Source: Pseudisothecium myosuroides
Taxonomy: Eukaryota > Streptophyta > Bryopsida > Hypnales > Lembophyllaceae
DNA: 64,000 bases
NCBI GenBank assembly: GCA_951799445.1
Contig: OX637288.1
Coordinates: 9,922,501 to 9,986,500 of the forward strand
Reading direction: 5' to 3'
The notes beneath the pieces were generated by a model. That model searched no databases. It was given only the letters and a program-made list of their open reading frames with translations, and was not told where the DNA came from. The translations under genes were made by a program, and so were the position numbers. Shown here in pieces: positions 1-64,000 of the stretch; position 1 is the stretch's first letter, and each line of letters begins with the position of its first letter.

Positions 1-6
1 AGCTTC

Positions 7-128
7 GAGGAGCAATAATGGAACTGAGACTAAGTTAGGAGGAGCAATAATGGAACTGAGACTAAGTTAGGAGGAGCAATAATGGAACTGAGATGAAGTT
101 TAGAGAAGCAATAGTGGAACTTCGTTTC
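7..128. repeat. 32-bp tandem repeat, about 3-4 copies
   Basis: A 32-bp unit containing GAGGAGCAATAATGGAACTG starts at 7, 39 and 71, with a degenerate copy near 103. The last unit runs into a segment (about 95-215) that recurs at 61,965-62,090, where only one unit is present. The expansion is therefore specific to this copy. No coding potential is seen. Confidence 0.8.
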
Positions 129-215
129 AGAGAGACGAGGGACGGTCTCCGGTGACCGTGAGAATGGACCGTGAGAGTGGGCTCACGGTTTTTCATTTCA
201 AGGTAGAGATTCCTA
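95..215 (+). repeat. Dispersed repeat shared with 61,965-62,090
   Basis: The core around 130-165 (GAGACGAGGGACGGTCTCCG) and the following GTGGGCTCA plus TTTTTCATTTCAAG recur in the same order near 62,000-62,080. The two copies differ by small indels. This is the left part of a repeat family whose right part lies at 585-1186. Confidence 0.75.
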
Positions 216-584
216 TTTCGGATAATTTAAGCATTTGAGCCTGTAGGATATGCGAAATTGGTTGACAAATTGAGTTCGATGTGTGCAAACATAAGGATGA
301 CTGGATGAGGAAGAATGCAAAAGAAAAGGAAAATTTTCCTCAAGAATGAATATTTTATTCGATATAAATGTGGATTTTTCATCAAGACCCATTCCGATCT
401 CATCAACTCACCTGTTATGGTTAGCTTTAGCATTTCTCCCTAAGCAAGGAAAGAAGAGAGATGAGTGAACAAGAAGGTACAAACAAAGAATCTTTTTCAA
501 TGAAAAGTGCATCCAATTGTTGTCCACAATAGGTCATCCTATAAAACCATTAGAAGAGGGTTGTCCGAAATAGGTACCTCTACC

Positions 585-1186
585 TTACTTATTTTGGGTA
601 CATCAAAATAAACTCAGAAGGTTGTCCTTTCCAATTACGTTGTCCAATCTAACATCTATGTAGGCTCAAGTTTTAAAAAAATGTAGATTCCTTCCGAACT
701 TCATCTACCGATCTTGCACCTGAGCCTACGGGGCAGTCCAGTCCTCAAGTTTGATCCATCGGGTACTTCGGGATTGGTGAGATCAGCGTCAGTTTCGATG
801 TTCAGAAAACCAGCGCCAAGGTAAATTGCCTCCCAATGCGGTGCAACTGAGCGAGGTTTCTACGTTCAGATATTCTGATTGTGAACTTGAAATTAATTGG
901 AGGCGAGTTTAGTTTGTGCACGACCACCTGTTCCATTAGCATCATGAATTGGGATCAAAAGTAAAGGCTTACTGTTGTGACCAAAAGAGACGTAATTCCT
1001 GTAGGTTCTGGGATTCGATCCTTGATTGCCACTAATCAAGGCTGAACTGCCGACTCATGGAAGAGTCAGGTTGGGTTACAGCCAACATCGATCCCCAAGC
1101 TCCCCAGGCAAGTATGCAATCAACAAGAAGTTATAAAGATGACCGAGTTACGTACAGCTTGTGAGGGTATGTGAGGTGCACTTCAC
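585..1186 (+). repeat. Dispersed repeat shared with 62,095-62,655 and, in part, 5,008-5,172
   Basis: Long collinear similarity to 62,095-62,655: TTATTTTGGGTACA, CAGTCCTCAAGTTTGATCC, AATTGGAGGCGAG, GTGCACGACCACC, CCAAAAGAGACG and CACTTCACAAAGGAATGTTA occur in the same order. A shorter, more diverged piece lies at 5,008-5,172. No protein is recognised. It may be duplicated promoter or UTR sequence, or a non-autonomous transposon. The copy here is interrupted on its right side by the insertion at 1,203. Confidence 0.75.
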
Positions 1187-1202
1187 AAAGGAATGTTAGG
1201 TT

Positions 1203-1444
1203 TTCAACCTCCGTGAGCTGCTCCGAAGTGCCCGGGACTCTGCGTTTTGTGTGACTGTTTTAGCCGTGTTTTTCATGAGTTGTGCCCCGTTTTGTGGTGT
1301 CCAATTGGGTGGTTGTTGTGTCTGTGAGTCTGGGCGTCGGGTTGGTTGTTTGTTTTCTCGCCCACCAGTCCGCTTGCGGTTGGTTGAATTGGTATGTATT
1401 TTAACCCTTGCAATGGAATTCGGTTTCAATTGTGTCATTAAAAA
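1203..1444 (+). mobile_element. Short non-LTR retrotransposon insertion (5'-truncated LINE or SINE)
   Basis: A 242-bp GT-rich segment ends in an A run and is flanked by a 16-bp direct repeat, AAAGGAATGTTAGGTT, at 1,187-1,202 and 1,445-1,460. The paralogous repeat near 62,640 reads straight through CACTTCACAAAGGAATGTTA without this segment, so it supplies the empty site. A poly(A) end plus a long target duplication is the signature of target-primed reverse transcription. No A/B-box pair is evident, so a truncated LINE end is slightly more likely than a SINE. Confidence 0.7.
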
Positions 1445-1900
1445 AAAGGAATGTTAGGTTGAAGTTGTACGTTTAGTTATATATGCTCCCGGGTCACTTC
1501 TGTCCCACACTCATCCCCGTCCTCAAAGGCAAGCCAAATCAAGTCAATCTCATGCATTAATGACTTGGCAAAATCAAAAGCCAACCAACATGCAAATTGA
1601 TTAAAAAATTGTCAAAAATGCGGTTCACAAACCAACAAAAAAAGATGATTAAGCAAGCCGTGAAAGCATGGCAGAAACATCAGAAAAGTTGGGCCAGATT
1701 GTTTTGGTGCCATTTTGACACCAAAGGCCGCATATAAGTCATTTTAGTGTCATTTTATCCATACTAGGTTGGTACAGAGGTTGGCACCAAATTAACTTAA
1801 TTGCATTTCAATGCACCATTGTGGTACCATGTTCACATGCCTTGAAGTTCCTGATGAACGTTCTCCTAGTGTTTGGAGAGAGAATTTTGGAGTGACCGGT

Positions 1901-2631
1901 GGGTGATTGCACGAAACACTTGCCGGTTTTGTTGCGTTTTCACAGTACTCATGTTTTTTTTCTGGAGTACTTTAAAATTAGAAAATCAATTTTTAAATTT
2001 AAAAAAAAATATGGTCAATGTATGCACCTATAAGAAGAAGGTAACTACCAAAGGAAAATCATAGAAAAATTCTCTAAGTAGGAGAACTAGAAAAGTGCCA
2101 AATCTCAAGAAAATACATACTTTGATGTTTTAATTAGTAAAAAATAGAATTTGTTTTTAATAAATAAAATAAAAATTGTCCATTTGCAACAACTTTATGG
2201 AGATGGTCATTCACCAAGAGAACCACCAAAAATATACTTTACATGTTTCAAAATGCAAGCTGAATGAAGCTCACTTTGTGGACTTCTACACCACACAAAA
2301 TTAATTATTTTTAGAATTCCTTTGTAAAGTAGCTACAAGTCTATTAGAAGACCATCTCCTCCAAATTTTGGCTCTAAATTCGTTTTTTTGGGTAGTAAAT
2401 AGTACTAAAAACCCCCAAATTGAATTATGTGACATAAAATCGGGGGCCGTTTTTAAATAGTAATTTTTTTTTGAAAAATTCCAAAAAATTAGAGAAGGCT
2501 TATAATAGTCATAAGCACTTTGTCTACAAATTTTGAGTTGTTTGGATCTAAAATGCAAAAGTTATGGCCAAAAAACAAATCAAAATACAACATGTGACGG
2601 AAAATAGTACAGGTGTTTCATGCAATCACCC
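1901..2631. mobile_element. Non-autonomous TIR DNA transposon, copy 1
   Basis: The segment starts GGGTGATTGC and ends GCAATCACCC (with CATGCAATCACC inside). It is flanked by CGGT at 1,897-1,900 and 2,632-2,635. It is collinear with the copy at 5,676-6,396, including internal blocks near 2,195 (ATGGAGATGGTCA) and 2,270 (AAGCTCACTTTG). No transposase is encoded; the short reading frames are not conserved between copies. The superfamily is unresolved: a 4-bp duplication with GGG ends matches no common plant class cleanly. Confidence 0.75.
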
Positions 2632-2635
2632 CGGT

Positions 2636-5000
2636 CTCCTTTTGTCCTTGGCCGGGTCTACGGTGGACCATTTTTTCTTGCCTGGCCATGTCCAAGCCCG
2701 GGTCGGGGATCTTCTCCATGAATGAGTGGCGATGCTTTTAGAGGTGTTGAAACCTTGCAACTTCAATGTACAATGCCCTCCTAAGATACTAATATTGAAG
2801 ACTACCCTAACCCACCTTGTGACCAAAAGAAGAAGACTAAACAAAATAAGTACAAAATTTGATAAGGATTCATTTGGTTTGAATTTTGAGTTTCATATTC
2901 TTTCTTGTTCAATTGTGTTGATTCAAATTAAATGTGAGATTGAAAAATATTCATAGAATTTCAAGATTGAATTTGACAAGTGTGCACTTATTTAATTTTT
3001 AATTTTACGCAAGGTCCTTTGAAATAAATGAAAGAGCCATTTTAACACCTCATAGTAACTATTTTAGCTCCATAAATAGTGTTCATTCTATGAGTAGGGG
3101 CAACTCTACAAAACTCGACAAAGAATATCACAACAATTCTTTTGTAGAAAATGTAAAATTCTTGAGTGATGCTAGCAAGGCTCTTTTATCTACAAATTAA
3201 TCTAAGAAAATTCATCTCTTGTATTTAAGACTTTAATTGAAGTGAAAGTCCTTTGATAAGTCTCATGGCAATGAAAGTGAAATAGTTGCATTTGCAATAC
3301 AACCATTACATGCCATCCAACCAAGTAGTTGAAGAATCTTATCAAACACTTCATGTAGTTAATACCTTTCCTCCTACTTGTTATTTCCAATAATCATCTC
3401 TATAAATATCAAAAATATTGTTATTGTACAAGCCTAAGGACATATGACCTATTGGCTTTACCTTGCAAGGATGTAGGCTTTGAAAATTGCAAGTGGGCAA
3501 TTGAAATCCAATTGAACAAGTCTAAGGTTCAATTTCCTAAAACCTATTCTTTTCAACATTTCCTTTTACATTTTAATCTAATTTTTTTTCCAATTTTGTA
3601 TTTCCAATTCAAGTGTGACAATTTGTATTTGATTTTTTCTTTTGAGAAGGTTGTAATGTAATCCTCCACGTAGGAAGAAGACAACTCAATATCATTACAT
3701 TGCGTGCTATCATGCCTAATGGTCACTCCAAAATAAAGTCAAGTACTTAAGCCATGTCTTGTATTCAATCCAATAGATTCCAAATGCTTTCTAGAGTAAG
3801 TATTGAAAAGACACCACACTGTAAACATTCAAGCAATTTGCATAACTTTATGATTAACTCTATTATCAAGGGAAAGTAAATGAGGCTTTTCCTTTCAAAT
3901 TTTAGCTTGTGAATATGTAAACATTCCACCACAATACATGTAAATTAAAAAAATTGTGAACTTATAATCATACTATTGAATTATTGTTTTTAATTTGTCA
4001 CGACTTTATCCCTAAGAATCCTTGGGGGGGTGGATTGCAGAAATGACGTTGTCAAGACATAAAATGGATTTCAAGAATTTCTCGATTTGTGGAAGAGTAG
4101 TTTTTGGAAAGGAACCGTCAAAAGATTTCAAAGCTTAGGCAATTTAACTAAGATTTCTAGGCTCCGTCCTGTATGTTAACAAGATGGAACCCAAAATACA
4201 GATAATCTACAGGTCTATTAAGAAATGATAGTGGACCCAATCCGGGCAGAGGTGGAATCCTCACTTAGATTGAATCCTCACAAGAAAGGTTGCACATTGA
4301 TTAAGTTTTTTGGCTTGTGGAGTATCACCAATTTAATGGAATTGACCACATTGTATCAATACTACCTTGCTAGATCCTATTTGGCCAAGATTGAAGCCAA
4401 AACGGGGAGATTACATTAGAGAAAATCTGGGGCCTCTAGAGGACTACTCCACAGCCTTCCGAGGTACCATGAAATTTAAATTTTTTTGGCAAAAAAATTT
4501 GTTTTTTCCCTATTTCCGTGCAGCTGAAACTGCAACGACAGTGGCGCAGGAACCGAAATTTACGAGTAAAAAAAATAAAAAATAAAAAATAAAAAATTTT
4601 AATCTTAAAAAAATTATTAAAAAATTAAATCTAAAAAAAAACAAAAAAACCCGCGATTTCTAACCATTTTGGCAATTTCTGATTGTTCTGGAGTGACAGG
4701 CCAAGCATTTTAATAGCTTGGCTTGTCACTCCAGAGCAGCCCTCCAGAGGGCTAATTTTTCTTCTAATGACACCTCATGTAATTTTCAAGGAGATTCATC
4801 TGTACATGACAGCCCCTATGAATTGCTGCATCTTGCAACTCAGAAATAACAGCTGATTTGAAAGAGAGTTGGTGATTATTTAAGTCATGATTGTCGGCAT
4901 GGAAACGAAAGAACAAATTCCTCTGCAACTGCATTCCACAACTTTCATGCATGCGACTTCAGTAGATAAAACATGTAGTTAATTACACATTTTGCTTGAG
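2636..5000. other. AT-rich intergenic DNA, no gene recognised
   Basis: Reading frames here are short and biased by base composition; none resembles a known protein. The stretch 4,560-4,640 is almost pure A/T. A small inverted repeat, CTTGGC(C/T)TGTCACTCCAGA, surrounds 4,690-4,735. Confidence 0.6.
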
Positions 5001-5007
5001 CATATAA

Positions 5008-5172
5008 TTGGAGGCGAGCTTTGTGCACGACCACCTTTAATTTCCGTTCGGAATGTGAATTGGTATCACTGAAAGTAAAATATTGAGCACAAAAGAGACA
5101 CACTTCTTTAGGCTCTGGCGATTGCATCCTTGAGTCTCAAGTCATGGTCGAACTGCCGAATCATGGACGAGC
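5008..5172 (+). repeat. Diverged partial copy of the 585-1186 / 62-kb repeat family
   Basis: It keeps AATTGGAGGCGAG, GTGCACGACCACC, CAAAAGAGAC, CTTGAGT and CGAACTGCCG in the same order as the longer copies at 885-1,080 and 62,390-62,570, with many substitutions. Confidence 0.65.
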
Positions 5173-5325
5173 CAAACTATCCACATCTCCAAGTTGGTCA
5201 AACTTTAATCGATTGGATATCTATTTTTACCACTAGGGGGGAGGTAGTATTATTTTTTTATTCCAAAATTACAAATTGGAAGGTCAAAATTGGAAGACAA
5301 GAACTCCTGCTATAGTTATACAATC

Positions 5326-5595
5326 ATGCCACATTTAACTACTTCTGAACTTTTGAAAGCTCAGAATTAATAATGGTCATTGGGAGAAAAAAAAATGATC
5401 ATTAGGAGATAATCCAAAACATCGAGAGATCTATGGAAAACTTTGGGAGATTGATGCAAAACATAGGGAGATCAATAAAAAAACATCCGAAGACCTATAC
5501 AAACATTGGAAGATCTCCCGATGTTATTATCCGAAAATCTCTAGATGTTTAGTCCAAAATTTATGAAATAGTCTAAAAGTAGTTAAATGTGGCAT
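5326..5595. mobile_element. 270-bp MITE
   Basis: Terminal inverted repeats ATGCCACATTTAACTACTT (5,326-5,344) and its reverse complement, ending at 5,595. They are flanked by AATC on both sides as a candidate 4-bp target duplication. The interior has further imperfect self-complementarity (GGAGATAATCC against GGATAA). No protein is encoded. Confidence 0.65.
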
Positions 5596-5675
5596 AATCC
5601 CACAAAAAAAATTTCTAAAAGTAATAAAGTATCCTCCTTCCACATGAGCTCAAAATGCACTACCTTTGCGCAAGT

Positions 5676-6396
5676 GGGTGATTGCAAGAAACACCTGTCG
5701 ATTTTGTTGCGTTTGGCTGATTTTTTCGGGAGTACTTTAAGATTAGAAAACTAATTTTTAAAAATTTCAAAAAATATGACTAATGTATATATCTTTAAGA
5801 CGAAGGTTCCCAGGGAAGGAATTTTATAGGAAAATTCTCTAAGTAGGAGAACTTGAAAAGTGCTAAGTCACAAGAAAATACATACCTTCATGTTTTAATT
5901 AGGGAAAAATAGTAAAAATAAGTAAATACACAAAATCAAAACTGGCCATTTGCAACAGCTCTATGGAGATGGTCACTCACCAAAAAAACCACCAAAATAA
6001 TGTTTTATGTGTTTCGAAATGCAAGCAAAAAGAAGCTCACTTTGTAGACTTCCACACTACACAAAATTAACTTTTTTTTAAATCCCTCTCTTGGAAAGTT
6101 AGAGGTCTACTAGAAGACCATCTACTCCAAATTTCAGCTCCAAATTTGTTTTTTTGGGTCCAAAATAGTACTAAAAACCCCAAATTGGCAAATGTGACTT
6201 GAAATCGGGGGCTGTTTTTATATAGTAAAACATTTTTGAAAATTGCACAAAAATTATGCAAGATGTATAATGGTCATGAGCACCTTCTCTATAAATCTTA
6301 AGTCATTTGGATCTAGAATACAAAAGTTATGCCCAAAACACAAATCAGAATGCACCGTGTGACACAAAATAGTACAGGTGTTTCTTGCAATCACCC
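5676..6396. mobile_element. Non-autonomous TIR DNA transposon, copy 2
   Basis: Termini GGGTGATTGCAAGAAACACC and the inverse (GTGTTTCTTGCAATCACCC) match over about 23 bp. AAGT flanks it at 5,672-5,675 and 6,397-6,400. It is 721 bp against 731 bp for copy 1 at 1,901 and is collinear throughout. The termini here are better preserved than in copy 1, so this copy best shows the family ends. Confidence 0.8.
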
Positions 6397-7254
6397 AAGT
6401 GTAGAGAACATAGTTTTTTTCTCAAGAATACAAATGGTTGAGAATGAGCACCATTAAGTTAGAAAAAAAAATTCAAATTTTTGAATTCAAATTTTTTAAC
6501 TATTTTACATAAGTCAAAATGTTCATGTATCCATTTTCTACTAATGTTTGGTCCTTCGAGCTCTATAGTAGTTTGTAGCAATTAATAGTATTGCATAGTA
6601 CAATATTGATTTTATAATCCATTTTAAAGAATTTTAATGAATTTTAATATTTTTTTAAATTTCATTTTTTCTTTAATTTTTAATATTTGTTAAGTTTGTT
6701 TATGATTTTATTAAATTTCTAATGATTTTTTATTCATTTTAATTCATTTTTAATCCATTTTCATGACTTAAACTATACTAATCCAACACAATATTCATAG
6801 TACCTGCAGTATTGGCTGTACTATAGCCAAAAGCAACGTTTTTGAGACAAAAACGTTAAATAATTCTTGCAATAGCCTAACAAGAAATTTGTACTTCTGT
6901 GTCAACACATTTTGGGCAATCAATTAAGTTCGCTAGCTATTGCAATGCTGACCGAGGGTGCTATATTCTGAGCTTTGGAGCATGAGCCCAAGAGCCCAAG
7001 AGCCTGTGAGCCTCAAATTTAGGGTGAATATTTTTTGTAATTTTCAGATGTGGACCTATGACCGTGGATTACAAAAAGTTGAAGTTTTCAATTTTGGAAC
7101 ATACAAATTAAAGGTCTGCAAGGTTTTAAAAAACAAACTAGGATAAAAACTGCCACAGAGTAGAAGACAACGGTAACAAACTATGCAAAGAGAAGATATG
7201 ATAACTATATGGTTAAGGCAATGGAAATACAATAGAGTGCAAGTATCCTCGGGC
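6397..7254. other. Intergenic DNA downstream of the ParB-methylase gene
   Basis: AT-rich. The segment 6,940-7,075 (with GTGGACCTATGACCGTGGAT at 7,051) has an inverted, diverged relative around 33,300-33,560 (ATCCACGGTCATAGGTCCGC). The 3' UTR of the minus-strand gene presumably lies at the right edge. No gene is recognised. Confidence 0.5.
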
Positions 7255-7522
7255 TTAGGTACTACTAGAAGATCCAGATTCAGAGCTCTCAGTAGTGTCT
7301 GATGACTCACTGGTAGAAACTTTCGTGGATTCATCTACAAAAACTAGAACTCGTGGATCTACTGTTCGGGCCTTAGAATGCGGGTTAGGGGCATGAATCT
7401 CAAGCTGCCTGGCTGCTGCTTCAGCATACACTGGTAGCTGAAATGTTTGAGGGGGACTGTGGAAGAAGGCCGGATCTGCAAAGAACGGTTGATGTGATGA
7501 CATCTTCATTTTCGCGCCTTGT
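7255..7522 (-). CDS. Exon 12: C-terminal tail of the ParB-methylase gene
   Basis: The acceptor TTTTTGTAG leads to an 89-residue tail starting QGAKMKMSSHQPFFADPAFF and ending in a serine-rich acidic stretch (SESGSSSST) before TAA at 7,255. I use the donor GTAAGTTT at 7,608; the alternative 5-bp-upstream donor GTAAGTAAG would give a stop. No domain is recognised; it is a likely disordered C-terminus. Confidence 0.55.
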
Positions 7523-7608
7523 CTACAAAAAAACAAGGACAAAATATGAGAATCAATTACAAAAACCAATCTTGAATTCGTGGTTCAGAAGCACAGGGAG
7601 AAACTTAC

Positions 7609-8647
7609 TTACTAAATCGTGATGTCCTTGTCACATTCCTGACCGGCACAACCTCCTCATCCAGGTCAACCAAAACAGCTTTAGAGCTCTGTGGTGTAGG
7701 CTCTGGATTTGCAACGGGACGGTTAAAAGGAGCAAGAAGGGCCTCGTAAATAGGCTTATCCTCCTCTAAAGCCACAATATGCCGCCCACTAGCTCGGCAA
7801 GCGTAAATGCTGGCACCTATAGACATGGAGAGTTGCCAAAGGAGAATTTATTAGAAATTCTTGGAATTCAGCTAATGAAAATCAACAATTATAAGACTGG
7901 TCAAAAATCACAAAACTAACCTGTAGATGCAGAGCAGTCTACAACGACGTCACCAGGCGAGGTCATTCCTTCAATAAGCATTTGCATGAAGGGACGAGCC
8001 TTTTCTCGAGGCCCACACCAAGGGATATTGCCATTCATGGTTTGATCTTCTTTGTTGCAGAAATTTTGCAAAAGGTCGTCTCTGGCCACATCAACGTCTA
8101 CTGCTACATGAGTTGGGACATGTTGGAATGTAAATCGAGAGGTCGATGAGCCAGTTTCAGCCATCACGTATAGTGACATTTTGAACCACTGAGTCTGCAC
8201 CAAGTAAAAAATTAGTAACCAATTCAGAAATAAATTGAACAGAAGTTGAACATGAAGCCAATTCAATAGACTGACAACTATAAGCAGTAGAGGGCTTACT
8301 GTTCCAGTGGGGTTGGCGGGGGATGACAAATGCAATCTATTCGTGCCCCAGTATTCCCGTTCGGACTTAAACCGAAAGGATTTGCAAAATCCCAAGACAT
8401 AGGACATAATGTCCCAGCTGAAAGGGTAGATCACAAGAAGAGCACTAGCGTCGTGTAAATAGTTGCCAGCAAGGTCAAAAACGGCTTGCAAAGTGTCTTC
8501 CGAGAACTTGTTCCACTGTGGGACCGACATTGGTGGATCGGAAACGGTCGGGACTGGTAAACCCTCCGGGACATCAACAATTATCAAGTCTACAGCTGCT
8601 TCTCCTGTAACCACCCCATTGAAGAAGCGTTTCTTGTCCAAAGCATG
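7609..8647 (-). pseudogene. Exons 9-11: beta-class DNA methylase-like domain
   Basis: Exons 8647-8300, 8194-7921 and 7816-7609, with introns of 105 and 104 bp. The first holds AAVDLIIVDVPEGLP, at the place of the catalytic (D/N)PP(Y/F/W) motif IV, followed by a hydrophobic strand DASALLVIYPFSWD. Exon 10 ends GDVVVDCSASTG and exon 11 continues ASIYACRASGRHIVALEEDK. Together these form the AdoMet-binding motif I (usually D-x-F-x-G-S-G) with the following E/D. The order IV before I is that of beta-class N4/N6 methylases (PF01555-like). The catalytic motif is DVPE instead of DPPY/W and motif I has S-A-S-T-G, so activity is doubtful. Nuclear location is inferred. Confidence 0.65.
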
Positions 8648-8798
8648 CTACACACACGTAAGAGTGTTAGGAGCAATTAGCTTAAGGTAGACCTATACTT
8701 GCAATGGCACGATGTAATGAAAACGTGCAGAACTTTGAAGAATATACTAACAAGTTAGCAAGGAAATATAAAAATTTAGCCTAAATTGTATGAAGTAC

Positions 8799-9477
8799 CT
8801 TTTCCAGAAGGTTCTTGACGACCTTAAACGCTAGCGAGACAGGGCCTTTTGCCGATCCAACTAGACTAGTGACTGAAGTATTCAAGATACATTGATCAAC
8901 AGCGGCCACCGCTTTGAAGTCTGCAAGCTGAGGAGGCAGGCCATGCAACAAGTGCGACCGAGTGAGCGAGAAGCCGGAAGAAGTGTCCTTCACGGCTCCA
9001 TCACTCGTCACTTGATCCACCGCCGGAGTCTCCGCTTTTCTCTTCTTCCCCTTCTGCTTGACTTTGGCATCATTCTTGGCCTTCTCTTGTCTTCGTTCTC
9101 TCTTCTTCACTTCGGATTCCTCAAGTTTCTTCTTTGCTGCTTCCAGCTTCTCTTCCTTCTTCTTGTCGGTAGCCTCTCTCTTCTTCAACGCTTTCTCCCG
9201 AGCTTCAGCACCAAGGCCTGCAAATTCGGCTACTTCCGCCTTGAGAATGGGACTCTCCTTAATGCTTTCATAAAGAACTTTTTCTCCGGGCGGTACAAAT
9301 CCATCAGGGCAATCCAAGTACCAGGCGCCAGCTTGAAGATGCCCAGTGGGCTAGCTCTTGTCTTGGGCAGGCGTATACATACAAGCATCGGACGTTCGAT
9401 CCAACCATGTGTTCAAAAATGGCGGTAAATCCACCTTTGAAATGGCTTTCTTTGGGTAAAGTTCGAACTTGAAATAC
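8799..9477 (-). pseudogene. Exon 8: conserved lead-in plus charged linker
   Basis: After the acceptor CTATACAG the frame reads YFKFELYPKKAISKVDLPP, then TPAQDKS, a TAG at 9351-9353, then PTGHLQAGAWYLDCPDGFVP. The sequence either side of the TAG belongs to one frame, so this is a point stop rather than a frameshift. About 60 residues of Lys/Glu/Arg-rich sequence follow (KKREATDKKKEEKLEAAKKK and on), probably a coiled coil or a nuclear-targeting linker, ending in KGKKRKAE. The exon closes KNLLEK at a GTACTT donor (8,798), phase 0. Confidence 0.65.
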
Positions 9478-9597
9478 CTGTATAGAATCCAAATACTTAG
9501 CAATAGAGAGAATCATTCAAATCTTAAGAAACCAAATACCCAGACTCAATGACTAATTCGATATTCACAAACTACCCACAAATAGAGGAGTTCAAAC

Positions 9598-10739
9598 CTG
9601 TAAATGGTTTGCTTCACCGCGAGAGAGGAGTACTTGAATTCCTTGAACAAATCAGCTTTCTTGAACGTGTCACCTCCTTTGAAGACTCCAGCGTATGCAT
9701 GGTCCCACAGTTTCATGCGCCATGCCTCAATGTAGTCAGCAAGTGCCATTGGCTCAGCTAACACCTCCATATTCACGTGAATGTTGTTGGCTTTAATGAT
9801 ATTTTCATATAACTCGAGGGTAGAGTCTTCAAGCTGTGAAATGACAAAGAATAGATGAACATTAAAAATGCAATGCACAATAGAACCTTCCAGAGTCTAG
9901 AGAATACGTCATTTGAAGAGCACTTACCGCGGCATACCAACAAGCCTTCGAAAGAAAGCTTGTGATTTTGTCTCTGTTAGCTGATCTTGGTGGAATACGG
10001 CGTGCCTCACGAGTAGGGGCGGAAGAGTTAATCCACTTGAGCCACTTCACTTTGTGGCGCGTGTCTGCAACTGCACTTGCAATTATTTGCAGCTTGTCAA
10101 GGGTCAACTCCTGGACAGCGTATAAGCTCCAGTGACGTTCAATCTGAGAAGAAACAAATACAAATCAGTATCCTAAAGAAGGTCATGTTGACAACAAATC
10201 CAGAAATTATGAAGACCATGCTCCATGTACCTCTTGCAGCCATTCATCCCCTAGAACAAGAGTTGCCACAGCTTGAATTTTATGGAGTTTCTGGATAAGC
10301 AATCTTGTTGCTTCCATTGTTGCAGCTCGCATCGCTGCAGAAACACCATCTGGAGTAACATCCTTCAGTGGAGTGTCCTCATGGTACTTGCGGGCGGCAG
10401 CGTCTGATGTTGCCGAGATGTCTTGCTGCCAGAACAGTGTCGAAGAACAAAAATCAAGAAATTCAGAAGACACATCATTCTATATATCCGAACCAAACAA
10501 AATTGAATTTGCATAAATTTTGTCAAATACGGAGATTGAAAAATTGTACCTGAAAAATGAAGGATGTGAAAACCTCCGTAGGCATTGTGTATCAAGTTTT
10601 TCGAACATGCTGATGACAAGCCTTTGCTTCCTCCGAGCTCAATAGCTCAGTGAACTTCTCAATTGGCATCGTGCCATACTTGCGAACACGGTACAAGGTA
10701 TGGACAAGATTCGTCTTGACGTGGGAGTTCTCAGTGTGC
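9598..10739 (-). pseudogene. Exons 4-7: middle region of the ParB-methylase gene
   Basis: Four exons (10739-10550, 10425-10231, 10143-9928, 9833-9598) are separated by introns of 124, 87 and 94 bp, all phase 0. Readable segments are HVKTNLVHTLYRVRKYG, MPTEVFTSFIFQ joined to QDISATSDAAARKYHED, IERHWSLYAVQELTLDKLQI, and LEDSTLELYENIIKANNI. The composition is helical, with no membrane segment and no family that I can name. A TGA at 10592-10594 interrupts the frame between HQHVRKT and YTMPTEVF, although the frame on both sides is clearly coding. A CGA-to-TGA change would explain it. It probably links the ParB-like and methylase parts. Confidence 0.6.
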
Positions 10740-10829
10740 CTAAATTATCAACGGAGATCACATAGTTAACCTCCAGCCATACACAACAAAAGAGATCATG
10801 AAATTCAAAGAGAGTAATCAGAGACTCAC

Positions 10830-11003
10830 TAATTTATATCATGCATGACCTGCATGGCCGCAGCAAGTCTTCCTTTTGTATCCAGAACAATAGAATCAAC
10901 TCGGACGTGCCACTTTGGGTGTGCACTGTGAAGCCTATGAATGTGTCGCATCCATGCTAGGCGACGGTGGTTACCATCGCAGATGAAAAACTTTGCGCCC
11001 ACC
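10830..11003 (-). pseudogene. Exon 3, downstream part: DGNHRR core of the ParB-like domain
   Basis: It encodes GAKFFICDGNHRRLAWMRHI, then HRLHSAHPKWHVRVDSIVLD and a helical end MQVMHDIN. D-G-x-H-R-R-x-x-A is the nucleotide-binding loop pattern of ParB/Noc and sulfiredoxin-fold proteins. The donor is GTGAGT at 10,829. Joining it to the acceptor before 10,739 builds a TAG from TA plus G, apparently a third premature stop; a missed alternative junction could avoid it. The 5' boundary is the LTR target duplication at 10,999-11,003. Confidence 0.65.
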
Positions 11004-12291
11004 TGTGAGCTCCCAATTTGTCACTTGGGACTCGTAGAATTATTTTTTTGAAAATTTGCAATTTAAAGTTGATAAAAGTATAGAAAAATCCATAAAAAGA
11101 GTGTAGAACCAAAATAGGGTTGTGTCATACCTATTATAGTATTTGGTCTAGATTTGTGTTTCTTACTTAGAATCCCCCAAATCTTGCCTAAAAATAGTAT
11201 AAAAATAACGAAAAGGTTAGATTTGGAGGATTCGAGTCACACAGCCCCAAAAGGGCTGAATCCCACCATGAAGGTGGCGATTCATGGCTAGGTCGGTCCG
11301 AAGGATCCACAGCGAGGCCACTAGGTCGGGTCCTAGAGTTAGATTTAGAATTCCCCATTAGATCGACGAATTCCCAAAATCCCGATTGTTAGCATGCAGG
11401 AGCCACTCACGCAAGACCGGGCCTGTGGAGGAATCTACAGCCCAAGGATGGTGTTCTAGGGTGAATCCCATGCCAGGAGTCCAACGGCAAAATCGGTTCG
11501 CCAAGATTCCTCCACCTGCAAAAGATTCCCGCACCGTCGTTGATTCAAGGAGATGTCCAGTTAAATCTCCATTGACCAATCGTGCTAGGTACGGAAACAC
11601 ACCCGCACGTCTTTCATGCGACTCCCTGAGAGGTCACGTGAAAAATCCCGGCATCTTCCGACTTGCAGAAGAACCTTTTTCCGGGTGGTCAACCCTCCTA
11701 ACCTCCAACGGGAATTTCATGGAAATTACCCTGGTTACAATAAAATCTCACTAAAAATTAGACTAGCTTGTTTTATGTTAATAATGCGCTCCGTGAAGTT
11801 TCACGACATTCCGATAGCGGCAAGTACCCGAACCGGCGAGATTCCTCGGGAATTAACCACGTGGCGGGGTCCCCGCCACGTTGACCGGCATTCCGGGACC
11901 ATACGATGGCGAAACGAAGTCAACCAAAAGTCCTTCCCGACTCTCTCGCACCTACCGGAGACCCTAGGCTATTCACATTTCTCAAAATAGGAGACCCCCA
12001 AGATCTAGGATTTTATCACGATTTGGTTTTTAAACTAAATTAACCTACGATGGGTTTTTGGCCTCGGTACGGGGGGTAGGGGGATTTAGGACTAAACACG
12101 GCGTTCTGGATCCAACGGCGCAATCCGTTTGGCGATTGGAGCTAATCTCCAAAAGTTAGGATGTTGGTCCAGCATAGATGGTAGAAGTAGAAATTTAGGA
12201 TGTAGGATGAAAATCTTTGAGGATGAGGATGAAAATCCCCGTTGATAAGGTTACCTTAGAACTCTAGAGGGAGGGGTGAGCCCTTGGAAAC

Positions 12292-12300
12292 CTATATAAG
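12292..12300 (+). promoter_or_regulatory. LTR promoter TATA box, copy 1
   Basis: CTATATAAG in a GC-rich context, followed about 25-30 bp downstream by a CT-rich start-like tract (CTCTCTCTAG). The same arrangement is conserved in inverse at 22,619-22,627 in the second LTR. Transcription would run rightward, antisense to the disrupted gene. Confidence 0.55.
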
Positions 12301-12699
12301 GGCCCCATTTCTCTCTCTAGAACACCCCCAATTCTTGTTTTGGGTCCGTGGGTCCAAGTTATTTTGGATATTTTGGCGTTTGAAGCCAAAAACCTCTACG
12401 GTGTTTTCGGAGCACTTTTGGCTCCATTGTTGCTTACTTTCAAGCTTTGAAGGTCCTTGGGGATCCTTCTACCTTGCTTTGTGTACTCTTTTGTGAAGTT
12501 TTTGGTACCTTGTTGTAAGTGGAGAGCCTCTCTCTCCCTCTTGTACGTGTTGTGGTCTAACTTGTGAAGTTTAAGAGTCTTTTTGTATCTTGCACTAATC
12601 CTAAAGTCACCCCCCACCGTACCTTGGCGATGCCGCTTTGGGGGGCCTTTAGCGTGTGAGCTTTGTGTTGCCACGTGGTCTAACTTGTGTGTTTTCTCT

Positions 12700-13100
12700 T
12701 TGTGTTTTTCTTACATCTTCTTCTAACCTTCTCCTTGTTGAGTGGACCCCCCTCCGGGACGGCGAAGCTTTGAACCTCCTTTGTGCATGTTTTCTAAGTT
12801 ATCCCAAACCCTCTTCTAATCTTCTCCTTGTTGAGTGGACCCCCCCTCCGGGACGGCGAAGCTTTGAACCTCATTTGTGCATGTTTTCTAAAGTTATCCC
12901 AAACCCTCTTCTAATCTTCTCCTTGTTGAGTGGACCCCCCTCCGGGACGGCGAAGCTTTGAACTAGTGACAAAGTTGAAGTTCTAAAGCGTGTGTTAAAA
13001 GTGTAGACGGCGGAGCTTTGAACCCCCGAGGTGCTAAGAAGTCCTAAAGTTGGTGTTAAAACCAATCTAACGGCGAAGCTTTGCACCTCCCTCGTGTTTA
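12700..13100 (+). repeat. ~95-bp tandem repeats in LTR copy 1
   Basis: A unit carrying CTCCTTGTTGAGTGGACC and GGGACGGCGAAGCTTTGAAC recurs at about 12,736, 12,830 and 12,925. Degenerate copies of GGCG(A/G)AGCTTTG follow at 13,010 and 13,070. The inverted LTR at 21,880-22,200 carries its own set of the same unit. Confidence 0.75.
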
Positions 13101-13254
13101 GTTCCAAAGTCTAGTTTCCAAGACCTTTGTGGAAACCTCCAGAGTTTAGCTTCCAAGATATGTAGGTTCCTTTGTATTTAGTGAAGTTTAGTTAATCCCA
13201 ACGTTTTCTTTAGTTTAGTTGTTCCCCAAGTTTTAGTGTGTCTAAGTTGCTCCC

Positions 13255-13490
13255 CAAGTGTTTAGTGAGTCTAAGTGTTCCCCAAGTTTTAGTGTGACTA
13301 AGTTGTTCCCCAAGTTCTATTTTCCCCAAGTCTTATTTTCCCCAAGTTCTATTTTCCCCAAGTCTTATTTTCCCCAAGTTCTATTTCCCTCAAGTCCTAT
13401 TTTCCCCAAGTTTATTTTCCCCAAGTTTGTTTTCCCCAAGTTCTATTTTCCCCAAGTTTTATTTTCCCCAAGTTTTCTTTCCCTTAGTTC
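13255..13490 (+). repeat. ~15-bp TTCCCCAAGTT repeat tract in LTR copy 1
   Basis: TTCCCCAAGTT(C/T)TATT recurs about 14 times with small changes. The long frame through it (13,258-13,701) is repeat-driven and not a gene. Confidence 0.8.
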
Positions 13491-13544
13491 ACCAAAAATC
13501 CAGTTTGCCCAAAAATCCAGTTTTCCCTTAGTAGTCAAGGTCCA

Positions 13545-13670
13545 GAGCCAAAACAGACCAGATCAAGTCGAGAACCAAACAGACCAGATCAGTCGAGAAC
13601 CAAACAGACCAGATCAAGTCGGGAGCCAGAACAGACCAGATCAAGTCGAGAACCGAACCAGACCAGGTCA
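13545..13670 (+). repeat. ~28-bp AGACCAGATCAAGTCGAGAACC tandem tract
   Basis: About four copies of a unit with CAGACCAGATCA and GTCGAGAACC. The second LTR has unrelated simple repeats (TATGCTGG) at the matching place, so this internal block evolves faster than the flanks. Confidence 0.7.
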
Positions 13671-15239
13671 CATCATCCAAATATCAAAAGAAAACAAATA
13701 AATAAATTATTTATTTATTTATTTTTGAACCCGACCCCCCAACAGCTAGCCAGCCAGCCGGGAGGCCGGGCTTGGTCCGGCAGGCAGTTGGGGCCCCAAT
13801 TTGGTCCCCATTTTTGAACTCCTTTTTCTTGATTTTTGGTTTCTTTCACACTAGATAAACAAAACAAAGGAAAATGGGGGGCTGACCTATTGCTAAGTAG
13901 GGATTAGGGTCTAAAATCAAAAAGGGAGAAGGGAGAAAAGAGCGGAGCACCACCGTACCTGCACACAAGGAAGTCTCACCCTCACCAACAACTATAAAAC
14001 ACTCTACACACAATGGAGGAAGGATAGAGAACAATCGAATGAAATAGGGGAGAGGGAGAGAGACGATAAATAGTGACCTAGGCTTAGGCTTAGGTAGGAT
14101 TAGAAAAGGAAATCTTGAGAATTCGTGGTGACCGTTGGGAGGAGGATTAGGATGACACAAAGGCAAAATTGTGTAAGAGGGTAGTTGGCATCTTAAAAAC
14201 CTCCTTGAAATTGGAGACCATAGTGTAAGACTCATAAAAGCTTAGGTGGAATAGTACTAGTGTAGAAGAAGGGAGGAAGAAAGAAAAAGAAGGAGGAAGG
14301 GAAAGAAGGAAGTTAGATTGCAAGGGCGTAATATTTTCTCAAATTAAGCGGTGAGCTTGGGAAAAATCAAACAAAACAAAGGATTGCTATGGAGCATGAG
14401 GATGTCTACGTGGACGTGGACGAAGTGATTTCCGAAACCGGTAGTGAAGAGGTGAGTTTTTGAAATTAACCCTTGGTATTTTCCCTAATTAGCATTGATT
14501 TCCTTAATCAGCCCTAAAAGTGTGATTAGCGAGCCGTGATTAGTGCAAAGTAGAAGTTTAGATTCAAAAGTCTATAGATTAGTGATAGGGGTTTCCGAAA
14601 ACATCTTATAATTAAGATTTGACCGTAAACTGACCGCGTTAGGCTAAGTTAAGCGGTAGGGGGTAGGACGGAGGAATTTTGAGTAGAAATCATCCAAAAA
14701 GAATCATGGACGGACCTTAGGGGTTTAAATTAGAAAGAGAATTTAGGATTAAAATTAGGGATTAATTAGCGGTTAGAATTAGAATCAATTTACATTTTAT
14801 TTCTTAAAGTTAAAATTCTAAGGTCAAAATCTAGAGTTAACTTTGGGAAGTTAAAAAGTAGAATTAATTTGGAAGTTTAACTTAGGGGATTAAAATTTCC
14901 AGTGAAACCTTAGGGTAGTTTAGAAAAGGAAGTTAGGGTTAATTAGGAGTAAAAAATTCCGAGTGGGAAGTAGAAATTAAAAAGTAAAACTTTGGACTAC
15001 ATTTAGGAGGTAGAAATTACGAGTAGATTTTTAGTTAGAAATAGAGTTAAAATTAGAAGGCAAAACTCAGAGTAAATTGTGGAAGTAAGTTTAGAAGTTA
15101 AGCCCTAGAGTTAAAAGTTGGAATTAAATTTAGGAGGATAACACTTTGAGTTAAACTAGGATTAAAACGATAGGATTAAAGTTGGAAGTAGAAAGTCAAA
15201 AGTCAAAAGTCAAAAGTTAAGATTAAATTTAAAGGTTAA

Positions 15240-15530
15240 ATCTTAGAGTTAATTTAGGAGTAAAAACTTAGAGTTAAAAGTTAAAACATAGAGTTAAAAT
15301 TCAAGGGTAAATCTTAGAGTTAATTTAGGAGTAAAAACTTAGAGTTAAAAATTAAAACATAGAGTTAAAATTCAAGGGTAAATCTTAGAGTTAATTTAGG
15401 AGTAAAAACTTAGAGTTAAAAGTTAAAACATAGAGTTAAAATTCAAGGGTAAATCTTGGAGTTAATTTAGGAATAGAAACCTAGAGTCAAAAGACAAAAC
15501 ATCGAGCACAAGTCGGTAGTTAATATGTAA
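15240..15530 (+). repeat. ~71-bp tandem repeat in LTR copy 1
   Basis: A unit containing TCTTAGAGTTAATTTAGGAG starts near 15,241, 15,312, 15,383 and 15,454. It lies in a longer region (14,700-15,560) built of AGTTAAAA/TTAGAGTT words. The inverted LTR has the complementary word bias at 19,540-20,130. Confidence 0.75.
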
Positions 15531-15985
15531 GAATCAAGTTAAAGAAGTAAAATCTAGAGTTACATTCCGAAGTTGGAACTTTAGAGGTAGTTTTTAAAAG
15601 TAGAACTTCTAGGTGGAGTCTTAGAAATCCAAGATAGTCTTAGGGGTTCATGGAAGGAACATAGGGGCTCCCCTTTTTACGTAGTTAGGGACGTTATAAA
15701 TGAGGCCAACTACTCAGTCGACCCTCGACATAGGATAGATAGTTAGGGAGTTCGGATTTCACCATCACTCTGAACATCGCAGTTAACTTGTGAGTTACTA
15801 CATGCATTACTAATTATTTGCTGCCATCCACGACACTTAGGAAACGTTAGCAAAAAAGATCCATTGCTTGGAAGGCACAGTGGACCGCGCTCACATCACC
15901 CCCATATATTAAAAAATGTGGATAAAGGCATAGAACCTGGTCGGTGTTCGCTTTATTACCAAGGGTGGGTAATCTTGCGCCCACA

Positions 15986-16487
15986 CCACCAAGTGTTTCA
16001 AGTCCGGTTGACTGCTAAGGTAAACGTCAAATTCATCGTTTACAGCATTCCAAAGGGGTCCCCAGTCGGACTTCTCTGCATGAGAAAATGTCCCCGTCTG
16101 CCCTCCCTCGTCCGAAACTGAGACATAAAATACTCGAGCACCAACTTCATAGCCGTGAACATAGTCTGCCTCCAACTGCACCAAATCACATTCTAAAGTG
16201 GGCCTAACCATGGGCATAGGAACAAGACGACATAGCGGGATGTCCATCCTTGAGAGATGGTGTGGTTGGATGCGCATACTGGTGATAGTAGAAATATAAT
16301 CCATCTTCTGTTTCCTGCGGATGTCATCCTCATCCATGATCTTCTCACCATTACGAGACTGAAGGCCCTCACCTACAGGTTCAACTCTAGCACATTCCAC
16401 GGAATTGATGGACTCAGGTGGTCCACCAGCTTCATCTTGAAGCAGAGTCGGAGATGAATTCTCAGTCAATGTATTGGTGAGCATGTT
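15986..16487 (-). pseudogene. Exon 3, upstream part: start of the ParB-like domain
   Basis: The exon opens after GTATTCAG with NMLTNTLTENSS. It runs through a glutamate-rich stretch to VRPTLECDLVQLEADYV, FYVSVSDEGG and ends DLKHLV at 15,986. Read onward it runs into the LTR and stops at 15,909. Joining 15,986 to 10,998 instead, which removes the LTR and one copy of its 5-bp duplication, continues in frame as LVGAKFFICDGNHRRLAW. This join is the strongest evidence that both pieces were one exon. The segment before the DGNHRR motif would be the first half of a ParB/Srx-like fold. Confidence 0.7.
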
Positions 16488-16758
16488 CTGAATACAATTG
16501 AAAATGTGTTTAGTATAAAATGAGCAGATTTGTTGGAAAATTATAATCCCGATGACGCAGTATCATTTACCAACGATGGAGTATAGGTTATTGATGAAAA
16601 ACAAAATGCTTGAACATGGAATAGTCACTTGAGCTCAATAGTCGATTTTCACTTCAATTTAGAGATACATGTCCACAAGTGCACTTCAATATTCCTAAGC
16701 GAAAGCTTAAAAATTTGTCCACAATATAGTTGGCCTCAGACTCCGGAGACTAATCTAC

Positions 16759-16983
16759 ACCAAATGTGAGATGATTAGAAGCCACTGGAGAATCAGGAAG
16801 GATGCAAACTTCTTCATTTGAGCCCAATGACGTACAACAGGACCATATAGATTCGACGTCCGAATCATCCTCTAGGTCCCTTAATAGAGCATCAAGATTT
16901 ACCAGGCGCCTCAATGGAGTAGGTTGAACTGTGGTCATATCAGTGGCATCAGGAACCTCCATGTCTTCTACCGTGAGGGGGAT
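16759..16983 (-). CDS. Exon 2 of the ParB-methylase gene
   Basis: The acceptor TTCTGCAG precedes ATCCCCCTCACG. The 75-residue segment is acidic (VEDMEVPDATDM, DLEDDSDVESIW) and ends about ASNHLTFG. The frame then meets TAG at 16,750, so I place a donor at GGT|GTAGAT (16,758), which gives phase 0 into exon 3. That donor is poor and the true splice may differ. No domain is recognised; it looks like a disordered N-terminal region. Confidence 0.5.
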
Positions 16984-17138
16984 CTGCAGAACCAAAAATT
17001 GAGGCCCATGTCAGACTACACTAACTGCAGAGAAAGTGGTAGACCAATTTCGAAGAATTACAAAAACTCCCCTACTAGGCGATTACCAAGAACATAATCT
17101 TAAGATCAGATAATAAATCGTGAATAATTGATGGGGAA

Positions 17139-19145
17139 AAATGGGGAAGGGATTTGATCCACCCTCCCCCGAATCAAAATCGATGGACTAAGCCTTCTTT
17201 TTTCAAAACAGATGCAACACTGAGCCTTCCCCGGGGGAGCTCTCGGTGGCGAGAGGGCTCCCCCATAGTCACGCGGTCGGCAACCAAAAATGGGGAGGGG
17301 ATTTGATCCCCCCTCCCCCGAATCAAAATCGATGGACTAAGCTTCTTTTTTCAAACGAATGCAACACTGGATCTACCATGGGGGAGCTCTCGGTGGCGAG
17401 AGGTCTCCCCCCTAGCCTCACGGTCGGCAAAAAAAAATGGGGAGGGGATTTGATCCCCCCTCCCCCGAATCAAAATCGATGGACTAAGCCTTCTTTTTTC
17501 AAAACAGATGCAACATTGGGCCTTCCCCGGGGGAGCTCTCGGTGGCAAGAGGGCTCTCCCCAAGCCTCGCGGTCGGCAAAAAAAAGTGGGGAGGGGATTT
17601 GATCCCTCCTCCCCCGAATCAAAATCGATGGACTGAGCTTCTTTTTTCATAACGAATGCAACACTGGTTCTACCCCAAGGGAGCTCTCGGTGGCGAGAGG
17701 GCTCCCCCCTAGCCTCACGGTTGGCAAAAAAAATGGGGAGGGGATTTGATCCCCCTTCCCCCGAATCAGAATCGATGGACTGAGCTTCTTTTTTCAAAAC
17801 GAATGCAACAGTGGTTCTACCCCGGGAGAGCTCTCCGTGGCGAGAGGTCTCCCCCCTAGCCTCGCGGTCGGCAAAAAAAAGTGGGGAGGGGATTTGATCC
17901 CCCCTCCCCCAAATCAAACACAACGGACTGAGCTTCTTTTTTTAAAACGAATGCAACAGTGGTTCTACCCCGGGAGAGCTCTCCGTGGTGAGAGGTCTCC
18001 CCCCTAGCCTCGCGGTCGACAAAAAAAAGTGGGGAGGGGATTTGATCCCCCTCTCTCGAATCAAAATCGATGGACTGAGCTTCTTTTTTCAAAACGAATG
18101 CAAAACTGGTTCTACCCCAAGGGAGTTCTCGGTGGCGAGAGGGCTCCCCCCAAGCCTCGCGGTCGGCAAAAAAAACTGGGGAGGGGATTTGATCCCCCCT
18201 CCCCTGAATCAAACACGACGGACTGAGCTTCTTTTTTTAAAACAAATGCAACACTGGGCCTACCCCGGGGGAGCACTCGGTGGCGAGAGGGCTCCCCCCT
18301 AGCCTCGCGGTCGGCAAAAAAAAATGGGGAGGGGATTTGATCCCCCCTCCCCCAAATCAAAATCGATGGACTGAGCTTCTTTTTTCAAAAAAGATGCAAC
18401 ACTGGGCCATCCCCGGGGGAGCTCTCGGTGGCAAGAGGGATGCCCCCTAGCCTCGCGGTCGGCAAAAAAAAATAGGGAGGGAATTTTATCCCCCCTCCCC
18501 CGAATCAAACACGACGGACTGAGCTTCTTTTTTCAAAACGAATGCAACAGTGGTTCTACCCCGGGGGAGCTCTCGGTGGCGAGAGGGCTCCCCCCTAGCC
18601 TCGCGGTCCTCACCAAAAATGGGGAGGGGATTTGATCCCCCCTCCCCCGAATCAAACACGACGGACTGAGCTTCTTTTTTTAAAACGAATGCAACACTAG
18701 GCCTACCCCGGGGGAGCTTTCGGTGGCGAGAGGGCTCCCCCCAAGCCTCGTGGTCGGCAAAAAAAATGGGGAGGGGATTTGATCCCCCCTCCCCCGAATC
18801 ATAATCGATGGATTGAACTTCTTTTTTCAAAACGAATGCAACAGTGGGCCTACCCCGGGGGAGCTCTCGGTGGCGAGAGGGCTCCCCCCAAGCCTCACGG
18901 TCGGCAAAAAAAAGTGGAGAGGGGATTTGATCCCCCCTCCCCCGAATCAAAATCGATGGACTGAGCTTCTTTTTTCAAAACGAATGCAACACTGGGCCTA
19001 CCCCCGGGGAGCTCTCGGTGGCGAGAGGGCTCCCCCCTAGCCTCGCGGTCGGCAAAAAAAAATAGGGAGGGAATTTGATCCCCCCCCTCCCCCGAATCAA
19101 AATCGATGGACTCAGCTTCTTTTCTCAAAAAAGATGCAACACTGG
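17139..19145. repeat. 148-bp GC-rich satellite array, left block (about 14 units)
   Basis: ATTTGATCC marks recur at 17301, 17448, 17597, 17744, 17892, 18040, 18187 and 18335, a spacing of 147-149 bp. Each unit contains two hairpin-forming blocks: GGGGAGGGGAT against ATCCCCCCTCCCC, and GGGGGAGCTCTCG against CGAGAGGGCTCCCCC with loop GTGG. Two subtypes alternate irregularly, AAAATCGATGGACTGAG and AACACGACGGACTGAG. The block lies in intron 1 of the ParB-methylase gene. Many short frames cross it only because 147 is a multiple of three. Confidence 0.9.
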
Positions 19146-21269
19146 TGTGGGCGCTAGATTACCCACCCTTGGTAATAGAGCGAACACCGACCAGGTTCTA
19201 TGCCTTTATCCACATTTTTTAATATATGGGGGTGATGTGAGCGCGGTCCACTGTGCCTTCCAAGCAATGGATCTTTTTTGCTAACGTTTCCTAAGTGTCG
19301 TGGATGGCAGCGAATAATTAGAATGCATGTAGTAACTCACAAGATAACTGCAATGCTCAGGGGTAATGGTAAAATTCTAACTCTCTAACTATCTATCCTA
19401 TGTCGAGGGTAGACTGGGTAGTTGGCGTCATTTCTAACGTCCCTAACTATGTAAAAAGAGGAACCCCTATATTCCTTCCATGAACCTCTAAGACTATCGT
19501 GGGATTTTAAGACTCTACCTAGAAGTTCTACTCTAAAGACTGACTCTAAAGTTTAACTCTGACTCTAATCTTCAACCTCTAAATGAAATTCTAGATTTTT
19601 ACTCTTTTAACTTGGGTTTAAATATTAACTACCGATTTTTAACTCTAGGTTTTTACTCCTAATTTAACTCTGAAATTTATCCTCGGAATTTAACCTCTAG
19701 GTTTGACTCTACGTTTTCACTTTGACTCTAGATTTTTTCTACTAACTCTAAAATTTTACTTCTACTTCGAACTTTTAACTTCTACTTTTAGCTTTTCACT
19801 CTCACTTTTTACTCCCCAATTGACTAAAATTTAACCTTTTAATTTAATCTCAACTTTTGACTTTTAACTTTTGACTTCTACTTCCAAATTTAATCCTATC
19901 GTTTTAATCCTAGATTAGCTCTAAACGTTATCCTCCTAAATTTAATTCCAACTTTTAACTCTAGGGTTTTGACTTCTAATTTTAACTCTATTTTTTAACT
20001 CAACAATCTACTTCCTAAGTGAATTCTACTTTTGCCCTCTATTTCCTATTCTACTTTTTACTTCCCAAAGTTAACTCCAAATTCCGACTTTGGGATTTTA
20101 ACTTCCCTAATTAAAATCTTAATTTAACTCTAGGTTTTCAACCGTTAATTGATCTTTAATTTTTATCCTAAATTCTCCCTCTAATCTAATCCTAATTTCC
20201 GTCCATTGTTTCTTGTGGTTCCCTTTTAATTAAAATTCCTCCGTTCTACCCCCTACCGCTTAACCTAGCCTAACGTGGTCAGTTTACGGTCAAATCTTAA
20301 TTATAAGATGTTTTCGGAAACCTCTATTCCTAATCTATCAACTTTTGACTCTAAACCTCTAATTCACGCTAATCTCGGATGCTAATCACGCTCTAAGGGC
20401 TGATTAGGAAAATAAGTGCTAATTAGGGAGAAACGACTAGGATTAGTTTAATGACCCACCTCGTTACTGCTAGTGTTGGAAATGACGTCATCCCAGTCCA
20501 CATGCGCGTCCTCGTGCTCCATGGTGGCCACTCGCGATTGTCTTCTTTTATTTTTGTGTTATGGTCTTTATTTATTTTATTTTATTAAGGCCCACGGCTT
20601 AAGTTGTAGAAAAGAAAACGTTACAAGTATGATGTTCTAACCCTTTCCCCCCATTTCCTTCTCCTTTTCTTTCTCTCCTCCTCTTCCTTCTACTCTCGAA
20701 CTATTCCACCAACCGTGGTGATGGTGGTCTTACGCTTCTAGTCTCAAACTTCGTGAAGTTTTAATGAGCCTCCTACCCTCTTACGCAACTTTGCTTTGTG
20801 TCATCCTAATCCTCCTCCCAACGGTTGCAAGGAGTTCTTCCAGATTTCCTACCTAATCTCCTAGCTAGGCACTATTTATCGTCTCTCTCCTCTCCACTCC
20901 TATAACACATCCTTTTCCCTAATTTCCTTCCATTGTGTGTAGGTGTGAGTGGTGATGCAGGTAGGATCGGATGTTTTTGTGCAGGTGGCGCGTGGGGCGG
21001 CAGCTTCTATTTCTTTCCCCCCTTTTTGCTATGGTGTTTTTGAAGTTCCAAGTTGAGTTTTTTTCCCTTCCCAACTGGATTCCAAAATTTCAGACTTTAG
21101 AAGATCTAAAAAAAAAAAAAAAAGGGGTGGTTAGGGCCCCGCAGGGCATCGTCCCGTTTAGTTCTGGAAATCCAGAAATTAGCTCAGTTAGCCAAGCCGA
21201 CTGGCCCGATGGCTGATGTTCAGTTCAGTCAACCGACCAGCCCGATGCTGATGTTCAGTTCAGTCAACA

Positions 21270-21465
21270 GACCGCCCGATGTATGCTGGCTGTATGGCTG
21301 GCTGTATGGCTGGCTGCCGGCTGGTCTGGTATGCCGGTCCGGTATGGCTGGCTGTATGCTGGCTGTATGCTGGCCGGTATGCTGGCCCGGTATGCTGGCT
21401 GTATGCTGGCTGTATGCTGGTCGGTATGCTGGCCCGGTATGCTGGCTGTATGCTGGTCTGGGCAC
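21270..21465 (+). repeat. TATGCTGG/CTGGCTG microsatellite in LTR copy 2
   Basis: About 20 imperfect copies of (G)TATGCTGGC(C/T)G. They give long frames in several phases, which I do not treat as genes. Confidence 0.85.
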
Positions 21466-22618
21466 TAGCTATCATTCCAAAAAAAATCCACACAACCGGG
21501 TTCCCTTAGGGGAACCCACTAACACAACTTTTAAATTGGATTTTTAGTAAGTGGTTAGGGCTAGGATCGAAGCTTCGCCGTCCGGGGAGTGAGGCCCCAA
21601 ATTTTAGAGCGGTCACCTAGGCTAAGTGTTACGGGATGGTCACTCTCTCCCTAGAACTCGTGACCAATCTTGGAAGCTAAACTCTGGACTTTTCCAAGAA
21701 AGTCTTGGAAACTAGACTTTGGAATCTAAGGCTATGGAGGTTCAAGGCTCCGCCGTAAAATTGGTTTTAACACCAACTTTAGGACTTGTAACACTCCACG
21801 GGTTCAAAGCTCCGCCGTCTAAGACTATTTTAACACACACTATAGGACTTGACGTGGTCACTAGTTCAAAGCTTCGCCGCCGTGGGGGGTTTTCACACAA
21901 CAAGGGGAATATTAGAAGAAGGTAGAAAAGACAAAGTTAAGGAACACACGTGACGAAGCCAAAGCTTCGCCGTCCCGAGGAGGGTCCACGCAACAAGGGA
22001 AGTATTAGAAGAAGGTAGAAAAGACAAAGTTAAAGAACATACGTGACAAAGCCAAAGCTTCGCCGTCGTAGGGGGGGTCCACACAACAAGGGGAGTATTA
22101 GAAGAAGGTAGAAAAGACAAAGTTAAAGAACACACGTGACAAAGCCAAAGCTTCGCCGTCCCGAGGGGGGGTCCATACAACAAGGGGAAGATTAGAAGAG
22201 GATGAGAATACACAAGTGAGGAAAACAACACGGTTAGGACACGTAAAGACACACAACTTCACAAGCTAAAGGCCCCCCAAAGCGGCATCGCCAAGGTACG
22301 GTGGGGGGTGACTTTAGGATTAGGACAAGACACCAAAAGACTCCTAAACTCACAAGTTAGATCACAAAGGAACTACAAGAGAGAAACAAGGGCTCTTAAC
22401 TCGTAACGAAGGTATAACAAACGCACAAGAAGTACACAAGGCAAGATAGAAGGACCCCCTAAGGACCTTCAAAGCTTGAAATCTAGCAACAACGGAGCAA
22501 AAAGTGTTCCAAAAACACCGTAGAGGTTTTTGGCTTCAAACGCCAAAATATCCAAAGCAAATTGGACCCACGGACCCAAACAAAAGTGAGGGGGTGTTTT
22601 AGAGAGAGAAATGGGGCC

Positions 22619-22627
22619 CTTATATAG
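22619..22627 (-). promoter_or_regulatory. LTR promoter TATA box, copy 2
   Basis: CTTATATAG on the plus strand is the inverse of the TATA motif of copy 1, in the same surrounding sequence (GGGCCC, AGAGAGAGAAAT). Transcription would run leftward. Confidence 0.55.
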
Positions 22628-23917
22628 GTTTCCCAAGGGCTCACCCCTCTCTCTAAAGCTCTAAGGTAACCTTATCAACGGGGATTTTCATCCTCATCCT
22701 CAAAGATTTTCATCCTACATCCTAAATTTCTACTTCTATCATCTATGCTGGACCAACATCCTAACTTTTGGAGATTAGCTCCAATCGCCGAACGGATTGC
22801 GCCGTTGGATCCAGAACGCCGTGTTTAGTCCTAAATCCCCTACCCCTCGTACCGAGGCCAAAAACCCATCGTAGGCTAATTTAGTTTAAAAACCAAATCG
22901 TGATAAAATCCTAGATCTTGGGGGTCTCCTATTTTGAGAAATGTGAATAGCCTAGGGTCTCCGGTAGGTGCGAGAGAGTCGGGAAGGACTTTTGGTTGAC
23001 TTTGTTTCGCCATTGTATGGTCCCGGAATGCCGATCAACGTGGCGGGGACCCCGCCACGTGGTTAATTCCCGAGGAATCTCGCCGGTTCAGGTACTTGCC
23101 GCTATCGGAATGTCGTGAAACTTCACGGAGCGCATTATTAACATAAAACAAGCTAGTCTAATTTTTAGTGAGATTTTATTGTAACCTGGATAATTTCCAT
23201 GAAATTCCCGTTGGAGGTTAGGAGGGTTGACCACCCGGAAAAAGGTTCTTCTGCAAGTCGGAAGATGCCGGGATTTTTCACGTGACCTCTCAGGGAGTCG
23301 CATGAAAGACGTGCGGGTGTGTTTCCGTACCTAGCACGATTGGTCAATGGAGATTTACAACTGGCCATCTCCTCGAATTAGCGACGGTGCGGGAATCTTC
23401 TGCAGGTGGAGGAATCTTGGCGAACCGATTTTGCCGTTGGACTCCTGGCATGGGATTCACCCTAGAACACCATTCTTGGGCTGTAGATTCCTCTACGGGC
23501 CCGGTCTTGCGTGAGTGGCTCCTGCATGCTAACAATCGGGACTTTGGGAATTCGTCGATCTAATGGGGAATTCTAAATCTAACTCTAGGACCCGACCTAG
23601 TGGCCTCGCTGTGGATCCCTCGTACCGACCTAGCCATGAATCGCCACCTTCATGGTGGGATTTAGCCCTTTTGGGGCTGTGTGACTCGAATCCTCCAAAT
23701 CTAACCTCTTCGTTATTTTTATACCATTTTTAGGCAAGATTTGGGGGATTCTAAGTAAAAAACACAAATCTAGACCAAATGCTATAATGGGTATGACACA
23801 ACCCTATTTTGGTTCTACACTCTTTTTATGGATTTTTCTATACTTTTATCAACTTTAAATTGCAAATTTCCAAAAAAATAATTCTACGAGTTCCAAGTGA
23901 CAAATTAGGAGCTCACA

Positions 23918-26900
23918 ACTGGGCCATCCCCGGGGGAGCTCTCGGTGGCGAGAGGGCACCCCCCAAGCCTCACGGTCGGCAAAAGAAAGTGGGGAGGGGA
24001 TTTGATCCCCCCTCCCCCAAATCAAAATCGATGGACTGAGCTTCTTTTTTCAAAACGAATGCAACACTGGGCCTACCCCCGGGGAGCTCTCGGTGGCGAG
24101 AGGGCTCCCCCCTTGTCTCGCGGTCGGCAAAAAAAAATGGGGAGGGAATTTGATCCCCCCCCTCCCTCGAATCAAAATCAATGGACTGAGCTTCTTTTCT
24201 CAAAAAAGATGCAACACTGGGCCATCCCCGGAGGAGCTCTCTGTGGCGAGACGGCTCCCCCCTAGCCTCGCGGTCGATAAAAAAAAATGGGGAGGGGATT
24301 TGTACCCCCCTCCCTCGAATCAAACACGACGGACTGAGCTTCTTTTTTTAAAACAAATGCAACACTGGGCCTACCCCGGGGGAGCTCTCAATCGCGAGAG
24401 GGCTCCCCCCTAGCCTCGCGGTCGGCGAAAAAAAATGGGGAGGGGATTTGATCCCCCTTCCTCCGAATCGAAATCGATGGACAAAGCTTCTTTTTTCAAA
24501 ACAAATGCAACACTGGACCATCCCCGGGGGAGCTCTCAGTGGCGAGAGGGCTCCCCCCTAGCCTCGCGGTCGGCAAAAAAAATGGGGAGGGGATTTGATC
24601 CCCCCTCCCCCGAATCAAAATCGATGGACTGAGCTTCTTTTTTCAAAACGAATGCAACAGTGGTTCTACCCCGGGGGAGCTCTCAGTGGCGAGAGGGCTC
24701 CCCCCTAGCCTCGCGGTCGGCAATAAAAAGTGGGGAGGGGATTTGTACCCCCCTCCTCCGAATCAAACACGACGGACTGAGCTTCTTTTTTTAAAACGAA
24801 TGCAACACTGGGCCTACCCCGGGGGAGCTCTCGGTGGCGAGAGGGCTCCCCCTAGCCTCGCGGTCGGCAAAAAAAATTGGGGAGGGGATTTGATCCCTCC
24901 TCCCCCGAATCAAAATCGATGGACTGAGCTTCTTTTTTCAAAAAAGATGCAACATTGGGCCATCCCCGGTGGAGCTCTTGGTGGCGAGAGGGCTCCCCCC
25001 TAGCCTCGCGGTCGGCAAAAAAAATGGGGAGGGGATTTGATCCCTCCTCCCCCGAATCAAAATCGATGGACTGAGCTTCTTTTTTCAAAAAAGATGCAAC
25101 ACTGGGCCATCCCCGGGGGAGCTCTCGGTGGCGAGAGGGCTCCCCCCAAGCCTCGCGGTCGGCAAAAAAAAATGGGGAGGGGATTTGATCCCGCCTCCCC
25201 CGAATCAAAATCGATGGACTGAGCTTCTTTTTTCAAAACGAATGCAACACTGGTTCTACCCCGGGGGAGCTCTCGGTGGCGAGAGGGCTCCCCCCTAGCC
25301 TCGCGGTCGGCAATAAAAAGTGGGGAGGGGATTTGTACCCCCCTCCCCCGAATCAAACACGACGGACTGAGCTTCTTTTTTTAAAACGAATGCAACACTG
25401 GGCCTACCTTGGGGGAGCTCTCGGTGGCGAGAGGGTTCCCCCCTAGCCTCGCGGTCGGCAAAAAAAAATGGGGAGGGGATTTGATCCCTCCTCCCCCGAA
25501 TCAAAATCGATGGACTGAGCTTCTTTTTTCAAAAAAGATGCAACACTGGGCCATCCCCGGTGGAGCTCTCGGTGGCGAGAGGGCTCCCCCCTAGCCCCGC
25601 GGTCGGCAAAAAAAAATGGGGAGGGGATTTGATCCCTCCTGCCCCGAATCAAAATCGATGGACTGAGCTCCTTTTTTCAAAAAAGATGCAACACTGGGCC
25701 ATCCCCGGGGGAGCTCTCGGTGGCGAGAAGGCTCCCCCCTAGCCTCACGGTCGGCAAAAAAGAATGGGGAGGGGATTTGATCCCCCCTCCCCAAATCAAA
25801 ATTGATGGATTGAGCTTCTTTTTTCAAAACGAATGCAACAGTGGTTCTACCCCAAGGGAGCTCTCGGTGGCGAGAGGGCTCTCCCCTAGCCTCGCAGTCG
25901 GCAAAAAAAAATGGGGAGGGGATTTGAACCCCGCTCCCCCGAATCAAACACGATGGATTGAGCTTCTTTTTTTAAAACGAATGCAACACTGGGCCTACCC
26001 CAGGGGAGCTCTCGGTGGGGAGAGGGCTCCCCCCAAGCCTCGCGGTCGGCAAAAAAAAGTGGGGAGGGGATTTGATCCCCCCTCCCGCAAATCAAAATCG
26101 TTGGACTGAGCTTCTTTTTTTAAAACGATTGCAACATTGGGCCTACCCCGGGGGAGCTCTCGGTGGCGAGAGGGCTCCCTCCTAGCCTCGTGGTCGGCAA
26201 AAAAAAAATGGGGAGGGGATTTGTTCCCCCCCTCCCCCGAATCAAAATCGATGGACTGAGCTTCTTTTTTCAAAAAAGATGCAACACTGGGCCATCCCCG
26301 GGGGAACTCTCGATGCAAGAGGGTTCCCCCACAGTCACGCGGTCGGCAAAAAAAATGGGGAGGGGATTTGATCCCCTCTCCCCCGAATCAAACACGACGG
26401 ACTGAGCTTCTTTTTTTAAAACGAATGCAACACTGGTTCTACCCCGGGGGAGCTCTCGGTGGCGAGAGGGCTCCCGCACAGTCACGCGGTCGGCAACCAA
26501 AAATGAAGAGGGGATTTGATCCCCCCTTCCTCGAATCAAAATCGATGGACTGAGCTTCTTTTTCAAAACAGATGCAACACTGGTTTTACCCCGGAGGAGC
26601 TTTCGGTGGTGAGAGGGCTCCCCTTAAGCCTCGCGGTCGGCAAAAAAAAATGGGGAGGGGATTTGATCCCCCCTCCCCCAAATCAAACACGACGGACTGA
26701 GCTTCCTTTTTCAAAACAATTGGAACACTGGGCCTACCCCGGGGGAGCTCTTGGTGGCGAGAGGGCTCCCCTTAAGCCTCGTGGTCGGCAAAAAAAAATG
26801 GGGAGGGGATTTGATCCCCCCTCCCCCGAATCAAACACGACGGACTGAGCCTTCATTTTTCAAAACGAATGCAACACTGGGCCTTCCCCGGGGGAGCTGT

Positions 26901-27093
26901 CGGTGGCGAGAGGGCTCCCCCCAAGCCTCGCGGTCAGCAAAAATAAATGGGGAGGGGATTTGATCCCCCCTCCCTGGAATCAAACACGACGGACTGAGCT
27001 TCTTTTTTCAAAACAGATGCAACACTGGGCCATCCCCGGGGGAGCTCTCGGTGGCGAGAGGCTTGGGCTCCACCACAGCCACGCGGTCGGGAG
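23918..27093. repeat. 148-bp GC-rich satellite array, right block (about 21 units)
   Basis: Continuation of the array after the LTR, with the same unit, hairpins and two subtypes (CAAAATCGATGG and CAAACACGACGG). The last unit decays near CCACGCGGTCGGGAGTTG at 27,090, about 90 bp before the exon 1 donor. Together with the left block this is roughly 5.2 kb, about 35 units. Units look similar in divergence across the block, consistent with ongoing homogenisation. Confidence 0.9.
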
Positions 27094-27181
27094 TTGAATC
27101 GAAATTTGGGGGATGTAACTCCCGCTCTCCGACTGAAGACACGATCTAAACTAGGTATTGCAATGGGAAATGACTCCATAC

Positions 27182-27265
27182 CTCCAAGTTCGGAGCTTGT
27201 TCTTTCGCTGGGACTTGGCGTGGTTCCTCCCTTTTGGCGTGCTCTCTCCCACTCCGAGTTTCCAT
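27182..27265 (-). CDS. Exon 1 of the ParB-methylase gene (start exon)
   Basis: The ATG at 27,265 opens a short basic peptide beginning METRSGREHAKREE and ending APNLE. The donor follows directly (GAG|GTATGG at 27,181). Frame is kept (phase 0) into exon 2. The frame stays open upstream of this ATG to about 27,330 with a TTG, so a longer N-terminus in a further exon is possible. The peptide is highly charged, with no signal peptide or membrane segment. It is separated from exon 2 by a 10.2-kb intron made almost wholly of satellite and LTR sequence. Confidence 0.5.
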
Positions 27266-28750
27266 AGCTTTGAGTTTCTTAGCTCGTTGTGAGGATGCGT
27301 CTGAGGATTTCTGCACAGACGAGCACAACGGTGAGCAAGGGAAGAAGGTGATAGGAGAGTTGCGGCCGACGGGGAGGGTGAGCGACGGAGGTACCTGCGG
27401 GGGAAGGAGTCGGCAAGAGGGAGGCAGTTTAGGGTTTCGGGGACCTGTCTACTGTAGAAGGCCCTGGGCCGAACTAAATTTTTTTTTAATTTTTTTATAC
27501 ATTTATTAATATTATTTAATTAATATTAACATTATATTTTAAATTAGATTTCTGAATTTTGGTACCCGTTTGAACCATCTTTTGTTTAAAGATTAGATAG
27601 AGCGACCATTCCCACAGTAGAGGTTGAGAGTTAAGGGGTCAATTATCACTTACAATACATATATGGTGACCGTGACGTACTATAACTTCGTCAGATTCCT
27701 CCTGAGATTCACGAACATGTGAGCTACAATGAGCGATTAATTGTGAAACAGGAGGATTGTGTCGTTCCAAGGATAAGTCGACGTCTATGTTTCCCGACAT
27801 ACTATTTGATACATCTTTGCTTGCTGCGTTCTATCGAGTCATTTTCGATCTCCTAAGCTCTTTTGAACTACTAAAGTGCAGTGTACTCCTCTGCTTTTTC
27901 TTACCCTTGACCCCAGATTTCTGCATCTGTCTTATCCGCTTAGCAACTATAGATCATCTACATTTAGTCCGACACCTATTCCACTGGTCACAAATACTAT
28001 GAGCAAACAAGCTAAGAATTGAAGGAGAAATAGAATTCAGTGGAGCACAATGCTACTTCTTATACTGTAGGAAACGGTCTTTCTCTGTACCTATAACTAG
28101 TGATTTTCAAAATTTGATTGCGGCTTTCTTAATGAGCACATAATGGGCTGGTTATTGTTGATCTATATGGATCTAGTACTTAGGGTTTTCTACGTTGTGT
28201 CTATACATTTATTCATTCTCCAATTAGATGTCCAAGCTGTCAAAGACTAGCAGGAATTGGATTGTGATCGTCTTACTGATCTTCCTAGAATCGTACATTG
28301 ATCTGCCTGGAGTCGAGCAATGAAATATATGGTCGTTTATATCTGATAATTCAAATACATTTCAATTAGCTATCAATGCACAACACAACCAAGGCTGGAA
28401 TGACAGTGGCTGATATGATTATTGTCCTATGTTTAGAAGTATCTAACGGCTCCAGGATGGTTTGAAATTGTTTTTTCACATTTCTGTTCACATCTACATA
28501 GATTTTGTCATTTGCCGCTCCTAAAATTCCGTAGTATATTGTTGAATGTTTTTTATTTCTATAGATATGGTTTATTCATGTCATTTATCATGCCTTGTTT
28601 TAGGTGAACAATTTCTGATCTGGTCCCACGTATTAATCAATTTAAATATGCAGGATGTTTTCAGCCCTTACTTGTTTCCACATACATCACCTGGGATAGT
28701 GAAATACTCTGTTCTCTGAAGGCAATTCTTTTTCACGTTGTACTTGAGCC
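27266..28750. other. Shared upstream region of two divergent genes
   Basis: Between exon 1 of the ParB-methylase gene (minus) and the MULE-like gene (plus). Part 27,270-27,475 is GC-rich, fitting a 5' UTR or promoter of the minus gene; 27,480-27,550 is AT-rich. The rest is unremarkable and may hold 5' UTR introns of the transposase gene. I saw no convincing terminal inverted repeat that would tie the two genes into one element, but did not search exhaustively. Confidence 0.5.
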
Positions 28751-31700
28751 ATGGCTTCCATTAGAGCTGCTGGCCATGAGGTTCCTCTGATACTCCGTCT
28801 GAATGCCATTGGCGTCGCTGATGTTTCGAGTTATCTGCTTCACGTCCGTTATGGTTTCCAAGAGTCCTCTATCTATGTGGAAGAAGAAATTCACTCAGAG
28901 TCCGGAACTTTGCTTCAGACATTTCTCATGCCTAGGACTAGTAATGTGCATGGTTACAGATGGAGTTTGCCGGCGAGATGTTTTAGAGCATTCGGATTGA
29001 ACTCTGACGTCTTGGCTGTTTCCACGGAATTCTTGAACCCCTTGTCTGATGCATCTACTGCACAGGTTCCCCTACTTAGAGTTGTTAAAGTAGAATCAAA
29101 GGGTCCTTCTCAATCGCATGATGAAGGTGGCCGAGGGTTTGACAATCCTCCAGAGAGGCAGTTCTTAAGTCCTATTGTTGAGTTATCTAGCGACTCGGAG
29201 GGGGAGCCTGGGAATGTCGGTCGCCGCTTCTCTTCTTCGTGCTCCGTTGGAGGCCCTTCTAAAATTCCTCCAACACCATCTGTTGGCGGCCGAGACAGTA
29301 GTGCAAGGAGTTCTATCTACTCTTGCCCGCCACTTTATCCGACGGATCGTCAATTTCCAAGCGTCATGGGATGTCTTAGGAAATTAGGGAGTATTTGTGG
29401 TTGTAGGAACGAGCTTGCTTCCCTTGATTTCAAGTCTATTATTCACAAGAAGGTTCAATTTCTGCCAACTACCTTTGATGGTGACATTGTCTTGGAGTTG
29501 CCACCTTGCGGGTCGTTAGCGTCTTCCAGTTCTTCTAGAAACATGACTGGCATGGACAAGCGCTCCGATGGTCATACATGGTGCCGTACTATGACATCAA
29601 ATATTCACAATGAATTTGGGCTTAAGTTTAGAAAGTCCTCCTGCGCAGGTCACTTGACTTGCAAAAATGAGGAGTGCGATTACTTGAAGCGTTGCTCGAG
29701 GAGTAACGAAACAGAGTGGTCCGGTAACACTGGAGCTCCTTTCCACGTAGGGTCTATTCCTCTGAAAGATTCGACGCTAGTATGCAAAGTATGCAAACTA
29801 CCCCCGACCTGCGTCAATTTCTGCGACGGAAGAATATACTATGTTGTAGGTTCAGTGGACATGACGAGGGCCTGCATTCATTTAGGCACTCATAACCACC
29901 CTGTCGCTGACGGTCTTTGTCGGGATTCCGTGGACACAATATCTGGACTCATCACAAAAGAAGTAGAAAGAACACCTACTGCAAAAGCCTCGGCCATAGC
30001 CCTAGCTGCTAGCAAAGAGTTCTTGGACACATTCTTGGTTCACGCGGGTGACGGACCTAAAGAAATGTTGAGGGGCAAGGAATTAGATGATGTTATGGAC
30101 AAGTTCCAAGTCTTGAGTTCACCGAATGTTAGAAATATGATTGCGTTGTTTCGTAGCACAGGTGTTGGTGGAGGGGAGATCGACCGGCTACTGGCAATGA
30201 AAAAGCAAGCCAAGATCGAGTTTATTCATGACAGTGTGTTCCCAGGTCAGGAACAAGAGAAAGTGTACTTGTTCAAGATGCTTGTTGACAGCCGTGGAAG
30301 CGGAGTCGATCTTGTACGACGGATGCAACCGGGGGGGGTCTTGCTAACTGCTGGCTCATGTTCGACCACGTTAAGCGAGTAAAGAGCTGGACTACAATTG
30401 CATGTCATGTATATGATTCTAGTTATTGTAAAGTGATGACTATTGCAGTTTGTGATATACAATCAGAAGACACTGATGGACAAGTCATTATGTGGAGATG
30501 CCTTAATAGTGTTATGGAGAAGTCAGGCTTACCGAATCCGAACTTCAAAGGATTCATGGCAGACAGCGCTCATGCCAACTGGAATGCTGTTCGAATAGTT
30601 TATGGCTCGGGAGATCCTGCAGTGAAGATGGTGGACCGAGAACGCACCTACCTCTTTCACTGGGCAACCTCCATGAAGCAACACACAGAAAGGCTTATTA
30701 AGCACGAGTTTCAAAACCAACATATCAAGCTCTGCAGAGACTACAAAGGCGCAAAGAATCTGGATGAGGCTGAGAGCAGGTACCTTCAAATTAAGGCGTG
30801 GTGGTATTCCTCTGGTGCAACAACGGAGGATTCTTTGAAGGAGCTGGAGTTGTGGTTAGCGTTTTGGCATTTCAAATACCGTCAGTGGGGTGGCTTCATG
30901 GAAACTGTACGTCATTTATTCCTCCTTCTATTCTTTTTTTTGCAATGTCCTTTGGTGTTTCACTATGAACTTTGGAACCTACCTAATTCGTCTTTTTCTA
31001 ATTGTGCAGGATCTATCAACTGATGAGCTGGCAGATATTCCATCGTGCAGTCTCTTTGAAACAGTTCACAATAAGTGGCTTCAGGCATCAGGAAAACGTG
31101 GCACATATTTATACGTTGCGACATGCGATGATTGGGTGAGGGCGTTTATGCAGATGACAAATTACTGCGTCTACCTCAACGGTGGGCCATCTGGATTCAG
31201 ACCTTCGCGACATGACTTGAAGTTGAAGAGAGCTGTAGCACGCATGGATGGCAAAAAAATCACCGACGCTTTGTGCAGTATGCCTGGTGCTGAAGATGTA
31301 TGCACACGCATTCCACATTTGGAAGGAGAAGAAGTGTTTGGGTCATCAAAACGGAAACTGGACGTACCCATTGGGTCCGAAGGTGACTCTCATCGCCCAG
31401 ATAAGGTAAATTTCTCTCATCCTCGAGTGCAATTGAGGTCGACCAAAGTTGCAGTTGCTGGTGTGGAGGAATCCACTTCAAACTTCCCTCATGCGAAGCA
31501 CGTTCTCGAGACAGATTGTGACCCTTGTGAATGGCACATAGCTCGAATCTCTGTGAAGTCGAAAAAAAAGTGCCATGCTATTCAGTCTCAGACAGAGGTG
31601 AAGTGCAAGATGACGATAGCTAAGGGCTCTAAGCCCATTGCTGCTCCCACGTATAAAGGTCAAAAGCGCAAGTTCAAAGGTTCAAGAGTGGAGACTGATG

Positions 31701-32383
31701 AATTCTGGTTTTGTCCGGATGATATCAAGTGTTGCGTGATGGGTCTGAGGAGGTCTCATGTTCTCAGTCGACCAAGAATTCTTGATGTCTGGCCAGTCTT
31801 GATTGGAACAGCCCTCTCTTCTGACGAGATTATTCTCTTTGAAGAAGCAGGCTTCCACTTGCAAGAGCGACCTTCTTTGTCTCCACGACGGCTGTTTACC
31901 TCTTCAAAACTTTTTGAAGTTGTGGAGTGGACCTATGCCAGACCTCTTCACGCTGACAAGCCTCCGTGCATCCGCAATGGAAAAAACATTCGCAGAAATG
32001 AGAAGGCACCCACTGAAGATCACCGGAACCAATGGGAGAGTACCCGGAATGTTACAGGGAATATCCTTGGAGTGAACATTTTGCCGTATCCCGGACTCGG
32101 AGCTGTCATCACCCTTCAATCAGGAGTTGAACCTCATCACATGGTATATCGAGTCACTATTTCCAATTTTCCATCTTGCACTTACTTGTATTTCACTGGT
32201 ATGGTGTCTGCATCTATTGGGAAGCGAGGGAAATATGTCAATTGCAAACATCTATATTACATTTTCCGATACTTGTGCAAGGTGGACCAGAAGAAGGACA
32301 AGTTCATTCATGCACCAAGCTTTAGTATGGATGAGGTCATGAAACTACTAGAAATGGCAGGGATGATGAAGAATACTTCCTGA
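28751..32383 (+). pseudogene. MULE/FAR1-like transposase with SWIM finger, frameshifted
   Basis: The ATG in GCCATGGCT opens 543 codons. An N-terminal region of unknown fold leads to a zinc-binding region near residues 297-382 (SCAGHLTCKNEECDYL, CKVCKLPPTC, GTHNHPV), like the WRKY-GCM1/FLYWCH fingers of Mutator-type transposases. At a G8 run (30,331-30,338) the frame breaks. The next frame continues at once as GGLANCWLMFDHVKRVKSW, then FKGFMADSAHANWNAVRIVY and FHWATSMKQHTERLI, the transposase core. A phase-0 intron (30,907-31,009) precedes DLSTDELADIPSCSLFETV. A SWIM-type finger lies near the C-terminus but reads C-T-Y instead of C-x-C before NCKHLYYIF. One extra G, or two fewer, restores the frame, so a sequencing error cannot be excluded. 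It may be an autonomous MULE relic or a decayed domesticated gene. Confidence 0.75.
30907..31009 (+). other. Intron of the MULE-like gene
   Basis: GTACGT donor directly after GGFMET, pyrimidine-rich 3' end and ATTGTGCAG acceptor; 103 bp, phase 0. The frames on both sides join as GGFMET-DLSTDEL. Confidence 0.8.
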
Positions 32384-32845
32384 AATAGTAGTATCAACAT
32401 CACATATGTTGTTAGTAGATGAATTTAGTACTATACTCGTATATTTGTCGATGTAGAAGCTAAGACTTTCAATCTAGAGGACTACGAATTAAATGTCTAC
32501 TTCTTTGAAGCACTATACGTGTATCTAAATTTATGTATTTTCATATTCCTTGTCTCTACAAGCTAAGTCTAAGTATTACAAGCACTATGAGAAATGCATC
32601 ATTTTAACAAATGAATGTCTCTTATACTGTTGTTTAGACTGAAAATGAATGTTTCTGGATTGAAATTAATTAGCCCAATATTTGAGTTGCTCGACAGTGG
32701 CCTAACCCAACTCGGACCAAATTTATCATATGACTTATCTCTGGCATTCTATGTTAGGTTCCATAGTCTTGCGCTTTGAAATTTTTTGAGTTTCAATGGT
32801 GCGATTCGGAAGAGAGTTAACTAGCTTCCCTTCTATATTTCTGGG
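32384..32845. other. 3' flank of the MULE-like gene
   Basis: AT-rich sequence with no reading frame of note; presumably the 3' UTR and the end of the transposase transcript. Confidence 0.5.
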
Positions 32846-32913
32846 TGCAACACTGTCAACCTCGTGGGGGGCTCTCGGTGCCGAGAGGGCCCATTTTGGA
32901 TGCCAGTGTTGCA
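32846..32913. repeat. Orphan hairpin related to the 148-bp satellite
   Basis: TGCAACACTG at 32,846 and its inverse CAGTGTTGCA ending at 32,913 enclose GGGGGGCTCTCGGTGCCGAG followed by AGGGCCC. The satellite units carry GCAACACTG, then GGGGGAGCTCTCGGTGGCGA, in the same order and spacing. This is a single diverged copy outside the array, about 6 kb from it, arranged as a compact inverted repeat. Confidence 0.65.
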
Positions 32914-35419
32914 AATTTTTTTGGAACATGCAGGTGCGTGGGTTCTTAATAGGGAGAAGGATAACCCTAAACCGTTTTAATTTTTTACTTAAAATCGCTT
33001 TGAGGGACCCAATCGTGGCTCTCTTGGTGCCAAAATTTCCTATTTGGGATGCCTGTCTTGCATTTTCTAAACCAAAATTTATAAACGTGGATTTCTGATT
33101 AAGGGAAGGAAAACCTCCTTCCCTATCCATTTTTTTGGTTACGACTGAAGGCATCTTCATGGGGCTCCGTCATCGCTGTACAATATTCTTAAAATGCGTA
33201 GTCTCGCAAAAATTAAAAAAATGTAGTTGCCTTGAATTTGGCATATTCTATTCTAGTCCATATTCATGGGTCTGCAATCCCTAAACCGCGGTAATAGGTT
33301 GACACTAATAGTTCTACAATATTGTGTCCACAGTCATAGGTGCACGATAATAGATCGACCATTATACCTCCACAATAACCAATCCACGGTCATAGGTCCG
33401 CATGAAATATAAACCAAAATGTATCCAGGTTCTTTACCAAAACTCTAAAAAATGTCCAATATTTTCTTAAAGGATCTGAGGGCTCGCAAAATCTACGCTC
33501 ACCGCTCTCAAGCTCGTGCTTTTAGGCTCACAATTTAGCGTCGTTGCAATGTTGACATGCATCTTTCAAACTAACCTGAGATTTAGCTAACATTTGAGGT
33601 TTGGGAAAAAAAACTGCATTAGCTACCAAGGTAGGAGGCTCTTAAATTGCACGGGCATTAAGAACCACCCTTAATAATAGCTGTGAAATGGACATGCAGT
33701 GGTTCTAAAATTGACCTTTATAATCATTGAATGAATAAAGGGAGAAATCGTTATTAATTGCAAGAGCGAATCATTCTCTTTGCTTTCCCCATCTTTCTTT
33801 AGAATTGCAAATGAATAATTTATGGAATACCTAGGATCATAAATAGAGACCTACAACCCAACCTGTTTGAAAATTCATAAGTAATTCAATAATGCTTTGA
33901 AAAATACAAAACCACTTAGGTTAGATTCCTCATCTATTTCTCTTCGTTTGAAAAATGAGCTAAAAATATTTCCATCCACATAAATACATGAAAAAGGCGG
34001 ACTAGCCTTTAGATGAGCATTTTTTGAGCCTCCTACCTTAATGTGTTTTTGTTGCACAATGGCATGTTCTACTTTATGATCTGGAGGAAAATAAAGAAGG
34101 TGAGGATGACAAGATGGAATGAAGCTATACTTGTCTCATATTTGCTCCATGTTGGAGACTCTTTGATGATCACTAGGAACCACATAAAGGTTATCTCTCG
34201 AAGTTGTAGACCACCATCACTTGCATGACAGGTGTGCACCAACCATGCTTTGGGATTACAAAAATTCAAAGCTAGTCACTACATTCACCTAAGAAAACTA
34301 ATAGGATTGCCTTGCAAGAAAGTTATTGTTGGAGGTTGTTCATTGTTTGGACTACCATCTTCTTGTTCTATGGTCAAGTGTGGGCTTCACTCCCCTTTCA
34401 TTTTGTACAATAAGAATTGGATTTTTGAGGATAAATTTCCTCGATCAAGTGTGCTACTAGACTTCATTGACCTACATTCAACACTTAAAGTTAGAGATAG
34501 AGTAAACCTACTGTAGAAGAAGGTTAAATTACCAATTCAGCAATTCAATTTCTTTGAGTATATAGTTCATTTGTGGAGACAATTAATTAGGTTGCTAATA
34601 ATTTTATCCAATTAGGTCAAATCTCCAAGGCAAAGATTAATCTTCCAAATAGGATAATTGCATATTTCATCACGCAATTAGCTAATTATAGAATATATTA
34701 CTCTCCTCTTAAAGGCCACAAGGGTTGAGTATTCTCCCAATTGCACTCTTAACCCCTTAAGTTCCTTGACTATGTTTTCCCCAAAAACGCTCGAAAACTG
34801 CCATTTTGAGCATAATTACCAAATTTTGGAAAAAATAAATTTGAACATATATAAACATAGGATATTTTAGCACATTGGTATGAAAGCTATGGGAAAAATT
34901 TCAGAATTTTCTACCATGCGGATTGGAAGATATTATTGTTTGAATTGGCAAAAATCCTTTTGGGGGCCCTGCAAAAAATAAGGTAGCTGCACTTCACAAG
35001 GTCACATTGGAATGATAAAGTCAAAAATGGTATTGCTTCTTTCAATTCGTTCTTGAAGTCAAGTTGTCTACGTGCTTGAAAATTTTGAGATCCTTTGGAA
35101 TTGTACAACATATAGGAAAAAAATAGTAAGTAGAAAGAAGTAGTGAATGATTAAAAATACTAAATTGTTAAGAACTTAATTATGGAATTGAAAAATGCCA
35201 ATCCCAATGGTTGTAATGTTGTAATAAACAAAGTCTTTTGAATCATACAAATCAGGACCAAACATACAAATCTTTTAATTCCAGGACCAAACATACAAAT
35301 CAACAAATATTTGTAGAGAAAAAGGGTTTGCCAAAAGCCCAAAGAATAATATACTAATGCAATCTAACCATTTGCCATTAGTAACTTATTTTGGATTTTT
35401 AAGGGAGAAGACAATTCTT
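32914..35419. other. AT-rich repeats, no gene recognised
   Basis: 33,300-33,560 is an inverted, diverged relative of 6,940-7,075. 33,650-34,030 resembles 50,625-50,800 (AGCTGTG(A/G)AATG, TCCTAAAATTGA-type words). The longest frames (94 aa at 34,232) have no recognisable domain. Confidence 0.5.
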
Positions 35420-36240
35420 TATATACACATGGGTTAGTAGTAGGTAGAACATCCCATGTGGGAAAAGTAAATTAGAATTTGTAGTTTTTCAACCACTCAT
35501 AGTTAATTCAAAAGTAGAAATTGTGTTTAGAGTAAACTTTCAAATTTATTTAGGCATAGTAGAATAACTTTTCTCAAAAAACTTTAAACTAAGAAAAGTT
35601 AATAATTGAAGATAATTTTCATTTCCAAAAATTTTGTTTGATATTTCAAGCCTCCAATAAAAAGTTATGGACAAAATTCAAAGAGGATGTTTAAAAATGT
35701 TAAAGAAAATGTCCATTCCAAACCCTCTTTGAAATTTGTCCATTATTTTTTATTGGAGTGTCAAAATCCCCAACGGATAAGTATCCAAGTTTTTTGGCAA
35801 GTCTGATAAAACCTGGTTACAAACTCCCTTCTTCGGCTCTAGACAGGGCAGAGTAGTATTGTGGCACTTGCAAAAGCCCAATTGTGGGTACTTTATTCAT
35901 TAGTTTGATTTGGGTTCTTTTACTCCTTGTTGTCATTTGTCCAGGGCTTTGCTCTCAGCTTTCCACCGTTTGTTCTTGGATTTTCTTGGAATAAACTCCG
36001 GGTTTCAAAAAAAAAAATCCCAAACGGATTTTTGGAGATGAAATTTATCCTCATTTAACAACTTTTTTTAGTTCAAAGTTTTTGAGAAATTTATCCTACT
36101 ATGCCTAAATGAGGTCTGAAATTTTACTTCAAACACAATTTTTGCTTTTGACTTAATTATGAGTGGTTGAGGCTTTTGCTCATTCTAATTTACATATCTC
36201 ATATGGGTTGTTTTACATCCTACCACCCAAAATATATAGC
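35420..36240. mobile_element. Large foldback element
   Basis: Long imperfect inverted repeat. The left arm (35,425-35,760), with AATTAGAAT, CAACCACTCATA, AATTGTGTTT and TTTAGGCATAGTAG, is mirrored by the right arm (36,020-36,235). Without the 236-bp insertion at 35,779 it is about 585 bp, with arms of nearly 290 bp. A related but distinct foldback sits at 48,195-48,650 and shares the central part (AAACGGATTTTTGGAGATGA). No protein is encoded. Confidence 0.75.
35779..36014 (+). mobile_element. Non-LTR retrotransposon fragment inside the foldback
   Basis: 236 bp ending GGGTTTCAAAA plus a longer A run, with an AATAAA signal just before (GGAATAAACTCC). It is flanked by the 15-bp duplication AAATCCCCAACGGAT / AAATCCCAAACGGAT (one mismatch). 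The homologous foldback at 48,480 (AAATCTCAAACGGATTTTTGG) lacks it. It is most likely a 5'-truncated LINE. Confidence 0.75.
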
Positions 36241-38524
36241 TTTTCTTCTCACTTGAAAACTCAAAATATAATTGTTTTTTGTATGAATGCTAGCTAAATG
36301 TTTGGTTCATTGTTTTTTTATTTTTTGTGTATATTAAAATGTTAGATTCATTATTTTCAATGGATGTAGAACATTGATTTTCTTTTAATTTTTAATATAC
36401 CTTGTACAATTGCAGCCAGTTGACTTATTTTAGTTCTTTGACAAAATAAATATGTGCATATTAACTATTGAAGGTGTGGTACATTAGCCGCTATTGAAGG
36501 TGAGGGAAGGTAGGCCACCTGACTGCTACTAAATGTTAGGAATGATTCAAAGTTTTCCATGTATATATAAATCTAAAAAAATAATTTCTAATTTCTAATT
36601 TTGAAAAAATTGATTTTTTGTATATGCCTAGATTGCCCATTTATGGAAAAAAATTAACATATTAAGCCATATCTTTTGACTCATATTTCCAAATGTCATA
36701 AAATTTTGTTTACATGAAAATATTCCTTGTCCACAACTTCTATTAAAGTTTGGATCTAAAACATAGAAATCCCTAGTCACATGTACCTGCCCAAAATTAC
36801 TATCTTGCCAAAATCAGCAGGCTGGTCCTTTTGGTCCTTTAGGGGTTAATCTTCTTAATCTTTATTCTTTATTAAAGCTTTCTCCAAATCTCTTATTTCC
36901 TTAATTTCTTTTCTTTATTGTATCTTTTCCCAAATTGGCTTTTATAGCTTCACAACATATCACCAAAGTGGCCCTTTGCAGCTTTCAACTACACCACTTG
37001 CTTGGACTGCTCCAATTGGGTTCTTTTTCTCTTGTTCATTTGACAGGTTCTTAATTTCCAAATTGGAATTAGAATTTTGGGCAGTGTAATTAACTTTAGA
37101 ATAAGTCCTTGTACAACAAAAATTGACATTTCTTATCTCTCCTATCAAAATTGTTTATTCTATCTTTTTCACCACTCCTCATCTAATATAGACCAAATTC
37201 CCTCTTGTTTCCTTAATTTCATAACACAATATCCAAACTCATACATCCAAATTGGTTAAAATTAAATTATGACTATACTCCAATTGGATCTACAATGAGT
37301 AGCATACAAAAGCACATCATGGACCTTTGTCTTTATGGTTTCTCTCCACTATGGACTCCAATTAGGATTAAAAAGATTCATCACTGATATTCAATTCTGC
37401 CAAATTGATGTGACATAGATTCCCAAATGGTTTACACTCAAACAAACTATTAGTATTCAATCAATTTGGCTTAGACTAACACACATTTAAACATCACGCA
37501 CAATTATAGATCTAATCATACACACCATAATTCCACCAAGGCACCAAGCTTCATAGGATAATTCAAACTTCACATTCCCAATTAGGCAAACTTATTCAAT
37601 TAAACACACATTAGACTCATAGCTTTTATTACATAAATTCAAAGACATAAATTTCATTACACAAATACTCAATTAATTCTCAATTAGGCTAATGCAAAGA
37701 ACACGCAGGGAACATAAATCCCATTAATAATCCAACACTTGACACAAGCATCATAAAACAATTGCAATGACAACTTCATCCAATTTGACAATCAATTTAT
37801 TCCGTTACATTCTGCTTGAATATTACAAATTTTTAATCTTAAGAGCACAATCCAATTTTTTAATCCAATTTTTAAAATCTTTAAATTTTTCCAAATTTTT
37901 AATCTTAAGCTCGATCCGACTGATCTAACAGATAACCACAAACTCAACGTCTCATTTTCCATTTACCCTCTGCACACACAAGATTCTCATCCAATAGCTT
38001 TGAAATTCACTCCAAATCTCATACAATCTCCCAACAAAGCACATAGATCACAAAACCAAAAGAAAACCAAGTCCAAATAGGCTGGGACTCTCAGGTGCAT
38101 CACAAGCGAACAGTGGATGCCTACAACTTGAAAATCCCAAACCAAATAGGAAGAGACGGACACCAACCGCCACTAACTAATTCAACAAAAAAGAATCCCA
38201 ACTTGGAAACTCACCTACCAATATTAAAGGCTGTCTTTTGAGTGCATAGTACATAGTGACAGATTGCAATTTTTTCAAAAAACCAAACATGAAAGCATGG
38301 TGGGGTACACGTGTCATTACCCCATTGGTACTTAAACTTTTTCAAAAAATATAAAAGGGGTATAAAAGTCATTTTTCTATTGGTTGTAAAACTTTTACAT
38401 TCAAAAATTTCAAAAGGATACATATGTAGTTGTTTTTGAAAAAAAGTTCAAAGATTTTCATTGCAAAACTATAAGCGTTTTAATGCTAAAAACTTTGCAG
38501 CTTCGCTAATCTAATCTCTGCAGA
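36241..38524. other. AT-rich intergenic DNA, no gene recognised
   Basis: Only short, compositionally biased frames. Nothing on either strand resembles a gene. Confidence 0.6.
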
Positions 38525-38625
38525 CGATCTCATTATCTTGTCTTTTATCTCATTCTCTTGTCTTCTATCTCATTCTCTTGTCTTCTATCTCATTCTCTTG
38601 TCTTCTATCTCATTCTCTCCTTGTC
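38525..38625 (+). repeat. 20-bp tandem repeat CTCATTCTCTTGTCTTCTAT
   Basis: About 4.5 copies in a row, nearly identical, pyrimidine-rich on this strand. Confidence 0.9.
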
Positions 38626-38649
38626 TTTCTTCCTCCTATAACATCAAGC

Positions 38650-39185
38650 TAACAATGCGTTAGAGCCAAATTGTAGCAAGAAACGCTAATAAAGCATGAA
38701 ACAAATCTACAATAGATTGTACATAAGTAATCAATCACATGAGAGGCTACCATCCCGTACTCTTGTAAGATGTGTTATTTTTCCAAATCTTCAAGAACTC
38801 TAAACAAGAAGTATCAAAAGCATCGTCTGCATTCATCTCTTCTAATAGTAAGTTTCTACTCTTCTAAGCAAATTTGTGTAATTCTCCAAAATTATCAGAT
38901 TCAGCTAACAATGAGATACAATCAAATTGTGGCAAGAAACGGTGATGAAACATGAAAATAATCAACAACAGATTCAACTACGCCATCAGATTCTATCACT
39001 CATAAGGCTATCACTTCTACAAACCTCACACAACACACGCCTTTCAAGACTTTAACAGTCAAAAATAGAAAGGTATTGTAAGCAAAAGTATGCACTTCAT
39101 GTTGCCACAATTTCAAGAAGAATTTCATAGCCACAAATTCCAACGTTATTCCAACGTTGCTAGAGCAGTTGGTGCTTAGGAACAA
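38650..39185 (+). repeat. Dispersed repeat shared with 62,690-63,080
   Basis: Collinear with 62,690-63,080 over several hundred bases (GCTACCATCCCGTACTCTTG, CCAAATCTTCAAGAACTCT, TCATCTCTTCTAA, GTAATTCTCCA). At 62 kb this repeat directly follows the other family shared with the left end of the window. No coding content is recognised. Confidence 0.8.
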
Positions 39186-40279
39186 CTAAAGAGATCAAGA
39201 AACAAGCTCCTATTAAAAAACACTTGCGTCTAATTAAACATAACAATATTCTACAGCTTTTGCTTATTTGAACTTACATAGACGGAACTAATAATGGTAT
39301 TGTTACCATGGCAAAATCTATCTCAAGGCCTTGTGAAAACCTAAACTCAAAATTCTCAACCAACAACAATGACAAAACTAACCTGATAGATCATTCACAC
39401 CCTGTCTCAATCTTGAATTGGTTCAACCAAGCACAACCATTTGCGACAAAGCTAGCGAGAAGCGCTAACAAAACACAATCCTACCCCACCTCCACTCCTA
39501 CCACAAGCACAGAAAACTTCCAGGAAACCCGACAAATCACAATGAATCAAAATCTCAAATCCAAAGCACTTGATTGTACTTGAACCCGATCGCATTGTAA
39601 GATTGCATCCTAAAAACCTCGAAAAACACTCACGGCGTTGCACGCTGAGAGACCACCCTCCCCAACATCCTAAAGAAGACAATAATCGTAATTCCGATAA
39701 CCCTAACCCACTTAGCTGGTGCAAGTAAACCTTATTCTATGCAACGGCTGAGATCTTTACTCACAGCGGTACGATCAACGACGGAGATTCAATAGCAAGT
39801 TTTTTTTTGAAAAATCAAATTGACGGCATGGAGAGGAGGTCAATTTTTTTTCCAAACTGAGATCAACGGCAGGTGATTTTTGAATCAGAGGGGGGGAGGA
39901 GGGCAACTTGGCTGCATCTTTGCAGTGGATAGAATTACTATCTCCTGAAAAGAGACAAGCAACTTCGCCTTGGTAACCCCCCAGTGAAAAATCAGCAACC
40001 GTCGATCACAATGTAAAAAATAATGATCCCCCGCCCTTGCCGTTGATCTCATTTTTAAAAACAAAATGTAAGCAATGAAACTATCGATCTCAATGTAGGC
40101 GGTTACAAATTAGGATTTGCACCAAAGCTACAAGAGAAATTTTGCTTCATTGTTAGAGTTTGATCAATGGTATCTTCCTCTCTTCTCACCATGTGGGTTG
40201 ATTTACAAGGTGCAATCATCGCAGCATTGAAAACGTTCAGCGTGAAAAATTACAGGCTGGAATGTTCTTCTCAATTTCG
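39186..40279. other. Intergenic DNA, no gene recognised
   Basis: A 91-codon frame at 39,308-39,583 is Asn/Thr/Ser-rich and has no recognisable domain. A GC-richer stretch near 39,740-40,030 repeats words such as GATC(A/T)ACGGC. Confidence 0.5.
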
Positions 40280-40651
40280 CTCATGAGAATAACCGAGAAT
40301 TTTCAGAACCAAATTATATCCAACAATAGCCTTACTGTAAGAGAATTTTTGAGTAACGGAGGCTTTTCAATTGTGATGATTGCTTTGAAAAATATTCCAT
40401 TAAAAATATTGATCAGTGTAGACTCCGAGAAAACTTAAAGGATACAATTCTTTGAAGCACCTCTGCTCATGAGAGTAACCGAGAATTTTCAAAACTAAGG
40501 TATATCCAATAGTAGCCTTACTATAAGAGAATTTGTGAATAGTGAAGGCTTTTCAACTGTGATGATCGCTTTGAAAAATATTCCATTAAAAATATTGATC
40601 AGTATGGACTTGGAGAAAACTTAAAGGAGAAAGAGCTTTGAAGCAACTCTG
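40280..40651 (+). repeat. 186-bp tandem duplication
   Basis: CTCATGAGAATAACCGAGAA at 40,280 recurs as CTCATGAGAGTAACCGAGAA at 40,466. The two units stay collinear through CATTAAAAATATTGATCAGT. They are about 90% alike by eye. Confidence 0.85.
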
Positions 40652-41076
40652 TACAATCTTCAATGTTGGTGTAAGTTGCATCCCAAAATTTGAGGAAGAA
40701 TTTGTCCAATTGAAAAGAATTTGCAAAAAGAGATGCATTTGTTGAATCAACATACTCAAATACATTCCTTATTGGATCCCAAGTAAGAAAATTATCTACT
40801 CTTGTTAGGGTTTCTTGAGTCTCACCCTTTTGGATTCAGCTTTTTGGAGGCTTTTGAATGATGACTGAACATTGCTTCACACCTTGGGTGTTTGATGTTG
40901 TGAAAATACTTAAATTTTTTGCTCATAGAAGCCTCTGTACAATTAATGGTTTTGCTTGTTTTATCAGCTCGTCCTTGTTGTGGACAAGTTGACTCTATAA
41001 TTGTATTGGTGATGGTGTTTGTAGCTACTAATGCTTGGATGGATACAAGTCAGGATAGGGCATCAAATAGTAAAAG
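40652..41076. other. Flank upstream of the Rep relic
   Basis: No feature recognised. If a replitron brought the Rep gene, its left boundary should lie here or within the tandem duplication, but I cannot see it. Confidence 0.4.
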
Positions 41077-42021
41077 ATGGTGCCGTCCATGTCACAAATC
41101 TTGAAGGCAGCGGCCCGCAAAGGCAAAGAACCTGGTGTAGACAACGCAATAGGTTCCCAAAGAGAAAGACATGTTGCTGCAACAAAGACAACAAACAAGG
41201 GAACCCCAGTGATAAACCTAGAGACCAAAAAACTCCCAAGGAAAAGACCTCTAGCAGAGGTGAAAGAGTTGGAGCTCAATGTCACCATTGTTGTGGGGAA
41301 TTCAGACATTGCTCCTGACTATTTGAAGGCAATTGAAAAATTCATTGAAAATGAATGTATATCAGGATTGTGTTCCATTGAACAAGGTGGAGCTCTATCA
41401 AGGCTCCACCTACAAATGATTTGCTACATTCTAGCATCGTCGGAAGCGACGGTCAGCAAGCACATCAAGACTTACCTTAGATGGGATCAACCAGGAAGAG
41501 CTTCAGCGGGCCACCACAACCTCACAAAACCTTCGCAACTCCGGGTTGCACACTTTTGTGGGCATGCTAGGGTACTGCGTGAAAGACAAAGCGGAAGATC
41601 ATTTTGATTGTGTACACCGCACTGTGACCTTGGAACAAATGGCGGAAGGTATCGAGGAGTACGTAAAACACGGCACTCCTTTTCCAAAAAATAGGGTCAT
41701 TTTGAACGACAAGAACCTTGTTGAATGGGCAACAACATTTTGTAGGTACAAGATGAAGAAGCAGTTGGGAAGTACTCTTCCTGGCTGCCTCTTGCCCATG
41801 TTGCAATCTGGACAATATATGCCCTCTACTTCTTGGATTTTATCTGTTCGGCAAGGGGGATGGAGTATACCAGGGCTGCAGCGCTCTGGAAGTGCATGGT
41901 ACAACCAAACGCTGTCAGTATGGATGACGTCACTCAAATTTTCTTTGAGCACACAAATCCAGGATCTCGATTGGCAGACTTGGGGCGGCAAAGACTAACA
42001 ACACAATTGAATGACTCTTGA
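41077..42021 (+). pseudogene. Replitron-like Rep (HUH-type) relic, frameshifted
   Basis: Three overlapping plus-strand frames make one ancestral protein. The first (41,077 to about 41,480) has a basic lead-in, then LKAIEKFIENECISGLCSIE, QGGALSRLHLQMICYI and KHIKTYLRWD. The second (about 41,480-41,855) continues GINQEELQRATTTSQNLRNS, GLHTFVGMLGYCVKD and EYVKHGTPFPKNRVILN. The third gives MEYTRAAALWKCMVQPN and DDVTQIFFEHTNP. An H-x-H strand after CSIExGG and a later G-Y-C-x-K-D tyrosine motif match, as I remember them, the HUH Rep proteins of replitrons reported in algae and seed-free plants. The first histidine appears to be Arg (RLHLQ), and there are at least two frameshifts, so it is dead. 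I could not define element ends. Confidence 0.6.
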
Positions 42022-44349
42022 GAAGGCGCCCAATTTGATTATGCGGTTCCAAGTACTATCTTGTACCACATTTTCTCTTTTTGTGATTGCCATGAATTTT
42101 TTGGTTTTTATATATATAGTAGATATTGTTTTTATGTAAATAAAAAATTATATATAAATATTTTTTTTCCATAAAAAAGATATCATTTAAGATAAAATAA
42201 CTTTAATTAAATTTAAAAAATATAAAGTAAAATTTTAATTTATTTGTTTTAAATAATAATAATAATAATAATTTTAATTATAAAATAATTTTAAGATATA
42301 CAACCAACTTTATTAGTTTATTTAAATCTATCTATCTATCTATCTATCTATATATTATAAGGAGACCTATTTTATGGTTTTTTGTATTTTCAACCATTTA
42401 TTTTTGCTCGATTTGTATACAATGAAAATATAATAATAAATTTTAAATATATTTCATCTTTTGCTCCCACTATCAGGTTTCAATAACTAATTTGAAGTTC
42501 CAATGTTAAAATTCCATTCTAAATAATTAGAATTTGATGTAAATGGAATAGAAAAATGCCATCCACCTAAATAAAAAATTGTTATAAATAATGAAGATAC
42601 TAATAAATTGAAATAAAAAACAACATAAAATAATCCAAATTTTATATTTGAATATTCATATGTGATGACCAAATGATTTTTGCCCTTCTTTGTAGGCATT
42701 GTCCTCGATGAAGTAGGCCAAAAAGTGGACAATGTCCTTGTCCTTGATGACAATGCCAGTACAAGTCCTCAGGGGTCAACCAAGAGTGGTCATGGCGGTG
42801 CTGCAGCACACGGAGTTGCTCCTAAGTTCATTCCAGTGCATTATGGTGACCGAGACGAGCTCAATAGTTTTGTAGTGTGATTCTTATATTATTGCCAATG
42901 AAACACTTCTTGTGTCTCATTGAACATGTACGTTGCAATGTAGAGAAATAAAAATAATTTGTGGCCAATGACTGTGCCATGTATGCGAAATTAATTCTCT
43001 GAATATCCTACTATTGCATTTGTACATGGTTTGTCACTATGCATTCAAAAGAGGCAGTAACTGCCTATACTATACTCAAAATAGTGTAGTATAGTATAAT
43101 ATACTATATTAGTATTACCCGAGGGGTAGAAACCAAATTGGCTACCAAACTACCAATCAGGAAAAATAGTGTAAAAACACCCAACTAATATCCAAATTGG
43201 TAAATCTCAATGTCAGAAGAGATAGACAATTGCAAAAAAATACAAACTCACCAAAATTGGAATCTATTAAGCTAACTAAAGTTGCCATTTACCGCATAGA
43301 TCCACGGGGGAGTCACTAGCTTAGAGGTTTAGTATATACGTGAGATCGGGGGATATTTTATGGAGGGCTATTTTTCTAATATTTTATAATTTAATATACA
43401 CTATTGCTAAAAATAATTCTAAATTGCCATTTATTATAGCACCCTATATTATTTATAATACACACTTGAGTCCAATTTTTTGGCCCCTATATTAGATTTA
43501 AAAATTAAAACTAATAGGTGTTGTATGATTTTTTTTTCTTATACTATTTTTTATCTTTTTCTTTTTTTTTTTTTTTTACCTTTTTTTTCAAACCATTTTT
43601 TATGGTTACTAAAAACTAAAGTACTTTATGTTTAGACGATGTACTATAGTCAAACGAATATATATACAGACTGTAAATAATGCATTCTAGTTGTGTCAAA
43701 CAACTTACGGCTAATCATCTACAATATATTCTAATGAATACAATGAGTGCAAGTACTCAACAAAGATAAGATGACATTGCATTACAATATAACAAACAAG
43801 CATAGACCACCAAGCTCTTACACACCTAATAATGATAGACCACCAAGCTCTTTTATACCTTTCTACTATTTGGAATGAACAAATAAGAGTATATTAAAGC
43901 AAAATTTATGATAGATTCTTCAAATTCTAAGTGATTTCAAAGGACTTTACAGATAACTCTTGAGGCACCCATAGAGCCCTTCATCCAAGGTTCATGGATA
44001 ATTTGGGACAAATCATGTGTCATTTTTTGTCCATCTCTTCTTTAAGGACATTAATACTCACACTACAAAATTATTTTTTCCCACATATTATTGCCCCCCT
44101 ATATTTTTTCTACATAAAATCTAATATATGATATTAAATATAACCCTATATTAGTTATAATATCCTACATGTAATTTTACACACTCTACATTAGATATAA
44201 TATATTTTTAAATTTTAGGTGCAATAAATATATAGTACCCTATATTAGATCTCACGTGGTTTTTAATATGTGCACCAAGTGACCTCCCTGGGCATAGATC
44301 CAAAAATCAGACAACAACCATTGCCATTTACCATACAATAAGTGCCCAA
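42022..44349. other. AT-rich region with microsatellites and one possible exon
   Basis: AAT repeats at 42,252-42,275 and a CTAT tract at 42,329-42,352. A frame at about 42,696-42,880 follows an acceptor-like TTCTTTGTAG and reads [20 protein letters not shown], ending ELNSFVV. It could be a last exon of the preceding Rep gene or an unrelated fragment; I do not recognise it. The rest is AT-rich, including a T-rich tract at 43,545-43,590. Confidence 0.4.
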
Positions 44350-44569
44350 TTTTAACTACCAATTCAATTGCAATGGGAACAAAATTTTGTATTACCACCA
44401 AATGACTGCACATTGTGCAAGGAATTTTCAACTAGATTTCAACTTTGTCACCTTTAAATTGCAATAAAATTTGTAGGATGAAATCTTTTTGCATTCTGTT
44501 TTTTGAAGGTGAATCTTAACATGACATTTAAATGATTTAATAATCACGCCAAATTTCAAAACATGCAAG
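44350..44569 (+). repeat. Left flank of the CACTA element, paralogous to 59,039-59,265
   Basis: ACTACCAATTCAATTG, GGGAACAAAATTTTGTAT, GAAGGTGAA and AATTTCAAAACATGCAAG occur here and at 59,045-59,265 in the same order. At 59,265 the sequence reads on into the right flank found after 47,460. Confidence 0.8.
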
Positions 44570-47460
44570 CACTATAAGAAACCCGTGTTTTTTTTTATCC
44601 CTGGATTCTGCATGTTGATGTCTTGTGTGATGTCAAGAAACATCAGCCTGGACGTCCAAAATTTTGCGTTGCCTGAGACATGCCAAAAACATCAAAAATC
44701 TTGTCTGACATCCAAGTATTTTCGACCAGAGATCCAAAAAAACATTGGTCAACGGGGTCCTCAAAGGCCGCCATGTGACTGCCATTAAGCGCCACGCAGC
44801 CACAGGCAGCCACGTAGGAATTTTTTCATCCATTCTCGTCCATGACGTGGCATATGAGGTGTCACGTGACGTGGCGACGGGCAAAGTGATGTGGCATCCA
44901 GCAAGGATGACGTGGCATGCCACGTCAGCAAAGTTTTCTGCAGTCTAAGAATTTTAATATTGTCTTTGAAGACATCAAGTTAGACATCTACACGTTTTTT
45001 GAGATGTCAACTCAAACATCTAGACGTTTTTATAGATGTATTTTGGGACGTCACCTTAGATGTCCAGATATCTTGTGACATCAATGTAGATGTCTACTTT
45101 TCATCATAAATATCCTTGGCAATGTTTAATGTGATTTAGGAAAACAAAATGATGTCATGTTAGACGTTCATGTGATTAAATGCACTATTTGGCATGATGT
45201 TAATATGAACACTCTCATATCTCTTACATGCCATTCACATGCATTTCATAATGTCCAATACAACATGCCATACACAATATACCATACATAGTACACTATA
45301 CACCATACAAAATATACCATACATAGTACACTATACACCATACAAAATATACCGTACAAAATACACCATACTTGGCAATTATATCACATGGCTTTAAAAG
45401 CCACTTTATGTGAGTATATAGAGGGGAGAAGACGGGCTCTTTATACAAGTGGAGTGGTAGGAGGGAAGACAAACCATATGGGATATATAAAATGCAAGAA
45501 TTACGTTTCTATAAAGGCAGCACGTAGACGTCCAGCAGGACGTTAAGTTGGATGTCATGAGGACAAAGTGGGTTGTCCACTTCCATGTCTTTTGGAAGAA
45601 TACTAATGTCTTCTAGACATCCATTGAGGGACAAAGGTAGTGGTGCCTGATGATGAGTGTGACATGCGTTTGATATCATTGCCATGTGTAGAGTTACTTA
45701 TGTCATTCAATGTATGCATCATTTTCTCAATTGCCCAAGATATTGTTGTATCTAGAATTTTCTCACTAGCAATGCAAATACAATTCATTGCACTATTTCA
45801 CCTCAGAGAAATTGAAACCATGCCAGATGTGGTTCAGCTGCGGAATGAGTAAACGACAAAGAATTTGTTGGTTTGCAACCACCAGTGCAAGAGACAGTCC
45901 CTCTTCAATGTCCCTGGGGCAATGTTGACAACTTCAGAGACATACTAGGTGACAATGTTGTGTCGAAGGATGAAGGTTAGAGCCTGCTAGTCTTATATGT
46001 TTCAGTGGGGCTGCATGCAGACGTCTGGGTGGATGTCAATAAGATAGAATGTGTGGTCTACATGCATGTCTGCCAAGACGTACCAAGACGTATCATGAAG
46101 GCAATTGTACCCACATCTGTCACCTAAGACGTGTTTGGCACGTTGATGCCATATTGAAGATCACCTATACAAAATGCAGGCATGATTTTTGACTGGACAT
46201 ATAGATTGCCTTGTCTTGTATGTGAATAGTAGTATTCAAAAATCCGTACATTTATCACATTCCTTATCCAATGAGAGTAGTCTATCTACTTTGTTCAAAC
46301 CTTCTGTCCTTTTCCATATGCATGTACCATTCCACATTCATATTTGTTGTCCAAAATCAACCGAGATGATGTTTTGTGCCAAGAAACTAGAAATGAAGAG
46401 TACCGACTATGTACGTTTATGCTATTTGTCGCCATGTATGGAATACGCTGAATGAGGAAGTAGTGGACATTGATGTTGTCGAAAGAATGGCTCTTAGTCA
46501 TGTCCTAAGCAACGGGACATGGAAGACGACACCGTCCTTTGCTAGTTCCAAATACCAAAACTCCTATAGAATCAAATAGAACACAATCAAAAGGTACCAC
46601 ATCATTCATAATGAAATGCAATAGTGCAAGATCTTTATTGAAATTGCGTCTTCCAAAACGTTCAAACGTCTCCATTGACGTCCCTTTAGATGTTGAGACT
46701 TCTGTGACTACGTCTCATTTTACGTGGTGACGTCTATAGTGACGTTATAGAAGACATTCTACTGTCTTATACAATGTCTGTGACAACATCTCTATGCCTA
46801 CGTAGACATCTCCAAAATAAGCGTAGAAAATGATTAGAAACAAGCCCCTTTTGCTGACATGGCATGCCACGTCAGCAAAATTTGATGCCACGTCAGTCAA
46901 TTTCCAGGTGGCATGCCATGTCATCAGCCACATCATCATTTTTTTTGGAAGTTTGCCCGGTGGCTACCCTTACCCCTTTTTTTTAACCTTGGTTAGCCTT
47001 TGTACGTAAGATCAAAGTAATTTTTCTAAACTTGTCCAACGTGAAAATTGGTCAACAAAGCTGACCTGGCAATTAATGATTTTGCGGACACCCCTGAGGA
47101 CATCACTGCGTCCTTAGCCATGTCATAAAAAATCTTGGCATCTATGGTAACATCCACTTGTTTTCAATGTAATTTGTCGGTGTCATCTAAAACATCCACA
47201 GAATCTCTCCAAAATCGTGCCCCGTGTCTCAGACATCTTGATGTCTCCGCGGACATACACTAGTAGAAAATCGGGCCCGATCTGTTGTTTTGGTCGCGTT
47301 GATCATCAACAGATTTTTGTTCATGAACAAAAATCTGTTGATGATCAACGCGACCAAAACAACAGATCGGGCCCGGTTTTCTACTAGTGATAGTATATTC
47401 GGCCTTGGACATCACATGTTTTTGCTCCGACATCAAAAAAAACACGGGTTTCTTACAGTG
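44570..47460. mobile_element. Non-autonomous CACTA (EnSpm) transposon, 2.9 kb
   Basis: Ends CACTATAAGAAACCCGTG and the inverse of CACTGTAAGAAACCCGTG, with 3-bp target duplication AAG at 44,567-44,569 and 47,461-47,463. Inside are dozens of GATGTC/GACATC/GACGTC words on both strands near the ends, the usual subterminal transposase-binding arrangement of CACTA elements. Palindromes built on GACGTGGCATGCCACGTC lie at about 44,907 and 46,855. No transposase frame is seen, so it would depend on a partner elsewhere. It carries a nested CACTA miniature at 47,258. Confidence 0.85.
47258..47389. mobile_element. 132-bp palindromic CACTA miniature, nested
   Basis: CACTAGTAGAAAA at the left and TTTTCTACTAGTG at the right, flanked by ATA on both sides (47,255-47,257 and 47,390-47,392). 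The two 66-bp halves are reverse complements with one mismatch and no spacer; the axis lies between 47,323 and 47,324 in GTTCATGAAC. The internal words GTTGATCATCAAC and AAAATCTGTTGAT match the left end of the CACTA element at 47,871, so it probably derives from that family's termini. Confidence 0.9.
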
Positions 47461-48106
47461 AAGTTTCTTACAGTATTTATGTGGAGAAGGATTAAAAAAT
47501 AAATTGTGCGGTGATTGGCAAGTTTACTCTAGCCATCAGATTGTTGTTGCACTTTCTTTTCTATTCCAAAAATAGCAAAAATTACCAACTAAGTCCAATG
47601 ACCAAGAAGGAAACATATCCTTTTCTCTAAAACCGTTTAATAAAGTGTAGTTAATTAGAACTCATCTAAAAAAATATGCATGTTTGTGTGTTTTTAGGCT
47701 TTTTGCATTGAAGGTGGTGAGTAATGGAAGGAGATTTCTAAGGACTTCATGCGTTGCTTATACTCCCTTTGTTTCTGAAAAAAACATGGGTTTTGAAGAA
47801 GATCCTGTCTTAAGGCTAATTGTAGTAGTTAGGGAGCTATAATGCACTTTTGATAGTTAACATGCTAATACACTAGTAGAAAATTCAACATTCAAATCAA
47901 CAGAAAACTGTTTTTTTTTTTTGTTGATTTGGTCACGTTGATCATCAACTAAAATCTGTTGATTATTTCTATTGATTTGGTCAATTTCAAGTAAAAAATT
48001 TAAAAAAAATTAATTAATTAATTAATTTTTTTTGGCTGCCCTAAATTTCCGAGTAGCAAAAAAGAATTTTTTCACGCTTCTCAGAAATTTCGAGCAACCC
48101 TAGGAG

Positions 48107-48185
48107 TCACCCGCTGCCCATGGGATTTGAACCCAAGACCTTGGGCTTAGTAACCGAACGATCTAACCAACACAACACACTTGTA
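48107..48185 (-). repeat. tRNA-derived (SINE-head-like) segment
   Basis: On the minus strand TTGGTTAGATCG (A-box-like, 48,159-48,170) is followed about 30 bp later by GGTTCAAATCC (B-box, 48,123-48,133). The latter sits in a good T-arm, TGGG-TTCAAAT-CCCA. The acceptor stem does not pair, so it is not a functional tRNA. A weaker B-box-like piece is at 48,655-48,669 in the same orientation. Confidence 0.6.
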
Positions 48186-48194
48186 ATCACATGT

Positions 48195-48650
48195 GAAATG
48201 TATATATATTTTTCTTACTTATTCATTTAGAATTTTGTGTTTTCAAACACAGCAGACTTTGGTGGCCGTTTAGGCATAGAAAAACAATTTTTTTCAAAAA
48301 ACTTTGAACTAAAAAAAGTTGGTAAATCAATTTAAGTTTCATCTCCAAAAATCCGTTTGAGATTTGGAGACTCCAATCAAAAGTTATGGACAAATTTCAG
48401 AGAGGATGTTTGAATATGTCAAAGAAAATGCCCCTTCCAACCCCCCTCTGAAATTTGTTCATAACTTTTGATTGGAGTTTTGAAATCTCAAACGGATTTT
48501 TGGAGATGAAACTTAACTTGACTTACCAACTTTTTTTAGTTCAAAGTTTTTTAGAAAAAGTTATTTTACTATGCCAAAATGGTCACCAAAGTTTGCTGAG
48601 TTTTAAAAAAAACACGAATTGCGAATGATTAAGTAAAAAAAAGTTCATTG
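48195..48650. mobile_element. Foldback (MITE-like) element inside the CACTA element
   Basis: Near-complete inverted repeat about an axis near 48,425. AGACTTTGGTGGCC, TTTAGGCATAGAAAAA, CTTTGAACTAAAAAAAGTTG and CATCTCCAAAAATCCGTTTG on the left are mirrored on the right. It is the same family as the foldback at 35,420, without the LINE insertion. Confidence 0.8.
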
Positions 48651-49754
48651 CACATAGGATTTGAACCCCGATGTTTAAACTCCCAAACGACCAAATGGCT
48701 TTTTTTTGGCAACATAGCAATAATTGTGGGCATGCAACTTATTACAAATGGAATTTTTCTTGTTTTTCTTCAAAATTTTCACATAACATGTGGTCAAAGG
48801 AAGCTTCAAGGTAGCCGCAACAATTTTTGTAACTTTTGATACATAATTAAAAGTTATTGCATGACATATTTTTAATTGCTTGGTGGGCAACTCAGGCAAC
48901 TAAAAAAAAATCGTTTTCTTAAGAATAAAAAATTTCAACTTGGTTTCCTAGATTTATATTTACTTGAAAAGCTTAGAATCATTGTATTAGTACTAAGAAG
49001 AAAGGTATGAGGAGTTTTATTTTCTAGGCAATTAAGAAATTTCTACTCGAAAATGAACTTTGAAGTCCTTTATTTAATTCAATTTGCAATATTTGCAAAA
49101 AAGCAAAACCATTGAATGTAGATTATTTATTACAACATTACAAACATTAGCATTGGAATTTTTCAATTGTGGAACTAAATTCTTAACAATTTAGAATTTT
49201 AAATCATACTCTACTTCTTTTTTTTATAATTTTTTTCAAATATGAATATGGAATATTTTTTGTTGAAATATTTCTTATTTATTTCCAACTTATTTCTTCA
49301 ACAGATTATGGAGAGTAACAAGTTGTAGAATCTACACATTTTTGTCCAAAAAGTTTGTAATGAAAGATGAAATCTAGTTAATAATTTGAGAAGGATTGAA
49401 AATACTTTCTTTTTAAAATCCAAGCGGCATAATCTCGCAATTGGTAAGGCTTTCAATGTATTAACCTTACCCTATTACAATGAAACAAAAACATTCTAAA
49501 AGATTCCAAAATATTAAAGATTCTATAAGATTTCCAAAGATTCTATAAGATTCTATAAGATTCCTAAAAGATTCCTAAAATATTCTAGATTCCTTGAAAT
49601 TTTGTTGATTTGGTCATTGCTTTATCCAAATCAATAGAAAGTGGTTGGTCATTTTGTTGGCTTTCACAGAAAGTCCTTACACTGCTCCAAACAACAGAAA
49701 TGAACAGAAATCAGTTGATTTCCTGTTGATTTGGTCGTGGTTTTTCTACTAGTG

Positions 49755-51489
49755 ATATAAGAAGTAATGCACTTTTTAGATAGCCAACATGCTTTTTGAA
49801 AAGGAAACATGCTTATCAAGGGAGCATATTGAAGTTTTTTGATACTTCATCGCAAAACGCTTCTAGTATTATGAAAAGTTTTGTGTGAAGTAACTGCGAT
49901 TTACATTTGTGTTTTCCAGATTGATCCAATATGCTTGTTTCTATTAGTAAGCACACTACCTAAGCACTGCAACTTGTCTTGGCCAACCAAAACTATTTTA
50001 AAGACCAAATATAGAGTGATGGTGGACAATCTTCTATTCATAAATTAATGAAGAAGATGAGTCCATTCATTGTTCAACAATGAAAGGAAAAGAAGAATTA
50101 CCCAAGCATTGAATGGATCAACAATTGAAGATTTACCATGAACAGTATACCATTGACAAAGCGGTGGGTGAGTGGGTCCATGAAGTTACTTTCAGTCAAC
50201 ATATGAAGGATATCATTTGGTCCATGAAGAATGCCAAATTGGTTGGCTTCTTGTGCAAATTAAATAGAATAATATCCTAATAGGAAATCACTCTCTACTA
50301 TAATAAGTTTGAACTATGATGGGAGATGGTCAAGTAGGACTAATCAAAGCTATTAGGTTCATTTCCAAACTAGGTAATACAACTTAAGGACAAGGAGATT
50401 CAAATTCAATAATAATAATTTTTTCCAATTAAACAAATTCCATGTATAGAAACATTCACAAATATATAACACACACACTTACCAATTCTAAATCAAATGT
50501 TCATTATACAACTAGGAAACACATACATTTTTCATAATCCAATAAACACTTCTCACAACTCCAATTGGATATATAACTTCAAACATAAAATAGTGTGCTG
50601 TAAATGCGCCCCTTTCCTTGAAATCGCCCCTATAATTAGCTGTGGAATGAATTGGAAGTGATCCTAAAATTGAACCACTTCAAATATTGAGTGAATCAAG
50701 GAAAATTGGTTTTTTATTGCATAAGCCAATCATTACCCTATATTCATGCAAACCTATGAAAAAGGTAGACCAACCCTTAAACTGTTGCTTTTAGAGCATC
50801 CTACCTTAAATCCATTCACAATCCAATTAACCTCGAAGCACTTCGACATCCATATTTTGGACAATGAACTGAGGGCTTCAAGGCACTCTGTAGTCCAACC
50901 AACTTCTCATTCATCCAATGTAATGTTTGAATCTAGAAAAGACAACCTTCTTGAACAACCACATTCATGAAATTCCAATAAATGATATTTTTGTACAAAG
51001 ATACAAGCAAAAATGCACAAAAAATTAAAAAAGGATTGAAGTGTTTAGAAGTTAAACCATTCGCATACCCTCACAAATTTGGTAATCAACTCTTTACTTT
51101 TTATTGTAACAAAAGATCAAAATATAGCCCACTAAGATTGGACTTGTATGCTCTCCATGGCAATAATTGAAAAACAACTCCAAATAGGTCCCATTAATAG
51201 TCCATTAAATGGTTGACAAATTTCAACCACCAACTTGGCTTTTCAAATCTTACACGACAACTACCCAACTAGCCAATTAGGTTTTACACTCACTAATGCC
51301 TATTTGGATTAATTAATATCCTTTTACACTAGACTAACACCCATTGGAAGATTAAATGACCAAACTAGGGAAAAGATATCCAAATTGGAAGAATCGACAC
51401 AAATTAAAGAAAATAAATCCCATTTGGAACCTATCTACATCTCTTTCACAACAATTGTTAAACCATACCTAATCTAAAGGTTTAGACTT
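49755..51489. other. AT-rich intergenic DNA, no gene recognised
   Basis: Short biased frames only. 50,625-50,800 is related to 33,650-34,030. Confidence 0.55.
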
Positions 51490-52479
51490 AGACCACCACA
51501 TTTCTACTAGTAAAGTCTCCAAATGAATCTAGTAGCTCCTCAAGCCACCAACAACATTGTAGAATCAAGTTCAACATTTCCATAGATTTAGGTTAACTTT
51601 AGACTATATGATCACTTTCTTTGGGATCCAATTTAATCAAAAGTAGGAGATTTAAACAACTTTAGTAAGGTTCTCAAGCTTTCAACAGTGTAGATTCAAC
51701 ACTTATAAGTTCAACTTTTTGAAACATTTGGCTAAATTTCAAACTCCACTTCCTCCAAGATTCAATTGATTCAGATTTTGAAGGCCTCCAAAAGAATCTG
51801 CTAGCTTCTTTACATTATAACAACCGTACAGATTCAATAATTTCAACTACCTCAAATTTCCAAAGCATTCAAGGTAGCTTTAGAATCCACTTCCTCCAAG
51901 AAGAACTTTGCATCTTCTAGGTGAATCTCAACACTCACTCACAATATACTTTCTAATAATTGGAAATCTCAAATTAAAGAGCATTTCTGCAAATCCAATT
52001 TTTGCAAATTCGTGAGTTGTCCTCATGACCCATATAGACTCTTTAAAGTTGCAGAACCACAAAGATCTAAATTTGTCAAGTTGCACAATTATCCAAATGG
52101 CTCACACAAATTTTGAATACTACACTCAAATAGAATCAGGTCCCTAAGATTCGCAAAATCTAGATTGCCAATGATTGAAAATTCAGATTCCAAAGAATTC
52201 TAAGTTCCTCAAAAGACTAAGATAAACTTTAGATTCCACTTTCTCCAAAATCCAAATGATTCAAATTTTGGAGGCCTGCCAACAAATTTGGTACCTACAC
52301 AAGCTTACCACAACACTTCTAAGCTGCTCAACTTTCCAAAGGTTTTGGACAAACTTTGGATTCCACTCCCTTTAAGATCCAAGTTTTCCAAATTTTGGAT
52401 GCCTTCAAATGACATTAGAATTTACACACCATAATACCGTACATTCAACTCTTCCAAGTTGCTCAACTTTCTAAACAAT
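51490..52479 (-). pseudogene. Decayed 3' leucine-rich repeats of the TNL gene
   Basis: Repeat-unit fragments (CCACTTCCTCCAAGA, TTTTGGAGGCCT, AAATTTCCAAAG on the plus strand) continue in phase-scrambled form past the stop at 52,480. The first is recognisable as KLSNLEELNV after several lesions. The LRR array was once longer by perhaps six units, and its distal end is eroding while the proximal part is homogenised. Confidence 0.65.
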
Positions 52480-54885
52480 TTAGGTATATTTTATATTCCA
52501 ACCCCGTAGATCCAACACTTCCAAGTTGCTCAACTTTCCAAAAGATTCAGGTAAACTTTGGATTCCACTCCCTCCAAGATCCAATTTTTGCAAATTTTGG
52601 AAGCCTCCAAGCGAATCCGGTAGTTCCACAAGCTCGCGACAAACCCGTAGATTCAACACTTCCAAGTTGCTCAACTTTCCAAAAGATTCAGGTAAACTTT
52701 GGATTCCACTTCCTTCGAGTTCTATGTTTTTCAACTTGTGGAGGCCTCCAATTGAATCTGGTAGCTCTACAAGCTTACCACAATATCGTAGATTCAACTC
52801 TTCCAAATTGCTCAACTTTCCAAAAGATTCAGGTAAACTTTGGATTCCACTCCCTCCAAGCTTTATGTTTTTCAAGTTTTGGAGGCCTCCAAATGAATCT
52901 GGTAGCTCTACAAGCTTACCACAATATCGTAGATTCAACTCTTCCAAATTGCTCAACTTTCCAAAAGATTCAGGTAAACTTTGGATTCCACTTCCTTCGA
53001 GCTCTATGTTTTTCAACTTGTGGAGGCCTCCAATGGAATCTGGTAGCTCTACAAGCTTACCACAATATCGTAGATTCAACTCTTCCAAATTGCTCAACTT
53101 TCCAAAAGATTCAGGTAAACATTGGATTCCACTCCCTCCAAGATTCAATTTTGGCAAATTTTGGAGGCCTCCAAGCAAATCCGGTAGTTCCACAAGCTCG
53201 CGACAAACCCGTAGATTCAACACTTCCAAGTTGCTCAACTTTCCAAAAGATTCAGGTAAACTTTGGATTCCACTTCCTTCGAGGTCTATGTTTTTCAAGT
53301 TTTGGAGGCCTCTAATTGAAGCTGGTAGCTCTACAAGCTTACCACAATATTGTAGATTCAACTCTTTCAAATTGCTCAACTTTCCAAAAGATTCAGGTAA
53401 ACTTTGGATTCCACTTACTCCAAGATCCAATTTTTGCAAATTTTGGAGGCCTCCAAGCAAATCCGGTAGTTCCACAAGCTCGCGACAAACCCGTAGATTC
53501 AACACTTCCAAGTTGCTCAACTTTCCAAAAGATTCAGGTAAACTTTGGATTCCACTTCCTTCGAGCTCCATGTTTTTCAAGTTGTGGAGGCCTCCAAGCG
53601 AATCTGGTAGCTCTACAAGCTTACCACAATATCGTAGATTCAACTCTTCCAAATTGCTCAACTTTTCAAAAGATTCAGGTAAACTTTGGATTCCACTCCC
53701 TCCAAGCGAATCCGATAGTTCCACAAGCTCGAGACAAACCCGTAGATTCAACACTTCCAAGTTGCTCAACTTTCCAAAAGATTCAGGTAAACTTTGGATC
53801 CCACTTCCTTCGAGCTCTATGTTTTTCAACTTGTGGAGGCCTCCAATTGAAGCTGGTAGCTCTACAAGCTTACCACAATATCGTAGATTCAACTCTTTCA
53901 AATTGCTCAACTTTCCAAAAGATTCACGTAAACTTTGGATTCCACTCCCTCCAAGATCCAATTTTTGCAAATTTTGGAGGCCTCCAAGCGAATCCGATAG
54001 TTCCACAAGCTCGAGACAAACCCGTAGATTCAACACTTCCAAGTTGCTCAACTTTCCAAAAGATTCAGGTAAACTTTGGATTCCACTTCCTTCGAGCTCT
54101 ATGTTTTTCAAGTTTTGGAGGCCTCCAAATGAATCTGGTAGCTCTACAAGCTTACCACAATATTGTAGATTCAACTCTTCCAAATTGCTCAACTTTCCAA
54201 AAGATTTAGGTAAACTTTGGATTCCACTTCCTTCGAGATCTATGTTTTTCAACTTGTGGAGGCCTCCAATGGAATCTGGTAGCTCTAGAAGCTTACCACA
54301 ATATCATAGATTCAACTCTTCCAAATTGCTCAACTTTCCAAAAGATTCAGGTAAACTTTGGATTCCACTCCCTCCAAGATCCAATTTTTGCAAATTTTGG
54401 AGGCCTCCAAGCGAATCCGGTAGTTCCACAAGCTCGCGACAAACCCGTAGATTCAACACTTCCAAGTTGCTCAACTTTCCAAAAGATCCAGGTAAACATT
54501 GGATTCCACTTTCTTCAAGGTTCAACTTTTTCAAATTTTCGAGGCCTCCAAATGAATCAGGTAGCCTCTTGAGCTTGCCATTACACTGGAGATGTAGCAC
54601 TTCCAACTTCCTCAAATGTCCAAAAGATTTAGGCAATCTATCTACCGAATTATAGGTCCAATACAATATCACCAATTCATTGTTCTTAGGTACCTCTGGA
54701 AAATGTCTCAATGGTGTATGGGATATGTTGATGCACTCAAGCCAAAGCAAGTTTTCTGGAAGTGATGACATTGAAAACAAGCCACCCTGACTTCTGAAGA
54801 TACGCAATCCTTTCATGAGAGAAAGGTCAACATGAATTTGGAGACTCCCCGGAATGATCAAAGTTTGAACAGAACTTGAAAGTGA
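52480..54885 (-). pseudogene. LRR exon of the TNL gene
   Basis: After the acceptor CTGTACAG the frame reads SLSSSVQTLIIPGSLQ, LPENLLWLECINISHTPLRH, then about 15 units of 47 residues. Two unit types mainly alternate: SNLEELNLRYCGKLVELPDS with an IELEG-type end, and SNLEVLNLRVCRELVELPDS with a LDLGG-type end. One unit is 11 residues short (LSDSLGG directly followed by SGIQSL). A TGA at 54304-54306 replaces the CGA codon used at this place in other units (LNL-stop-YCGKL), splitting the exon; the final stop is at 52,480. LRRs in TNL receptors sense effectors or guarded host proteins. The antisense strand is open for 709 codons only because of the repeat periodicity. Confidence 0.85.
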
Positions 54886-55169
54886 CTGTACAGAGACATA
54901 AAAAAAAAATCAAATGAAATGAAATATACAAATGATTCTTGGATCAAAGAAAGCATAGATAAATTCAAAAAGAATATATTGCATGTTTCCATGTATAAAA
55001 TTTAAGGGGGACCACATACTCAACAATTTTAGGATCCTCAAACAATCAAACTAAGCAAACAATCCTCCTACACTCTATTCAAGCTTTCTCATAAATTGGC
55101 CACAATTCAAAATTGCATTATAAAACTAAAAAATTGATCAAATTAAGGGTCAATGGATATCAAACATAC

Positions 55170-56280
55170 CTCATTCTTATTCAACAATGCCAAGGAATTA
55201 GAATCCCAAGAGCGTTCCACACTTGACCTTTCGTGCTTGGAAATGGCACGGCCCATGTCTCGCAAGTGGTCGTGCATGCCAAAGTCACCAAACTCATCAA
55301 CTCTAATCAAGGCCTTCTCCACAAGGCTCCGCACACCCAATGTTGCAGACCAACCTTGGGATCTCCAAACAAGTTTAGCCATCTCCACAGATGCTCCCAA
55401 TAATGCACATGCAATATCCAAAAACATTTCTTGCTGTTGTTTTTGAAGAGTGTCATACCTAATTCGAAGACATTCAAATATCTTCCTCTCGTCCATGATA
55501 GTGCCACACTTTAACTTCTTCAAAACTTCCTTCCAAATCTCTACATCTTCCTCATCCCTTAAAAGAGATCCACAAACTTTCAACACCAACGGAACTCCAC
55601 CACATGCCATACTAACATCTCCAACAAGACCTCGAAATCTTTGAGGTACTTTCCCATCACCTCCAAATGCATGACATGCAAAGACACTTTGAGAATCTTC
55701 TTTGCTTAAGAGTTGAACATCATGCGTGTAAATCTCATGATTGACCTGAAATGAAGTTGACTTCTCAAATACGCGACAGTTTCGAGAAGTGACAATGCAC
55801 ATGCTACCTTCCTTGAGCATTTTGCGTGACATCAAATAATCCATCTCACCATGGTCACGAACATCATCCAAAACCAAAAGAAATTGTTTTATAGGTAACC
55901 TTTCCTCAAGAATAGCAAAACCCTTCGATTTGTCTACAATAGTTGGCATTGACTCATTCTCACACAAGGCCTTCAAAATATGATTTTGGACACTTGTCAC
56001 ACCACCTTGATTCACCTTCTCTGCTACATCTTCCACATAACACCTCGCATCAAATCTTCTCCCCAATTGGTTGTATAACTCCCTCGCCAAGGTGGACTTT
56101 CCAATTCCACCCATTCCCCACAATCCCAACATCAACACTTCCTTCTCAACAATGGTTTGAATGAGGTTCTTAGTAACTTGCTTCATGCCCACAATATAAC
56201 CACCCACATTCAAGGGAATGGGCTTATTTGCCAATTCAAAGATCTTTCCAACAACCTCTAGTATCAAGTCCTTTTCCAAC
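55170..56280 (-). CDS. NB-ARC exon of the TNL gene
   Basis: A 370-codon exon between the acceptor TTTGCAG and the donor GTATGTTT. Visible motifs in order are the P-loop GMGGIGKST, kinase-2 FLLVLDDV, kinase-3 MCIVTSRN, GLPL as CGGVPLVL, and MHD as MHDHLRDMG. All key residues of an ATP-dependent switch are present and there is no stop. The flanking introns are 89 bp (56,281-56,369) and 284 bp (54,886-55,169), the latter phase 0. In a working receptor this domain would hold ADP at rest and oligomerise on activation. Confidence 0.9.
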
Positions 56281-56369
56281 CTGCAAACAAATTGTAGCAA
56301 ATTAAATTAACACACACTACAATGTCAATGTCTAATTCAACCACAATACTCTTTAAAACATATACTTAC

Positions 56370-56850
56370 CTCTTGTCTCCCACATTGTACTCCCAACCAT
56401 TGAACTCCGAAGCTCTCTTCAAATCGGCCCTCCATTCATCAATCACTATCTCACCATGCTCCTCTAACAATCTCTTACATTCACCATCTAGTTGACCCTT
56501 TTTTGGAAATCTCACTTCTGATGGTTGAATTTTGTAGAAGATTGGGAGCACCTTCACTGAAGCAGAGTTCAACATTGCATGTAACTCTTTCAAACACCAT
56601 TCCGATTGGACAAAAGTCTCAGAGAAGATGACTAGGGCTAGGGGTGTCGTTTGGATGGCATGATCAATGCATTCCCAAGAATGTTGGCCTTTACCAATGG
56701 CTATGCAATCCAGAAAGGGATGCAATCTAGAAAGGGATGCAATCCAGCTCTTTTCAAAGCATCATACAAATAGCTCACAAAGCTTGTCTTGGTGTCAAGG
56801 CCTTTGTGACTTATAAACACATCATAGTTTCCAAATTCATCTGTACAACA
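56370..56850 (-). pseudogene. TIR exon of the TNL gene, frame broken by a 17-bp duplication
   Basis: The first frame reads DEFGNYDVFISHKGLDTKTS, then YLYDALKRAGLHPFLD, typical of a plant TIR start. A 17-bp direct duplication (units at 56,705-56,721 and 56,722-56,738, GCAATC(C/T)AGAAAGGGAT on the plus strand) then throws it into a stop. The second frame resumes LHPFLDCIAIGKGQHSWECI and continues through LALVIFSETFVQSEWCLKEL to WEYNVGDKR at a GTAAGTAT donor. Removing one unit gives a continuous TIR. No in-frame ATG is visible, and the exon may begin at the acceptor TTGTACAG, so an N-terminal exon could be missing. Confidence 0.8.
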
Positions 56851-59038
56851 ACCAGTGATCAAATTTATTCACAACTCAATACGTCAAAATTTCATCAAAT
56901 AATGTTTGCGATTGCATCCAAAAGTGAGTGGTATAAATCTATAAATGATGATACTTCAAAATACAATAAGAAAAGAACAAGTTAGTAGTAAGACCAAGTG
57001 TATGCAAGCCATACCTCCCCTTGCACACAATCTCTTGGCAGGTCTTGCGTCACTCTCCATAGTTCTTGCCATACTTGCTGCTACAAAATTGAAATGCACA
57101 CCAATGATTCATCAATTTATATTTGGGATCAAATAAGAATTTCACCATAAAAAAGACATGATATTGAAAACTCAATAAGAAAATGAAAGTCTGCTAGTGA
57201 TAGAATCCTCCATAAGTTCAAGTGTACACAATTTCTTGGAATGCTCAACACCACCCTGCAAAGCGCTTGCCATGTGTCACCACTACAAAATTGAAATTGG
57301 GAACTATGAGTTTAAGAACACAAGAGAATACTAGTTTGTGTTTCACCAACCCATTAGGATTCTTCTTACCATCTTTAAATCCCAAGTTCCAAAAAGGGGT
57401 TTTGTCCACAATATACATGACAGATGAAAAGAATCTGGAAGTTGCCTAAAAATAATCTCAAATGCTATAAACTTATTCTATATTTGGCACTTCACAACTC
57501 GTGAGTACAAAATGCCAATGTAGTACAATAGTATGTTGCAAGAAAGGATTGGAAACAATGGTACGTAGTTTGATCATATGTTGCAAAAAAGGATTGTAGA
57601 CAATGGTACGTCTAGTGCACAATAGGTACATCAAGGAAGAACTAATTTCAAGAGTTGCTACATTACTTCCTAAAATCACTTCATAATGAATTCTTCAAAA
57701 GAGAATGCATGAACTCCCTTTAGAGCACATACAAGGAAGATTTGCCAACTTACGCCTTGCATGTACCTCATGTGCTCAGCTCCTTAAAAAAATACAAATC
57801 TTTTCAACATTCACAAAGATATCTCAACATAAGTCAACATATGTCAATATTGTGATTAAAGTAGGGACAACCAAACGCACCAGGTGCCTAAAAGCACCAC
57901 TTGACTAGATATTTTGATTATGCACATCTCCTAAATCAATATGTACCAATTGTTGAAGATACAATTTTAGAATATCAACCAAAAAGAAATTGATCCCTCG
58001 TAACTTTAGTATACAATATCCAAATGATGCAATCTTAGATACTTTAAAATTGACCTAAAAACCTATTTGAGAAACCAATCACAACTCATAACACCATTTC
58101 TTAATTAATTTAGACTAGAAACGTATACCAATGATTGCAAAGGGGTTTGATTGAAAAGAGGAGTTTTTGACCCTTATATTTATATAAGATTCTAGAGGGC
58201 TTAAATTTATAGACCCAATTTTAGAGTATTAACTTTGGACTCAAAAGGCCTCTAATCTTATTCAAATCCAGTGTTTTCAATTATCTTGAAGTATTAGAGT
58301 GCCCTCTACAAGCAATCTCACACAAAACCCTCAAAACAACCCAAACCAATCTTCCTAGGATAAGGTCAAAATGTACATTAGACTAGCAAAATTAAAATAC
58401 TCAATCCAATTCATTGTTCAACCTATGGTGAATCATGCTTGCCAGTGGTACACAATATTCACCCACATTCAAATATTGGGAGAAAGGTAACAAGGATACA
58501 ACAAAATTCGACTTTAAGATTTTAAAACGTCTAACTTTTACACTTGACCAACTATTTAGGTAGCTTTTATTCCATGAAATCATATGTTACATAAGCCAAC
58601 ATATTGGTACATAATAAAGAATTAGATTCCAAAATCTACAATTTAAGCATTCATTTCAGAAACTTGTAACTGCATTATCCATTACAATCAGATATTATAT
58701 ACATTTAGAAAATAGTATTGAATACCCTAAAGAGAACAACATTGTAGAGAAGATCTAAGGATTTGTGCAAATAAGCAAATAGAAAATGTTTGAGAATTAT
58801 CCTTAAATTCAAAGAAGATGTGTGGAGCTTTTATCAAGGGATTATGCTTGTTGACCTAACATATAATGATGAGATAGGTGTAAGCAAGCCTTATTTGGTG
58901 GTTCAAAGACAAATCTAAGATGATGTAGAGTAAACCGGTCATTTACTGAACACATCCAATCACCGCACAACAACACCTTCCAATGACCAAACACTAACCA
59001 TACAACCACCCATCCAATGTCCAAACACTAACCACACA
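56851..59038. other. Upstream region of the TNL gene
   Basis: AT-rich with small local duplications: ACAATGGTACGT twice near 57,560-57,610, and GCTACAAAATTGAAAT/CTACAAAATTGAAATT at 57,080 and 57,285. It may include 5' UTR exons of the TNL gene. No separate gene is recognised. Confidence 0.45.
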
Positions 59039-59345
59039 ACTCAACTACCAATTCAATTGTCATGGGAACAAAATTTTGTATCACCACCAAATGACCACAA
59101 AGTGTGCGGTGACTAGTTGCAAGGAATTTTTGACTAGATTTGAACTTCATCACCTTCAAACTGCAACAGAATTTGTAGGAAGAAATCTTCTTACATTTTT
59201 TTTTTGAAGGTGAACCTTATTATGACATTTAATAATCATGCCAAATTTCAAAACATGCAAGTCTATATTTACGTGGAGAAAGGTTTGAATTTTGTCTGTG
59301 CGGTGATTGGCAAATTTACTATAGACATAATTCTATTCTCTAAAA
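59039..59345 (+). repeat. Empty-site paralogue of the 2.9-kb CACTA insertion
   Basis: It matches both flanks of the CACTA element at 44,350-44,569 and 47,461-47,525 in one uninterrupted piece: AATTTCAAAACATGCAAG runs directly into a TATTTACGTGGAGAA stretch and then GTGCGGTGATTGGCAA, with one AAG. Confidence 0.8.
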
Positions 59346-60021
59346 GCAAGTATTTGAAAGCAAGAATGCCTTGGAACTAAGCCCATCCAAAAGCATCACC
59401 TTATCTCAAAACAAGAACATTTGTCAACACCCTTTATCTATTCCAATAGCAATAGCAGTTATCAACTAATGGATGTTCCACATGCCATTCTTTCTAGACC
59501 TCCATGACCTCCATGCTTGTTGATACACCCCAAAATCCAAAATTCTCAAGTCACATGCAAAATGGACTACGCAGCTATACACAGCTAGGTAGGTAAGTGA
59601 AACAAGACATAAGGAACTGCCTCTAGTCATACCTCTAGTCATACCTCTATTAATGAGGACCTAGGATAGCTTTAGGGTACACCTATTTTCAGCACTTTGA
59701 AAGTTCATAGTTTATGCCTACCTAGTCTAAAAGATACATAAGAAGAAAATCTAGAATACTCTTTGGACTTCCAACAAGATCCAAAAAAAAAACTTACACA
59801 ATTCAATAATTATAGGAACAATAGGAACAATGTTTAGTTGCTTATTTGGACACAAACAGGTCTAGTTACCTTAGGCATTGCAGCAAATCAGTTCAATAAA
59901 ATCATATGGCGGTGGAAGCTACACAAACTCACAACTTCCAATCAGACCACCAATTTGCAAAAAAACTACTTGCACAACATGGCGCTGTGAACCAGGCTTA
60001 CCTGAAAACAGAATCAAACCA
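59346..60021. other. Intergenic DNA
   Basis: No gene recognised. TCATACCTCTA is tandemly repeated near 59,628-59,650. Confidence 0.5.
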
Positions 60022-61044
60022 TTATACTTCGTCCTCCAATTTGCACACCTTTCGCTCTTCGACCTGCACTAACACCTTCAGAGACGACTCTTCCAAAACC
60101 GAATTAAACGCAAGTGACGGGAATCTCCGCAGCAATGCACCAAGCCCCTTTAAAGCCACATGCGTACATACACAGCACTGCAAGCTTAGGACTGTGCGTT
60201 GAGGTGGAGAGTAATAACTGTCTTATCCGTGCACACAACGAACAGGGTGGGATCATCAGTACAGGGGGACAAATGCCTCAGTTGGAAAAGGAGTGTTCAT
60301 GCTTACTCACCAGTGTCAGATCACCGAGTTTGGTTGAAAGTTCTACAGCGTCTCTGCCATGCCTGCAGTAGTCACTGCACATCAGAGACTCCCTTAACGG
60401 TCAATTGCAAGAAATAGAAACCAAAATATAATTACCCGAACATAACTTACAGGCTGGTCAAGTGCTTACACAAACTGCCGTTTGTCATTGAACACTTGGC
60501 AGCGATTCAAGCTACAACCCTAGCTGAACGGAAATGGCTTACCGTTCCAATCTGTATCATAATCAGCAAGGACAAAATTGTCCTGAGACATTGAAAGCAA
60601 CATGACGGGAGAGAGTTTTATCATCTTGACTTGAGAAGCAAAACATCAAGGTTGACAGTAAAATTAGAAATCACAAAATCACAAAGACATTGTTCTCCGT
60701 TCTCCATGCCTCATGGAGAAATCTCCCTGGTGTATTCTAGTAATATTCCCATGTAATCATGATGATCATATAGAGGTCTCGTATCATTGAAATATCACTG
60801 TAATCATTGTGACCATAGAAAGATCTCAGATTCTCTTTATGATGTGTTCTCAAAGCTCCGGAAAAAAACCTGTTATTGCTGAAAATCATGTCCAAAAGGA
60901 AATACCTTAGATCAGAGGGTTTCCTTTACCTAAATGCCATGTCAAACCAGCAGCATTGGCATCACCAGTGGTGATGTCATCTACTATGAACTCCAGTTCG
61001 GAGCCCACAGAATCCACGAACTTCTGAAGGAACTCAAGAATCGC
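60022..61044 (-). pseudogene. NTF2/SnoaL-like fold protein gene, broken and 5'-incomplete
   Basis: Four minus-strand exons. 61044-60931 reads AILEFLQKFVDSVGSELEFI and DANAAGLTWHL. 60551-60470 reads DWNGKPFPFS, a TAG, then GCSLNRCQVFNDKRQFV. 60362-60311 reads HGRDAVELSTKLGDLTL. 60177-60022 contains ALKGLGALLRRFPSLAFNSV and ends KLEDEV with TAA. Introns are 378, 107 and 133 bp with GT/AG ends. The pattern (TWHL, W-x-G-K-x-x-PF, GCS, V-x-GRD-x-VE) is that of plant plastid-type NTF2-like/SnoaL-like proteins as I know the family. The TAG between PFS and GCS is in frame with both sides. The expected first exon with the start codon was not found upstream. Its ligand is unknown. Confidence 0.6.
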
Positions 61045-61959
61045 CTGAAAAACAAAATTCGCACCATCAGCAATGGCACATACAGACGAATAGGGCTTGC
61101 CGCAGTTCATGACTTATGGTCCGAGAACGGAGGTCATTTTAGGCAACGCAATTGGAGATCTCCACAATGGAGCTCGTAGTTTGAGACGATAGTCAGGTTC
61201 AAAATCGAGCAAGGCCGGATTTGAAAACAAGTCTGAATTTCACCTACCCTAGCAAGACTTTTTGAAAAGACTTGTGACGAAGCTTTTAACAAGTCTGATT
61301 TTCACACTAATATGATCGGAAAGCCCGTCGGAAAGAGAGGCATTTGAATGAATTCTTATACACGGGCATTCATCTCGTTCCCAAGCTCCAAGCTCCATGA
61401 TCCCTAAACCTTAAACTACGACGTCCTTGCAACCCCACCCTCACGAAACTTTGAAGAAGTAGCAATTTCAGAAAACAGACCAAGCAAATCAGAAACGCAA
61501 TTCAGAACCACACGGAATATTCCATCCTCCAGGAACACTGGCGCTACAAGATTCGTTCGGAGGCTCGCAACCTAATCATACCCTTGAAAACAAAAAAGGG
61601 AAAAAACTACTTGTGAAATCTTGTCAGGGATGATTTCACGTACCAGTGACTAAGCGAACATGTACCGCCCACTCCGGATTCAAGTACTTTAGATCAAACC
61701 CTAAAGCATCGAACAAGAAACAGCCAACAGAGTCGACAATCTGACAAAAATTGAAGTGAGAGCAAGCCACAGTGATCGCTGCCTTCAAAAATTTCACCAT
61801 CTCTGACTACCCCGACACGCTCTCACGGGCGAGACAATGGCGGAATTCAAGCACCTCCATCGCAAGAGCGTGCAAATGCTCCCGCTCGCAGTCCAGTTCA
61901 AAGCTGCAAATCGATAGAATCCCCACAGAACAGAAAGGGAACGTGGGATCAAAGGGACG
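61045..61959. other. Region upstream of the NTF2-like gene
   Basis: It should hold the missing 5' exon, but no matching sequence was recognised. A 54-codon minus-strand frame starting near 61,800 (MVKFLKAAITVACSHFNF and on to EWAVHVRLVTGT) could be a small exon; I cannot place it in a family. Confidence 0.35.
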
Positions 61960-62660
61960 AGGTAAGCTTCAGAGGAGCAATAATGAAACTTCGGTTCAGA
62001 GAGACGAGGGACGGTCTCCGGTGACCGTGGATCCCCGTTGGAATGGATACATCAGAGGTAGTGGGCTCAGGGTTTTTCATTTCAAGTAAGCTTACTCCGT
62101 ATTTATTTTGGGTACACCATAGAGGCTCAGTACGTTGCCCTTTCAATTACGTCATCCAATCTAACAAACATGATAAAAAAAAAGAAGTAGATTTCATCTA
62201 ACGATCTCGCACTTAAAACTTCAGGCAGTCCGATCCAGTCCTCAAGTTTGATCCATCGCGTACTTGGAGATTGGTGAGATCAACGTCAGTTTCGATGTCC
62301 AGAAAACTAGCGCCAACGTAAACTGCCTCCCAATGAGATGCAACTGGGCGAGGTTTCAGTCTTCGTCCAGATTTAGACTTGTGAACTTGAAATTAATTGG
62401 AGGCGAGTTTTATTTGTGCACGACCACCATTTCCGTTGGGAACATGAATTGGGATCAAAAGTAAAGGCTTACTGTTGTGACCAAAAGAGACGCAATTCTT
62501 GTAGGCCCTGGGATTCGAAACTTGATTGCCAAATTCAAGGCCGAACTGCCGGCTCATGGAAGAGTCAGGCAAGAATTTATAAAGATGACCAAGTTACGGA
62601 CACTTAGTTACAGTGAGAGCTTTTAAGTATGTGGTGCACTTCACAAAGGAATGTTAATGC
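61960..62660 (+). repeat. Second full copy of the left-end repeat family
   Basis: Collinear with 95-215 and 585-1,186. It lacks the extra 32-bp units and the 242-bp insertion of the left copy. It shares GACGGTCTCCGGTGACCGTG, CAGTCCTCAAGTTTGATCC and AAAGGCTTACTGTTGTGACC. Confidence 0.8.
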
Positions 62661-62689
62661 TAAGCAGGCAGTTACTGCCTCGTTGTCTC

Positions 62690-63080
62690 CTTCAGCTAAC
62701 AATGCATTAGAGCCAGATTGTGGCAAAAATCTACAGCAGATTGTACACGAGTAATGAATCACATGAGAAGCTACCATCCCGTACTCTTGGAGGTTTCGTT
62801 ACATTTCCAAATCTTCAAGAACTCTCAACAAGAAGAATCAGAAGAATCATCTGGATTCATCTCTTCTAACAGTAAGTTTATGCTCATCTAAGCAAATTCG
62901 TGTAATTCTCCACAATTGTCACATTCAGCTAACAATGCGATATAGTCAAAATGTGGCAAGAAACGGTGACGAAGAGTAAAGTAATCAACAACAGATTCTA
63001 CTTCGCCATCAGATTCTACCAATCATAAGGCTACCACCTCTGCAAACCTCACGCAACACACGCCTTTCAGGACTACAAGT
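62690..63080 (+). repeat. Dispersed repeat, copy of 38,650-39,185
   Basis: Same order of blocks as the copy at 38.6 kb: CACATGAGA(A/G)GCTACCATC, TCAAGAACTCT, TCATCTCTTCTAA, AACAACAGATTC, CACACGCCTTTCA. Somewhat shorter owing to small deletions. Confidence 0.8.
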
Positions 63081-64000
63081 CAGGAAAAGCAATACCTTAA
63101 GAAATCAGTCCACCCTAGCCAATACTGACCCTCAAATCGTGTTCACAAAAGCTGCACGACGCTGCAACAAACACTCGTACATAAGCTGTAGACATAGCAG
63201 GAGGAGGCAGTACCTAACAGATGAGCCAATCCACAACACTTCGAAGAGCCTCGTCGAATTTCTAGCCTGTGGAGAGGACGGGTCATCGATTTTTGTCTAG
63301 AGCATCGAGCTTTCGAGAACCGCAGCACCCTAGCCACAAGCCTTCCTGGGTCCAAGAGATGACCGTCAGCACCTGAGCGATTGAAAGCCTCACCACCTTG
63401 CTGCACGATAAACGATACTATAAACATTCCAAACTCTTGTGAACTTCAATACAGAACATCAAACTATGGTTGCATATTGATGAACCTGTAGGTCAGACTT
63501 CAAAAATTCATAACGAGTTCTAAACAAAAATGTGTTTTACTCCCTAACAAGACCATTAAAAAATTTAGAATCACAGCTCTAACGCAGCTCAAACCTACTC
63601 ATGGTTCTTTCGAAACCTCCAGAACTATCTTTCCAAAACTAAAGAACAAGAATCTATACTGTAGTCAATTGAAGTGATGTACCTGGTTGAGAAGCTGATT
63701 CTTGCTCTTGGCGCGGAGCTCATGGACTTCGATCTTGGCTGTAACATATTAATGTTCACAACATCAGAAAAGCTAAACCCTAATCGCCAGTTTTAAACCC
63801 TACACAGTATTACGAAGCACAGACAGCACACGTACTTTCACGGTACTACACACAGTGCTCAGTGCAGAACCGTACCTCAATCCAAGTCTGTCCTTCACGA
63901 TGCAGACGAAGCATGCAGTACAACCCCAATCCAAGTCTCCACTGCTAAACAAAACCGAGTGTAGAATTGCGAACCCAAACGAACCCAAACGCAGAAGCAG
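63081..64000. other. Right end of the window, no gene recognised
   Basis: GC content rises slightly. The minus-strand frame 63,143-63,427 (94 codons) shows acceptor/donor-like edges but no domain I know. A gene continuing beyond the window is possible. Confidence 0.35.

Follow-up and report, generated by a model that had tools for sequence, protein, structure and literature searches.

Here we report that a moss gene joining a ParB/sulfiredoxin (Srx)-type fold to an amino-methyltransferase-like domain, found in a 64,000-nucleotide stretch of the Pseudisothecium myosuroides genome (the window), is almost certainly a dead copy of an accessory gene of a large multicopy plant DNA transposon. Two divergent genes, the ParB-methylase gene and a presumed transposase, flank a central tandem array in this element (Table 1). 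Taken as a whole, the data are best explained by a two-gene transposon with an accessory ParB-methylase that would bind the array and counter silencing in a VANDAL/VANC-like manner, a reading to which we give about an even chance.

The gene and the transposon that carries it

As a sequence-only reading of the window had proposed, the minus strand from 16487 to 7255 encodes FFICDGNHRRLAW, DLIIVDVPEG and GDVVVDCSASTG in that order, and the pieces belong to one spliced gene, joining in frame with GT-AG ends. There are nine short introns (86-151 bp) and not the approximately eleven counted earlier, because the largest supposed intron (15985-11004) is a solo-LTR-like insert inside one exon; eleven true introns were accordingly rejected. 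This 4982-bp insert ends in TGTG..CACA, has the target site duplication (TSD) GGTGG on both sides, and its empty site reads through in frame, the splice end first taken at the gap having been a chance GT within the insert. In most of 23 aligned clade-A loci, exons 8-12 retain their splice sites. Without the insert, three stops interrupt the chain of 1095 codons, whereas 200 shuffles averaged 56. Because of these three in-frame stops the window copy is a pseudogene, and stops and insert together speak against a working gene at this locus. Open copies are present elsewhere in the genome, one of them (on C5) over 1005 codons. The 64-kb window also contains an NB-ARC/LRR gene.

The gene had been described as either domesticated or element-borne. 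The latter holds, since a multicopy transposon with terminal inverted repeats (TIRs) carries it alongside a second gene; domestication is unsupported, and a single-copy domesticated gene was rejected on the many matches across the genome. These comprise 190 dispersed exon-level matches (39-99% identity among the matches listed), and the gene recurs at no fewer than 41 further places. The imperfect TIRs of the window copy are identical at 29 of 43 positions (shuffle mean 10.8, maximum 22; 2000 shuffles), and the TIRs of the element exceed 2000 shuffles each. A sharp end, ...CAAAATAGCACCCCCG, occurs in 21 of the 23 clade-A loci, exactly in 17, with 20 distinct flanks beyond it among the 21; the other end is common to three copies (window, C6 and C2). 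Three of the five copies with both ends read have a TSD, namely the window copy (10 bp, one mismatch), the C2 copy (9 bp, TCTGTACAA) and a 19,239-bp clade-B copy on C8 (A-rich, AACAAAAAA) with the gene order of clade A; none was found in the remaining two, the C6 and the clade-B C2 copies. Mutator-like elements (MULEs) are recognized by TIRs together with a TSD of 8-11 bp, and the present element has both TIRs and TSDs of such length, the 9-10 bp seen here being within the MULE range. A second lineage, clade B, approximately 50% identical, keeps the element plan with another repeat unit, and gene, exon plan and orientation are shared by both lineages.

The second gene is less readily classified. 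A CxC..CxH pattern was seen together with a weak SWIM match (E 0.15-0.37, the 0.15 coming from a relative); no transposase model matched it, nor did Pfam MULE families, and one piece of it matched nothing in the PDB.

Table 1. Features of the transposon copy and its flanks (positions in the window; a dot marks features given no strand)
Feature	Position	Strand	Remarks
Right-flank TSD, GTCAGCATTG (minus-strand reading)	6943..6952	.	Flanks read by eye; 1 mismatch with left flank
Transposon copy from end to end, 26,594 bp with its two solo-LTR-like inserts	6953..33546	.	Sharp ends common with C6 and C2 copies
TIR adjoining ParB-methylase 3' end	6953..6995	.	29/43 identical to other end
Final exon and stop codon of ParB-methylase gene	7255..7522	-	
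Exon with motif II-like IVALEED	7609..7816	-	
Exon with motif X-like stretch and motif I (DCSASTG, exon 3' end)	7921..8194	-	
Exon where methylase-like domain starts	8300..8647	-	
Motif IV, DVPEG	8561..8575	-	
Exon with Lys/Glu-rich stretch	8799..9477	-	In-frame stop 9351-9353
Exon of ParB-methylase gene	9598..9833	-	
Exon of ParB-methylase gene	9928..10143	-	
Exon of ParB-methylase gene	10231..10425	-	
Exon of ParB-methylase gene	10550..10739	-	In-frame stop 10592-10594; another across 5' junction
ParB exon, second part	10830..10998	-	
DGNHRR motif, ParB box II-like	10961..10978	-	From sequence
Solo-LTR-like insert, 4982 bp, within ParB exon	11004..15985	-	TSD GGTGG
ParB exon, first part	15986..16487	-	Start codon or further 5' exon uncertain
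Possible 5' exon, MEVPDATD...	16750..16983	-	Similar DNA in two other copies; joining uncertain
148-bp tandem array, first part	17137..19145	.	
First of 17 array palindromes, CTCTCG-NNNN-CGAGAG	17240..17255	+	
Second solo-LTR-like insert, 4772 bp, within array	19146..23917	+	TSD ACTGG
148-bp tandem array, second part	23918..27061	.	
Second gene, presumed transposase	28748..32383	+	CxC..CxH near C-terminus in relatives
TIR, opposite end	33504..33546	.	
Left-flank TSD, GTCAACATTG (minus-strand reading)	33547..33556	.	Flanks read by eye

The two domains of the encoded protein

The ParB/Srx-type fold is supported by an AlphaFold model of a homologue, which is predicted to share the fold of solved ParB-CTPase and Srx members, with a best Foldseek E-value of only 0.058. 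The DGNHRR motif of this candidate NTP-binding fold is largely kept, with G, N and H invariant in 63 homologues and D and the first R nearly so. The protein database contained 421 homologues of this part. No significant sequence match to a known family, PF02195 and its relatives included, was obtained for it, the weak ones being PHROG ParB (0.2) and DndB (0.032, in two of the 63 members). Its profile matched nothing in the PDB; the ParB part itself matched nothing in phages and gave two chance-level matches in plasmids, and relatives were not found in viral contigs. A further search ended without a match, a possible reason being that Lys/Glu-rich words took up the candidate list; the methylase part of the whole protein found none as a query either.

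The attachment of an amino-methyltransferase-like domain with motif IV before motif I is supported, and the two parts also form one gene in paralogues that read through both. The methylase part matched CcrM at 4.2e-6 (NCBIfam CcrM, 2.3e-5; PHROG, 2.1e-5). On the other side, the clade-B protein matched CcrM less well (PDB, 0.8; NCBIfam, 0.0035), and a three-row profile gave CcrM at 0.0019. Against PF01555, a clade-B copy scored 27.3 bits, over the curated cut-off of 26.7, and the window's own copy 20.0 and 18.8 bits, under it. A phage protein aligned colinearly with 96% of the query (24% identity, E 5e-3).

The motifs follow the order IV, I and acidic motif II, as in N6_N4_Mtase. Motif IV of that family has the consensus (D/N/S)-P-P-(Y/F/W), from which the element protein departs, reading D-V/I-P-E-G in 18 of 23 clade-A loci and in both clade-B copies read. 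The fourth place is Glu in 22 clade-A loci and Lys in one, so that the aromatic residue is absent from all 23 and from both clade-B copies. Catalysis is doubtful because motif IV lacks this usual residue, and the suggestion that the gene produces 6mA or 4mC is not supported, given the same absence in every locus read. Purifying selection acts on the protein: among 12 clade-A copies free of frameshifts, compared in 63 pairs, the median dN/dS is 0.229.

The tandem array and possible roles of the protein

The palindrome CTCTCG-NNNN-CGAGAG occurs 18 times in the window, 17 of them in the array, against none in 100 shuffles; the one outside lies nearer an element end (32872). The repeat unit measures 148 bp in the window and 245 bp in clade B (C8 copy), and both units keep the palindrome and the stretch GGGGAGGG..CCCTCCCC.

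An anti-silencing mechanism, proposed by analogy, is a tentative reading that falls somewhat short of an even chance. The ParB-type part, possibly in the form of a dimer gated by nucleotide, would bind the palindromic array that the element carries between its two promoters, and the methylase-like part, binding SAM with or without catalytic activity, would then mark the element or compete with host silencing, such that both element genes stay expressed, as in VANDAL elements with VANC, through a different protein. We think it improbable that this amounts to a nuclear ParB-parS-like system, in which nucleotide-gated loading at the array palindromes, clamp spreading and delivery of the methylase-like domain would let the transposon label itself as non-silenced (or replicated) via a DNA mark or a SAM-bound scaffold of a kind unknown in plants.

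The protein might instead assist transposition and not act on silencing, its binding to the array bringing the ends together or marking replicated or unreplicated copies. The divergent pairing with the presumed transposase, kept in both lineages, and the placing of the palindromes, in the space separating the genes and in one case closer to an end, are consistent with such a role, but the TIRs carry GAGC repeats instead of the palindrome, and we regard it as unlikely. The palindrome could also be there for the presumed transposase or for the promoters. Slightly less likely still is that the protein methylates element or host DNA as an active N6-adenine or N4-cytosine methyltransferase. In favour of this, purifying selection has preserved the motif IV Asp, the acidic residue of motif II, the stretch resembling motif X and, in most copies, the motif IV Pro, and the nearest matches are adenine methylases; against it, Glu occupies the motif IV place that is Tyr in the two phage relatives read. 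Capture of a bacterial or host gene that travels with the element as a passenger of no use to it accords with the tendency of Mutator-like elements to acquire host gene fragments (PMC6446971), but is very improbable because of purifying selection (dN/dS near 0.2 within clade A), and gene, exon plan and orientation are the same in lineages approximately 50% identical.

Relation to known systems

The array-bound, anti-silencing reading draws on the VANDAL (MULE) elements of Arabidopsis, likewise DNA transposons with a transposase and an accessory protein, and likewise with noncoding DNA in which tandem repeats of a short motif change rapidly. To our knowledge VANC has no ParB or methylase domain, and we know of no ParB fold in DIRS elements. 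Sulfiredoxin, a small redox enzyme, also has a ParB-type fold and is also eukaryotic, but the element protein has DGNHRR and a methylase partner. VANC binds short motifs in its own element's tandem repeats (PMC5735166); compared by description, the repeat motif here is a palindrome and only a putative binding site.

Phage fusions of a ParB-CTPase fold with an N6_N4 methylase (PF02195 and PF01555) combine the same two folds in one protein. The survey that covers them places fusions in bacteria, archaea and phages and gives Srx as the most frequent form in eukaryotes (PMC12704722), whereas the present protein has approximately 1080 residues, a long middle region, introns and a plant transposon as its setting. 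DIRS retrotransposons with a Dam-like adenine methylase also pair a eukaryotic mobile element with an amino-methylase-like domain, but are retroelements with another methylase family, PF05869 (PMC3783388). Bdelloid N4CMT and a Marchantia 4mC enzyme are likewise bacterial-type amino-methylases in eukaryotic genes; they differ in being described as epigenetic enzymes of the host, and the Marchantia protein is said to lack extra domains at either terminus (PMC8885841).

No published description of such an element or protein was found in the literature searched, and, as far as that literature shows, a fusion of a ParB fold with an amino-methylase would be new to eukaryotic transposons. Since intact copies exist, binding and activity are directly testable. 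The element may represent a second route, beside VANC, for a plant transposon to escape silencing, and it bears on whether the disputed 6mA and 4mC of plants have element-encoded writers.

Transposon structure and copies

The ParB-methylase gene is part of a transposon. Its methylase half gives at least 190 exon-level matches (E ≤ 0.001) in the 388-Mb genome, and these occupy, among the matches listed, at least 41 places besides the window. At 21 of 23 loci of clade A, the lineage to which the window's element belongs, homology stops at a common end, ...CAAAATAGCACCCCCG (up to three mismatches; 17 exact), beyond which 20 distinct flanks are found. The other end, CAACGACGCTAAATTGTGAGCC, is common to the copies on contigs C6 and C2 and in the window, and it is an imperfect inverted repeat of the first end, the two agreeing at 28, 26 and 29 of 43 positions, respectively (maximum 22 in 2000 shuffles per copy). 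Only five copies have been followed to both of their ends; the clade-A copy on C2 has a 9-bp target-site duplication (TSD), TCTGTACAA, and the window copy one of 10 bp with a single mismatch, identified by eye, while none was found at the C6 copy, both of whose ends were read. Two near-identical copies on C4 (L017 and L018; 14.738 and 14.809 Mb) lie about 70 kb apart in opposite orientation and share the same flank, as an inverted duplication.

Two genes are directed outwards from a central tandem array. One is the ParB-methylase gene. The second is presumed to encode a transposase; its relatives show a weak SWIM match (0.15-0.37), and transposase models gave no match to it. Clade B, a second, ~50% identical lineage of the same genome, has the same layout in its C8 copy, with 36-55% (second gene) and 45-64% (ParB-methylase) identity to clade A by piece. 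No TSD was found at the other clade-B copy, on C2.

Features of the window and sizes of element copies elsewhere in the genome
Feature	Position	Strand	Length	Remarks
Window element	6953-33546		26,594 bp
C6 element copy			12,747 bp
C2 element copy (clade A)			13,811 bp
C8 element copy (clade B)			19,239 bp	9-bp A-rich duplication AACAAAAAA
Second gene, presumed transposase	28748-32383	+		CxC..CxH pattern near end in relatives
Solo-LTR-like insert	11004-15985		4982 bp	TGTG..CACA; TSD GGTGG
Second copy of this insert	19146-23917			TSD ACTGG; inside adjoining satellite
NB-ARC with Roq1-like winged helix	55143-56306	-
Long leucine-rich repeat ORF	52480-54303	-		141/282-bp tandem repeats

The window also holds a plant-type resistance gene (52480-56306, minus strand). 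Elsewhere in the assembly, PF01555 methylases on small contigs (L001-L005; C108, C131 and C147) include one locus, L001, with open frames of bacterial or prophage style; these contigs are probably contaminants.

Decay and constraint of the ParB-methylase gene

The three motifs noticed in the sequence-only reading do fall on one minus-strand exon chain, 16487 to 7255, with GT-AG ends and agreeing phases. Its estimate of about 11 introns gives way to nine short gaps of 86-151 bp each, the largest gap (15985-11004) being an insert. As an intron this stretch was rejected: it starts with TGTG, ends with CACA and has GGTGG at both flanks, and the frame continues across its empty site. Both inserts, labelled solo-LTR-like from their ends alone, are unusually long (4.8-5.0 kb) and contain minisatellites. 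Without the insert, the 1095-codon chain has three internal stops and a final stop (mean of 200 shuffles, 56.5 stops). The window copy is dead because of the insert and the three in-frame stops. Across 23 aligned clade-A loci, the window included, the ends of exons 8-12 are conserved in most, and several copies lack single splice sites or entire exons.

Open copies exist elsewhere: the copy on C5 is stop-free from exon 2 to 11 (1005 codons; last exon not found in place), and in clade B the C8 copy keeps an open frame of 1083 codons, from the same exon through to the final stop. The ParB exon has 421 unnamed relatives in the protein database; the 120 listed (P0003-P0122) have 49-73% identity and show no Pfam domain.

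Over exons 8-11 of 12 frameshift-free clade-A copies, median dN/dS is 0.229 (0.155-0.752; 63 of 66 pairs, those with dS between 0.05 and 2), and median dS across all pairs is 0.478. Copies decayed since insertion push dN/dS upward; the five copies stop-free in these exons give 0.164-0.378 in their ten pairs. By these values the protein looks to have been kept working across element copies.

The methylase-like half

The window's methylase part matches PF01555 at 7e-4, under the curated cut-off, with better values for CcrM (PDB, 4.2e-6; NCBIfam, 2.3e-5) and PHROG methylases (2.1e-5), and 0.01 for DpnA in PDB. The clade-B protein lies above the PF01555 cut-off; its CcrM matches are weaker than the window's (PDB, 0.8; NCBIfam, 0.0035), and DpnA gives 0.0021. 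A three-row profile reaches CcrM at 0.0019. Phage records matching this part number 244 (E up to 10), the best 20 of which are all annotated methylases; alignment to the top record spans 96% of the query, with 24% identity (E 5e-3).

Motif IV reads DVPEG in 17 of 23 clade-A loci, DVSEG in two and DVPKG, DVPED, DIPEG and DVLEG in one each; both clade-B copies read have DIPEG. Motif I is DC[ST]AS.. in most copies, and the motif II acid is retained in nearly all that stay in frame. Motif IV normally holds an aromatic residue, as in DIPYN and DIPYG of two phage relatives, whereas the element's versions, predominantly D-V/I-P-E-G, all lack it, so methyl transfer cannot be assumed.

The tandem array and a possible action

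The repeat unit is 148 bp in clade A versus 245 bp in clade B, and both contain CTCTCG-NNNN-CGAGAG, in one clade-B unit as a perfect 16-bp palindrome, CTCTCGGTACCGAGAG. The window has 18 occurrences, 17 of them in the array (none in 100 shuffles); since they are located in repeats they are not independent events, and the weight of the result lies in two diverged units having the palindrome in common. A GGGGAGGG..CCCTCCCC stretch is, by eye, also common to both. The window's single occurrence outside the array (32872-32887) is in the stretch that runs from the second gene to the end of the element, and lone palindromes also occur away from the array in L043 (3667) and L046 (3622).

ParB fold-PF01555 fusions are already known from phages (PMC12704722), mobile elements with an amino-methylase from DIRS (PMC3783388), and bacterial-type 4mC enzymes from a liverwort and bdelloids (PMC8885841). 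No report of a ParB fold with an amino-methylase in a plant transposon was found in literature comprising few subscription papers and no bioRxiv preprints.

The ParB-methylase protein may act on its own element, most likely via the tandem array. The nearest precedent is VANDAL/VANC, in which an accessory protein binds short motifs in its own element's fast-changing tandem repeats and removes silencing (PMC5735166, PMC10398659); the position of the array between the divergent genes fits a comparable action here.
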